Assembly (NCBI GenBank): GCA_009801085.1
Contig: VNWV01000002.1
Location: 1 to 64,000, forward strand
Source: Lasiodiplodia sp. COLG20
Taxonomy: Eukaryota > Ascomycota > Dothideomycetes > Botryosphaeriales > Botryosphaeriaceae
Length of the DNA stretch: 64,000 nucleotides
Direction of reading: 5' to 3'
Shown: positions 1 through 64,000 of the stretch, piece after piece
Position numbering within the stretch: position 1 is the stretch's first letter
Layout of the letters: each line of letters begins with the position of its first letter
Notes under the pieces: generated by a model
Told to the model about the DNA's origin: nothing
The model's input: the letters and a program-made list of their open reading frames with translations, nothing else
Database searches by the model: none
Program-made: the position numbers and the translations under genes

Positions 1-144
1 CCTAACCCTAACCCTAACCCTAACCCTAACCCTAACCCTAACCCTAACCCTAACCCTAACCCTAACCCTAACCCTAACCCTAACCCTAACTAACCCTAAC
101 CCTAACCCTAACCCTAACCCTAACTAACCCTAACTAACCCTAAA
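1..144. repeat. Telomere repeat tract
   Basis: This is a tandem array of CCCTAA units reading 5'->3' from the first base, so the left end of the window is a chromosome end with the C-rich strand shown. Toward the inner side, regular hexamers are interrupted by short CTAA units, giving CCCTAACTAA variants near 89-95 and 122-143. The array ends at an abrupt junction with AT-rich sequence. The TTAGGG-type repeat is the common one in filamentous ascomycetes. Confidence 0.98.
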
Positions 145-3100
145 TCGGTCGCGTAGTTCGTCGATATAAAGTAGAAGGTATTAGTTTTTAATAGTTATAT
201 TATTTAGAGCTTAGTAGTCTATATATAGTCGTAATTTTCTATCTAGTTTTAGTACGAATAGAATAGAAGAGGTCGTCGAGAACTAAAATAGTCGTATATA
301 ATCTTTTTTTAAATAGATTTTAATATATTTTTTAAGTATCTAAAGTTCTTTTTTAGATATAAAGTATAAGAGCTCGAACTTAGACGTAGTTTTTAGTATT
401 AGAAATATCTTATAATTCTATAGTTAGTATTTAAATAAAGCGTCTTCGCTTATTTTTTTCTTAAAGAGATTAAACTTATAATATTATAAAGATACTTAGT
501 CTAAAGAGTTCTCGATATTAGTAGCGCTAATTTATTAAAGATCGTATTTTATACGCTCTTAGAAATCTCGAAGTTTTTAGAGACTAATAGTTTATTTTTT
601 AAAGAGATAAGCGATTCTATAAACTTATTAAATCTTTAAAGATTATTAGATTTCGATCTTAATTCTTTAGAAAGTAGCGTATATCTAGAAGATTCTAGTA
701 GAAATACTATTCTTAACTTCTTTTTTAAGGGCTTTTTTAGAGATTTTACTAATTTATATTAGCTCGCTTCGAGTTACTTAGAGTTATACTAACGCTATTA
801 TAATATTAAATAGCTATCGCGCCTCGTTCTTTTCTTTAAATCTAAACTTTACTTCTCTAAATTTCTAGTCGATATATAGTTTTTATTTTCGAAGCTAGAG
901 ACGTTCTAGAATAATATTATACTCGAAGGTTTTTATAATATCTAAATATATTCTTTCTTAGTATTTTTCTCTAGCTAGTACGAGTTCTTAAATTTTTATA
1001 AGTATTAATTCTTCTTTATATATACTAGATAAGCTATCTACGATAATAAGTTTATAAAGATATTTCTTTTCTCGAAATTTAATATTATATTTTTCTATAA
1101 AGCGGGAATTAATATAATTATCCCTATTAGCTAAGTCGATTAGAACGTAGGCTTAACGTCTATTAGCGAGTATATTAATAATAAGATACTCAATATACTC
1201 TACTAAGAATTCGTCGTCGTCTATAATATATATATAAGAGAGTTTTTTTTTAGTATTATCGATCGTTATTACGATTATTTAAAAAGGCGCTAGAGACTAC
1301 GTCTTTACTTACCTTTAAATTAGAGACTTTTTTAGTTTTTTATCTCTAGCTAATATTTATAGATCTTTTTTAGTTTATAATAGCTTTCGTATTCGTCATT
1401 AGTATAATTAGTCTAATACTACTTATTATAGAAGTCCTCTACTTTCATTACTTATATAGCTAAGATTTAGCGTATTAACTTATTACTATTCTTATATTAG
1501 TAGATATAGTATCTCTTCTTATCGTAACGAAGATATAGATCTTTTTTATAACGTTAGTCTTTCTTTTTTTAGAATAGAGATCTATTACGTCTAACGCTAT
1601 TAAGATTTATAGATTCGCTAGAACTCGTTATATTTCTAGATTAGCTAGAGTTAGCTATAGAGTAGTTTAACTAAGTCGCTTTTTTATAACGATCATATAG
1701 TTAAGTATCGAGTTAAATAGCGATACGAACTACCTTCTAGTATAAATTAAATAGCTTAGTTCTAGTAAACTCGTTCTTAATATAGTTCTTTAGTCTCTCG
1801 TAATATAATATTTTAAGAACGTTATCGGGCTATTAAAGTTAAAAGATATAGAGTTAAAACTAAATAGTATAGATTACGATAGAGCTAGTTTATTTAAGAG
1901 TTTAGATTCGATAAACTATATCTTAATATTAGTTTTTATTTTTAAAGGTTTCTTAGAGTATCTTAGTAAAGTTATTAAAGTTATAGAATAGCTTTATAGT
2001 TTTCTTATACTAGTCTAGTTTACTAAAGTCTTCTTAGTAGGGTTCGAACTAATAAATAGTATTACTATAAAGATATAATTTAATAAAGAAGATTTTTTAA
2101 GATTTATCTTAAAAGATCGTTTCGAATAGATAAAAGTAAATTTATAGTTATCGTAGAAATTCGTCTAATTTTTCTCTAGTTTCGTCGAAGGTATCTAATT
2201 TCTTAATCTTAAACTTTAGATTAAAGGTTTAGATCGAAACCAGCTTAATAGATAGCGTAGATTTTAAAATTCTTATAGTACGGTTAATCGTAAAGACTTA
2301 TTCTCTAATAAAGTATTCTAGAAGAACGTATATATAGTCTTTTAATATATTTAGAAATAGCCGTAGTCTACTAATATCGTAGAAAAGAGACGCGATCTCT
2401 AATACGTAGACTTTTAAGATAAGTATACGTATTTCTATATTAGAGTTTCTAGAGATATTAAATTAAATATTACGTACTTAGTCCTTCGCGTCTAAAAGAA
2501 AAGTACGAATTTTAATCTAGATTATTATAGTTAGTACTACGATAATCTTATCTTTAATATCTATAAGATAGTAATTAAAGTATTACGCTAGAATTTAAGA
2601 AGAAAGAAAAAGATAAAAACGTTAAAAAAGATATAGCGCGTTAAGAGTTTACTATCGCTATCTAAGATATTATTAGATACTATATTTAGAAAATAGTAGT
2701 CGTAGTTAAATAGAAAAGATAATAGAAGAGGTATAAGATAATAATTAGAATTAACTATAAAGATTCTATCTATTATAACGAGTATAATTTATATATATAG
2801 AGTAATTAGTACGATTAGTATTAGTTACTTATAGTAATTAAGATAACTAGAGTAATTAGAATGACGAAAAGAATTTAGTAACTCGAATTAGTAGATTTAA
2901 GTATAACTAGATCGATTAAAATAATCGTACTAAATTAGCGTTTATTAGTTACGTAGACGGTAAGTCGTATAAAATTCTAATTTTTCTACTACTATTAAGT
3001 ATGTCGTAATAGTTTCTTTATATTATTTAAGATACTTCTCTACTCTAGCTAGAGTAGCTTTATCTTTTTAGTTTTCGTCGTTTATTTCGTTAAGTTTAGA

Positions 3101-5095
3101 CGTACTATCGTAGAATTCTTTAATATCGCTATTTATTAGATTATTATTTAAAGGTAGCGTTTCGATAAAGTCGTTAATTTTCTACTATTTTAGTATTTAT
3201 AGAGTAACGTTAACGCGTTAAAATTACTTAGAATACTATTCGACGCCGTCTTTTTCGCTCTTATAGATAAGATAATTATTATCGTAGTAAATAGTCTAGC
3301 TTATAGCCGTATAGCTAACTATTTTTATAATTATAAAGAAGACTTCTTAAAGTTCTTTTTAATCTCTCTTATAGATAGTCGTATTTTAACGTATCTTTTT
3401 CTTTTATAGATAGTTCTATTAGTATATCTTATTCTATTTTTCTCTATACTAGAAATATAGTCTCTTATTAAAGCGTTTTTATTTCTAGAATATAAACTTT
3501 CGTCGTTAGATATTTTTACTCTTTCTCTTATTATAAAGCTTTTTTTCGTCTTTATAAGCTACGTCGAGTTCTATAGTATCGCCTCTATTTTAGATATAGC
3601 GTAACGGTTTTTAAAAATTTCTTAGTCGATACGTCTTTTAGTCTTAATCGTATTCGTTCTAAAGTTATTCTATCTTAAAAGCTAGTTAAATTATAGCTTT
3701 TAGAGTTTTAGTATTATCGTAGAAGGCTATTATCTTTTTAATTTTATTCTTTAGCTCTTTATAATATAGAGTTTTAAGCGTAAGATCTAAATATTCTTTA
3801 ACTAAAAATACTACGTTCTAGAACTTAGTAGTATAATTTTAAATAGACTCTTTTTACGTTATTTCTAGTAGATTATAAGTAACTTAGTAGGTCTTATCTA
3901 GCTCACTAAAGATTTACTTTAAAGCGGTAGTAAAGTTTTAATAGTTCGTAAAGAGTTATTAAATAGTCTCGATTTAGTAGAAAGAAGATCTAGTTTAATA
4001 CTCTCTTTTAAACGATTAAAACTATTACTCTACTACGTCTCTAAAATAGATACTAGCGTAGAGAATCTAATTCTTTAGTTCTATAAATTATTCTTAGAAA
4101 AAGTAGATATAATCGTCTAGTTACGATAAAAAGATCTACGTTTTCTTACGGTCTTCGTAGTATAGATTAGACTTAGATATCTTAATCTTAGTCGCTAGTA
4201 GTATTTAGAAGGTCTAGACGACTTAGACTCGAAGAACGTTATTTTACGTACGTAGTTTCTAAATTATTCTCTATAGTTCTTCGTTAGAAGAAATCGTATT
4301 CGCTTATAGAAAAGAGACTATAGACTTATTATCTATATTATTTATACTAACCGTAGTATTAACTATAATTAGTATCTATTTATTAGTAATTTCTATACTA
4401 GATTAATACTTTTTATTTTAGTTATCTTTCTTCTCTTATAAAAATAATAGTTAAAGTATAACGATAGACTTCTTCTACTAAGCTTTAAAGTTATCTAGTA
4501 GATTAGATAAATTATAAAGGTTTATCTTAAAGAGATAAGAGAGAAAGAATAATAATTAGATAAAAGAGTATTACGTAATTATATAATATATAATAAGTCG
4601 GTTATCTCTAACTAAAGAGTCTTAATTAGAACTTTAAGTTAACTACGAAGAGTTAAAGATCTAGCTAAGAAGTATATTTATATACTATAGAAAAGCTAGT
4701 TATAATCTAAGAAGTCCTTATAAGTCTAACTCGTAAGGGCTTAGATTAAGCTATCGCGAGCCTAGCTCTTAAGAACTCGCTATAAATCGTACGTAACTTA
4801 GACGCTTAGAGCGTTCTTCTATCTTTCGAACGGTTATAATATTATACTATATCTTATTCGTTCTTCTTTTTATTTACTTTTCGTCTTTCTACCTTCGCGC
4901 GCTTCTTTAAGACGATTATTCGTCTAGATCTTCGACTCTTAGCTTAACTCTATAGTTCTTCGTCCCGTAGAAGATTTTCTAGTCCGTACTTTCTTCTAGA
5001 GTTACCGCGTCCTCGTAGGCGTTCTTTCCGTACGGGTTTCGGCTACTACCTACTAGTATTCTCGTACGCGCCGTTATTCCGTATCCTCTAGATTC
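145..5095. repeat. RIP-destroyed subtelomeric repeat block
   Basis: This is about 5 kb of AT-rich sequence with no credible open reading frame on either strand. Read base by base, the dinucleotides CA and TG are almost absent (only a handful seen, e.g. near 1190, 1397, 2871, 3902), while TA is very abundant and CG is kept. Loss of CpA on both strands with gain of TpA is the signature of RIP, which mutates duplicated DNA in many Pezizomycotina. The sequence was therefore once multi-copy, such as a transposon or telomere-linked element, but it is too decayed to name. GC content climbs over the last 200 bases before normal composition resumes. Confidence 0.9.
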
Positions 5096-5225
5096 CCGTG
5101 CGGGATCTAGAGCCGTACGGCTCTTCCGCCCGCGAGGCTTATTAGTCCTTGCGGCGAGTTTTCCCGTGCGGGCTTTCTACCCTTGGGGTTATAAAGCCCG
5201 TGTTTCCTAGGGTTCGTAACAATAT

Positions 5226-6115
5226 GGTGTAAACTCTTCCGGGTTTATCTCTAAGCCACGGGTGTTAACCAACGATTCGCCGTCCGAGGGACTGCTCGAA
5301 CCACGAGCTGGGCTGTCTACGCGGCATGGAAGGCAGCAGTCTTGTCTCAAGGGCCGAGAGATTAAGCGCACCCTGAGTAGCGGCAGAACAAGGTTCAAGA
5401 CGGGGAATCGTTTGCATGGTGGGAATGAATCCGTGGCAGGGAAAAGGAACCTCGGTATTTCAGTTGCAGGCTAAGCGTTTCAAAGATCAGAGCTGGCGAG
5501 AACGAAAAGCCGCAGCACTGTCTAGGTACTAGGTGCGAGTAAGGGGCTCGCATGGGTATTAGTTACATGTAATCTGGAGGCGTCGAGGGTATTCTGCATT
5601 GAAGCGTGGCTGAGAGTTTTGTTGGGCTGCAAGGCTGAGCGTGGGGGCAGAATGCCGTCCCAATCCCTAACACAGATACGATATTCTTTAGATGGCCAAG
5701 GTACGGACTCTATAGGGCTGTTCCGGAAAATTTTCTGACGGGAATAAGTAAGCTGTTGTGGCCCCCAATCTACCAACACTCTGATTTGGAGCAGTGGGGG
5801 CCACGGAAAACAATTACGAATTCTGGAAGCGAAGCCGTTCTAAATTCTACAACATTAGGGCAGATCTTGCGACGATTCATTCCCCAAACGGCACGTTCGA
5901 CGTTACAACCATGCAATCGTGCATCTTCGCGGCATCATCGTTAGCTAAAATGGGACAATGCATGGAAGCATAAGCACTAGGGCTCATAGCCAAGCTCTAA
6001 CCTTCTTGGCGTTGTACACAGCTGAATCCACTGGTGCAGTTGTGTCAGATTGACCGACATATAACGAATGACGGCATGCGACTAATAGAACAAGCCCTGT
6101 CTTGTTACTCCAACC
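5226..6115. other. Non-coding flank with stem-loop and inverted repeat arm
   Basis: No gene could be supported here. Two structures are visible. A perfect 10-bp inverted repeat, GTGGCCCCCA at 5758-5767 and TGGGGGCCAC at 5795-5804, could form a hairpin with a 27-nt loop. About 5709-5783 matches, in inverted orientation, the 3' end of the membrane-protein gene near 8410-8487. Confidence 0.6.
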
Positions 6116-8414
6116 ATGAACTCTCAATCCAAACTCGTTTCTGACCATGAGAGTGTGTACACCGGCATCTGGGTCGACTGGACCAAAGGCTCGATTTTAG
6201 GAGCGACTCTGACGGTAACCAGCCGTAACGGTACTTTACTGATCGCATTCCTTGCCCTGTTTATAAGCGTGGTTGGGACCCAGTTCTGGAGGATCGCTTG
6301 CTATGGAATGCACCATTACTTTTCCTCCAAGGCGTCCAGAGACGCCCTTCATCATCAACGTCAGGCAATTCTCAGAAACGCGGCGAACGGAACATACGGA
6401 CTCTGTATTTCTGCTCTGGCTTTATGGGCCTGGGCAAGAGACAAGACGGCTGCACGACCATATCGACGATTGCTCCCTCTGATGGTGATAGCGATTTGTA
6501 TCACACTGGGCTTCGCGGCCGCCAGTACATTTTCTTCCAAGATTGCTGGCGCCCCTGGAAATCATGTCTTACTTTCCAGTCCTTTGTGCGGATCTCTCGA
6601 CATTCCCAATGGCGCGAATAGGAACTACCTCTATCGATATCTCTACCCTTATCAGGCTGAGGTTTTATCGTCAGATGCAAGTTATGCACAACAGTGTTAT
6701 CCCGACGAGACGAGCGCGCGCTGTGAGCAGTACGTCAAGCGGCGCCTTCCCGTCACGGTGACGCGCAACGCACCCTGTCCCTTCCAAAAAGACCCCAGCA
6801 TTTGTAAGCTGGCAGAGGGCAACATCATATTTGACACAGGCTATCTGGACAGCCACTTCGACCTCGGAATCAATGCCCCGGAAAAAGATCGAGTGCAGTT
6901 CCGGCGAGTTACCACCTGCGCACCCTTGGTCACAGAAGGGTATAAGGATTCGGTTCAGGTTGAGGGCGCTAAAGCAAATTACACGCGATATTTCTACGGT
7001 CCGAATACTGCACAGTCATCTGAGCCAAATGCACCCACATATGTGTATCCAGAATGGTCATTTTTAGAGTGGAAAACGTCAACCTTCATATCTGGAGAGA
7101 AGAGCGAATACTCTCTAGGGTACGTATACACCGCTTCCGTATATTTGGACGGTCTGACCAATGCAATGAAGTGGCAATCAATACAGGACCCAAAACGGAC
7201 AGATCAACACCACATGGGGAACCTGGACACCTATTCCATCCCTCATGATGCCCGACGCCGATGTGACTCTGACCTTCCTCTCCCCGAACTGGATCTTATT
7301 CGCCGAGGAAGTTGACGATCCATTGTACTCTGCCCATCGACACATCGCGAAGCTTAGAGCGGACACTGGCGAAGGAAGCGGGGCCACAATCGACGCCATC
7401 ATCGCCGACGAGCCCGCATCTCCCCTCGTCTGCATCTCCCAGCAACAGTACTGCAACCCCAATCTCGACGCCGGCGCCCGCTGCGCGCCTATGGCCAGCA
7501 GTCTCGATTCCTTCCGGCTTGGCGAAGCGCTCTGGCCGGACGAACAGCAAAAGCGCATCCACCGCTGGTTCTGGCTCCTCATCGACAACAGCGCCGACAT
7601 CGCCGCCGTCCAAGGCACCCTGTCCACGTCCTCGCTGTTTTCCCGCTTCCGCAAGCAGTCTGGCTTCCAGGGCCCGCTCGCCGCGGACCAGTGGCAGCAG
7701 GATCTCGAGTACCAGCACAACGTCTCCCTGTCCAACCTCCAAAGCATGGCCGTGCTCTTCGCAAACGGGCCGTCCGACCCGGACGTGCTGCAGTACCGCC
7801 AGCCCCCGCGCAACGCGCAAGAGCGCAGGCTCTGTCGCAGCCAGGTACGTTAACGCACGCGGTCCGAGTCTCTGCTTCCCAAAAGCGAAGTTTCCACAGC
7901 TGACCCCTCCCCGAAGAAAGTTTTCAGCCGCGCCTACCTCAACTTTTCCATCCTCGGCCTGTCGCTGACGCTCGCCATCGGCAGCGCTATCATCGTCCTT
8001 TCCTACCTTCTCGAGCCGGTTGTGAGCTATTTCCAGCGGCGCCGCAACTTGGACCCGTACGCCCGCCTAGAGTGGGCGAGCAATGAAACGCTCCAGCTGC
8101 AGCGGCTAGCGCACGAGGAGCTGGGTGTCGGGTCGTGGAGGAGATGCCTCGAGGCTGTGCCGACGACGGGGAGAGGTGAGAGGTTGGCGGTGCTAGATGT
8201 GGGGGATTTGAAACACCCCAGGTTGAGGGCGGTAGGGCCCGGATTAGAGGCTGTCATAGCCGTGGAGAGTGAGGAGGGGAGAAGCTTGGTAAACAGGGAA
8301 GATGAGAAGGAGGATGATGAAGTTGCGGTTGAGAGCATTGGAAGAGAAGATGAAGACATAATTCCTTTGGGGATTGATGAGAGGCGCGTACATAAAAGAG
8401 GGGAGTGTTGGTGA
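6116..8414 (+). CDS. Multi-pass membrane protein, paralogue A
   Basis: Unrecognised fungal membrane protein. The model joins 6116-7119, 7172-7844 and 7917-8414, giving 724 aa. Both introns (52 and 72 nt) have GT..AG ends and keep frame. Hydrophobic segments lie at about residues 40-65, 95-110 and 125-145, followed by a large Cys-containing, N-glycosylatable loop. One more segment lies near residue 570 (ILGLSLTLAIGSAIIVLSYL), before a cytoplasmic-type acidic tail. It is clearly homologous along its length to the gene at 42480-44561: shared ILGATLT/IFGATLT, HHQ..A..RN.ANG and YARLEWASNETL..QRLAHEELG blocks. Intron 1 is at the identical position in both; intron 2 is unique to this copy. It is the first gene inside the telomere. 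Function unknown; no enzyme motif seen. Confidence 0.8.
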
Positions 8415-8721
8415 ATTGGAGGCCATAACAGCTTGCTTATCCCCTGTGTGATAGCCGTAAGAAAGCTTTTCCGGAACAGCCTACTCTGGAAAAAGGACCT
8501 CGGGAGACTCAGATCAGACTCCTTCCTGATTCAGGCGTAATCGGGCAATAGTCTCTGACGATGCCGCAGCGCTTGTCCAACCAACAACCCGGAGTTTGCT
8601 AATATCCGGACAGGACCGGTGTTAAGGAATTAACTCCAGCATCTTTTAGATACTTTATAAAGCTTCCGTAGAAAATTGAAAGTGAATGCCATTAATCAAT
8701 ACTTCCACGAGCCTTTGCATC
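8415..8721. other. Intergenic, inverted repeat arm and epimerase promoter
   Basis: About 8410-8487 is the right arm of an inverted repeat whose left arm is at about 5709-5783, so the two arms bracket the membrane-protein gene. The rest should hold the promoter of the epimerase gene. No other feature was seen. Confidence 0.5.
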
Positions 8722-9663
8722 ATGGCCAAGCAGCGCATTTTCATGACCGGCGGCAGCGGCTACATCGGCTCCGCTGTGACCGAGCTCGCCATCTCCTGTG
8801 GTTACGAAGTGTACAGCCTCTCCTGCACAGAGGCCAGCGATGCCAAATTGACTGCACTGGGTGCCACTCCGGTGCGAGGCGACCTGAACTCCCTCGACGT
8901 GCTGCGCCAGCAGAGCGCCGCAGCCGACATCGTCTTTCATCTCGCCGACTCGCTCACCGACGACTGGGGCCAGGACTACGCCAAAGTTGTGGCCACGGAT
9001 GCCGCTGCCGTCGACGCCATGGGTGCCGGCTTGGAAGGCACCCACAAGCCCTTCGTCGTGACGTCCGGATCTCTGGTTGTAGCCGCCACCGGCGCCGAGA
9101 CGGACGAGGATTCACCGCTGTGGGAAAAGCCGCTTAACGACCGCATCAAGTCCGAGCAGCACGCCCTCGAGCTCTGCAAGAAGAGCATTCGCGTCTCTGT
9201 CATCCGCCTGCCCCCCTTCGTCTATGGCCGTGGTGGCAGCGGAGTTAGGCTGTTCATGACCATGTTCGCCAACGCCGGCAAAGCCACGCTCGTCGACAGC
9301 GGGAATACCCCAACCTCTGCAGTGCATGTCGATGACGCCGCCACGCTGTACCTTCTGGCCGCGGAAAAGGCGAAAGCGGGGGATGTTTTCAACGGCGTGT
9401 CGGGAAATGTCACGTTTCGTGCTTTGACCGAGGCCATGGCGAAGGCGCTCGGTCTTCCGGTGCACGAGTTGGGTCACGGCGAGGCGGAGGTGCAGTTTGG
9501 CGGCTTCTTTGCACGCTTTCTTAGCACGGAGAATTGGGCATCTGGAGCGAAGGCTAGGAAAGAGCTGGGGTGGGACCCAAAGGGCGCTGATATCATTGAT
9601 GAGGTAGAGACTGGTTCCTATGCTACCGTCGTTCAGGATCTGAAGAAGACAGCTGCCCCATAG
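8722..9663 (+). CDS. NAD-dependent epimerase/dehydratase (extended SDR)
   Basis: A single-exon extended short-chain dehydrogenase of 313 aa. It opens with the Rossmann nucleotide-binding motif TGGSGYIGS within the first 20 residues, and has FHLAD in the usual second-strand position and a substrate-domain PPFVYGRGG motif. The conserved family start MAKQRIFMTGG favours the ATG at 8722, which has a good context (catcATGG), over an in-frame ATG 36 nt upstream. The active-site YxxxK is not obvious, so the reaction cannot be predicted. It converges on the polyketide synthase with only 51 bp between stop codons and may act on the polyketide or a sugar-like intermediate. Eighty bases of this gene (8737-8816) recur almost unchanged at 51221-51300. 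Confidence 0.85.
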   Translation: MAKQRIFMTGGSGYIGSAVTELAISCGYEVYSLSCTEASDAKLTALGATPVRGDLNSLDVLRQQSAAADIVFHLADSLTDDWGQDYAKVVATDAAAVDAMGAGLEGTHKPFVVTSGSLVVAATGAETDEDSPLWEKPLNDRIKSEQHALELCKKSIRVSVIRLPPFVYGRGGSGVRLFMTMFANAGKATLVDSGNTPTSAVHVDDAATLYLLAAEKAKAGDVFNGVSGNVTFRALTEAMAKALGLPVHELGHGEAEVQFGGFFARFLSTENWASGAKARKELGWDPKGADIIDEVETGSYATVVQDLKKTAAP

Positions 9664-9714
9664 CTTTGACGCATCGCTGCAATGAAATTCTAAGTAATTA
9701 CTGTATAAATGAAC

Positions 9715-12700
9715 TCAAGGTGCTTTCATAAGGAGATACGTGTCCCCATCGCTCTGGACAGCGGGTCGGAATTTGTTCTTCAAGCCTTCGGCAGCAGTCT
9801 TTGCCAGTTGACGGATCGAGCCCGAGTTCGAAATCTCCAGAACGCTGATCTCCAATCCCAGGCTCTGGCGCCACCAATTCTTGATCTCTATGGCCACCAA
9901 TGAATCGATTCCAAGCGCAGTCAAAGACAAGTCGACGTCTAACTCTTCTTCTGGCTTCAACATCAGACTGTAGATGCGGGTGCCGATTTCCTGAGCCAGT
10001 ATGTCCACGTTTGCGGGCACGTCCAGCATGGCCGGCATGGTGGCCACTTCAGCAAGAAACCTCTTCAGATCTGCACCACCGGCTGTGGTCGAGCCTTGAG
10101 TAGCCGTCTCCGTGTTGCGGTACTGTGCCATGCGCACATCTCGCTTCCAGATAGATCGGTTGTTCGGCTCAGTGAGTGGGCGGGTGGAGCGAAGGCCGAT
10201 GACCAGCTCTGCAGGGCTCATGAACCCCTTGGGAGATGGGGTTGGGGACATTTGCCGCTGCATCTGGTATTCCAACGCATCGAGCAGATCCTGTTCTTGC
10301 AAGGTGTGGTTGCACAGCGCCTTCAGCTGATCAAGCACCCCGGCGTTCTGACTGACATAGCCCACGTCCTCCATCACTCCAACGTTGAGAACGCTGGCTG
10401 GAAGTCCGAGCGAGTGGCGGTATTGTGTGAATGCAGACAGGAATGCGTTGGCAGCCGCATAGTTAGCCTGACCGATCTGTCCCACAATACAGGATATCGA
10501 ACTGAAGACGATGAAGAAGTCCAGTGTTGCCTGGGAAAGGGCGTGGTGCAAATTTTCTGCTCCTCGAACCTTTGGTTCAATAGCAGCAAGCCACTCTTCA
10601 TGGGTGAACTGTAAGAAGGCGCGGTCCTGCATATACCTGTCAGCTGGATGACATCGATTTCGCCATGTGAACTTACCCTCAAAACCATAGACATGTGCAT
10701 GACTCCTGCGATTGGCTTTCCAGCTTCCCGAACAGCACGCTCAACATCCTTCAGATGAGCTACGCTGCCACGAACAGCCTGAACTCGGCAGCCCTGGGAG
10801 TGAAGCTCACTGAAGAAAGCCTTATCTTCAGCCGTGTCGCCTGCCGTCCGCGACAGGTAGATGATGTGCCTGGCTCCATTTTCCACCATCCAGTTGGACA
10901 CGGCCCGGCCCAAACCGCCCAGACCTCCGCAAAGGAGGTAACTTGCGTCTGAACGGAGTTTGAATGCGGATCGGGTAGGCACCGTTTCGACGTCTGTCTG
11001 TTGCTCAGGCATCGTTACTACAAGCTTACCAATATGCTGCCCTTTTTGCATGTAGCGGAATGTCTCGATAATCTCCGAGGCAGCAAAAGTCCTGACCGGC
11101 CTGATGGGTTGAATCGAACCACGGCGGTAAAACTCCATGCACTGATCGAGCAGCCTGCAGAGCGGTCAGCTCATTATCAAAATCAGCCATCTTTTCTGAT
11201 GTCTTACCTTCTGCACACTTGCGGTCTCTCGACAGCAAGCTGAGCGAGATCGATTCCGACGAAAGTTCGATTGGCCTCGAAGAGATCCATGTTCAGCATG
11301 CCGTGGCCCACGAAGTCTCGTTTGCCAATCTCAAGCATCTTTCCGAACTCGGCAACGCATTTCCATGAGGCATGAAGAAGCTCTCCAGAGAGAGAGTTCA
11401 ACACAAGATCGACACCGCGTCCGCCCGTGGCGGCGAGCACACCTCCGAGGAAGGAAGCATCTCTTGAGTTGAAGATGCGGTCTTGAGAAATGCCAAACGT
11501 CTCCTTCAGATGCCTTGCCTTTTCCTCGTTGCCGACGGTCACAAAAATCTACATCTTATCAGCCTCGTGCGGGCAACTGATCAACGATATATCTTACCTC
11601 GGCTCCGATCATCCGGCACAGCTGAATAGCCGCGAGTCCTACACCTCCGCATGCGGAATGGATCAAGACGGTCTGTCCTTTCTCAAGGTGTCCAAGTGTC
11701 ATCAACGCATAGATGGCAGTGCTGTAGACGCAAGGCATAGTCGCACCGTCCTCGAAACTTAGGCTATCCGGCATCTTGGCGCACAAGTTGGCCGAGATGA
11801 CCAGACGCGTGGCGAAGCAGCCGTGATCGAAGACCAGAACCCTGTCGCCGACCTTGAGGTCCTCAACACCAGAGCCAACCTTGCGGATGACTCCGGTCCC
11901 TTCGAGGCCGAGTCCGGGTTTGGTTCCTTTGACGATGCCCATGGCCACGAGCACGTCCTGTCAGAGTCAGTTTAATTCTCCCAACGACTGTTTTGGCCCG
12001 TACCTTGAAATTCATGCCGACCGCCCTCGGCTCAACCTCAACCTCGTCCTCCCCCAGGCTCTCCTCGCCCCTCCTCTCCTCGACCCACTGCAGCGTCCGC
12101 AGCTGGCCCGTGCGGCCAATGTCTAGCTTCTTGGGCGCATCTTGCACGGCCGCGCACAGCCGATCCGCCACACCAACCCAGCGGAACCGCGGCACGTGGA
12201 CGCGGCCGCCGAAGAAGGCGTACTCGTAATCAGGGTCGAGTATGGCGTCGGCGTTGGCGTTCTTCCTGGCGGCGGTGAAGTGTTCAAAGACGCGGACGAT
12301 GGCGCCTTCTTCGTTCTTGGCGTCGTTGGCGGCGACCTCGAGCGTGCCGAACGCAAGCGACAGCTCCGATCTCACTGTGCGCGCGACGCCGATGCTCTGG
12401 CCGTAGCGGGGATCGTGGCAGCCGGCCTGCGCGGGGCGCGTCACCCACAGGATGCTGGGGCTGCCTGAAGCGTTGCCGAGCGCGCCCAAGTAGGTCTGGA
12501 AGGCGGCGAGGGCGGGGGCGGCGATATCGGCGAAGAAGGGGCCGGCCAGGTCGAGGATGGCGAGGACGTCCCGGCCGTCGGTGGGCGGGGCGTCGGCGAG
12601 GGTCTGGGGCACGGCGGTGATGCCGGCGGTGAGGAGAGAGGCGCTGAGGCGCTCGACGGCGGCGTCTTGGCCGGGAGCGTATAGCAGCGTCACTTCGCGG

Positions 12701-15700
12701 CTGCGGGAGAGGGACGTCGGGGAAGCGTTGCTCGTGGTGACGAGCGTGAAGTTGATTTGATAGGGCTGCTCATCGTCGTAGACGACCGACTGGGCGCCCG
12801 CAAAGCCCGCGTTGCGCAGCTCCAAGTCCCAGCGGGAGGGCGCCATGTAGGGCTCTTGCGGGCGGCCATCGGCTTCACCAAGCCACCATCCTGGGAGAAG
12901 GCCCTGATGTTTTGTCAGTGATAAGAGGGGCTTGGAAGGTGCTGTGCTGTCTTACCATGATCAAGTTGAAAACCCTCCATACTACCCGATATTAGCACAA
13001 TGGTCGTTTGAATGGATATTGAACTTACCTGGCGAGAGCTCTTGGAGGAAGAGCCGGCCACCGTTCTTCAGAAGCTTCTTAACGTTGTACAGTGTCTCGC
13101 TGATGTTTGGCGTGGCATGAAGGACCTGCGAGGAGTTAAAATGAGTACTGAGATGGTGCTGGTAAACCTACATTGGCGGCGATGACTAAATCGTACGAAG
13201 CAGCCTCGAAGCCCTGCGCCAGTGGATCCTTAGTGATGTCGAGGACTTTGTACTCAATTTTTTCGTAATCCTGGAACTTCTCTGCAGCCGCCGCAAAGAA
13301 GCCCGAGGAAATGTCAGTGTAGTCGTATCGGGAGTAGTTCCGCTCGCCGGACAGCGTGAGGTCCCTGAGCACGGTGCTGGTGGTTCCGCCCGTGCCAGCT
13401 CCAATCTCGAGCACCCGCATGGTTGGGTTCGCGTGAGAGAAGAGCTCGAAGTACTCTTGGGAGTCCCATATGTCCTGCATGAATCTGTAGATGTCCTCGA
13501 GGCCACCGTCCTGCATGAGCACCTCGAGTGCTTCTTTATTGTCGTCAAAGATGGCCTCTGCATGCTCGACAATGTTTTCAACGACTCTGCCCACCAAGGA
13601 CCCGGCCGAGTCTTCCACTTCTTCCTTGGCCGCCTTGAGGACACGCAGCCGCTCTACGCGGTTCATAGAAGCCAGTGCCACGGCGTCTTCAACCAGCTCG
13701 TACTGTCCACGCTCAGCCCGAATTTTCTGAGTGGAGATCCACGATTTGTATTTCTTCAGGTGCACACTGCTCGCATCAAGGGACGATATCCGATCGCAAA
13801 CCTCGAGCAGGCAGAGCAGCGAGAACCTCTCGAGCTTCAAGGTATCGTCTCGGAACCCGCGAAGCGGGCGAATCAGTTCCTCCGGCGCAATGAAGTCAAT
13901 GCTGGGCTTCCAGTGCATCTCAGCGCCGGCCACGGTATCGCTGTTGCCATCCGCTACTTCGTCTTCCAGCGGCGAAAAGCGGCCACCTGTCAACCGCATA
14001 ACCGGCTGCGTGCCAGCAACCATCATGCCGTTGCCGCTGATAGCTCCATTCCCGGATCCCGAGACGGAGACGGCAACGCGCATGTCGGGGCTGCCCCTGG
14101 ACACGTAAAGCTCCTCGATGCTAGTAGGGACGCAGAGCTTGTTCAGGTGCCTCCCAATACCATCAGCCATGGCTGCAGTGAAAAGCTGTAGACAAAAGTC
14201 AATGGTGGTGGGATGCAGCTGGTAGTGTGCCTCTCCATCAGAGCGGTCAGAAACACTTGCTGACGCCTCCTTCTTTCCCGGGTTAGCCGAGATGTTGCTG
14301 AGGCCTTGGAACTCTGGGCCGTAGTTCAAGCCAACCCGCCGCATCGCGTAGTACCAGGAGTCAGAAGAGACTGCTCGCGGGTACGTGTCGACCGCCGCAT
14401 GCGACGGCGGCTGCTCCGAGCCCTTCCGGACCTGTCCTTCGCAGTGTTTGGTCCAGGACACGCCGTTGTACGAGACGACAGAGAACTCATACCAAACTGA
14501 GTTCAGCGAGGTCGTGAGGCGCACCGGGCTAAGGCGCGTCATGACTTCAACGGGATTCGACTCGGTGAGGACTAGGGCAACCTTGATGTCCATCCTGCGA
14601 ATGGAGAAGTCTGACGCATCTGCTGTCTGGCGAATGGCTTCCCCGGCCATGGCTATGTAGCAGGCCGCGGGGAAGATGACGTCGTCGCGGATCTTGTGGT
14701 CCCGGGCCCAGGGAATATCGTCCAGACTAATCATGTTCCTCCAGGTGGGATCGAGCTCGTTTGACTCGAGGGTTCTAGAACCCAAGAGTTCATGCGGCGC
14801 AAAGGGGCGCAGGCGCCACTGCCTTGCCACGCGGCTTTCGCACCAGTACTCCTTGTCGTGGCGCCAAGGGTACTTCGGTAGGTCAGTCAATACCTTGTTG
14901 CCAGCCGACATGCCTTCAAAGCGGACTGGCACGGCTTGTTGGAATAGTCGACCGACTGTATCCAGCAAGGTCTTCGTGTTGTTCTCGCCTCTGGCCATGC
15001 ATGACATGTAGACTGGCACAGCTTCCGGTCTGTGCGCCTTGAAGATTGACCTCAGAGGTCCGGACAGGGCTGCGTGGGGCCCGACCTCGAGGAACACGGC
15101 TTCTTTGCTAGATGCTTCTAGCATCGACTGCACCGCCGTGTAGAAAAGGACCGGAGACTCAAGGTTTGCTCGCCAATAAGATGGTCCCAGGTGTCCTGGC
15201 TCAACAATCTTCTTGCCCGAGACGCTGGAGAAGAGGGGAGCTGAAGGTTGGACATCATGCACCAGGCCCTCCATGACAGACTGGTACAGGTCACCAACAG
15301 CACGCATATGGTGCGAGTGGTATGCCATGTCGACCTTCAGGCGCCGAACAAACGTATCGGGCTTGGCTGATTTGATGCGCTCAATGCAAGCGTCCAGTTG
15401 GTCTTCGTCACCCGAGATAGTGACACTGCTGGGGCTGTTTTCACAAGCAATAACAACCCCTCCCTGGAGACGCGGCGTCATCTCACTGCGGCCCAATCCA
15501 ACGGCAGCCATTCCTCCGGGAGAAAGCTGCTGCTTGGTGACCTGACCTCGGTAGTAGGCTATCTGGATTGCAGCGTCGGAGGTGATGGCGTTCACCGCGT
15601 ACGCTGCGGCAATCTCTCCGCTGGAGTGGCCAACGACAGCAGCAGGGGTGATTCCCCAGGACCTGAGCAGATTTACCAGTCCGACTTGCACAGCTGTGCA

Positions 15701-17841
15701 GATGGGCTGGGAAAATTCGGCTCGGTCAACACGGGCTTGCTTGGCAGGTCTGAAAAGCTCCTCTAAACAGATAATCAGCTACGCAGTCGAGCTTCAGCTG
15801 AGTACATCAGCACTTACCTTCAAGAGTCCACAGAGGAGCGTGGCGCGTCTTCTGCAAAGCATTGTCCATGATTCGAATATCTTCACGGAATTGCGGGAAG
15901 TCGTTGAAAAGTGTCTGCCCCATTCCTGCCCATTGTGCGCCTTGCCCAGTGAAGACAAAGTTGAGCTGCGGTGCGGATTTCGTCTTGACAAACTGCGAAA
16001 CGTGGATTGGGCCGCCTTCTTCGCTGACAGCATAGGCCCGCCACGCCAAATGATCTCTCCGCGCTCCCAACGTGTGTGCCACGTCTGTAAGTCGAGAAGG
16101 ATCTTTTTGGCAATAAGCTTCGATTTGCGTGATAGATTCACGAAGCGAGTCTGGATGATCCGCTGAGAAGGTTAGGAGGTGTGGGCGGACTCTGCTTGAC
16201 TGGCTTTCTTGGCGTGCTCTCGGCTTGAAGGATTCTGCAGACTCCAGAATGACCTAAATATTACCTGTCAGCGTATTGCTTTGTTTAATACAGCATTCCT
16301 TCTCACGTGTGCGTTTGCGCCTCCGATCCCAAAGCTATTCACGGAGGCCCTGGGTAGGCGGTCCGTCGGCCATGTCGTAGGCTGAATCGGAACAGCAATT
16401 TTGCTCTTCGCCCACGGAACTGCGAATCGTCAGCAAGTATCACTACACAAAGGATTTGGGGCGTACTCTTAGGATTCGGCGTCTCAAAGTTGATATTCGG
16501 GGGGATGATGCCACGCTCGAGGGCCAGCGTTGCCTTGATCAAGCTAGTGATTCCGGATGCACCTTCGGAATGACCGACATTTGGTTTGACCTGCAGAATA
16601 CTCAGCATGCGTACAAGATTGCACTAAGGAGAAGGACCGAACTTACAGAACCGATCAAGACGCCTTTACCATCGAAGACATTGCCCACTGCGGTGACTTC
16701 AAGAGGGTCACCGATGGCTGTGCCTGTACCGTGGCACTCCACAAACCCGGTCTTCGAGATGTCCGTTATGCCAGCCACCTGATACGCTCGTCTGATCATA
16801 GCTTCATGGCTCTCAGCACTGGGATTGGCGATTCCGGGCGTTTTGCCGTCGCAGTTGGTTGCTGTGGCGCGAATCACCGCACGGATTGGGTCTCCATCCC
16901 GCAGTGCGTCGTCCAGCTTCTTGATGTATATGGCATTGATCGCTTCTCCACGGGCGTACCCGTCAGCACGAGCGTCGAATGACTTGCAAGAGCCTGTCGG
17001 AGACAGTACTCCCTGCTCGGTCATCGAAATCGTCATCGACGGAGTGATGATTAGATTGGTACCGGCAACTACGGCAGACTCGCACTCCCCAGAGTAGATT
17101 GCTTGACAAGCCTCGTGCAAGCCGATCAGCGAGGATGAGCATCCTGTTCTGATCGTCATACTGCTAAAGGTTAGCAGGGCTGGATTTGGAGATGTGTTTG
17201 GGTGCTCACCTTGGGCCCTTCAAATCGTACTCATAAGACACACGGTTGGAGAGCGCAAAATCCCCAGAACCTGTGATGCGGTACATGCCCAAATGCTGAG
17301 GGTCTTTGGCCGATAGGTCGAGCCAGTCTTCTCCAAAGACACCCACGTAACAGCCGATGTTGCGGCCACGCCATTCGCGCTGGCCGCCGCTCTCCATGCA
17401 CTCCCACACCACTTCCAGCAGCATTCGCTGTTGGGGGTCGAGCTTCTCCACCTCTGTCTGGTTCATGGAAAAGAATGCTGCGTCGAACCGCTCGAACTCG
17501 GAATCCTGTAAAAAGTAGCCGTATTGTGACTTTACGGTTCCTCGAGTGCCTTTCGAGCTCTGGAAAGCATCGATGTTGTACCGGTTTCCCGGCACTCTGC
17601 AGCGGCCATCTCCCTTCTCCACCAAGAGCTTCCAGAAATCGTCACTGGAATGAATGCCGCCGGGGAGTCTCATGCCCATGCCCACAATGGCAATTGGCTG
17701 AGGGCCGTGAGGGTTGGCATTCTGGTGACTGGTGGCATACTCACTTCCACTTGACGGGGTACGGACACCATTTGTGCCGCTCCAGGAAGGGGGTTCTTGT
17801 CCAACATTCACGCCTCCTGATGAGAGAGCCTCCGAGACCAT
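9715..17841 (-). CDS. Highly reducing iterative type I polyketide synthase
   Basis: An HR-PKS of 2507 aa in 13 exons: 17841-17210, 17160-16647, 16590-16467, 16419-16307, 16253-15818, 15762-13172, 13125-13029, 12981-12956, 12903-12004, 11957-11598, 11548-11208, 11154-10677 and 10626-9715. All junctions are GT..AG and the frame is open throughout. Domain order is KS (Cys218 in RTGCSSSL, His354, His389), AT (GHSSG, Ser653), DH (His962, Asp1128), C-methyltransferase (EIGAGTGG about 1392), ER (CGGVG), KR (GGLGGLG; Ser/Tyr in [16 protein letters not shown]) and ACP (LGIDSL, Ser2446). All catalytic residues are present, although DH has Asp where HxxxGxxxxP has Gly. There is no thioesterase or reductase release domain, so a partner enzyme should free the product. 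Exon 8 is only 26 nt. It is the core gene of the cluster. Confidence 0.95.
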
Positions 17842-18571
17842 GTTGAAAGAAAAGTAAGAAGATGTAGCAAAGAGAAATTGAGCAGAGGCGGATGAGGATA
17901 GGGAACAGTGTTGAATTCTTCTTCAGCTGTGTACTTATATCACGGTCTCATCCTTTAGAGACCTACACGCGATTCGGATTATCTGCTCAAGGCGGACGAA
18001 GATAAGTCCGAGACATCACAGCTCGTCCCTTTTGGGAAGCCTGGCCGCCAATATTCCGCCACTTCGGACAGTTCCAATCGCTCGAAACACAGATTGCGTG
18101 ACCAACACGTAGAGAATTGAATTGTAAGCACTAGGCAACGAAGCGGCAGAGAAAGTTCCTCCGCTCTGGACTTCAAACAAATGCATACGTCTGTCGATTC
18201 CTGGAGCTGAGCCCACCATTCCACGCAATGGAGATCCTCACAGGCAGTCAGCTACGTGGGGGCTTATCAGGATCAGGTTCCCGGCTAAGCGTGGGGACTT
18301 GGCCACGGGCATGAGGGCTGAATGAGGTAGCAAGGCGTTGGAGGAGTTGCGCCTCCTCGTTGCCCCACAAGTATTTCACGTCTTGCCAATGCGGCACGGG
18401 TTGTATTTTTGGTTTCCGCAGATGAGCCACGAGTTGTTGCCGAATCACTCCGGACACGAGCGGCTTTCTGCGAAGCCAACCTCTAGGGAACACATCATCT
18501 CGACGTTCCTCCATCTTAGTTTTGCCTTTTGCCTCACGTATTCTCTCATCAAGCAATTTCAACAAGCAAAA
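17842..18571. promoter_or_regulatory. Divergent PKS / P450 promoter region
   Basis: A 730-bp gap between divergently transcribed polyketide synthase and P450 genes. It holds the inverted repeat CGGAC-N8-GTCCG at 17993-18010, the kind of paired CGG half-site bound by dimeric Zn2Cys6 regulators. Binding is inferred. No coding sequence was seen. Confidence 0.45.
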
Positions 18572-20653
18572 ATGCTCTCTACCAACTTCTCAATGGATAA
18601 CCTTACCCGCAAACTTGACTATCGGACACTCGCCTACGGTGTAGCGATTGTCCTGTTCATTCTTTTCCGGTTCCTGAGGTCGGCAGCCACCCAACGAAAA
18701 GTTCGTGCGCTGGGCGTTGCTGCCCCCAAGCCTCCCCACAGCCTTCCCTTCGGTAACAAATGCCGCCCACCTGTAGAATTAACCCAGTTCGGAGCTGACA
18801 CTGCACAGGTGTTGATCTTCTGATCACGGCACTTCGCAAAATCGCGCGCCATGAGTTTTCCGAATGGACGCGAGAGCTGCTCAACATTCCCGGACGCACC
18901 ATCTCCATGGATCTGCTCAGTGCGCAGATCATCCTGACAGCCGATACTGAAAACACCAAAGCCGTTCTCTCAACCAAGGTTGCTCCCATACATGGATTCA
19001 GGATGATCACGACTGACCTTGTGCCATTCGCGCAGTTCTCTCAATTCGGAAAAGGTGAAGATTTCCACCACATTTGGCATGACCTCATGAAAGATTCGGT
19101 GTTTGCAAGTATGAGCTCCCCAAGGATCAGTAAGATGTGCTCACTATACTAACGGAGCAACAGCCGATGGAGCTCTCTGGCACTCCAACAAAGATTACCT
19201 GCGAAACTATGTGAGTGGAAGCTACTCCACTCCAGAAAGGATTCTGACTGCAGCAACAGACGGCCAAGTCCAGGCCGACAGACCTTGACGTGACCGAGAA
19301 GCACGTCAAAATCCTTCTGGACAACCTATCTGATGGCCGTGCGCACGACAGCCTCGAGGACATGGACAGGTTCGTTCTGGACCTGGTCTCGGATGTGTTC
19401 TTCGGGGAATCAGCCGGCACGCAGTTGACTGCTGAGCAGCCGCTGAGAGACGCCGTTGAGGAGATGTACGAGTGGAATACCCGAAAGAGTCTGCTTGGGT
19501 AAGCTGCAATCTCCAAAGCGGTAACGATAGGAAACACGTTGACAAGCCTTTCCAAGGCGACTGGGCGCGCTGTTGCCCGGAAATGCCGCAGCTTCCAAGG
19601 TTCTGGATGGCTATCTCGATGTGGTCATTGACAGGGCTGTCGGTCGAGAGGATTTCCAAAGCGAGGAGGGCATGCGGGCCCGCTCGACCATGCTGGTATC
19701 TCTTCTGGCTCAAGGGACGGACAAAAGCGTAAGTGAGATCAAGCAAGTGGAGACAGTTGCTTACTGCGTCGCTGCAGCGTGTGAAAGACCAAATGCTCGC
19801 CATTCTTATCGGAGGAAAGGTATGTCTGCGTGTCGAATGATCAGCGTTGCAAAGATTTGCTGACCATATGTACCGTTATCAGGACCCCGGCGCCATAGTT
19901 CTCGTCTGGATTATGTACGATCTGGCCCGACACCCTAAGATAATGCAACGCCTGCGTCAAGAGATCTACCAGACGTCAGTTATCCCTGTTTCGGTTCTGG
20001 TCGAAGTGGCGCTGAGTGATGCTGACTCTGCGCAGAATTGGTTTCGATAGCCTTCCAACACCAAAGCAGTTGAAGTCCGTAACTCTGCTGCAGAACGTTA
20101 TCAAGGAGGCGCTCAGACTGCATACGCCGCGTAAGCCGCATCTTCCAATGTCGAAAGGATTCCGCTAATCGACGTCTTGACATTTTGCAGTCGGATTTAA
20201 TATCCGGACCGCAAAAGCGGACACTTCTCTCCCACGTGGCGGAGGAAAGGACGGGCAAGACCCTGTCGCTGTCCTTGAAGGGACCCACGTCAGTAAGTAG
20301 CCCTTGCATAATATGTCTGAATTAACTCCGACCACTCCTCAGTCATGTCATATTCCGGGATCCAGTGCCGCCCCGACATTGTCGGGCCCACGGCTGACGA
20401 ATTCGATCCGGACCGCTGGAACAGCTGGACGCCGGCGTTGTGGGAGTTCCTGCCGTTCAACCACGGGCCGCGCATTTGCTTGGGGCGCAACTTCGCGTGG
20501 ACGATGATGGAGTACGCGGTGTGCCGGCTCTGTCAGACGTTCGAGCAGTTCGAGCTGGTGGGGAGGAAGGCGGAGGACAGGATGAAGGTCAAAATCGCGC
20601 TCAACACCAAACCTGCCGAAGCCGTAATGCTGCGGTTCCGCAAGAGCCTGTAG
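18572..20653 (+). CDS. Cytochrome P450, CYP52-like
   Basis: A microsomal P450 of 526 aa in ten exons: 18572-18752, 18809-19108, 19164-19210, 19260-19498, 19557-19728, 19778-19819, 19883-19974, 20036-20130, 20191-20292 and 20343-20653. An N-terminal membrane anchor lies at residues 20-37. The helix-K ExxR is seen in KEALRLHTP, and the haem loop FNHGPRICLG has Cys469 as ligand. The PERF-region and haem-loop style resemble the fatty-acid/alkane hydroxylase group CYP52, which fits terminal oxidation of a reduced polyketide chain. The I-helix is odd: GGKDPGA (325-331) has Pro where the oxygen-activating Thr of AGxDTT normally stands. Exon 5 uses the acceptor at 19555-19556; the nearer AG breaks the conserved frame. 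It is divergent from the polyketide synthase. Confidence 0.88.
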
Positions 20654-21183
20654 AGACTGAAAGGCAGCTAGGGCTGGAGACCAATTGCTGTTTGCGAGAA
20701 AAGTGGGTACGTACCGTTCAGGTGGTATCGCAGCCCCCAATGAATAAACTCATGGGGAATGAAACCGTTCATCCGGGTGGCTTGGTTGGTGGAAATGCAA
20801 TGCACATGCACCTGTACGAATGCTTCCACTCCACATAGCAGTCATGATAAGATCTTTTTCTGGCCAGTTGGTGGACGTTCCGTAGTCGGCGCTAAGCTTC
20901 GGTGACCGAACGTCGAATAAGCACTTAATTCTGCTGTTTGGTGTAGCGAGATCCTCATTAGCGAGAAAGAAAAAGATGGCCAAGAAGACAAAAATGGAAT
21001 ACGCGTTGGTTGAAATTTATCGTACTCAACTGCCTAATCACGTCACCTCCTCGTTCCGGGCCTCGCTCCGCGCACCCCATGTTCACGGATTGCCGTTTTG
21101 GTGCCGCCTGCAGCCTCCCGCAGTCCCTCCCGCCCGCTCTCCCGGCGCCGTCATCTCTCAGCCGCACCACCGTGTTATCAATC
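20654..21183. other. Intergenic between P450 and hydrolase genes
   Basis: This holds the 3' flanks of two convergent genes. No gene, repeat or clear signal was seen. Confidence 0.5.
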
Positions 21184-22092
21184 TCAACTGACCTGCATGC
21201 GAGCCAAGCCGCCCGTCTCACCCGCCCACGTCTCCTGCACGACCGCCCAGTAGCGGGCGGCACCCTCGCCCTTGGCATGGGCGCAGTGGCCCGTCCCGGC
21301 AAACTTCTCCCTGCGCGTGCTGAAGCCCGCGGCCTCGGCGTCGCGGGCGTGCGCCTCGACATCCTGCCAGGCAACCATGGGATCAGCGTCGCTGTAGACG
21401 TAGCAGCGGCGCGTCTCGCGCACCAGCTCGGGAGAGTTCAGAGCGACACGCAGCCGCTCGATGGGGTCGGCGACGCCCCACGGGCGGAAGCACAGCCAGT
21501 AGAGGCCCAGCACAGCCAGGATGGCCGGCGACAGCAGCCAGCGCAGCGCGACGGGCAGCGATTCGGCCAGCGCTGCGTACGAGCGCCGGACCGAGCCTCG
21601 TCCGGGGCAGGAGTCCAGAACTGTGGCGTGCAGCGGGAGTGCCTTGGCCGTCAGGTCCAGGTGGGCGCGCAGCAGCACCCGCGTTTGCGAGGCTCCGCCG
21701 TTGGAAAAAACGTGCAGGAGGATCCGTGGGGGCTCCGTCGACGTCGAGGAGAGGTCAGACTCCGGCGGGGTGGCCATGGCCTCGATGGCCGACTGCAGCC
21801 GGCGGCGCCGCTTGGGATACGTGCGGAACAACATATCCTTGATCGTGCTGCGGACGACCAGGATCCGGGCAGCTGGGTAGATAGCCTGGTATCCGGAGAC
21901 GTATTTGCCAATGTGCGCGGGCTTTGCAGCCATCCATGTGGCCAGGATGATAAGTTGGGGCTGCGATCCATCAGGATTCTCCTGGGGGTTGACGTTTGTG
22001 ACAATGGGCTGATAGAGCTCAATTCCGGGACAGAGACGCTCCATGGCTGACAATTGTGGATGTGTGGATGTTGCGGGAGCCGTGGTCGGCAA
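21184..22092 (-). CDS. TMEM53/PaxU-type (DUF829) alpha/beta hydrolase
   Basis: A single-exon protein of 302 aa, or 286 aa if the second in-frame ATG at 22044 (MERLCPG) is used; the latter fits family starts better. The sequence shows the DUF829 pattern: an early ILATWMAAKPAHIGKY block, the nucleophile elbow HVFSNGG (Ser130), a central hydrophobic stretch (about 180-200), an SDADPMV acid loop (Asp234 or Asp236) and a late GHCAH (His268 or His271). Relatives such as PaxU occur in fungal secondary-metabolite clusters. Because the neighbouring polyketide synthase lacks a release domain, this enzyme is a candidate for releasing or hydrolysing the polyketide; that role is inference. It shares a 145-bp divergent promoter with the exporter gene. 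Confidence 0.8.
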   Translation of the reverse strand: MPTTAPATSTHPQLSAMERLCPGIELYQPIVTNVNPQENPDGSQPQLIILATWMAAKPAHIGKYVSGYQAIYPAARILVVRSTIKDMLFRTYPKRRRRLQSAIEAMATPPESDLSSTSTEPPRILLHVFSNGGASQTRVLLRAHLDLTAKALPLHATVLDSCPGRGSVRRSYAALAESLPVALRWLLSPAILAVLGLYWLCFRPWGVADPIERLRVALNSPELVRETRRCYVYSDADPMVAWQDVEAHARDAEAAGFSTRREKFAGTGHCAHAKGEGAARYWAVVQETWAGETGGLARMQVS

Positions 22093-22237
22093 GCCCGTCT
22101 TTTATACTGCTGCCTGGCGATGATCCGACCGTGCCGCAATGCCCTTTCTCTGATACCGCGCTCCTGCAAGCCAATTTCGCCCAAACTTCGACTCCTCTGC
22201 CACCTCAGTCACTTCCCACATTTTAACACATTTTGCC

Positions 22238-23998
22238 ATGTCGTCTGAGCGGAAGACTGATCCGGATCCTTCCACCGCAACCAGTCCCACACACGAAGCC
22301 GATGCCAACAATGTCGCACCTTCTGGAGATGACTGGAAAGCTGGCAGAGCAGAGTGGATGATCATCATAGTCCTGGCCTTTGTATCATTGATGGTGTCTA
22401 TTGATGCCACTATCCTTGTAACAGCCCTTCCTGTGAGTATACCTCCCGCTGCACTTGATCTAAATTACTGAAACATTTTTGTAGGCTCTTGCTCGCGCAC
22501 TGGATGGAACTGCCGTAGATACATTCTGGACGGGAACATCGTATCTCTTGACCGAAGCAGTCTTCCAACCATTCGTCGTTGCCCTGTCCGATGTATTCGG
22601 TCGCCGCAACATATACCTCCTGTCCCTGGCTTTCTTCACCGTGGGCACGCTCATCTGCTGCCTCGCAAACAACTTCAGGGAGATGCTCGCCGGCCGCTCC
22701 ATCCAGGGCATTGGCGGCAGCGGCTTGCTCTCTCTCGGCCTCGTCGTCGTCACCGACATCGTCCCCTTGCGTCAACGCCCAACATACGTCGGCATCAACC
22801 AGCTCTCATGGGCACTGGGCACCATTATCGGTCCACTTCTCGGCGGTGTCTTCGTTGACCGCTCGACGTGGCGCTGGATATTCTACATCAACTTCCCTTT
22901 CTGCGCCGTCGGTTTCTTGACCGTTCCTCTTGTGATGCGCCTACGCGCCGAGCGTCTGTCTCTGAAGCATCGATTGCTAAACATGGACTGGCTTGGAGGC
23001 GTTCTCTTCATAGGATCCTCTTGCAGCTTTTTGATCGGCGTGTCCTGGGGCGGCTCGCAGTATGCATGGTCGAGCTGGCGCACGCTTGTACCCATCATCG
23101 TCGGCGTCATTGGAGCTGGGTGTACCATCGTTTGGGAAGCCTACGGAACATCCGCTCCCTTCTTAAGGTTGGAGCTGTTGAAGGGCCGCTCTGCCGCCAT
23201 GGCCTACACGGGAGCAGTTCTCCAAGGTCTTCTGGTGAGCCATCTTTTCACACTATCAAACACGCTGGCTAACAATATTCCGAGATGTTCTGCGAGCTCT
23301 ACTACATCCCCCTGTATCTCGAATCAGTCAAGGGCTTTGGTCCGATCCTGACTGGAGTGGCGCTCATGCCACTGATAGGCGCTCTGCTCCCCGTTAGCGT
23401 CATCGTCGGTCGCCTGATGACACGATGGGGGCGGTACCGCTGGGCTGTGTGGTCAGGCTGGGCGATAACATGCGCCGGTACGGGCACACTGATCCTGCTG
23501 GACCCCGACATCCCGACCTACGGCTGGGTGCTGATCTTCATCCTCGTCGGCATCGGACACGGGCTGATCCTCATGTCGCTGAACTTTGCCATCCAGGCCA
23601 TGGCCGAGACACGCAACGTGGCCTACGCTGCCGCCATGTACACCTTCTTCCGCACCTTCGGCATGAGCATTGGCGTCGCCATTGGCGGTGCCGTCTTTCA
23701 GAATATGTTGCAGGTCCATCTCGCCGACCGTGGCCTGCCCGAGGCCGTTGCTCATGACGCTGAGAGTTTTGTGACGGTGCTTAACATGATGCCCGAGTCG
23801 TCGAGCGAGTATCAGCGATATGTTGAATCTTACTCAGAAGGGTTCAAGAATGTCTTTGAACTGCTCACTGCCGTTGCTGGCGTGGCCGGCCTAATGAGTC
23901 TCCTTATCAAAGGGTTTACCATGGACAAGGCTTTAGATACGGATCATCAATTAGTGGTTACCCGGGATGAGAGTGACCGTTCTCTTGCACAAGATTAG
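22238..23998 (+). CDS. MFS exporter, 14-TM drug:H+ antiporter type
   Basis: A major facilitator efflux pump of 552 aa. Exons are 22238-22432, 22485-23234 and 23285-23998, with introns of 52 and 50 nt in phase 0. A short hydrophilic N-terminus precedes the first segment (MIIIVLAFVSLMVSIDATIL). DHA-type motifs include VTALPALARAL after helix 1, SDVFGRRN between helices 2 and 3, and GRSIQGIGGSG in helix 4. About fourteen hydrophobic segments can be counted, as in aflatoxin/trichothecene-type efflux pumps. It very probably exports the cluster product across the plasma membrane and may add to self-protection. It is divergent from the hydrolase. Confidence 0.9.
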
Positions 23999-24063
23999 AT
24001 ATATGATACATTTAGGAGTTGCTCTATTCTATATTAATTGCATGGTTAAAGAATAGCCCTTTC

Positions 24064-25942
24064 TTACTCCTCAATCTGCCTCAACCTGACAAAGCATTTC
24101 TTCGGCTTGTGCACTACCCCATCATACGCTTCATAGCCAGATACATCCTCAGGACACTTCAAGAGCTCAAACTGCCACAGCACCATGACCAAAAACAACC
24201 GCATCTCCAGATACGCCAATCTGCGCCCAAAACATCCGCGAACTCCGCCGCCAAACGGCGCCGCCGGCCCGGCCTGCGCATCAAACACGGCCTCGCTCCA
24301 CGCACCCTTCTCCTCCTCGTCGTTCTCCACATCACCCACCCTCTCCCCATCCTTCCCAACGAGCCACCTCTCGGGCCGGAACCGCGCGATCCCCTCATTC
24401 CGCCACGGCCTCCTCCGCACCTTCTCATCATCCCGCGCTTTCTCGCTGCGCTTCGCCTCGTCGACCTCGACCGCAGGGCTCAGCATACCGGGCCCGTTGT
24501 TCATCATAAAGACGACGGTGCCCTTGGGGATGAAGTGGCCCAGCAGCACCGTGTCGCGCAGCGCCTCGCGGTCGAAGGCGGGCACGGTGTTACCGAGGCG
24601 GAGGATCTCCTTGATGCACGCGTCGAGGTAGGGCACCGGGGTCGCGGCAATTTCAGCGTACGTGGGGAGGCGGCGCTGCTCGGCTGCGGAGGTGGCGGAG
24701 AAAGCGGCGCGGAGAGCGAGGCGGAGACGGCGCTGGGCGCGCGGGTGGTCGGCGAGGAGCTTGACGCCCCAGCTGAGGGTGGTGCTGGTCGTGTCGTGGC
24801 CGGCGATGACGAAGCCGAATACCTGTGCAGTTTGGTAAGGGGATTGTCGAGTGTCATGGTTGATATAAACTTACCTCGTCCTGCATCACTGGCGAGAAGT
24901 ACGCGGGCGCGCGGCCATCCTTCTCCGCGAAGCGTGTTTCTCGGTCAACGACGTGGTCGACCGCCGAGCGCACCCAGGAGTCGTCGCGGCTGGACTTGTT
25001 CCCTCTCGAAGCCTCGACGGCTTTCTTGAGCTCCTGCATTATGCACCTATCCTTGGTCTGGTATGCGCGGCGGATGTGCGGAAGCTTCAGGACGAACCAC
25101 CACTTTAGTCTAGGAAGGAGAGAGGACTTGATGTGGATCATTGCGTCGGTGATGTCTATCATGCACTGAATGCTCGGGTCGAGCTGTGCCTGTGCGAAGG
25201 TGACGGGCTTGTCCTTAGCTTCATCCTCACACTTCTTCGAGCCAGAGAGGAGGTCGATCTGAGGTTTGGTCGCACGGTACGGAAATTCCTTCCCGAAAGA
25301 GAAGGCGAGGACAGCATCCAGGGCAGCGTTGTGGATGTCTTGAGCAGCGGCGAAGGGTCGGCCATCTGCCAGTCGCGCCTTCAGCCGCCAAAGCTCCACA
25401 ATATCGAGCATGCTGTCATATATCGATGGGGCGGCAACGTGGTCGAGGAACGACGGCGTCATGAGGTCCTGAAGGAGGCGACGGTGCGCCTTCCATTCGG
25501 GCCCCGTGCGTTTGACAATATGGAAATTGGGCACGATGCCGCCGAAGATGTCCTCGGCGAACTTCGAGCGGTCGAACTCCTTGGTGCGGTGGAGAAGGAT
25601 ATCTTGCGACTCGCGGAAATCGCAGAGGAGCAACGCCGGCTTCGAGAATGGCCACATAAAGACTTGGACGAGAGGAGCACGGTGCCGTTCAGTTTGCTTT
25701 TGGAGCCAGGCCATCAGGTCATTCGTTTTCCCAACTTCGGCAACTATGCTGGGCATATCGCCGAAGATGCTTTTGACGGCTTCGTGATTGTATGGTATGC
25801 CGGGCATGGGCTTGGGAAGCAGCCATAGATACAGTCGATAGAGTGCGAGCATCGAGATTGCCAAGAGGCCGAGGAGGTGGAGGGGATCCAGAGGCGCCTG
25901 CATGGAGGGCGGAACATGGGTAGAGGGTTCGATTGCAGACAT
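24064..25942 (-). CDS. Cytochrome P450 (second cluster P450)
   Basis: A microsomal P450 of 608 aa in two exons, 25942-24875 and 24822-24064, with a 52-nt intron. The N-terminal anchor (about 22-42) is followed by the proline-rich hinge LLPKPMPGIPY. The I-helix AGHDTTSTTLSW (363-374) is canonical, ExxR is in KEILRLGN, and the haem loop FGGGVRGCFG places the ligand at Cys553. It is longer than a typical P450 because of an Arg/Glu-rich acidic insert (about residues 470-540, EEEKGAWSE) before the haem loop. Family not assigned. It likely oxidises the polyketide. Its upstream region carries a perfect inverted repeat at 26044-26061. Confidence 0.9.
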
Positions 25943-27088
25943 TGTTCTGAAAGATGGAACATAAAAGAGCTGGGTGATGGTGGATTCGCATCTGATCTCA
26001 AGAAGGCGTTTTTATAGCTAGCTTAAAGCTTTTAACTCGGGGCCGGAAAGCTGACTTTCCGAACTCGTTCTCAAAGTTGTGAAGGCGAGTCAAGCATGAA
26101 CTGGTCTCCGAAATTCAACTACACGGATCCTCCCGGCGCTCGTACCAGCTCTTCGACTTAACAGCAAGAGCCATCCGAAGCACCATTTAAAGTTTCCCAT
26201 TTGCGGTATCTCAGCATTTTCTAAGCGTACCGGTATATGATCAATGTAATGTGACGTAATCAGAAGGCCGTAGAGCAGCTAGTCTACTCTAGCAGACAGA
26301 AAGGCCTCGTACGCCGGCCATTAGGCGTTTGCTGTTTCGAAACGACCCAGCGTTACGAGGGGCGGCCACTCGCCAATGCCCTCGAGACACTGTGTTCGTT
26401 TTCTTTTTCATTGAAATTTTGTTCGATTTCACAAGTCCCTCTATTTACTCTGACTCCCTCATCGCTGAATCGAATAGCTCCACCTCAGATGCGGTGACAA
26501 ACAACCGACACTCTCAGTAGCGACTAGTCTCATTCATTGCAGAAACTATAAGCTTTCAGGCGGGCAGCCAGAATACCATCAGCCATTCGGATGCACTTCC
26601 AGGCCACCATGCATTTCCTATTCCGGTACATGCCGACGCTACAACACTTTAAGCTGCAGCTTCCGAAGTTTGCCGAGCGCTATATGCCGTACCCGAGCGG
26701 TGCGCGGGGACACCGAGATCGACAAGCGGGCGCCGAGCAGACCGGTAAGTTCATTCACGACCAGTGCAATTTGCCCAAGCAGTAAGACAAGGAAAGGGGT
26801 GACAATGAGAGAACGAAAGGGTCTGTAACAGTTGACTTGTAATTAATTCCAAGGTGCACTGGCGGAGACAAAGAAACAGTGCAGCCCTCTGTCAGAGTTG
26901 ACGCAATAAGAGCGGTGCACTGCCACGGCACAACCATATGCGCGGCGTTCCCTCCGTGCCCGGCCGAAGCGAAGCGAAACGACGGAGAGCAGTAGTAGTG
27001 TTACCGAATAGCGCATCCTCCCATCATATAACGCGGGAACGAGACACCAACCTCACGACTCTGCCAAAAGTCCAACACGTCTAACAAT
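25943..27088. promoter_or_regulatory. Divergent P450 / QCR8-homologue promoter region
   Basis: About 1.1 kb without a supportable gene. It contains the perfect inverted repeat CGGAAAG-CTGA-CTTTCCG at 26044-26061, upstream of the P450. Close to the QCR8 homologue (about 26959-26990) a CCCGGCCGAAG stretch shares the CGGCCG core found twice in the regulator/SDHC promoter. These are plausible Zn2Cys6 sites; binding is inferred. Confidence 0.4.
26044..26061. promoter_or_regulatory. Inverted CGG repeat (candidate Zn2Cys6 site)
   Basis: CGGAAAG at 26044-26050 and its exact complement CTTTCCG at 26055-26061 are separated by CTGA. Inverted CGG triplets are typical targets of dimeric Zn2Cys6 proteins such as the one encoded at 27588-29582. 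It lies 102 bp upstream of the P450 start. Confidence 0.4.
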
Positions 27089-27537
27089 ATGCATTACATC
27101 GACAAAGATAGCCGCGGCCAGTAAGTCTGACCCTTATCTCTTTGGCATCAGAAGCGTCAAGGCTAAGGCACATCAGCTTGAGCATCCACGCTCTACACAA
27201 GCCTGAATGGGGAGCGGCATCCGAGCTCTGCCCGCAGCGAGGCATCGTTACCTACAGGCTTGCTCCTAACCGCGTCAACCCCATGGCTGGAGCACTCCAC
27301 GCAGCAGTTTTCAACGTTGGGAGGAGAACAAGACAGCAGATATTGTATTGGGGGACGCCGATGCTGCTGGGTTATCTCACGCTGCAGTGGGCGGAAGAAA
27401 GGTATGTGGGAAGCCGGAGAGAAGAAATGTCGCTCCTGCGGGATGTGAAATCCATTGAAAGACCTAACGCCGAGATGTACAGGAACAAATTCGCAAACAG
27501 CAAAGAAGGCAGAAAACTTTACCAAGAGGAAAACTGA
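27089..27537 (+). CDS. Complex III subunit 8 (QCR8) homologue, probable diverged paralogue
   Basis: A 103-aa homologue of ubiquinol-cytochrome c reductase subunit 8, a single-helix inner mitochondrial membrane subunit that packs against cytochrome b. Exons are 27089-27120, 27177-27401 and 27483-27537. The core PQRGIVTYRLAPNRVNPMAG, ALHAAVFN..RRTRQQILYW and the C-terminal ER[NK]..NSKEGRK end match the family. Intron 2 is 81 nt and stop-free, so a naive model keeps 27 false residues; splicing it restores the conserved WAEERNKFANSKEGRK. The N-terminus lacks the usual glycine-rich GKYxGWWG-type segment and reads HLSIHALHKPEWGAAS instead. It sits between the cluster P450 and the regulator, only 50 bp from the regulator's stop. 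This position and its divergence suggest an extra copy kept for self-protection. That it could be the sole housekeeping gene is not excluded. Confidence 0.82.
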
Positions 27538-27587
27538 GCGAGGAAATGTCTGAACAGGGCGAGGAAAAGTATGTGTATATACACAGT

Positions 27588-29582
27588 TCAGAAATAAAAC
27601 CACCTGCTCCAATCCTCATTACTGCAATCTACAAGGAAAGGATGATCGTGAGTGGCTCCATCGAAAACGCCGAACGGCGTCTCGAAGCCAGGAATGGCGA
27701 TGCCGGTAGGGGCGCCTGCGGCCGACGACGCCGCTCCGCCACCATCGAGGGAGGATGAGCTCATGGCGACAGCATCTCGGGCAACGCACCGCCGTCGGTC
27801 CTCTTCCAGGCAGCCCATCATGCTCTTGAGACACGCGGCATACCTCGCGCTGAAGTGCGCGTCGTCAACGCTCGAGTCCTCCAGCGCCCGGACGAGCTGG
27901 GCCAGGAGATGGCGCGGATCGTCCGTTGTCGTGCGAAGCGGCAGCCTTTCGGCTTTCAGCACAGCTAGGGACGCGGCGATGACGTGGTAGAGTACGTTGA
28001 GCGGGGCCAGGCGCAACAGGCCTTCGCGGTGCAGCTCCAGCGCGACACCGATGACCGATTCAGAAGCCTGCAGCCATTCTTCGGCCATGTGCTGGTCCTG
28101 ACGGCTGGAATGGCCCATCTGCAGCATGCGGGGTGGGGGTATTGCCGCTTGCCCGTTGCCGTTGTTGCCCGACTCGAGCCTGCTGGGCGGCAGGGATCGC
28201 TCCCGGAGGAGGGCGCGCAGGGATATGCTGTAGAGGAATGCGCGGGTGCCCTGCCACATTATTTCCAGATGCTTCCCGAGCGGCGGTGAAGATGCCTTGA
28301 CGCGGTCGAAGCGTGTTTTCCATGTGGCCAAAAGGCCTGAGAAGTCGTCGACCGTGGTGTGGTAGTTTCCGCGGACGATCAGATCGGCCGTGTGGCGGGC
28401 ACTGGGGTACAAAGTGTTCTCGATCAGGCGGGTAAGTCTGTAGAGTTCCATCCTACTCTCGAGGATATTGTTGAGAGCTGGGGCATTCGTGATTGTTTTA
28501 GACCCGTCGGCTGGATGGCTCAGCTGGCATTTGCGGCCAAGGCGAAAGCTCCTCTCCCAGACAAGCGATACCAAGAATTCTTGCACACGTGCATGACGGA
28601 CGTCAGAGATTCGGCTGGGGATGTGCTGTGATTTTGTCATCACACTGTGCAGGCCAATCTCATCTGCAAGACTAACTGCCGTGCACAGGAGTCGCCATGA
28701 TGTGATATTAACCGCCTTGAAGGTATCCCATGCTGTACGCACATGTGATTCCAGGGAAACGTCAGCTGTGGTTGGTGCAGGAGCATATCCATATTGCTCA
28801 AGAGCATAATCGCCCACAATGTCTTTGGGTGGTGTGATCATGTCCATGGAGCGTGGACGCCACTCGACAATCAGCATAATACTCTCGATGATGCTCAGTG
28901 TCCTGGCCTCGCTGTGTCTTCCCGGGCCAGAGCCCCAAAGACACCGCTGGAGCTCTGATTGTACATGTCGATATAATGCTCCATGGACTTCAGTTGCCCT
29001 TGCAGAGAAGGCACTTGCCTGGTGCCAGGCGCATCGTGAAGTGATGGCAAGGACGGTGGTGCAAAGGAAGGCTTCCTCGGTAACAAACTGAGCCCTGTTG
29101 GCAATATTACAATACTTGTCATCCACAAGCGGGTACATCGGATGCATGTATCGGAAGAAGTAGTCAATCAGATAGTCGGCATCTTGGGGCGAGAGGTAGC
29201 CGTCTCGACAGAGAGCGAACTGTGTCCAAGCGAAAGCGGGTACGGCAACCCGACCCTCTTCTGGAGACTCCACGGCACGGGTGACGACTGGGCCTTCATC
29301 AGTGCTCTGTAGCTTCGGTCTGTAGGGAGGTTCGGCCCCCTTCGGCAGTCGGGATGGAGGTGGGTTGTGCGAGCGGTTCGCGCGCGGCATAAGCCTCCGT
29401 GCAGGACCGAAGACACATGAAAGTCTCGCTCTGCGGCATCGAACGCAGGGGGGGTTCGGAGATTCGGTATCTCCCAATTGGCACTTTACTTTGTGCTTTT
29501 TGCACTCAAGGCACGCCTGGTAGTTCCTGCGGCCCGAGGGTTCGTGTCGCGTCGCGCTGAAATCAAAGGTGGTTTCGGCCAT
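27588..29582 (-). CDS. Zn2Cys6 transcription factor, probable cluster regulator
   Basis: A single-exon fungal regulator of 664 aa. The binuclear zinc cluster is complete: Cys24, Cys27, Cys34, Cys46, Cys49 and Cys56 (CX2CX6CX11CX2CX6C) with the basic loop KKHKVK. A basic/proline linker follows (residues 57-90). The middle-homology region of fungal-specific transcription factors runs from about 115 to 500, with the phrase YFFRYMHPMYPLVDDKY at its start. The C-terminus is Ala/Ser-rich. It is flanked by the QCR8 homologue (convergent) and the SDHC homologue (divergent, 357 bp between starts). It is the only regulator near the polyketide synthase, so it is the likely pathway-specific activator; target genes are inferred. 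Confidence 0.9.
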   Translation of the reverse strand: MAETTFDFSATRHEPSGRRNYQACLECKKHKVKCQLGDTESPNPPCVRCRRARLSCVFGPARRLMPRANRSHNPPPSRLPKGAEPPYRPKLQSTDEGPVVTRAVESPEEGRVAVPAFAWTQFALCRDGYLSPQDADYLIDYFFRYMHPMYPLVDDKYCNIANRAQFVTEEAFLCTTVLAITSRCAWHQASAFSARATEVHGALYRHVQSELQRCLWGSGPGRHSEARTLSIIESIMLIVEWRPRSMDMITPPKDIVGDYALEQYGYAPAPTTADVSLESHVRTAWDTFKAVNITSWRLLCTAVSLADEIGLHSVMTKSQHIPSRISDVRHARVQEFLVSLVWERSFRLGRKCQLSHPADGSKTITNAPALNNILESRMELYRLTRLIENTLYPSARHTADLIVRGNYHTTVDDFSGLLATWKTRFDRVKASSPPLGKHLEIMWQGTRAFLYSISLRALLRERSLPPSRLESGNNGNGQAAIPPPRMLQMGHSSRQDQHMAEEWLQASESVIGVALELHREGLLRLAPLNVLYHVIAASLAVLKAERLPLRTTTDDPRHLLAQLVRALEDSSVDDAHFSARYAACLKSMMGCLEEDRRRCVARDAVAMSSSSLDGGGAASSAAGAPTGIAIPGFETPFGVFDGATHDHPFLVDCSNEDWSRWFYF

Positions 29583-29939
29583 GTCCAGAAAACAAAAGGT
29601 AAGCGTTGGGTAGATAGTGGAAAGGATGCAATAATCCTGGGAAGAGTGTTAAGTCTAGGGCGAAAGGATCGGGAGCGCTAAGGGTCGCCCGAAGTTGGCC
29701 GGCCGCAGTTTCCCGCGAAGTTACATACATAGCGGCACAGGTTCCCGAAGTTAGCCGGCCGCTTAACCGACCACATGGTTTTCTGTCAGTCTTGAATCCC
29801 GCTTGGTGCAAAGTCTGATGAATCCAATTCTCTCTTTCCAGTCATCTTCCTCCTGACTTCTTGCATCCGCCTCGCCTCCCGTATAGATTCAGAGCTTTAA
29901 TTACTCTACAAGCTGCGAAAACGTCCAGCAGTCCTCAAA
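29583..29939. promoter_or_regulatory. Shared regulator/SDHC promoter with duplicated 19-bp element
   Basis: CCCGAAGTTGGCCGGCCGC at 29688-29706 and CCCGAAGTTAGCCGGCCGC at 29744-29762 differ at one base and start 56 bp apart. A degenerate third copy of the left half (TTCCCGCGAAGTTAC) lies at 29710-29724. The core GCCGGC/CGGCCG is palindromic, as expected for a Zn2Cys6 dimer site. The location between the regulator and the SDHC copy suggests joint control or autoregulation. Confidence 0.55.
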
Positions 29940-30552
29940 ATGCTTCGCCAGCCCAGCTTGAGAATCCCGGCGCGTCGTGTACTGGCCTTGATCCGCCCCA
30001 GCCCACCATCAAGGGCCATTACCACCACATCAAAGTACAAATGTCAGACTCAAACCTCAACGACACCGACCTGACACTTTCTCTAGAAATTTCTCCACCA
30101 CCCGGATCTCCCCCACCTCCTCCCCATCTACCAAAGCCACCCCCTCCCTCCTTGAGACCCAACGCCTCCGCCGCCCCGTCTCCCCGCATCTCTCCATCTA
30201 CCGCCCGCAGCACACGTGGTTCAACCCCTCCATTCTAGGCCGCATCACTGGCTGCATCCTGTCCGGCGGCCTGTACCTCTTCTTCGCCGCGTACGCCGTC
30301 GCGCCGCTACTCGGCTGGGACCTGCGCGTCGACGCCGTCGCCGCCACCGTCGCTGGGCTGCCAAAAGCCGCGCGTGTTGGTGCAAAGGCAGCAGTTGGGC
30401 TCGCGGGCGCATTCCACTGCGCCAACGGTGTGCGGCACCTAGTGTGGGACCTTGGCAAGGGCGTTAATACGGTCGCGGTTAGGAAGAGCGGGTGGGTCGT
30501 TGTAGGGTTTAGCGTCTGCAGTGCCGTCACGCTCGCGTGGTATTCAGAGTAG
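29940..30552 (+). CDS. Succinate dehydrogenase cytochrome b subunit (SDHC/Sdh3) homologue, probable diverged paralogue
   Basis: A 186-aa homologue of the complex II haem-b membrane anchor that forms the ubiquinone site. Exons are 29940-30034 and 30087-30552 (52-nt intron). Residues 1-35 are an Arg-rich mitochondrial presequence ending in NFSTTR. The family block RPVSPHLSIYRPQ (61-73), three hydrophobic helices and the haem-ligand motif FHCANGVRHLVWD (His142) are intact, so it looks functional. The ubiquinone loop reads TWFNPSILGRITG (75-87). Family members usually read TWYLSxLNRITG or TWYLSSLHRIS. Here the loop is one residue longer and has Gly83 where Asn or His precedes the essential Arg; that Asn is N86 of Zymoseptoria SdhC, a known SDHI-resistance site. 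A dispensable resistant SDHC paralogue is known in Zymoseptoria. Placement beside the cluster regulator suggests self-resistance. Confidence 0.9.
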
Positions 30553-31297
30553 AGTAGCGAAGGTATAGAATAGTAAAAGAATTAAAAAAAGAAAAAAAGT
30601 ATTCCATACGGGAGATAGCTACTTTCTACTATAACGCGTCTCTTCTATCCGTAATGCTAATTTCTCTACTATCCCTTTCCCCTTTCGTTACTACCGGTGT
30701 TGACGATGACGGCTTCTCAGCATGGTTTCTACCATACGTTGAATCTGAAATTCGTACGCTAGACTGCGGACTGGTTAGGCTGCTTCCGGTTCTATTATCT
30801 AATATGGTCGCCTTTAAGAGTAAAATTAACTTTTAGGGTCTTGTGCTATTGTCTTCAGGCGCTTCTTTCACACGTATGGTGTATAGAGCATAAGAAACGC
30901 TGCCTAATCGATTTTCTTACTTGAAGTTAGGTATTATTCTTGTATAGTTAAGCGGTCCTGGTTGGTTCTGCAAGAAGATCTTTAGTCGAGGTGCACAGTT
31001 TAAACGCAAAGAGCAAAATAAAATTGATATTCGCTGTGGAGGCTAAAATTACCTACGATATCTGATACATTTAACAAAGTGGCTGAGTTTAATGTGCATT
31101 TATCTTTCTGAGTAAATGATATCAGCTTCTACCACGACTACAACAATCGCCGCATTCCATCCAGGGGAGCCTCATCACCGCCTTCCTCAACTGCTCTAAG
31201 CCGACTGGCAGCTCCCCCGTAGGCGCCGCCACGAGCTCCTTTCTCTCCCTCACCATGCACATCCACACGCTTTCCACTTTCGTCACCAACTGTGACA
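30553..31297. other. Intergenic, AT-rich
   Basis: This separates the SDHC homologue from the next, convergent gene and probably marks the right edge of the cluster. Only short frames without family resemblance are present, and no repeat was recognised. Confidence 0.5.
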
Positions 31298-32025
31298 CTA
31301 CAAGACAGAAACCGCCCCCAGCGCCACGACAGCAGCAAGTCCCATCCAAACCTTCCCAACAGCGACACGTTCACCCATCGACGTAGACGAAGCAGCGGGG
31401 GACGCCGCAGCCGCCGATGTCGACGCAGCTTTCTGCGCGCTATCCGCCTGTTTCTCCTCGGCGAGCTGAGCGCACTGGTCGACGAGCGTGGTATTTGACT
31501 GCATGCTCTGCAGCTTCGATGCCGCCGCCGCGATCTTATCCTCGATCTTGGTGTCGTTCTTGGCTTTGTCGAGAAACTCCTGCTTGAGGGTGGCGTTGGT
31601 GGCGGCGTCGGCGAATTTCTGGAGGTGCTTCATCTATGGGGTGGTCATGTTAGTAGATAAATTACACAGGATGCTTTTGCTGCACTCACCTCTTTGCAGG
31701 AACTCTTCAGCTCGTCATGCGCATTGACGATCTGGCATGTCGCGACGAGCGTGGTGTTGGCCGACACTGCCTTGAGCTGGGCGGCAGCGCCATCCAGTTT
31801 GGCCTTCGCCTTGGCTTGGTCCTCGTGGTGGCTGAGAAACTTGTCGGCCTCCGTCTGATTCGCCGCAATTTCGGAGAGAACCGCCAATTTGGCCATTTGG
31901 TGGCAGGCGTGGACCGTCGCGTTGAACGCGTGGTCTGTGCTATTGGAATGACCGTGATGATCCTTTGCGGCAGACCCCAGAACAAGCACTCCGAGGAGAA
32001 GGGTGGAGATGGAGTGGAAACGCAT
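31298..32025 (-). CDS. Secreted, probably GPI-anchored two-repeat protein
   Basis: A 223-aa protein in two exons, 32025-31690 and 31633-31298 (56-nt intron, phase 0). It has a signal peptide (residues 1-20, LLLGVLVLGSAA), a His-rich start, an Ala/Lys-rich helical body, a Ser/Ala-rich stalk and a C-terminal hydrophobic tail (KVWMGLAAVVALGAVSVL) typical of GPI attachment. The body contains two related units, each ending in SxNTTLVxxCQ or SNTTLVDQC, so it arose by internal duplication; the intron falls between them. Several N-glycosylation sequons are visible. Probably a cell-surface protein; no function assigned. Confidence 0.72.
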
Positions 32026-33639
32026 GGTTGATTGCTAATAGCAGCGTTTGAGAACAAAGTGTATGTGTGTGTATGGAGCCTGCCACAAATTTCGGGAATT
32101 GAAGAGCCAATGACGCGCCTGCACGACAAGAGTTAAGAGATTAGAAAGTATATGTCGATAGCCAAGTCCTCTTGGCGGTTACGTCTGGGATTTATACAGC
32201 GATTGAAGTACAGGGCTCCTTCGGCCGCGGTTGATAAATGTATCACTTGTGATACTGAGCGTCGTAGACTCACAGGCCCAAATCGCCGTGAAGTATGTTA
32301 TGAGACTCATCTGGCGCCCCAAACCACCAGAGCAAGCGTCTGGCACCCCAATGGCGGCTGCCGGACGTTCAAGGGGCGTGGTTTACTTGACGGCGATGAA
32401 ACCATAAGCCGGACGACATTGCCAAGAATGTGTAAAAGATGCCGAGTCAAACTGTTTCATCGCGGCCGTGCCGCGCATTCTTGGCTCGTTGGTATGACGC
32501 TATCCATGGTTGGCTGGTACAGCTTACCTGAAACGCGTTTTGCGGCTGGTATGGTGTCAGCCCGCCAAGACACCAACAACCGTTATATGCAAATTACCAA
32601 TCTTCGAGATCTGGGAGAAGCATGGGGCTAAAGTAAAACTGTCCCCGTAAGCTTCATCGGTAGTTTTTGCCTAAGTATCAATAAGCGCCAGGTTGTAACA
32701 GAGGCGTAGTATGTCTGATATACTAACCTCCTGTGGAGAATTGTGTCTGCTCTGGTTTCGACTCGATGAGCAGGATAAATCTGAATCACCTATAACAGGT
32801 TTACTATTAGTCAAGATCGTGGATGCAGCCCAGACTGTAGGTCGCGTAGCCATTGCACTGGTCATTGGCACCGGAAATGTGCTTGCGCCTTACGCCTCGG
32901 ACTAAAGTATCTGCAATTTTCTATTTTCTTAGCAGAAATATTACTTTACCTTTGCTACATTGTAATCTCAGTTGGGCGTCCCGGTTAGACTCTGCTCCTG
33001 ATCGAATATAAATAACCTCGAAATGACTACTATGTGCTGTTACAAGAAGTAGAATTCTCAACTCTGGAAAATTATAATTGCCAGTGAAGAGGCTGAAGTT
33101 GAAACGGTTGGGCCATTCACAGCTATTTTAACGATCTGAGGTATTGACAAGTGGCAGAGGAACATACTACTACCGGCCGTGGCAATGGACAAGAAGAAGA
33201 CAAGGAGGAGGATGCTGCTCATCGCGTGCCTAATTATTCGTGTTGCGCAGGAGCGTGGAAAGCGCGGCGTAGAACTGGACATTCCGTCAAAAGCCTTCTG
33301 TGCAGGTGGTGTTGGAGCGTCGAACAAGACGTAGTTTCGCGAAACTGCAGATCCGCATCGTTGCACGAGCAAAGGGAAAACGAATACTATAGACCTCTGA
33401 ACCATTTATTCACGTCTACATCCACTGCAAATTCAAAGTGCTCTGCATTTGAAGGCTCTACCGCCCCAGTTGCTTTTAGCCGTCTTGACAGGAAGAAAGT
33501 GAAATAGATTCACTTTTTGTGGGATCCATCCAATCATCCCATCGATCAAACCACTTCACTTTTGTTCAAGTAAGCATGAGCAGCATAGGCATAGACACAC
33601 TGCTCTCCTACGGCGGATGCCAAAGGAATGACCCCGTGA
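32026..33639. other. Intergenic, no supported gene
   Basis: About 1.6 kb. The longest plus-strand frame (32152-32631, 159 codons) has no signal peptide, domain or splice support and resembles nothing I know. No repeat or RNA gene was recognised. Confidence 0.5.
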
Positions 33640-36390
33640 CTACCACAGTTCGCAATCCGGCTTCTGAACAGGGCAGTTGTACGCCTCTTTGAAGGCGCGG
33701 GAGTTAGCCACCGATCCAATGATGCGGTAGATGTTGGGCGCGTGCGGGTCAGTGTAGACGCGCTGCACTGCTGCCTCGCGGCGGATGTTCTGGCACCACG
33801 TGGTCCCAAACGACAAGAAAAACAGCCTCTCCGGCGTCGAGATGATCTCAGGCAGGTCCGGCAGCAGCTGGTTCGGGGCGGCGGCGTTGCGCTTGGTCCA
33901 CGCGGCGTAGGCGGCCGACACGCCGCCCGAGTCGGCAATGTTCTCGCCGAGCGTCAGCTTGCCGTTGACGTGCACCGTCTCGCCGTCCTCGAGCCCTGGG
34001 ATCGTGTACGACGAGTACTGGTCGACGAAGCACTTGGTGCGGTTGTCAAAGTTGGCACGCGTGCTGTTGTCCCACCAGTCCCGGTACGCGCCGTTCTCGT
34101 CGTACTGGCTGCCCGAGTTGTCGAAGCCGTGCGTTAACTCGTGGCCCGCGACGACGCTGTTTGGATGTTCGGTCAGTTCGACAATATCGGAAGTAGATGG
34201 GAAGTAGAGTCACTCACCCAAACGAGCCGTAAGAAATGTATTCAGGGACGTCGCTGTTGAAGAAGGGATTCTGCATGATGCCAGCAGGAAAGACGATTTC
34301 GTTGCCAGTCGGGCTGTAGTAAGCGTTGACGGTTGGCGTCGTCATCTCCCACTTCAACTTGTCGTCAGGCTTTAGCAAGGCGTTCCACGATCGGTTTTGG
34401 CCGAACTCGTTGAACACAAGGCCGTTGTCGAAGAAATCGCCGCTAATAGACACGTTGGTGTAGTAGTTCCTGACATCCAGCGGGTCCAGCACGCTGGGCG
34501 ACGCTGTGGGATATCCGACCTTCTTGACAATGTTTGCGACTGCGTCCAGGCGTCAGTTTCTCGAATATGGCATAAGAGATTGCGCTTAGCACACATACCT
34601 TTCTTTTTGGCCTTCTCCTGCACATCCTTCGACATCCAGGCGTAGGTACTCAATCTTTCGGTGTAAATGGCCTTGATGTCGTCAACAATCTTCTCGCCGA
34701 ACTTCTTGGCCTCTGGAGAGAATCTGCGCTCAATGAAGAAGCCGCTTTCGATCCAGCCTAGATAGTTATCAACTTCGTTCAGGCACGTCCGCCACCTCTC
34801 AGGCTGAGCATCTTCAGGACGGCCAGAGAGCTGGTTTTCGAGGATTCTGATGGGCTTGTTGTAGTCACTATGAAGCCGACCCGCCCACTCGTTAATGAGA
34901 GACCACTGGAAGTAGCCTTTGAGGGCGTCCGAGCTCGTGTTTTTGAGAATGTCAGAGAGCTGCGGGAAGTAATCTGGCGTCGACACGATCACCTGGTCCG
35001 GCGTAAATCCTTTCGGAATGAAGGCGTTGAGCAGCTTCGAGAAGGATATCTGCGAAACCAGCTCGTCCACCTCGGAGAAAGGCTTGGGATTGTAGTTGTA
35101 CTTGGATTCAGTGAGCAAGGATCAGAAGTGGTAGAAGGCTGGAAATTACTGACTGTGACGTCGTTCGCCTGATCAGGATCAGGCTGTGCACGTGCAAGCT
35201 CCCCCTCTAGGTCGACAATCTTGGACGCGAGATCTTCGTAGGCGGTTGCGCTGCTATCCTCGTTGACGATGGCGAACATGTCTGCAATGGTCCTGGTGTA
35301 GTTGGCTACTATCTGGGATCTGTTGTAGTACTCTTTAGACGGCAGCCCGTAGACTCCGCCACCGACAAAGATTGTCACAACTTGGGGGGTTTTGTCATCG
35401 GCCTGTAAAACGTTAACTGGTGTCACATGCAACGTGCATGACTCGGAAACTTACGCCCGTTCCACTGCTTACGAGGGCGTCCACTCCATACTTCTGAAGC
35501 CAGATAAGCGTGTTAGTGATGCTGTCATCCGATCCGTACTGCTGCGAACTGGGCAGCTCGCTGAGCAGGGTTTGCAAAGGCTTGACACCGGCTTTCTTAA
35601 TGGTGTCTTGGTCCATGCAAACGTTGAATGCGGCCTGCATCTTCTCAAAGTTCTCACGGTGGGCCGTCTCGTTGGCACCCGAGTACGAGCTGTTGTCCGG
35701 GTACGGGTTTTCAAGGAGATTTCGTAAAATTTCGGTATTCTCATCATTCAGGACGGAGAAGGTGTTGACACCTGCAACCCCGTCAGGCAACTGGATGAGT
35801 GTCGTTAATGCGTGCAGACTTACCACTCTGGTCAGGCCTGTACGTGTGACTCTCTTCCCAACCTCCGCAGACAAATTGGGCAAAGTCAGAGCAAGGGTCA
35901 ATGTCGCTGTAATTTTTGGCGAGGTTCTGGTTAATCGACTTGGCGAAGTCCTTGCAAGCCTGAGTGGTGCAGAAGTCATCATCCCGAGACTCGACTGGGG
36001 GAGTCGAGTCGACGTCGCTGATTGGTATTTGGGACATAGAACGTCGAGCCAGGTGGTTCGCGTGGGGATGTTGGGTGGAGTCTACTATCCCTGTTAGCGT
36101 AAAAATCTCCTGACGTAACACTTCCGCTGACGGAATCCAAACACGAAGCAACGCGTGTCAATTATGGACGCTCCACGTCCAGATTGATGACGGCACGGTT
36201 GATGTCTTGGGCTGCAAGAGGCAATTGGCTCTCAGCAGCGCGCGACACGGGTCCACTAACCGGCAGCCTTCCAGTTGAAGGATATAAGCATTAGAAAGCC
36301 CACGACACACATAAGCATCGTCCGCGGGCGCACGAAACGGGCCGGCGAGGGCCGAGGGGTGGGCTCCCCATTGAACGGATCCAGCGTCAT
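33640..36390 (-). CDS. M13 family zinc metallopeptidase (neprilysin/ECE-like), type II membrane protein
   Basis: A 781-aa M13 endopeptidase in eight exons: 36390-36261, 36211-36170, 36090-35824, 35771-35455, 35402-35154, 35100-34599, 34539-34218 and 34156-33640. The N-terminus is a short cytoplasmic tail, then a membrane anchor (MLMCVVGFLMLISF). The Cys-rich ectodomain starts with FCTTQACKDFA and SDFAQFVCGGWEESH. NAYYSPTGNEIVFPAGI, the zinc motif HELTH (615-619), the third ligand in ENIAD (Glu681) and the terminal CPVQKPDCELW are all canonical. The junction between exons 2 and 3 uses a weak donor (GTCCAT at 36169) and is the least certain. It would cleave peptides outside the cell. It is not obviously part of the cluster. 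Confidence 0.88.
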
Positions 36391-37111
36391 CTCGCAGTGG
36401 TCGGAAAAGGCAATGGCGGATGGCAATGGATCAGGACGGGCGCGATGGAGAAGCGCAGGCCTGAATTGGAGCGGGGGTAACGCGAGAACGGCTGCTCTTT
36501 ATGGGCGCGTTGCCGCAAAGACTAGCGTGGATGGGGCAAGCGCGTCTCCGCAGCGTTTCCAAACTCACGGGTCAAGCTCAGACGTGTTCCCAGCCTCCGC
36601 ACATTTGTTTTACTTTGCTCCCCGCTGCCCCGCCACCACTTTTTGGCTGTCTAAGACATACATATACTCAAATCCATCCTGCTCTTTCGAAACCCACCGT
36701 GCAAGGGTTTCCCTACTGTAGGTTTAGTCCTCCCGCGGTCTTACCGCCTCCCTGCCTCAACAAAATTCTGCCGCTCATTACTTTGACATGCCTTAATATA
36801 TTCAGTACACTCACGAAGAGCATCTGACAGTATCGACAGCCATCATGGGAGTATTACTAGAGTTGTTATGTTTTTACTAAATCTCATAATCGAGAACAGT
36901 ATTCGCTACCCCGCATGACCCAATGGCAGCCCTCTTCGCGAATTCCTCAGATTGTCAGATTCTTTGAATAGTAGGGGAGCGATGAGGCTGCAGGGGCGGA
37001 AATTTTCGAAAATCGCCAGTCGAGGAGCAGCTTCTTCAGCGAAAAAAAAAAAACAATTTCGAAACCAAAAAGCACCCTCTAATTTTTCAACAATAAGCTA
37101 CGCTTTTTTTT
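36391..37111. other. Intergenic, no supported gene
   Basis: This is the upstream region of the metallopeptidase, then AT-rich sequence with A- and T-tracts near 37043 and 37105. Nothing else was recognised. Confidence 0.5.
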
Positions 37112-38027
37112 TTACATAAAAGCTAGTGCAAAAGCATTCACAACTGTAGACATGTCTTCTTTGTTACCATCATTGGCCTCAAACTGTTAAAATGCGTGTG
37201 ACATGGTCGTGCCAAACGGGAGAGATGCGTTGAACTTGTTGAAGCTCATCGGCAGAGATGCGCACTCGCCGTGTCCAAAGTCGTCCCATTGATCCGACGC
37301 CAGGGCTGACATGTTTCCAAACTCATTGAAAACCGTTACGTTGATGTTCGACCGCAGTAACGTGACAGCGACCGGGGTAAACAGACTGGTAGACACAATA
37401 ATTGCCAGCTTGATAAGCATGAAAACAATTACGGCCGCGAACACGACCATGTGATAGTTTCGAAATGATCTGTAGAGCACCTTGTACCACGCTGGTGTGA
37501 TGTAGTCCGCGAGCACATTTTTTCTCAAAGCACAACGTTTCGTATTTAGGGGGCGCCATGGTATCATCTGCCGTAAGGCCAGTTTTAGTGTGTAGATCCT
37601 CTTACCAGACTTGATTGCAACGTACTTGCTTGGCTCTATATTCTCCTTGAGACCAGAACAATGCTAGGAGGGTCAAGACTAATAAGTGAGTTACTTGAAT
37701 TGTTTTCATGACCCGAGGCGTAACCATACTTGCTGTGGGGCAATAAGTCCAAAGGTATTTGTAGTCATCCTGGACCGGAAGAATACCCCTCCTTTGCTTC
37801 GATACAGTGTATAGTGTGGCAAGAAGAACTACGAGGATGATGTACACCGCTACAAAACTCGAAAGCACCCAATGTCGGAGTATATATAGTTTCCACAGCT
37901 CCGCAATTTGCTGACTCTCGGATTACTCGTGCTCGTCGTACTGCGTGTCATTCGGTGTCGTATCTGAATTGATGCGGGCAATATGGGTCGAGGAGCCGGA
38001 AAACAAGAAGGAGTAATTACCAAACAT
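37112..38027 (-). pseudogene. DUF3433-type membrane protein, truncated and RIP-damaged
   Basis: Exons 38027-37730, 37678-37627 and 37567-37112 splice cleanly and encode segments typical of fungal DUF3433 proteins: DDYKYLWTYCPTAI, FWSQGEYRAKQMIPW, LADYITPAWYKVLYRSFRN and a helix ending KLAIIVSTSLF. Two in-frame TAA stops break it, at 37923-37925 and 37187-37189. Both are one C-to-T change (CpA to TpA) from CAA, the classic RIP outcome. Intact relatives are about 1000 aa or more, so the 3' two thirds is missing. A minus-strand frame at 38236-38117 beginning MSAPEPSPHRAG could be the lost first exon. No function is expected. Confidence 0.7.
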
Positions 38028-38236
38028 GGCCGGTGGAGCTTTCCGTCTGGACGGTTGGGAGAGGAGGTGGAGAGCTTTTCAAGGTCAGCAAGAGGACGAT
38101 TTAGAGGTTAAACCACATACTCGGACAAGGAGTCACGAAGTGTATTCTGACGGTTGCTGGCTTCCACAGCTGGCTCGGAGTCAGGCTTCCTCTCGATCAC
38201 ACCTGCTCTGTGTGGAGATGGCTCTGGTGCGCTCAT

Positions 38237-39931
38237 GGACGATTGGTTTTGGTCTTTAGTCTGCATTGGAAACATAACTTTGAAGGTGACCGGGAGCAAG
38301 TGACGCTTGCGGTGAGTGCGGCACCTGGAGCGTAAAATAATCTTGAGTAATCTCAGCCTCGTACATGATGAGCAAGGAAGGTCATTTTGCATTTTCGTTT
38401 TGGTGCGATGCATGTGCAAGGCTGAAACTCAACAATGGAAGGCTGTAGAGAGCATAGGCAGTTGATTGGAACAGAGAGCGTGGCTGAGTTCATCCCCATA
38501 TCACCGAAGGTGGCAAGCCGCGGGGCGAAGTCGAGCGTCAGCTGGACTTTTACAACCTATGCAACAGGCAGCAACTGGTGGCAAGTTCTCTCTGACCCCC
38601 TTGCATTATACTCGCATCATTTCCGCCCCAAAATCCCATCTTATCGACCAACAAACTTGGACCCAAGTGCGACGAAAGGGAGACAAGCGCTCGTCATGCC
38701 CTCCCACCCATTTTTATTTCTCGTTTTGCTCAGTGTGGTCTCACTTGTCGACCGCCTTCCTCTCATCTTTTGGGCCTCTTCGTCTCATGCAGCATCCCTA
38801 GCTTGTCTCCAGGCACGTTCCGTCCGTCGCTCACGCCAGCTACATGGTGCGGATCTTACCTGCCTCCCCAATCTCTGGCCGCACACGAAATCATGCACCC
38901 ACAGCAAGCCCCTACCTCCTGCCCATGTGAACCTGCAGAGACACCTTCGCCTGCACCAGCACGACCCCGGGAGGCAAGGAAGAAGACGATTCGCTGCTAG
39001 CTGCTGCTTCAACCACAGCTTTCGATTATCCATCCTCCCAAGCGCTATTTTTTAATCTGTAGCATAGTCACCAGCCCAACTCTTGGGTATTTATTGTTAA
39101 AGCACAGTCGATGACCTCATGATAGGCGAATATTTGAATGATATTTGAGCCGCATTACCCCTCATTACGCCTCATTACATCTCCACCGTTCGATCAATAT
39201 TATTTTCGTCGAACCCGATAGCTTGATACCTAATACGCTAGGTCTTGAATTCACTATGTAATACATATCTGACCTATCCATGTCAAGCGACATGTGGGGT
39301 AACAAGAGAAAGTTTAGTGTGGACACATATCGCACGCTATTTAAGCCGAAATTAACAAAGTCAACCTGCAGCGGCTTTGGGATCAATACGAATATCACTT
39401 CAAGGCTCAGCTAACAAACTTACAACGCGGACAGCTTGCCGGATATGGGGCTTGCCATGGATTTCGATGTTGCTCGGAATACCGTTTTCATTTGCTTTCG
39501 CTTCACTCCTCTGGGATAGACACAATTTCCCAACGCAAAACGCCTGTTGAATTGTGGGAAGAGTTACTAATATAAAAGAGTGTAGATAGGAGCATATAGC
39601 AGCCAGCTCTTCTAAAAATAAATCTCCTTTGCGGTCATTCAAGCTTCCAGTCAAGAGGAAGTAAAGTCGAGATCTTAAAAAAAGCCGGGGATGTCCGAGT
39701 AAGAGCATCGTCATAAGAAAATGTGCACTAGGATAGCAGGAATTACGAGAAAAATACCAACACGAACTCTTACTCCGGAATTCCTACGATGCATGAATTG
39801 AGGTTAAAAGTTTATGTTAATATAGATGGTAGCAAAGATAGAGTTTTCCTATAGTTGGGCATGACTAGTGATCTTACCGCTCCGAAGAAGAAAGGTGGAC
39901 GTCATAATATGGGAATATAATAGAAGCTCGG
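38237..39931. other. Intergenic, no supported gene
   Basis: About 1.7 kb with only short, low-complexity frames on both strands. None has splice or domain support. Confidence 0.45.
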
Positions 39932-40738
39932 CTAAGTGACAGACAATAGTTGATTCATCGTAGCCACTGCTTCTTTTACCGCCTCCGCTGTCTCACCATG
40001 CAAGATACCTGCCTGAACGAAGCCGTCGAACCTGCTCTTCCAGAGATTCCATCTCTCCTGCGTGAATCCTGCACAGCCCTTCCAGAGATCATTCTGCGCA
40101 TGCAGGAACTCAGCTCCGCGTTTGGGCTCCTCTCCTTCCGTTGTCCGCAGAGACGGTGCATGCAAGATCCACTGTGCCACAACTCCCACATCCAGCCACA
40201 GCTCGCCGTCATAGCTCTCAGGTTCAGCCTCCAGCACCTTTGCTACATCACACCTCGCCAACGCCTTCATCTGAAACCGCTGTCTGAATGCTGACTCTAA
40301 CAAACAAGCTGACCAGACGATGAAATTGGCGAGGCGCTCCCTCGGGTCAGACACAACCGGCGCTGGCTCCTTCTTCCAGCCGCCGCCGCGCCACGCCCAC
40401 AGTAGATCCAGGCGATCCCGGTAATTTCCGCCAAAGCTCTTCATCCATGCCTTGAGCCCGGCATCATCCGGTCTCTGAGTATCGTGTTCCGTTTGCAGCG
40501 CGAGCACGAGGTCGATGATGGCGCCGTGGTGTTGTGGCAGCTCTTCGGCGGCGTCGAAGATAAGTTGCCACAGGCGCCAGTCTGTGTCGCCGTGGTGCTT
40601 GAGGTTGCTGGATGCGAGCTGCTCGGCTGCCACAGAACTTGATTTGGCCCCGGTGAAGAGTTCGTGGATGGGTCTGGCGTGGGAAGGGAGCGCTCCGAAT
40701 CGAACGGCGCATTTGGCCTCGAACCAGCCTTTCGACAT
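39932..40738 (-). CDS. DUF3632-like cytosolic protein
   Basis: A single-exon protein of 268 aa starting at the ATG at 40738 (MSKGWFEAKC); an upstream ATG at 40807 would add 23 unlikely residues. The sequence is soluble, Trp-rich and probably all-helical. Its blocks DWRLWQLIFDAAEEL, LVLALQTEHDTQRP, FIVWSACLLESAFRQRF and QERWNLWKSRFDG match the layout of fungal DUF3632 proteins, a group without known function that is expanded in accessory regions. No catalytic motif or membrane segment was seen. Confidence 0.62.
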   Translation of the reverse strand: MSKGWFEAKCAVRFGALPSHARPIHELFTGAKSSSVAAEQLASSNLKHHGDTDWRLWQLIFDAAEELPQHHGAIIDLVLALQTEHDTQRPDDAGLKAWMKSFGGNYRDRLDLLWAWRGGGWKKEPAPVVSDPRERLANFIVWSACLLESAFRQRFQMKALARCDVAKVLEAEPESYDGELWLDVGVVAQWILHAPSLRTTEGEEPKRGAEFLHAQNDLWKGCAGFTQERWNLWKSRFDGFVQAGILHGETAEAVKEAVATMNQLLSVT

Positions 40739-42479
40739 GGAGGCTGGAAGGGAGATTGGTAGAAGGTATAAAAATGGAGAAGTGCGATTGATGAGAACTT
40801 GGTGCACTCACAGGATTTGGGTGCTCACATTTAGGCAGCTACCGGTGCGCATGACGTCGATGCTTCGCCGCACGCCGATCAGTATTTGGTGTGGGGGCCA
40901 ACGGCAGTGCAGTATTGATCCAAAGTCGGACGGCTGGGCCCCTTGCAGCACTTCATGACGCCATTTCTACATTTTCAACGTGCGAAAGCCATGTTTTCAG
41001 GTACACTCAGCGCTTCAAAGGGTTTAATGTTATAAAAGCCCCTCGGGTGACTCGCGAGTAGATTCCACAACAACATCTATGCCGCAGAACGAAGGAACTT
41101 TCGGTTAGATATCTAGACCAGCTCTCTCATGTTGTTGAAGTTGGGTTTAAAGTATGTGCGGCTGTGGCGCCGTTGGATTTCTTAGGTCTAATCCTTCTCG
41201 TAAATTCGGACAGCCCAGCTACATCCAAACTACACCGAGGGTCGATGTTATACTCATACACTACGCCAGAAAGATTACCAATTATCAGCCTTTTAAAGTC
41301 ATGTAGCAGTGTATGTTGGTCTTTATTAATGTTCTATTCTAATACTTTTCATAAATGGATTTGAGCAGTACGCCTAACCGTGGCGTATTATGTGCCCTTT
41401 GTAACCACGCACTCTCTGATTCTAACGCGACCCTAGGGACTGATTGCTGGGGCTCGGTAATCCGAATTCGTAGTACTAAGTTCAGCCCGTGTTACTATGC
41501 TTCACCACCTCGGAATCCTTTCCACCTCTTCGGAGTGCAAACGATGCAGCACAACAGGCGGACGAAAATAAACCAAAATAAATGGAAGGAATATTCTTCA
41601 GCGAGTGCGCTGTAGCTGAGGCGATATAAATCAAGGGCAGAGTCGCAGCGTAAGACATCATCCAGAAGGACTTTTAAACCTCGACATTGTTCACTCTCGA
41701 TCCCATCCCACCAATAAATCAGCACTTCGTATATCATGAAGCTCGCATCTGCCGTCGTTTCCCTCTTCGTTGCCAGCGCATTGCGTTTTTGCCTAGCACC
41801 CAAGCTAGGCTTTGGTAAATACAAGGCTCAGCTTAGGCGAGTACGAGAAGCTACTCGAATGCGCAAGCAGTACCACCGCACCAAACTTCCTTTCATTGCT
41901 TCAGCCTTGTTGTCTGCGTAGGGCCACTAAAATAGATATCCTGCATGAACAGCCTTACTTTCACTGTTAATTTTCAGGCTGGACGGCTGCCTGCGCAGGC
42001 CTTAGACCCCTGGTTCAGCTCTGCCCAGCTGTTCCCGGGGCAGATGCTAGGGCTGGAATGCACCTTCGGCTTTTCGACATGGTTTTTATAGAATTCATCC
42101 CGGCTGTAAGACGGCCCCCAAAGAGCCCAGGCAACAGCATAGACAACTTTATCGGTGCAACAATAACAAACGGGTTGACCAGGGTGTTACCACCCCTTCC
42201 CGCAGCTAGTGGCTAGCGCAAAGAATAGCAGGGGCTAAAATAGAAAATAACTTGCCAATTTAGATGGTGTGATGAGTGAAACCCGCAGAATCTGCCGTTT
42301 TCGGGAGTTTACAGGCATGTGATATATTAAGAAAAGCGAATTCACGCTATCGACCGGCTGCGCGAAGGGGTGTAGAAGGCCCCAGTCTATATTAATTCTT
42401 AACGACAGCCCCGATTTCAGGAGTAGATTCCATCCAAACAAAGTCTTCACCTCTTCACCATTTTTCAGTTCACATCAAC
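40739..42479. other. Intergenic with left direct-repeat copy
   Basis: It contains an 83-bp sequence (41190-41272) that recurs in the same orientation at 45113-45187. A short plus-strand frame at 41736-41921 starts like a secreted peptide (MKLASAVVSLFVASALRF) but soon becomes basic and lacks Cys pairs. It may be a fragment. No other gene could be supported. Confidence 0.45.
41190..41272 (+). repeat. Dispersed direct repeat, copy 1
   Basis: It starts AATCCTTCTCGTAAATTCG and ends ATACGCCAGAAA-like (ACTACGCCAGAAA). It aligns with 45113-45187 except for a 10-bp gap, a 3-bp gap and a few transitions. The two copies flank the second membrane-protein paralogue. Confidence 0.75.
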
Positions 42480-44561
42480 ATGAGTTCTTCGTCCATTCCA
42501 GACTACTACCACGTTCACATTGGCACATGGACCAACTTTTCCCATGGCCGCATCTTTGGTGCAACGCTTACTCTTAATCAAAAGGATGGCGCCCTCTTGA
42601 TTGCTTTTATAGCGCTCTTCGTTACCGTTGTTGGGACTAGCTTCTGGAGACTGGCATGCTACGCGCTTCACTATATTTTCTCTACGGAGACACCTCGCGA
42701 CGGTCTTCACCACCAAGTCCAAGCAACCTTTCGCAACTCAGCCAACGGTATAAGCGGAGTAACCAACTTCGTTTGGATCCTTAAATCATGGAAAACGGAC
42801 GCAAAGCAGCCGTATCGTCGGATTTTACCTCTGATTGCCTTTGGCGTGTGCACCATTGTTGCATTCGGCCTTGCTTCCGGCTTCTCTTCCAGCATTTCAT
42901 CGGCCATGGGTGACGAGGTGCTCGTCCGGAGCAATCAATGTGGCATACTAGCCTGGAACGACACTACGACAGCTGAAGAAATGTTCACACTTATTGAGCC
43001 ATTCTACACGGAGCGCTTCTTAACTTACTCCAGCTACGCGTCACAATGCTACTCGTCACATTCGGACACCTGCAGATTCTATATCAAAGACAGGCTACCT
43101 ATGCAAAGTATAACAAACGCGACATGCCCGTTCGGAGGTGGGATATGCCGCAGTCCCAACAACACGCTGATTCTCGACTCTGGCCTTTTGGATATTCATA
43201 AAGACTTGGGAGTTAACCTACCAGCAGATCAGAGGTTTCTCTATAGGAACATGGTACGATGTGCGCCATTAAAGGTAGAACCGTATCAGCACTTCCACAA
43301 CTACACCGATGATGATGGCATAACAACCGCCGCACGATATTTTTATGGCGAGCGGCTAGACGGCACCAATAATACCTATACTTACGAGTATCAATCCAAC
43401 CAAAAGAGGCTGAATAATCTTAACTATGTAAACGCAGACTATACACTCGGGTAAGTGGACTATGCAAACCCACGATGAAAGACGAAGCTAACAGACGGGA
43501 GCACCAACCTCGCATTACTAAGAAACGGAACGTACTTAGGAACGGGCTCCGGCTTCTACCCCATCCCAGAGCTCGCCCTCCCAAATGCTGATATCAGCAT
43601 ATTCTTCCTCTCTGCCAACCAAATCCTATTCGCTAGCGAAGTCAACGACGATTGGTACTCAGCCCACCAACCCTATAACGGGACATTGCACAACACTCTC
43701 CTGAGCAACTCAGAGCCATACGTACCGCGCGAACAAGACACGCCGGTTTCCACCCTCGCCTGTGCTCAACAACACCAATGGTGCACATCCCACTCGTGCA
43801 CGCCCTTTACCAGCTTTCTCGACAAGGACGCCGCGATGCGGCCGTTGCTCCGCACCAAGGACCAGACCGACCGCTGGAACTGGATTCTGGGCGCCATGAT
43901 GCAGGCCTCGCCCGACATAGCCGCACTCGCCAGCAGCCAACCCGCGCAATCACTGACATCACGCAAACGCCTGTTTGGCGGCCTCCAAGGACCGCTGCCC
44001 GACAACCAGTGGCAGCTCGACGTCGAACACTGGTATGCCAGCGTCCTCGCCGCCCTCCAGGAGGTCTTCGTCGATATCGCCACCGGCCCGGCCGACGCGG
44101 CCCTCGCGCCGCTTCTGCTCCGGCCAGAAAACGAACAGCAGCGCCGCCTCTGCGCAAGCCAGAAGATCCGCAGCACCGCCTATACTAACATCTCGATCCT
44201 TGGCCTCTCTCTCATCCTCTCCCTAGGCACTATCGTTATTCTCCTCGCAACCTTCCTCGAGTCGCTCGTGGCGCTCGTGCTACGGTGGCGGAAGCTAGAC
44301 ACGTACGCGCACCTTGAGTGGGGCGCGAACGAGACGCTAACACTACAACGCCTGGCACACGAGGAACTAGGGTTGGGGCGATGGAAGGAGTGTGGGAAAG
44401 CGGTGCCAGTGACCGAGAAAGGGGATCTGCTGGCGGTGTTGGATTTGGGGGAGAAGGGGCATGTGAGGCTGAAGGCGCCGGTGAGGGGGTGGGAGGACGA
44501 GGTGAAGGAAGAGGAATTGAGGGATGAGGAAGAGGAATCGAGGGAAGGGGAAACGAGGTAG
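42480..44561 (+). CDS. Multi-pass membrane protein, paralogue B
   Basis: Exons 42480-43450 and 43502-44561 give 676 aa. The 51-nt intron sits at the same codon as intron 1 of the paralogue at 6116-8414; its acceptor is the second AG (43500-43501), since the first breaks the conserved frame. Hydrophobic segments lie at about 38-62, 95-108 and 118-140, and again near 560-585 (ISILGLSLILSLGTIVILLATFL). The loop between them has many Cys and N-glycosylation sequons (NDTT, NATC, NNTL, NYTD). The tail after YAHLEWGANETL is soluble and strongly acidic at its end. It lacks the second intron of copy A. Function unknown. Confidence 0.8.
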
Positions 44562-45214
44562 TGGGGCCGGAGGTGAGGCCATTGTCAATGCACGTCTTGT
44601 ATATCACGATTTTGTGCTAGCTTGCTTGCTTCTTTTCATGCACGTTTACCTCTTTACAGGATTTCCTTTCATGCGCTTTCGCTTCCTTACAGCAGTCTAC
44701 CTCTGGTTATTCGTATATTCACGCACATCTCTACGTAGCTGAATTAACCATCTTTCTACTCCTCTATAGAATGGTATTACGGCATCATATTCGCTGTAAT
44801 GTATGAAAGAAATGAAGCTTTACCAACACATAGAGATTAAGTATAAGGGTAGACGATATAAATCTAAAGAATCTACAAGATAGGCGACGGACCCTACCGG
44901 ATTAGAGACTACTAACATACTAAGTTAATATACTCTTAATATAAACATTAGCCAAATTTTTCTTATTCGCCCTCGCGGTAAGGTTTTCTATTGCTTCCCC
45001 AATATCTGGCTATATGTGGTATTAAATACCCGCTACCTCTATCGTGCTCTTCTAAGAACGACTATTCTCCTTTACCAAGGGCAGTCGAAGCGAGATAAAG
45101 TCGAGAACGGAAAATCCTTCTCGTAAATTCGTACATCCAAGCTACACCGAGGGCCGATGTTATTATACTCATACACCACGCCAGAAAAGAATATCAACCA
45201 TCTGCCCACCCGCT
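44562..45214. other. Intergenic with right direct-repeat copy
   Basis: This is the 3' flank of the membrane-protein gene and an AT-rich spacer, followed by the second copy of the dispersed repeat (45113-45187) just after the 3' end of the next, convergent gene. No gene was seen. Confidence 0.5.
45113..45187 (+). repeat. Dispersed direct repeat, copy 2
   Basis: It shares AATCCTTCTCGTAAATTCG, CTACACCGAGGG and ATACTCATACA with copy 1 at 41190-41272, in the same orientation 3.9 kb apart. Confidence 0.75.
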
Positions 45215-47007
45215 CTACACCCCCACCTCCCCCCTCTCAGGCTCATACACAACCCTCGGCCACGCCGGCTGACACTCGGCATCCAACTCGGCCGGGAAAC
45301 TCTTCAACCCCAACAACCACGCCGCGGGGTCCTTCCAGCCGGGCTTCAAGCACGCCTGCTCGCGCCGCAGCCGGGCCTGCACCCAGGCGTCGCCCCACCA
45401 AGCAGGCATGGCGGCGCCCGGCCCAGGCACCCACTCGCCCGCCTTCTCGTCCAGCCGCACGCTCTGCTCGGCCAGGTGCAGCAGCGCAAAGCACGTCAGG
45501 TCGGGGCGGACGGGGGGGAGGAAGAGGAGGCCGGCGCGGCGGTGCTGGTGCGGGCTCTTCTGCTGCTTGGTGTCGGTGTCGGCGTCGGCGGCGGTGGTGG
45601 GAGGGGGTTGCAGCAGCAGCAGGTAGTTCAGCGATACGACCATGCTGGCGTAGCTGGCGCGGTACAGTTGGTCGAGCTGCTCGGGCGTCGCCTTAGTGCT
45701 GCTGCTGCTGCCGCCTGCTGCTGCCCCCGCGCGCCCCGACATGCACAGGTTCACGTCCAGGTCCTGCTGCTCGAGCCCGCGCTCCAGCCAGGCGCGCAGC
45801 GGGCGCGGCGGGACGTCGAGCAGCACAAGCGCCAGCTCCGTCGCGGCGTCGCGGAACGCGGCGGGGAGCGTCCCGAACTGGCCGTCGACGGCGTGCGCGT
45901 AGTAGCTCCGCATGACCTTGCTCGGGCGCGGGGCCCAGGCCGACCCGCTCTCGAGAGCGTGCTGGATGCGGCGCGTGTTGTGCGGGTTCGCGCGGATGAT
46001 GATGCCGCGGCGCGTCTTCCACGCGTCCGAGGCGTCGAAGACGAGCGTGTGCGGCCGCAGCCCCTTGTTGCGGCCCAGGATGCCGAGGGCGAGCGTCAGC
46101 CCTTCGCCGTTGTACTCGTCGACGGTCAGGGGCCGCGAGGCAAGCAGCCCTTTCGGCATGGCGTGGATGGCGCGCGAGACGCGCCGGCGGAAGCCCTGCG
46201 CTTCGCCCCATTGGAGGGAGAGGTTGCCGGTGGTGGTGCCGTCGTCGTAGACGCAGCGGGCGTGCGGGTCAGGCGCAGCGTGCTTGGATGCGTCTTGGTC
46301 GGCGAACTTGTCGAGGAGGGCGGTGGGGTCCTCCCACAGGCCGGACGGCGGGAACAGGGACAAGCCCCAGTCGTCGGACGGCGCCGAGACAATCTTTCGT
46401 TCGGGGAGGGCCTGGGATAGGAGCTTCCATTGGGCCGCGTCGCCGCAGAGGGCGCGGGAGCTGGCTTTGATGGACGTGCGGCTCGGGCCCGTCCACGCGC
46501 GCCAGCGGTTCTCGATAAAGGCGCGGTTGCGCCAGGCGGGCACGGCGTACCGCACGATGGCGATGGTCGTGGCCGTCGACAGGGCGAGCACGCCGAGCGA
46601 GTCCTGCGTGTTGCCGGCCAGAAAGGTGAGGATGATCAGCACGAACGAGACACTGAGAACCGACGACACGACCGTCCACCATATGTGTTCGTAGCGCGCG
46701 AGGCGGAACCTTGGGGGCAGCTGTCAGCATTGCACGAGCCTGTCCGCAGGCTGAAGCCTCACCGGAATGTCCAGAGCCCTTGGTCCTCGGAGATCTGAAT
46801 GACGGTCGTGATCAGGCCTTGGACCAGCGACGTGAAGACGGCGAGCGATATCGACGTCCAGAGCAAGGCTACGCGGCCCGTTCCGTCGGCAATCTTCAGT
46901 TGGGGGCCGGCCTTCGTTGCGGCATCGTCGTCCTGCGCAGCCATCGGGGCCGCAACTACAGGAGAGAGTAAGGCCAGTATAGCACAAAGCGTGTTTTCAG
47001 CTCCCAT
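45215..47007 (-). CDS. Fungal membrane protein of unknown function
   Basis: A 579-aa protein in two exons, 47007-46763 and 46709-45215 (53-nt intron). An N-terminal signal-like segment is followed by transmembrane helices at about 45-68 (ALLWTSISLAVFTSLVQGLI), 92-112 and 118-135. A long soluble, GC-rich C-terminal region then contains Trp-rich patches and a low-complexity Gly/Ser and Asp/Thr insert (about 415-475). I recognise no catalytic domain. The high GC of exon 2 gives long spurious frames on the other strand. No operon-like context; unrelated in sequence to its neighbours. Confidence 0.7.
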
Positions 47008-47385
47008 AGCGCGTTACTGGGAGTGCAATGGGCAGATGAGGTGCGTTGTGCTACCTGACGAGGCTGCAGAAGTCTATTAGTACATCGCCGCATTGGCCCA
47101 GACTCGGCTTGGCGTTTTCAGCCTTGCTGCACTTCCTATGTTATTGGGGCGTAGGGCCAAGAGCTCTACCCACTGAATCAGGCAGCGATGATTCACGGCC
47201 CCCAATTCTTTAAGTCGCTCAACTGGTGTCCAGCTATGATTGAGCCTCGTAAATCGAGTCACAATCCATCAACGCGATTGTGGAAAATAAAGCTGGAATT
47301 GAAAGAGAGTTCAATTTCTTCGCGTATATCTCTGCATAAGACTCTCAATAACAAGATACAGGAGTGTACTCTGTTAACTACCTCG
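47008..47385. other. Intergenic, no supported gene
   Basis: About 380 bp between two minus-strand genes. A tRNA-like D-arm phrase near 47150-47200 does not complete a tRNA fold. Nothing else was seen. Confidence 0.5.
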
Positions 47386-48157
47386 CTAAGGGTTGTTAAA
47401 TCTGAGGTGCTCGGCTCCCATTGTTTCAGGATCCAGAATTTGCAAGTTCGCGCGCCCTTTATCTTTCACTCCAAATCCCCATGCTCCTATATCCACGACA
47501 GCTGCCGCACCATCCATTGCGGCATAGTCGGCCTGAAGTCTCATATAATCACCCATTCTGGTTCTTTCTTCCAACACGGTCTGAGCCACAATTTCAACGA
47601 GCTTGTCATCGTCATCAGGTACATCAGGATTCGAGCTGCTCAACACTGGGATCTTCGTGATGGCTTGAATGGCATCGCACGCGACGTGTCGACAATTGTT
47701 GTGATCCACATTGTACTTGTATCCGAGCTTCGTAGCTACATTTAGGTTAAGCTAAGCTTGCCAGTCCGCACAGCTGGTTATGTCATTTTGACTCACCCAA
47801 GGATTCAATTTGCTGGTTCGTCCATTGCGTAATGCCCATGAACTCAAACGAGTTGCCTTTCCTTATCTCGTTGTTGAAGTCGAAAGGCTTCTGCCTGGCT
47901 GGCGCGCCTTGCTTGACCCACTGGTCTCCAACCCTTGCGCCCCAGTCGATAATCGTACCTGTTGTGCGAGACGATACCTCGGTTGACATATCGTTGATCA
48001 CAAGAATTACTTGGTGCATGCTCACAGGTGATACCCCAGTGCGGCCCCAGCTGTCGAGAAAGACGGCTCTCTTCGGATTGGTGCTAGTAACTCCACATTG
48101 GCGGATGCCTGGGATAAAAGAAGGGTCTTCCTTTTCCTTCGAATTATCTTGCCCCAT
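47386..48157 (-). CDS. Small cytosolic protein, possible papain-like (NlpC/LRAT) fold
   Basis: A 236-aa protein, exons 48157-47797 and 47735-47386 (61-nt intron). It has no signal peptide or membrane helix. The first half carries SMHQVILVINDMS and a GTIIDWG strand. The second half opens with KLGYKYNVDHNNCRHVACDAI, where an Asn-Cys-x-His arrangement at the start of a helix resembles the nucleophile helix of NlpC/P60 and LRAT-type enzymes. The upstream His and strands would fit a permuted version. This fold guess is weak. An acidic DVPDDDDK loop follows. Function unknown. Confidence 0.6.
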
Positions 48158-48772
48158 TTGTGGATGCCGTTGATGATGGTGATTTACCCTTTCTGTAGTG
48201 TATGGAAAATATTGATGTAGTATTTTGTCGAGGAAAGTCGAAGTTCGTGAAGGAGCAGGAATGTTCTGTTAGTGCGTGTAAGTGCTATATAAACTCACAG
48301 CGGGCATATGCAGACAGTATCGGCCGCTCCGGTGGCAAATCGAGCCTCGTACTTTGTCGACTCGCTTTGTGCCTCGCCTTGCTGCCTAGATCTCGAATTG
48401 GAAAAAGGTTCCCTTCTTGTAGAACCCTTCCAATTGATTCTGGACAACAGTAGCAAATCCGAGCGTCAGACAAAAATCAACATGAAACAAGGCGTCGAAT
48501 GAGCAGTGATACGAGAAGACGAAAGGCTTTTCGTAAGCAGCCACATATGCAGCCACAGAGCGACGTGGCATTGTTTGATACGTGCATCCATCCTGTCTCA
48601 TGTAGCATCGGGCCCAGCGGTCACGCGATACACACAGCCGCAGTCGCTTTGTAACATGCTCTCCGCTTGTTTTCATTTTCGGCCCAGACTTCTACGGTGG
48701 ATTAAATTGGCACGTCAGTCGTTATTGCATTGAAAACCTGCTCGGCAAGTATTGCGGTATCAACATTACAAG
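48158..48772. other. Intergenic, divergent promoter region
   Basis: This lies between two divergently transcribed genes of unknown function. Only short frames are present. No motif was recognised. Confidence 0.5.
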
Positions 48773-49811
48773 ATGGCTGCATCTTCCTCTTCTAGATCTA
48801 CAAGGGATCTTTTCCTGGACTCTTGGCGTCACGTCGCGTCGATTTTCGAAATAGCCAAGATCCCAGACTATCGCATATTTTTCAGCCTTGCGCAACGTCT
48901 TTTACCGTTCCACGCTTCCGCATGGGCTACGCAGTATGAGCCTGTCAATGAATTTTTAAATGAAACCGACCTTCAGGAGCAGGAGAAATTGACGATCAGG
49001 TGGAGAGACAACATGATATGGCAGCTTCAAACTATCCTTCTAACTGTGAGCTTGTCTCCATCTTGAAACTTTAACACCGAGTCAGCGCAGCTAATTAGAA
49101 ACAGAGCTCAATCGTTTCGAGTCTAATTTCAAGTTCTTTTACTTGGCCGCATTTTGATCCATCCAACAACGGCACTGTCTGTATTCGGCTTGCGAAGACA
49201 GCTTGGTATTGTGCTTTACTACTCGCCATTTGCTCCATTGGTTCAGCTGCGCAACAGCTGGTTGCTCTACATCGGTTGAGCTCCTTTTCGGACTCTGAAG
49301 CAACCAAATCAATTCGTGCCATGCTCCAAAATCAGGCAGATGCACCAGCTTCTGGCGCGACGTCAGCTGTTCCGAACGCACCTCAGAGCAATAGAAAGCT
49401 AAGCATCATGCAGGCGTACATGTGGTCTATCCCAGTCTTGCTTCTGAACGCATCTCTGTACATCTTTACCGGTGGCCTCTGTATCGTCGTATACTGGGAT
49501 GTCAGTCAAGCCTTTCAAGTCCCCAACACCTGGTCCGCAGTATGTCTCCTCTACTCCATCTCCAAGCTGCCCACTCTGTTATTCCCCCACATCTCCACGT
49601 ACATAAAGCTTCAGCAAACCTCTCACATTTTTACGCTCGTGCCCATCTGACTATTTCTGGACAGATCGGCATGGCAGCAACTTTTTCGATTTTCATGGTT
49701 TGGTCCTCGGTGAATTATTTGGTCAGCTCGATCGGACTGTACCACGGGATCGGGGCAGCCAGAAGACTTGTACAACTGCAGAATGGAACACTGAGCGGTC
49801 AGCCCCCGTGA
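48773..49811 (+). CDS. Small multi-pass membrane protein of unknown function
   Basis: A 284-aa protein in three exons: 48773-49045, 49105-49539 and 49665-49811 (introns 59 and 125 nt, all phase 0). A soluble N-terminal 90 residues (FEIAKIPDYRIFFSLAQRLL) is followed by helices at about 90-105, 125-150 (TAWYCALLLAICSIGSAAQQ), 185-215 (SIPVLLLNASLYIFTGGLCI) and 238-262. The topology is like the fungal four-helix membrane proteins found in accessory regions. No motif identifies it. Intron 2 is longer than others here and its acceptor is chosen by frame. Confidence 0.62.
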
Positions 49812-50789
49812 AGCCTTGTCTTTTGTGCTCACATCCGAGTCATCAAATCCCTCCTGCCTGGAATGACAAACAGCTTGCATGGATACATCCCTGTCAATCT
49901 AGATAAGAAGGCACATCAGTTTCGTATTGAAGATACAAGGCGCAAGAGGGCGAAAGAGTGCCTAGTGACAAACGTGCCGGTCAAATTAAGTGAGCGCAGA
50001 CATCGAGCCTACTAATGGCTCCCACTTCTGGAAATTTGATCCGCGCAACTGCTGGAGGGCGGCTGTTACATATTGGCTTTAGCATTCTCGGCTGTCCCTA
50101 CAAGGGCCGATTGGTAATTTGCAGCTCCAATTTTCTCTGGTCCTTATGAAAGTTGTTTGCTTTGTCGAAATCGGTAGTCTACGTGGCGCAGCTGAGCGTG
50201 TTTCAGCTAATCCCGTTGCAGGAGTGCGTACAGCTGACATGCATCCACCTCCATTGCATGCTTTCCTATCAGATCCCGCGCCAGTGAACACAAATGCCAG
50301 CCATTCGCCAGCATCCTGGTAGCCAGCCAACTCGACGTCTTCACCAAAACACGGGCCATCTCTGTCGCACTTTCTTGTTGATAGCAGGGATCGTACGCCC
50401 CGTGCCGGTTACAGCCCGCTGACGAAAGTCTGTGGCGCAACTCCGAGGAGGAGGATCCAGATATCCAGTGCTTTTTCTCTGGATCTGCTGCTTACACCGA
50501 AGAGCTATTGGAGGCTCGGCTGCTTCCGGGCATCATAGCGGCTCACGGTGCGGCGCAGTCACGCAAGGCAAGGGAAGGGAATTCAAGCGCAACGCAACGC
50601 TACGCTACGCGGGACAGGTACTCGCCACCAGCGACCCTGCCCCTCAATCAGAATGTGTTTCCCCAGGAACTAATCCATAACCACATTTAAGGAAATTGGA
50701 TATAAACTTTGATTTCCTTATACTAATCAAAGCGCTAATAGTATTCCAGTACTTACTCGATTCCGATAACCGCGATAGTAATAAAGCTC
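49812..50789. other. Intergenic, no supported gene
   Basis: About 1 kb of mixed composition with only short frames. The right edge becomes AT-rich next to the coding relic. Confidence 0.45.
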
Positions 50790-51117
50790 GGATCAGCCCT
50801 CCCGCTAGAAATCAGCTCCACTAGCTCCGGCGCCACCTCTAGCGGACGCACGGCGTCACTTTGAAAGCTCAGCGCCTTCGTCTAGAAATCAGACACGGGA
50901 AACGAGATCTGCGGACTGATGGTGCCGGCGAAGGGCGCAGCCTCCGTTTCGTTCTATACCATAAATACGCCGACCTGGCCGATACCACCACGCGATCCTG
51001 TAACTGCGACCATCTGTTGGATCACGATGTCCGGCTCATTTTCGCCCGCCGCATTGATGGCCGAGTATCTCACGCAATTAAGAGCTCGACGTACCCCAGC
51101 CGGCTCGTACTGTTTCT
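50790..51117 (-). pseudogene. Decayed coding relic, family not recognised
   Basis: One minus-strand frame reads as protein-like for about 105 codons (YSAINAAGENEPDIVIQQM, APFAGTISPQI, SDAVRPLEVAPELVELIS) but is broken by two internal TAG codons. Both fit CAG-to-TAG changes, as RIP makes, and TAG and TAA stops bound the block. I do not recognise the family. It follows, on the same strand, the epimerase fragment at 51221-51300, so both may come from one degraded duplicated segment. Confidence 0.5.
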
Positions 51118-51220
51118 AATTCTACCGTTCGTTTAGAGAATCACTAAAACCTTTAACGCATTCTTATGTCTTTATACTCAGCGTACTTGATTAACTTCGC
51201 GAATGGGAGTCCTAATCTTA

Positions 51221-51300
51221 CTGTACACTTCGTAGCCACAGGAGATGACGAGCTCGGTCACAGCGGAGCCGATGTAGCCGCTGCCGCCGGTCATGAAAAT
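51221..51300 (-). pseudogene. Epimerase gene fragment (80 bp)
   Basis: The reverse complement of these 80 bases is identical to 8737-8816 of the epimerase gene except for two transitions (GCC/GTC and GGT/GGC). It covers exactly the Rossmann motif region IFMTGGSGYIGSAVTEL. Similarity stops abruptly on both sides in AT-rich DNA. This is a recent partial duplication or the last surviving island of a degraded copy, about 42 kb from its source. Confidence 0.85.
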
Positions 51301-51703
51301 GTATTTACATATAAGTAGTCCGTGCGTTATTAAACCTTATGATAGTCAATTTAAGTTTTAGGTTAAAGGAGAAAAAAAAAAAAGAGAAAGTCACTGCCAA
51401 GAAAGCCGGTAGAAGCCACGGACGAACTTACTCGGTCTCCCGGCTATGCTTGCTAATCAGTCAAAACTGAAAAGGGAAAGGAACTACTAAGGTAGGCGGT
51501 GGAAACCACGGACGAATCTACTCGGTCTCCCGTCTTTGCTTCCTAATCAATCAGAATTAGAAAGGGAAATGCACCTTTCTAAGTCCTACTTTCAACCGCC
51601 AGAGAATATATAAAGGAATGAGTTCATATAAGATATATTTTTCATTTCAGATAACTCAGACTACCACATTGAAGTGCACCATTGCGTACGCGAACACGGC
51701 AAA
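51301..51703. promoter_or_regulatory. SDR promoter with 90-bp tandem repeat
   Basis: Two imperfect copies of a roughly 80-bp unit start at 51405 and 51495 (period 90). Each contains CCACGGACGAA and an identical CGGTCTCCCG (51433-51442 and 51523-51532), which is CGG-N4-CCG, a plausible paired Zn2Cys6 site. Unit ends read GAAAAGGGAAAGG and TAGAAAGGGAAATG. The array ends about 130 bp upstream of the dehydrogenase start. Confidence 0.6.
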
Positions 51704-52667
51704 ATGTCTGGTTTCCCTGTCTACAAGCACATGGTCAAGACGACCCACAAGGAAGAGGTATTTCGTCTACTTCCCGACTCACAAGTCTCCACATACTCAA
51801 CCATTCCAGTATCCGGCCATCTCTCCGCGGAATCCAGCCAACTCAGCAAAAGATAAGACGGTCTTTGTCACCGGTGGCGCAACCGGTATCGGCTACGCCA
51901 CCGCGCGCGCTTTCGCCCTCGCTGGCGCATCTACTGTCGTCCTTGTCGCACGCCGGGCCGAGGTGCTCAAGCAAAAGGCAGCAGAGCTCTCCGCGGAGGT
52001 GCCTTCCGCCGCCATATTGACCTACCCACTCGACATCACTGACGAGGCCCGCGTGAACGACGTCTTCGCAGATGTGCGACAGCGCCTCTCCACTAGCAAA
52101 GACATTGACGTCCTGGTGCTCAGTGCGGCAGCCATCAGCGCGGGCAAGCGGGCTCTGGACTATACGCCGGAGGAGTTGCGCAACGACTTCGAGACCAATG
52201 TCGTCGGCAACCGCAACGTTGTGCGCGCCTTCCTCGCGCCGGTGGCTGTTGAGGATCGCGAGGCCAGGACGAGCAAGGTGGTGCTGGACGTCTCAACGCA
52301 TTCGACGTACGAGCGATATCCGACACAGGCATTATACAGCGCAAGCAAGGCCGCCTTCACGCAGTACATGCGGCACGTGCATGCTGAGTATGCTCATACT
52401 GGGCTGCGGGTCCATGCGTACCATCCGGGCGGCATCTTCACTGAAGCGGCACAGGCAGCCGGGTATGGCAAAGACGCTGTGGCGTGGGATGACGCCAGTC
52501 TACCTGCAGGGCTTGCTGTGTGGTTAGCGAGTCCGGCAGCGGAATTTTTGAATGGGAGGTTCCTGTTGGCATATTGGGATGTAGATGAGCTGATGGCGAT
52601 GAAGGACCAATTTGAGAAGGATGAGGAATTGGGCAAGATCGTGCTGAAGATTAAGCCGGATGCTTAG
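51704..52667 (+). CDS. Classical short-chain dehydrogenase/reductase
   Basis: A 303-aa SDR with exons 51704-51757 and 51810-52667. The start MSGFPVYKHMVKTTHKEE joined to YPAISPRNPANSAKDK gives the usual fungal N-terminus; a longer frame from 51618 ignores this intron. The cofactor motif TGGATGIG, the DITDE strand end, the NVVGN segment, the catalytic Ser in LDVSTHS and YSASKAAF (Tyr-x3-Lys) are all present, so it should be active on an alcohol or ketone with NAD(P). After the active site HPGGIFTEAA marks the substrate lid. Substrate unknown; possible regulation by the tandem CGG-N4-CCG repeats upstream. Confidence 0.88.
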
Positions 52668-53806
52668 GCGGAAAGCGGCGTAGTTTTTGCCGTTCTGATG
52701 TAGTGGCAAGCAAGGAAGTACTAGGCGCAGCTGCGCTCTTCCGAAAGCTCAAATGCCGAATTAAGCGTCATTACTCATGCCATCTGCCGTGCGTGATCAC
52801 TGTCCCACCAAATCGCCCTGATCCACGACACAGAGGCGCTTCCGGCCCGACTGGAACAAAGTGACAATGTTTAAGCTCTTTACAGCTACGAGAGCGACAG
52901 CAGTCGAGTTTGGGGCGCATAATTGAGGGCGCAGCGGACGGATAGTCAACAGTGGCACATATTGTGAGCAAATTATTTTTGACGTACAGAGCGATGACAC
53001 GCAATAGTCAGGCGGGACTTAGTTTGATGAAATTCGTCCAAGTCAGTGGGCATGAATCGGCATGGACATGGTGACGCTCCCTGTGCATTGCGGGCCCTGA
53101 GCGCAGCTACGTTCCTAGTTTGATAGGAGTGGAGAGGACTTGATGATCCGTCTCGAAACGGAAGGTCAACAGTGAGCTGGAACAAGTGATCATCTTCGGG
53201 GCTCTGACAGGAACATGCATCACGAGCTATCGTAACTGTGGAGCATTCGAGAGTCCACCGTAAGCGTGAAGTATGTATTGCCGGTCTGTACAAACATTTA
53301 CGCTGCTAGATTCAGACTTGACTAGGCCGGCCAGGTCGCATACTATCCGAGCTTAGAATTGTTAAACCGAAAGTGAGCTTTGCCATCAGCATATACAGCA
53401 CGCCTGTTTGACTGCAGCGCTGCCTGCTTCTAGCATGATGCCACAGTGTTGCATCCAATCTATGGTGTGGTGGCTCGATCACGGCCGGGAAGAAATTGCA
53501 GTGTCACTTTAGCGGTGTCGCAGGTGTAGCCGGGACTCCCCGACGAACAGGCGGGATCCTTGGCTCAGTCTGGTCTGAACTAGGAAACTGGCCGCCAGCG
53601 CATTGCCAGTCTTCTGCCGTCAATCCAGGGGGACAAGAATCCGAATACGTAGCGCGGGTAAAAGCCGGTGTGAGCTGTGGGTGATGGCCCATGTGCAAAG
53701 CTCACGACCTGTGGGCGAATATAGGTCGTGCAGTCCCTCCTATTTAGTAGCGAGACGGAGCAGTGCAGGTTATAGCACCATTCGCTTGTTCCTTCTTTTG
53801 ACTATC
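52668..53806. other. Intergenic, no supported gene
   Basis: About 1.1 kb with short frames only. The last few hundred bases should hold the promoter of the esterase gene. No repeat was recognised. Confidence 0.5.
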
Positions 53807-55402
53807 ATGAAGCTCCCGCTCGCTTCAATCGTGGGTGCCCTCGCGCTGCATACCAGAGCCAATCCGGACGAGACAGGCGGGTTCAGGACCGCTTGTACGT
53901 CGCTGGCGGACTCTCTTGCGATACCGGGGGTGGACGTTTCTCTCGTGCAATTTGTCGCCAACGGCACAACCATCAGATTTCCAGACAGCGACGCCAGCTG
54001 CGGGCGCCCATCGCAGGGCGTGACGGCCGACCTCTGCCGCGTCGCCCTCCATGTCCCCACGTCCAACCGATCAAGCATCAGCATGGAAGCATGGCTTCCC
54101 CGGGACTGGTCTGGCCGTTTCTTGAGCACGGGGAACGGCGGGCTGGGCGGATGCATCCAGTACGAGGACATGGAGTACGCGGCATCGCTAGGCTTCGCAG
54201 CAGTGGGCACCAACAACGGCCACGACGGCATGTCTGGCGCGTCGTTCCTCAACAACCCGGATGTGATCGCGGACTTTGCATACCGGGCGCTGCACACGGG
54301 CGTAGTCGTGGGCAAGCAGGTCAGCAGCACCTTCTACGGCACGCCGCACAAAAAGAGTTACTATCTCGGCTGCTCGACAGGCGGCCGGCAGGGCTTCAAA
54401 GAAGCGCAGGCCTTCCCCGGCGACTTCGACGGCATCGTTGCCGGCGCGCCTGCCTTCGCCTTCAACAACCTCACCTCGTGGAGCTGCCACTTCCTGCCGC
54501 TGACCGGGCGCCCCAACGCCACCACTTTCGTGCCCATAGACATGTGGCCCGTCATCCACGAGGACATCCTGTCGCAGTGCGACGCCCTCGACGGCGCGCT
54601 GGACGGCATCATCGAGTCGCCGGACCTCTGCGACTACGACCCCGCCGGCCTGGTCTGCGGCGCCTCCAACGCCGCCAACACCTCGTCCTGCCTCAGCGAC
54701 GCCCAGGCGCGGACCGTCCGCGCCGTCTTCTCCCCCCTGCTGGACCCCGACGGCAGCCTCGTCTATCCCGCCATGCAGCCGGGCTCCGAGACGACGGGCG
54801 CGCCGCAGACGTACTACACGGGCTCCGAGTTCGGCGCCGCCGACTGGTTCCGGTACGCCATCTTCGCGGACGCCGGCTGGGACGCCATGGGCATCACGCC
54901 GGCCGACTACGCCGCCTCGTCGCGCCGCAACCTCTTCGACATCGAGACGTGGGACGGCGACCTCGCGGCGTTCAGGGATGCGGGCGGCAAGCTGCTGCAC
55001 TGGCACGGGCTGGTCGACCAGACCATTTCGAGCCACAACTCGCCGAGGTACTACGAGCACGTCGCGCGGACGATGGGGCTGGGCCCGGCGGAGCTGGACG
55101 ACTTCTACCGCTTCTTTCGCGTCTCGGGCACGGCGCACTGCGGAGGAGGGCCCGGTGCGAGCTTTATCGGCAACGGGAGGAGAACGACGGCTAGCCTGGA
55201 GCCCGAGGAGAATGTGCTGATGGCCATGGTGAGGTGGGTTGAGGAGGGCGTTGCGCCCGAGACGGTGACTGGGACGGCGTTTGTGGACGGGGAGAGGGAG
55301 AAAGGGGTGGCGTTCAAGAGGAAACACTGCCGCTGGCCCCTCAGGAACGTGTACAAGGGGCCGGGAGAGCCGAGCGATGAGAATGCTTGGGAGTGTGTGT
55401 GA
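53807..55402 (+). CDS. Secreted feruloyl esterase / tannase family
   Basis: A single-exon protein of 531 aa, starting at the ATG at 53807, which begins a signal peptide (MKLPLASIVGALALHTRA); the frame is open further upstream but without a signal. The tannase/FaeB family CS-D-HC triad is complete: Cys189-Ser190 in GCSTGGRQG, Asp404 in HGLVDQTIS and His444-Cys445 in GTAHCGGG. The lid domain with paired Cys (257-295) and N-glycosylation sites is in place. It should hydrolyse phenolic esters such as feruloyl-arabinoxylan or galloyl esters outside the cell. With the neighbouring GH78 gene it suggests plant-material degradation. Confidence 0.92.
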   Translation: MKLPLASIVGALALHTRANPDETGGFRTACTSLADSLAIPGVDVSLVQFVANGTTIRFPDSDASCGRPSQGVTADLCRVALHVPTSNRSSISMEAWLPRDWSGRFLSTGNGGLGGCIQYEDMEYAASLGFAAVGTNNGHDGMSGASFLNNPDVIADFAYRALHTGVVVGKQVSSTFYGTPHKKSYYLGCSTGGRQGFKEAQAFPGDFDGIVAGAPAFAFNNLTSWSCHFLPLTGRPNATTFVPIDMWPVIHEDILSQCDALDGALDGIIESPDLCDYDPAGLVCGASNAANTSSCLSDAQARTVRAVFSPLLDPDGSLVYPAMQPGSETTGAPQTYYTGSEFGAADWFRYAIFADAGWDAMGITPADYAASSRRNLFDIETWDGDLAAFRDAGGKLLHWHGLVDQTISSHNSPRYYEHVARTMGLGPAELDDFYRFFRVSGTAHCGGGPGASFIGNGRRTTASLEPEENVLMAMVRWVEEGVAPETVTGTAFVDGEREKGVAFKRKHCRWPLRNVYKGPGEPSDENAWECV

Positions 55403-55981
55403 GATGTGCTGTACATATCGGCCTCTGATACGTTGAAAGTCTTGGGGAACAACTTCTGTCACGAGCATTCGTCCTGACGTGATCAATTAGCCGACCTCGC
55501 CTGAATGATGGCAAATTGCGTTATTCCAGTACTTGTTTTGCCCTCGAGAGGGCCCACACAGTCGGAACGGGGGCAATTACCAAAAGTGACCCGTATTTGT
55601 GCCGAAAACCCCAGTTACGACACCATGGACCAAAAGCGACCCTTCCACCAAAATTCACCATCTTTCAAGCGCTATAGAACTTCAACAATACTAAATCGTA
55701 GTACTCTCTTTATCTTGACAGTATTAACTAAGTGTATAGACGACGATTGTACTAAGAAATAGGCATATACCATGTAAGAATGTCGACTTACATTGTCGAG
55801 GGGGTCGTTTTTAAGTTAATCTATGGTTTTCAATCAAATAGGTGTCGCTTTTAGTAATTAGCCCGTCGGCGGGAAGGGGAGTTTGTCGGGTTGCTGTTAC
55901 CTCACAATGCTCCTTCAAGCGCTCGCGTGGCCGCCAGATGTTGTTGCTATCTACACTCGACCATTGGTCAGTGCTCGTGCA
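55403..55981. other. Intergenic holding a MITE-like element
   Basis: Between convergent esterase and rhamnosidase genes. Most of it is the inverted-repeat element described at 55569-55865. Confidence 0.5.
55569..55865. mobile_element. MITE-like element with about 38-bp terminal inverted repeats
   Basis: The left end, AATTACCAAAAGTGACCC followed by GTATTTG and GAAAACC (about 55574-55610), matches the reverse complement of the right end, AATTACTAAAAGCGACAC then CTATTTG and GAAAACC (about 55824-55860). Most differences are transitions. The interior has no coding capacity and repeats ACCAAAAGCGACCC. The size (about 300 bp) and structure fit a non-autonomous DNA transposon. A target-site duplication is not clear. 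Confidence 0.6.
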
Positions 55982-58103
55982 TCATGCACCCGTTACAGTA
56001 TACGACCCGCCGGGCAGGCCCTCAAACAGGACAGTCCCATCGCTCGTGCCAGATGGCCGCACAACACCCGCAGGGCCCACCACGGTCCAATTGGCCGCAC
56101 CTCCCTCAGGCAAGACCAAAATCCCCGCCGTCCCCTCCGGGGTCCTGAACCGGCCCCCGCCCAGGCCACCCCCCTCCGCAGCGGTCCATTCGGCAGAAAA
56201 CTCGCCCAGCCGCGTCGCAAACCCGGCCTCCACTCTCCCCAGGGCCCCGAGGCGCGGCCGCACCGCCCACGTCCTGCCCGCCGCGCCCGTAACCTGCAAG
56301 CCGGCCCCCAGAAACGTCAGCGCGGCCGTCGGGCCGGTCGACCAGCCGTGCGCGTGGCTGATCCGCGCGTCGAGCTCGTCGTACGGCGCGTACCGCAGCG
56401 CGCCGGTGGCCGAGTAGCCCTCGATGAACGAGCTGTTCGTCATGCGCGCGTCGTCCAGCATGAAGTCGGCCCACATGAACTCGACCAGCTGCTCGGCGCG
56501 CGCGGGGAAGCCGGCGAGGTAGTGCGCCTGCACCTCGAAGCCCGTCACGAACGGCGAGATGACCGTCCCGCCGCCGGCTTCGGGCGCGGGCGCGCCGTAC
56601 GGACGCAGCCAGCGGGCGGAGAGGGCGGTGCTGATGGCGGCGGCGCGCGACGGCGGGGAGGCCAGCCCGGAGATGACGGCCCAGGCGTTGCCGTCTTGGG
56701 GGTGGAGGACGGTGGATGTGTCGTTGTCGCGGAAGAGACGGGCGCTGGGGTCCCAGAGGAGAGCGTTGGCGGCGGATTGGATGGTTTGTGCCGCCGATGT
56801 CCAGGCGGAGGCGACGGCTGTGTCGTTGAGGGCCGTGCTCAGGTGCAGGCTGGCGGTGAGGGTGTGGTAGAGGATTGCATTGGCCTGTGTGTGTCAGTCG
56901 AGCCGTATGGAGAGAAAAGACACAGACGGACCTCGATGTTGTGGCCACCCATGCCGGAGCGGAGCCAGTCGTTGGAGCTGGTGACATTGGCGAGGCCGGT
57001 GGAATCGATGGTGCTCATGGCCCAGTCCAGTGCCAGCTTGTACTGATCCCAGTACTTGGCGAGGTAGACAATGTCCCCTGTGTACAGATAGTAGTAGTAT
57101 AGATCCAACAGCGTGTACAGATGGTAGGTGAAGCTGAACTGGAATCGATCGGGCGTTGTGAACGGAACACCGGCCCACGGCAAACGTCCGTCGAGTTGCT
57201 GAAGCACAAACAGGGAGTCGATGCCGTTCCGGATGCCATCGAGGCTGCCCGTCGACACAAAGATCGAGGGCGCCGAGATGATGATATCACCAGGCCAGAC
57301 CAGGCGATCGCGCTTTGCACCGTCCATGAGGACCGATGTACCGTCTTGTATACTGTCAGCATCTGACTGGCCATCAGGCGGTTGCCCTCGAGCCCTGGGT
57401 ACTCACTTGCGACGGTCGCGTTGTAGTACCATCCAGTGCCTGGGACGCCCAGTGTATTCCCGTAGGCAGGATCGGCGACGCATAGCTGATTTGTGTAGGC
57501 ACCGGCGTACCACACCCGATTGAGCTTCTCACTGTCGCTGTTGAAGTATCCCGTGTAGCTCCGAAGATCAGCCATCTCCGGTGAGGCGGTGAAGTTGACG
57601 CGCAGATTCCTCAGTGCGAGGGCACCGGTGGAATTGTGCCAGATGCTCATGTAACGGAATCCACCTCTTTGGTGCGTCTTGTCTGCGCTGTAGTTGCCGA
57701 TGGACGGGATTCTGAACCAGAGAGGACTGTCATAGGTGGCGTTTGAGGCCGAGTCGGATTGGAATGGACTGATCCACATGGAACTCTCCGTGAAGGTGAA
57801 CCCAAGATATTCTTCAGTCCCCGAGATGGACCCAACTTCGAATTCCACAGTCCCCGCAATGTTTATTCCAAAGTCGAGCGTTACTGATGAGTTTGCGCCC
57901 ACAAATGCCACGCCTGCTGCGTTGCCCGCTCCGGCCAAAAGAGTACCAGGGCTGCTAACATTACCATGGACAGCGTAGAGGGTTTTTGGAGCCACTGAGC
58001 GGTCTGGTGGGGCTAGAATGTATTCTGAAAATTTGACCGCGGAGACGCTTGTCAATTGAAGGAGTGCAGTGGTTGCGCAGAAGAGAACTAAGCAAAACAC
58101 CAT
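55982..58103 (-). CDS. Secreted GH78 alpha-L-rhamnosidase-like protein
   Basis: A 670-aa protein in three exons, 58103-57407, 57344-56932 and 56884-55982 (introns 62 and 47 nt). The signal peptide is residues 1-22. An N-terminal beta-sandwich region follows (LDFGINIAGTVEFEVGSI), then the (alpha/alpha)6-barrel signature DGAKRDRLVWPGD, TYHLYTLLDLYYYYLYTGD, the NDWLR segment and GHNIEANAILYHTL. A C-terminal domain ends GLPGGSYTVTGA. The GH78 acidic cluster around DGAKRDR is intact. It would release terminal rhamnose from plant glycosides or pectin. The intron 1 acceptor is chosen to keep frame; the alternative pair adds two residues. It is convergent with the feruloyl esterase. Confidence 0.85.
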
Positions 58104-58947
58104 TATGGTTGCGAACGGCTTCTAAGGATAGCCCTGGAAGTTAAGCCAGGAGGACAGTCGTTCATATTTATACTGCTCCTCTACCATATCACGGTGCTTT
58201 CCGCCTAGGAAGTTCCTTCGGTAAGATAACCTGATGCTCAACGGCTTCTCGGAGGAATACCACCCGAGGCCGAGGCTCACGACCCTGCACAAGCCGACTC
58301 CATGGTGCAAGATGCCATGACAGTCATCAGACGTCAGGAGATCCTCGGAAAGAAGATGGTAGCATTGTCATGCCAGACCCGAGTGGAACACTCCACAGAA
58401 CGGGAATCCACTCGGCCTTTGTAAGAAATAATCTGTAGTATGCGGGGACGGTAAAGTCAGACCCTAGTTAGCGATCTACACCAGTACACCAACTATTCTG
58501 AGATTACGTTATCTGCCGCCACCTCCTTGCTTTTGTTGCACGGTGTCAGCAACGTTATGATTCACTGCAAGCGCTGCGAACAGCAGCTGAACGATTGCCT
58601 CCAGGCTCTGGATACGAACGGACCCTTTTGCACTGGGCAGTGGAGCACTCTATGCAGGACGCTGAGGATGAAAGGGAAACTTGTCGACGGACGTAATCGT
58701 GGTAGTAAAGTAGTTGTGAAGCGGGAATTGTAGGCCTGACGGTAGAATTTTATAATGCGGAAAAAATCTCCAGACTTCAATCCGTTTCTTCTCCTCAAGT
58801 CATGTTTAGTAGCTTTAGTTTCTATTTAGGTCATCTTCATACCAAGGCCGTTTAGTGCAACTAAATAAGACGAGATAATTGAAGCTGCAGGGGAAAAAGA
58901 AACGCTACGATCATGGAGGCAGCTCAGATGTTTCCGGCCACACCTAT
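58104..58947. other. Intergenic, no supported gene
   Basis: This holds the upstream region of the rhamnosidase gene and the 3' flank of the P450 gene. Only short frames. Nothing was recognised. Confidence 0.5.
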
Positions 58948-60770
58948 CTACTCAGAGCCTTTCCGTCGAGACTTCACCTTATCGACCACACTCTTAACTT
59001 CATCGGGAACTTTGCTCCATTGCTCATCCTCCCCAAGAAATTCCAGCCTCATATGATTCCATGTCGCCTGGATTAGCCGTGCTCTTGCCTCGCTGCGCGG
59101 CGTGACCTTTACCTGATACGGCAAAAGCATCCGAGCCAGCCCTGGCCGAGTGGCTTTAACGTCGATGGGGATTTCTTTCCCAGACTCGTCCTTCGCTTTC
59201 TCGATGTGAAAAGCCCAGAGCCAGTTAGCGATAGCAAGATAGACGCTCCGCTCGGCTAGATGCTGTCCAGGACAGATACGCCGGCCGGCCCCGAAGGTAA
59301 AAAGGTCGGTACTAGCACCAAGTTGATCTCCCGTAGCTAGCTCAACCTTTCCCTCCCATCTTTCTGGTGTGAACTGGTCCGGGTCAGTATAGACGTTCGG
59401 ATCATGATGAATTGCCATTGTGTTAAAGATCAATCCAGTTCCCTTGGGAATCTTATATCCTCTCCATTCGAAGTCCTTGGCAGCCGCATGAGGAAGCCCA
59501 AGAGGGCCGACAGTAAACCAACGGTGCATCCTGTACAACGGGCATCGTATCAGTTCACATTACGGATAAAAATGACTGTATAGTTGACTTACTCTTGCAC
59601 CATTTGTCTGACGTACACGAGATCTGCTGCATCCTCGTCACGGGGTAACCGATCTGGGCCAACAACTCGGTCGACCTCTGCGACTTGTTAGAAAGAAAGC
59701 TCAAAAGATATTGAGTGTGGTTTGATCTGACCTTCTTGTGCCTTGCGCTGCACTTCAGGATTCACGGCCATGACAGCAATCCAGGCATGAATAGTGTTGG
59801 CAGTGGTCTCGGTCCCAGCCTGGAAAGAAATGTCAATTGAGTGAACATATGTCGTATATTGACTGTATATGCCTTACTCCAGCCAAAATCTCAACTAATT
59901 GGGCAGCTTGCGTGTCATTTAGTCCTAGGGTGCTCTGGTGCTCTCTGATCACCTGGAAGAAGGACGGCACGCTTTCATTCTGCACACTCCTAAATTGCGG
60001 AAGTGTACTCTGCGAGTACATCGTAAAGATTTTCTGGGCCTTCCGTTTTGGAGAAAAGAGGGCAGACGGCAATTTGAGTAGGAAAGGGTAGAAGTTAACC
60101 CAATTATACTGCATGTTAAACTTCGTTATTTCGACGAATGTCTTGATAATCTGTCCGATGATAGGATTGTCGGAGTTCGGCACACGGTAGCCCACCGTCA
60201 TACTCATAGAAACAGAGTTGCTGTATCTTGAAATATGCTTTGCGAAGTCTTCAGGTGTATCGAGCATATCGTAGAGCAGCTTGGTAGACTCTAAAACTTG
60301 GTAGGGGAGGTACTTCTTTGAGGCGGTGACGTTCAGCATACTATGCCATTCGCGGCGCGCATCACGCCAGATTTTTCCATTCATCATTGCAGGCGAGTAG
60401 CCACCTCTACCAATCCAGTCGAGAGGTAATTCTGGGCGCGCAGAGCTACTCTGGCCGAGCTTGATGAATAGTTCGTGGGCCGTATTGTGCTCATTGACGA
60501 TGATGTACGGCACCGTGCCCTTCATGATTGTGAACACTGGTCCATATTTCTGAGCCCATTCGATGAACTTCTTCTCCTGGAAGAAAGGGGACAACTGGTC
60601 TGTTTAGAAATCATCTTCCCTAACTCGTTCGTGGACCACTGTACCTGGCGAAGATTTCCGAAGATGGGCTCGGTCGGAGGACCCGGTGGGAGATTGGAAG
60701 GCCTGGTCCCTAAACGCAAAAGATGATAGAGGACAAATGAGAAGATCGCAATGAGAAGTACGAGAATCAT
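58948..60770 (-). CDS. Cytochrome P450 (group I fungal type)
   Basis: A microsomal P450 of 534 aa in five exons: 60770-60645, 60594-59878, 59819-59732, 59683-59593 and 59530-58948. It has the N-terminal helix (ILVLLIAIFSFVLYHLLRL), the hinge LPPGPPTEPIFGN, I-helix AGTETTAN, the RFxPERW equivalent FTPERWEG and the haem loop FTFGAGRRICPG with Cys427. Architecture resembles P450s of the O-methylsterigmatocystin oxidoreductase group. Exon 2 must start at 60594 (acceptor ACCAG) to keep frame. Note that the expected ExxR of helix K is hard to see in MVQEMHRWF, where a Glu-x-x-Arg can be read as E-M-H-R. It may belong with the FAD monooxygenase to a second pathway running off the window. Confidence 0.86.
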
Positions 60771-62429
60771 TGTGTGGGACTGTTCGTTGATGCCTTAGTT
60801 TTCTGGGTGTCGTTGAATCAGTAAGACAGACTGACTTGTTCTTCTGCACGTATTATATAGATTCCCTGGGCACTTGGCGGCGCACGGTAACCGGTCCGCG
60901 AAAGCTACTATAATGACTAGGGTCTTACTATTCCTCGATCCGACGAAGCCTAAGATATACTTTCTCAGACTATCCCGATCGATCCGCTCCGCCTAAGCGG
61001 AGAATAACTAAAATCCCCCCCTGCAGCATCACTTTAAACTTTATCAAAACCTTATAGTGTCGCGAACATATCCGCGGCTAATTGGTAGCTATTAGTAAGT
61101 TTCCGATACTGGATTTGTAAACAATTACGTGCTGCCTACGTCTGATTCTCTGGGTTGTAAGAGGGCCGAGTGTTACTTCTACTGTCAGTCTGTTACCCAT
61201 ACTCCAGCCCAGCCCGTAAGAGGATGCGCTTGACTCATACATCTTAAGGCTAGCTAGCTATATCAGAGACAGTCATTGTGTCCCACGAATCATATATACA
61301 TCACGGTTGGACAAAATTTCCTCTTTCCGACAGATGTAAAGCAACATGTCCGAAGTGAGCTTGCTTTCCTGTCATTGCGCTCCGGAACCTGGCGGGATAA
61401 GATACAGCGGTGCAAGCACACACCAAGGCTTCGCAAAGTCTCTCCCGTTTTAGCCCGGCAGCTCACGGCAATTATTGCAGGACACACGTCGACAAGGTTT
61501 TTGCGGGTCGGCGACACCGAGATGCTTTATTATTAATCAGAAGTTTATTGCCCAGTTTTGACGTTCGACAAGATAACTTTACTTGCTGCTGCACGTGTCT
61601 CTTTACAAAAGCCCATGTCAATACGCAAGGTCCCGGCGATACACGACCCGCCATCCTAAGACTCGAAGGACAACTTGGCGACAAAGTCTTCGTCGTAAAT
61701 AGTAGAGCGTTCGGACTGGGATCGAAATTATCCGGGCCTTCCGTATGACGGATGTTACCGTTTCCGCATTGGCCGAATATCGAGAAAGGGATGGCCTTAG
61801 TTAACAAAATATTATTTAACGAACGAATACAATCTGTGGCTCGTATGCCGAGGTGTAGGAGGACCGAAGAAAGAATCAGTTTAGTGCACAAAGAAAAAAA
61901 TGGATGGAAAATGATGGGCGTGGTGGTTGACAATAAATTATTCGTCCGATAAGTCCAGCAAGTGCAGGTCAGCCAGGGGGGACGGACCCAAGGAAACGGA
62001 GCGCTCGCAGCTATTTGCCTTTACTTACTATATTCTTGTATTGAGAGCCATACGACGCTCGCGTAAAGACCACGTGTGCTATGCTAACCGCGAAACACGT
62101 CCGATCGTGTCCGCATCTCGTCCGGAATGGATGGAATTAGCTACACGCTGACAAAAGCAACAACACATCGGCAACCTAGGTGTTCGGATGCTTTGCCCAT
62201 CAATGCTGGCCGACCACTTAGCCGAACAGCGCTCACGGACCCACGAATCATGTACCTTGCGTATGTATCAGACGACATTTTCGCGTAAGTGTGAGTAATC
62301 ACTTGGCATCATGCACACATGAAAGCCTTGGCGACACCGGGGCCCAACGAAGGGATACATAAATACGAACAGAGCATCCCCGTGGAGGAAGAGAGTCGAT
62401 ACCCCAGAAAGGGCTCAATCAACGCAATC
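60771..62429. other. Intergenic, no supported gene
   Basis: About 1.7 kb between divergently transcribed P450 and monooxygenase genes. Frames up to 153 codons (61472-61933, minus) show no domain, signal or splice support. Composition is mixed. No repeat was recognised. Confidence 0.45.
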
Positions 62430-64000
62430 ATGCCCGGTTCGGACTTCATGGTCATCATTGCTGGCGCCAGTATCGCCGGCCTCACCCTAGCAAACTTACT
62501 TCAGAAGATTGGCATCGACTTTGTGGTTCTTGAGTCATACGGCACCGTTGCGCCACAGCTTGGTGCGAGCATCGGATTGCACCCAAGCGGATTGCGGATT
62601 CTGGATCAATTGGGATGCTATGAGGATGTTTTGAAGTTCGCAGCGTGGGCGGATAGGACTACAATAAGAGATGAGCGAGGGCGCGTGTTGTACTCGCATC
62701 GCACTGGTCAAATTGTCAAAGAAAGGTTCGTTTTGCGTGGCCGTTTGGTCATTCCTGGCTTCCTGTCGTTCGTGTTGGATGCGAGAGACTCATCAACCAT
62801 TGACAGACACGGTTATCCGACCATCTTCTTGGAACGCAGAACCGTAGTCCAAGTTCTTTACGACCACATCAGAGATAAATCCAAGATCCACGTGAACCAG
62901 CGTGTCAGCCACGTGGAGATTCTAGCAGATGGCGTTCGCGTGAATACGGTCGCTGGAGGGAGCTTCTATGGCAGCATCCTCATCGGTGCAGACGGAATTC
63001 ACAGCGCCACCAGAGGGGAAATGTGGCGGCTCGCCGATGAGCTCGAACCAGGATACATTCCCCCGGAAGTGAAAGATGGTGATTCCCAATAACTCTCCCA
63101 CTTCACGGCGTGCTCTCAAGCTGACTTTGATACCGTAGCACCACCCACCGAATGGGGATGCATATTCGGCATATCGAGACCGACTGGCGACATACGAGCC
63201 TCCGACGTCAACATCACTCATAGAACAAGGCGCACATTTGCTTCCATGTGCGGGCAGGGTGACCGACCATTTTGGTTTTACTTCTTCAAGCTTGACAAGC
63301 CGCATCATGGGTTTCCAGTACCGCGTTTCACGAAGGAGGACGAGCAGAAGATTGTTGACGACGAAGGCGACTTGCCCGTGACCGAGCATGTGCGCTTCAA
63401 GGATCTTTATGCCAACGTGGAATTCTCTACTACGACAGCACTCCCCCACTACGTTTTTCCGCGGTTTTTCTTTGACAGAATCATGCTCATCGGAGATTCG
63501 GTTCACAAGGTAGACACGCTATTATTCCACGTGTCCACAACGTCTAATGCTGACCCCTCGAGCAGTTTAATCCTCTATCAGGACAGGGCGGCAACAACGC
63601 CATCGAGACCGCCGCCACCCTGGCTGACAGCCTATCAGAACTCCTGAAAAAGAACTTCAAAGGCAAGAAGCCCGATAGTGTGCAAATCCGGGCCGCCTTT
63701 GCGGCGACACAGCAGCGGCGGCAACAACGAGCACAGACGCTGGTCGACGCTAGCATCCTTGTGCAGCGTCTATCAGCGTGGGACACTCCATTGCTGAAAT
63801 TTGTGGACAAAGCTCTGGCACCCCTGCTACTAGACACGGAAGGCTTTGCGGATGAGACGAGCAAGGCAGTCGTCGGCGCCCCGAGGGCGCATTCAGTGCC
63901 ACTCCCCAGCGTGCCGCACATGATTCCGTACGAGGACGAGCTGCACCGCGCGCCAAGGCCGAGGGGAGCATCGGGACTCGTGAGAGTGACAGTTTATCTG
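62430..64000 (+). CDS. FAD-dependent monooxygenase, PaxM-like (3' end outside window)
   Basis: A partial group A flavin monooxygenase. Exons are 62430-62725, 62807-63078, 63139-63509 and 63566 to the window edge, still open at the last base. The start is taken as MPGSDFMVIIAGASIAGL (62430), where the FAD-binding beta-alpha-beta motif immediately follows; an ATG at 62319 would add a 37-residue leader. Other motifs are ERHGYPTIFLERR after intron 1, GADGIHSATR (the DG motif) and GDSVHKFNPLSGQGGNNAIE (the GD motif). Intron 1 is 81 nt and stop-free, so unspliced models retain 27 residues. PaxM-like enzymes epoxidise prenyl chains in indole-diterpene and meroterpenoid pathways; the substrate here is unknown. 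Confidence 0.88.

Follow-up and report, generated by a model that had tools for sequence, protein, structure and literature searches.

Gene content of the subtelomeric locus

The analysed window is the stretch of 64,000 nucleotides at the start of contig C12 (C12:1-64000) of Lasiodiplodia sp. COLG20. CCCTAA telomere repeats occupy positions 1..144 on the forward strand, so the locus is subtelomeric. Three adjacent genes, coding for an accessory subunit 8 of respiratory complex III (QCR8), a Zn2Cys6 regulator and an accessory SDHC, the cytochrome b subunit of complex II, lie 1.1 kb from the nearest cytochrome P450 gene of an HR-PKS cluster. The first-pass annotation had placed these three genes side by side near an HR-PKS, two P450s, a hydrolase and an exporter, and Pfam domain matches bore out the whole arrangement, with PF02939, PF00172 and PF01127 all above cut-off in the trio.

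The cluster includes, as a probable member, a gene of the NAD-dependent epimerase/dehydratase family (8686..9663, forward strand; PF01370, 55 bits). The HR-PKS (9715..17841, reverse strand) has the domains KS-AT-DH-MT-ER-KR-ACP according to Pfam matches on six ORF pieces, the ER domain being assigned from a weak match together with reading of the translation. The remaining genes are a cytochrome P450 (18572..20653, forward strand, approximate start; translation, with PF00067 on the last exon, 46.6 bits), a DUF829 hydrolase-type gene (21184..22044, reverse strand; PF05705, 159.3 bits), an MFS exporter (22238..23998, forward strand, approximate start; PF07690 on two exons), and a second P450 (24064..25942, reverse strand; PF00067 on two exons). 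The HR-PKS is 95–96% identical to L. theobromae proteins in matches covering 51–72% of the query. Similar PKSs carry the source names lepA, LovF, FUM1 and ALT1, none of which indicates a quinone-site product.

The QCR8 gene (27089..27537, forward strand; PF02939, 84.4 bits against a cut-off of 25.2) was modelled with three exons (27089-27120, 27177-27401 and 27483-27537) encoding a protein of 103 amino acids, and this splice model agrees over its full length with the annotated L. theobromae protein P0121 (97% identity). Among PDB entries, the product matches chains of subunit 8. The regulator of 664 amino acids (27588..29582, reverse strand; PF00172, 24.5 bits against a cut-off of 21, and translation) is followed by the SDHC gene (29940..30552, forward strand; PF01127, 83.9 bits against 25.8), whose exons at 29940-30034 and 30087-30552 encode a protein with 89% identity over 99% to an L. 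theobromae protein. The best fold match of a moderate-quality model of this protein is yeast complex II SDHC (E 4.1e-05). The coding sequences are open.

The regulator and SDHC share a divergent promoter of 357 bp (29583..29939) with 19-nt direct repeats at 29688 and 29744, and a third copy of the promoter motif is located between the P450 and QCR8 genes (26663..26676, forward strand), also within a possible small ORF. The motif pattern, picked after the sites were seen, has 10 sites in the genome, three of them within 3.1 kb in the window, and looser versions of it showed no excess over shuffles in the window (7 matches against a mean of 4.7, and 22 against a mean of 20.1). The regulator has paralogues in its own genome, the closest of which has a motif site some 114 bp upstream of its inferred start. 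The CCGAAGTTNGCCG sites may serve as DNA-binding sites of the Zn2Cys6 regulator. The surroundings of the paralogues were analysed by Pfam scans of 10 ORFs around C23:2494987 and 6 ORFs around C12:1664304, and elsewhere by ORF lists and the motif only. About 7.5 kb separate an accessory QCR8 on contig C23 from a gene paralogous to the window regulator, and the member of the regulator subfamily at C12:1664304 lies near a P450, a gene of the FAD-binding monooxygenase type and a sequence with a weak match to MFS.

Extra gene copies and the quinone pocket of SDHC

Profile searches revealed three loci for QCR8 and three for SDHC in the genome, and a single locus each for five other subunits of complexes II and III (SDHD, QCR7, SDHB, QCR9 and QCR6); PF02921 (Rieske TM), used as a sixth control, gave zero matches and says nothing on copy number. 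The possibility that the window genes are the sole genomic copies is thereby rejected. Each duplicates an essential gene that is normally single, as expected of a target duplicate, in line with the duplication supposed in the first-pass annotation. Third-position GC, calculated for these short genes, is 0.77 in the window SDHC, 0.84 in the copy on contig C1 and 0.61 in that on C45; the values for QCR8 are 0.62 in the window, 0.82 on C1 and 0.81 on C23.

The accessory SDHC differs from its homologues at several positions of the quinone pocket. I78H and a one-residue proline insertion between W80 and S83 occur in none of 118 other homologues, and N86G is present in two. The fourth change, A84I, is weak evidence when taken alone because isoleucine occupies this position in 18 of the 118. 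A single-chain model of moderate quality (mean pLDDT 70.6, with values below 50 at residues 70-72 and 74-76, adjoining the insertion) places the extra residue where helix I begins. The protein retains S83 and R87 (Z. tritici numbering), as well as H134, N137, R140, H141, W144 and D145 (numbering of the C1 copy), each of which is identical in 118/118 of the others. Judged from the alignment, the quinone pocket is rebuilt with its conserved Ser/Arg/His residues kept.

A similar combination, an extra SDHC with isoleucine at A84 and the conserved residues kept, is described for ZtSDHC3 (alt-SDHC) of Zymoseptoria tritici. According to the accessible part of that report, this isoleucine was shown to give resistance to a subclass of SDHIs, and alt-SDHC assembles into a working enzyme (PMC6941823). 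The window SDHC goes beyond ZtSDHC3 in I78H, the proline insertion and N86G, in the adjoining PKS cluster, and in the promoter common with a regulator. Resistance-like changes (W80S, A84I and N86S) are also found in the SDHC on C45. This gene has an RTA1-type neighbour about 400 bp away, and the sequence GCCCGAAGTTACCC, resembling the window motif, is located about 116 bp upstream of its ATG. None of the PKS-like loci of the genome, the count of which is a lower bound, is near this copy.

Distribution in relatives

Close relatives of the PKS, SDHC and QCR8 are present in L. theobromae, the only species besides the window's genome in which both accessory types were seen; these comparisons concern gene presence, not linkage. 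The SDHC type, as judged from a FastTree phylogeny, occurs also in Macrophomina, and a QCR8 type with the same N-terminus in Neofusicoccum. Residues 1-31 of the window QCR8 are identical to those of N. parvum while the remaining sequence diverges, a pattern suggestive of a separate, conserved function.

No orthologous PKS of Macrophomina or Neofusicoccum was found among the 120 matches listed, and among these the HR-PKS cluster appears so far only in Lasiodiplodia. The nearest N. parvum PKSs, P0130 (61%) and P0132 (59%), were considered as orthologues and rejected since they cluster with Podospora and Cercophora enzymes (support 0.886), apart from the window PKS; the best match of P0130 in the present genome is the window PKS. 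QCR8 and SDHC look like older accessory subunits which now stand beside a Lasiodiplodia PKS.

Putative self-resistance and its alternatives

The use of SDH genes for self-resistance in fungal clusters, invoked in the first-pass annotation, has precedent: SDH is given as the resistance gene for atpenin B and harzianopyridone in the accessible part of the FunARTS list (PMC10320164). These cases resemble the window locus in that a complex II gene copy is tied to a fungal biosynthetic cluster; here, by sequence, the subunit is SDHC, a subunit of complex III accompanies it, the cluster is of the HR-PKS type, and resistance is putative. For the citreoviridin cluster, the same source likewise names a respiratory-chain target gene as the self-resistance gene; this F1-ATPase beta subunit belongs to complex V, and the window genes to complexes II and III (PMC10320164).

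The locus most likely serves to protect complex II. The reading we favour, at a probability of about 0.4, is that accessory respiratory subunits are governed by a local Zn2Cys6 regulator and that the SDHC substitution guards against the product of the neighbouring cluster. Besides the copy numbers and the pocket changes, the promoter common to SDHC and the regulator, with its repeats, and the close relatives of all of PKS, SDHC and QCR8 in L. theobromae speak for it. The regulator locus would form a small set of accessory respiratory subunits beside the HR-PKS cluster. When switched on, and after mitochondrial import, the alternative SDHC would replace the housekeeping SDHC in complex II, which would still reduce quinone and would bind quinone-site inhibitors poorly, as with Zymoseptoria alt-SDHC. 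The most likely inhibitor would be the product of the neighbouring cluster. In complex III, the housekeeping QCR8 would give way to the alternative one, and such accessory subunits could act as spare parts that keep up respiration under a quinone-site poison.

The first-pass annotation had gone further and proposed that the polyketide inhibits the quinone sites of both complexes, or of one of them with partial overlap, and that insensitive subunits are swapped in. As a paired module, a dedicated Zn2Cys6 regulator would turn on the pathway to one or more polyketides blocking both complexes at their quinone sites, along with a modified QCR8 and an SDHC proof against the inhibitor. Paired self-resistance has partial support. 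Its complex II part is favoured by the extra copies, the altered SDHC pocket with conserved residues kept, and the SDH precedent. The paired module as a whole is improbable. Known bc1 inhibitors target the quinone sites of cytochrome b, not QCR8. Strobilurin producers, which likewise concern a complex III quinone-site inhibitor and resistance of the producer, have altered mitochondrial cytochrome b, to which the resistance is attributed, and a cluster without an obvious resistance gene in the part of the report at hand (PMC6158276); the complex III gene in the window is QCR8. The presence of the QCR8 type in Neofusicoccum and of the SDHC type in Macrophomina, for which the 120 listed matches held no orthologous PKS, and the C45 SDHC with its resistance-like changes and no nearby PKS, also weigh against the pairing, and against self-resistance through SDHC as well.

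The last two observations fit a general shield, an inducible SDHC and QCR8 directed against quinone-site poisons from outside, made by the plant or by competing microbes, under a regulator of a xenobiotic-responsive family and with the PKS unrelated. The RTA1-type gene and window-like motif near the C45 SDHC, and the C23 QCR8 near a regulator paralogue, point the same way. However, the window trio directly adjoins pathway genes, and the surroundings of the subfamily member at C12:1664304 are those a pathway regulator might have; this explanation is on the unlikely side. It is rather doubtful that the alternative subunits are metabolic isoforms adjusting respiration for low oxygen, plant-tissue growth or development. 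Steinhauer et al. discussed metabolic adaptation as a role of paralogous SDH subunits and gave the example of yeast (PMC6941823), and the N-terminus shared with N. parvum QCR8 agrees with such a role, but the changes in the window and C45 SDHCs hit pocket positions while conserved residues stay, and the regulator and PKS neighbourhood are left unexplained.

Proximity to a PKS carries no significance on its own. Scoring of 19 among 116 candidates gave at least 15 PKS-like loci including that of the window, and their neighbourhoods, at some 40 kb for each, make up about 1.4% of the genome. Adjacency of QCR8 and SDHC by chance is unlikely, as the probability of some such pair within 3 kb is about 4 x 6 kb / 43.5 Mb, roughly 5e-4, by post hoc hand arithmetic assuming two non-housekeeping copies per gene placed randomly in 43.5 Mb. 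Although the telomere at position 1 and the PKS coverage would suit duplicated genes that landed near a PKS in a rearranging subtelomere and have no common function, there is little likelihood of this given the pair estimate, the promoter repeats and the position of the C23 QCR8 close to a paralogue of the regulator.

Should SDHC be a self-resistance gene, the cluster would make a natural inhibitor of complex II that is so far undescribed and would offer a direct lead for target-guided genome mining, and the locus would supply one reason for the retention of SDHC paralogues in fungi, whose role Steinhauer et al. called unknown in the accessible part of their paper (PMC6941823). If QCR8 takes part, a complex III subunit would join the kinds of self-resistance gene, as a new one, since neither QCR8 nor any other complex III subunit is among the 13 self-resistance cases in the accessible part of the FunARTS table (PMC10320164). 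If the locus is a general shield, it would illustrate a possible way for a Lasiodiplodia-type fungus to withstand quinone-site inhibitors with its housekeeping genes unchanged.

Gene order and copy number at the C12 end

The genome comprises 43.5 Mb in 88 contigs, and the window covers positions 1–64 kb of contig C12. Telomere repeats open the window and are followed by 4 kb at 25%–27% GC; the stretch at 145–4000 is very AT-rich, almost without ORFs, and RIP-like in appearance only. The polyketide cluster consists of an epimerase gene (profile match), a minus-strand HR-PKS with KS, AT, DH, MT, KR, and ACP domains found via Pfam and an ER domain indicated by a weak ADH_zinc_N_2 match and the translation, two P450s, a DUF829 hydrolase, and an MFS exporter. 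Left of the epimerase lies a possible gene (6089–8414), two ORF pieces of which were tested and gave no Pfam match. The cluster genes are followed by QCR8 (27089–27537, plus strand), the Zn2Cys6 regulator (27588–29582, minus strand), and SDHC (29940–30552, plus strand). The stop codons of QCR8 and the regulator are 50 bp apart, and the start codons of the regulator and SDHC are separated by 357 bp. The M13 peptidase, DUF3433, and DUF3632 genes further along do not look like cluster members; an SDR, a tannase, a P450, and a FAD-binding monooxygenase-type ORF at 51561–63647 form a second set of possible pathway genes. The top protein matches come from Lasiodiplodia theobromae (PKS 95%–96% over 51%–72% of the query, SDHC 89%, QCR8 97%).

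A six-frame search of the genome revealed three QCR8 loci (contigs C1, C23, and the window) and three SDHC loci (C1, C45, and the window). The control subunits SDHD, QCR7, SDHB, QCR9, and QCR6 had one locus each, and PF02921, with zero matches in the genome, was uninformative as a control. The window genes are therefore not the sole SDHC and QCR8 genes, and the first-pass annotation was right to treat them as extra copies and to single out their arrangement around a regulator beside a PKS cluster, which is beyond chance. The C1 SDHC is taken as the housekeeping copy because it clusters with an ordinary-sequence Macrophomina protein (FastTree support 0.97); the C1 QCR8, judged from its N-terminus, is presumably the housekeeping one.

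Within ±20 kb of the C23 QCR8, the 10 ORFs scanned included a HET gene and a hydrolase but no PKS. Ten near the C45 SDHC gave no PKS either, their hits being an SDR, an ankyrin protein, RTA1, and, weakly, a P450. Of the 15 PKS-like loci identified in the genome, a lower bound, none lies on C23, and the single one on C45 is 1.5 Mb from SDHC.

The remodelled SDHC

In a FastTree phylogeny of 123 proteins (the best 120 of 295 matches plus the three own copies), the window SDHC groups with L. theobromae P0001 (support 0.975), joined next by Macrophomina P0003 (0.90), whose gene model (283 aa) has an odd N-terminus, and then by P0002/P0004 (0.875). The C45 SDHC groups with Neofusicoccum parvum P0018 and P0035 (0.98), and the two types join at 0.63 only. 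Given these groupings across genera, both accessory SDHC types seem older than the genus.

Residues are numbered as in Zymoseptoria tritici, S83 and A84 following PMC6941823 and the rest counted from these. In a comparison set biased to relatives of the window copy, because it was built from its best matches, I78H and a single-residue insertion in the W80–S83 interval occur in 0/118 other homologues each, apart from P0001 and P0003, which share both. The window SDHC also carries A84I (Ile in 18 of the 118 others) and N86G (2/118); S83 and R87 are unchanged, as are six invariant residues in the region of the two conserved His. In a predicted single-chain model, which matches yeast complex II SDHC chains including inhibitor-bound ones, the insertion is placed at the start of helix I.

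The C45 gene (C45:1592628-1592993), a second non-canonical SDHC ~400 bp from an RTA1-type gene, encodes W80S, A84I, and N86S and retains S83 and R87; W80 and N86 are resistance positions. The gene may confer natural tolerance of complex II inhibitors. An SDHC paralogue of Z. tritici is incorporated into a working complex II and, through Ile at the A84 position, gives resistance to an SDHI subclass (PMC6941823).

QCR8, the regulator, and a promoter motif

The QCR8 protein search returned six matches: P0121 of L. theobromae (97%), P0122 of N. parvum (82%), P0123 of Oleoguttula (66% over 80%), P0124 (69% over 70%), and two further fragments. The own C1 (47%) and C23 (38%) copies are both less alike than that of Oleoguttula, so the window type may be an old QCR8 line. 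P0122 equals the window protein across residues 1–31, every difference lying further on, and this unusual N-terminus, conserved in two genera, argues for a specific role of window-type QCR8. An old name of QCR8 in PDB titles is ubiquinone-binding protein QP-C. The target of known bc1 inhibitors is cytochrome b, and a swapped QCR8 would therefore need to act indirectly. A literature search, mainly of open-access papers, turned up none that describes QCR8 as conferring resistance within a cluster.

The regulator/SDHC promoter contains two 19-nt direct repeats, CCCGAAGTT(G/A)GCCGGCCGC. The pattern CCGAAGTTNGCCGR, picked after the sites were seen, has 10 genome sites vs 5 for a reversed control, and three of the 10 are in the window (29689, 29745, and 26663); looser versions were no more frequent in the window than in shuffled sequence. 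The site at 26663 is 426 bp upstream of QCR8, in the P450–QCR8 interval, within a possible two-exon ORF of 69 aa (26591–26904) that matched no Pfam family and for which no other copy was found in the genome. Another of the 10 sites lies ~114 bp upstream of where the closest regulator paralogue (C23:2494987-2496996, 49%) is inferred to start, a distance similar to the 107 bp in the window. A related sequence, GCCCGAAGTTACCC, is found ~116 bp upstream of the C45 SDHC start; none was found upstream of C1 SDHC, C1 QCR8, or C23 QCR8.

The regulator subfamily has six further loci in the genome (E <= 1e-10). One, with a Zn2Cys6 domain (C23:1081677-1083495), is ~7.5 kb from the C23 QCR8; the probability that any of the six would land at most 8 kb from one or other of two accessory genes, calculated by hand and post hoc, is ~0.4%. 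Near another, at C12:1664304, lie a P450, a FAD-binding monooxygenase-type gene, and a weak MFS match.

Possible roles: self-resistance or a general shield

The role of SDHC paralogues, of which a phylogenetic survey suggested zero to two in multiple species, is called unknown in PMC6941823, which offers natural inhibitors as one possible cause. Of the 13 known fungal cases listed by FunARTS, those of atpenin B and harzianopyridone have succinate dehydrogenase as the resistance gene, an F1-ATPase subunit accounts for one case (citreoviridin), and complex III genes for none (PMC10320164). Strobilurin producers are described as having a cluster without an obvious resistance gene and a cytochrome b of the resistant type (PMC6158276).

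The first-pass annotation proposed paired protection of complexes II and III from the polyketide. Its complex III half, the novel part, is the least supported. It is a reasonable, though unproven, idea that the poison is the product of the cluster itself, and evidence from the relatives leans towards a more general shield against inhibitors. Close PKS relatives were limited to two L. theobromae proteins among the 120 matches listed of at least 7451, which stand alone with the window enzyme in the PKS tree; N. parvum PKSs cluster with Podospora and Cercophora enzymes. No PKS named as from Macrophomina was among those 120, no Macrophomina QCR8 among the six QCR8 matches, and no window-type SDHC from N. 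parvum among the best 120 of 295 (P0018 is of the C45 type). A gene absent from such lists of predicted proteins may still be present in the genome: gene prediction readily overlooks small or split genes, and only proteins with exact words in common become candidates. Among the functions weighed, protection of complex II through a remodelled SDHC is the best supported.
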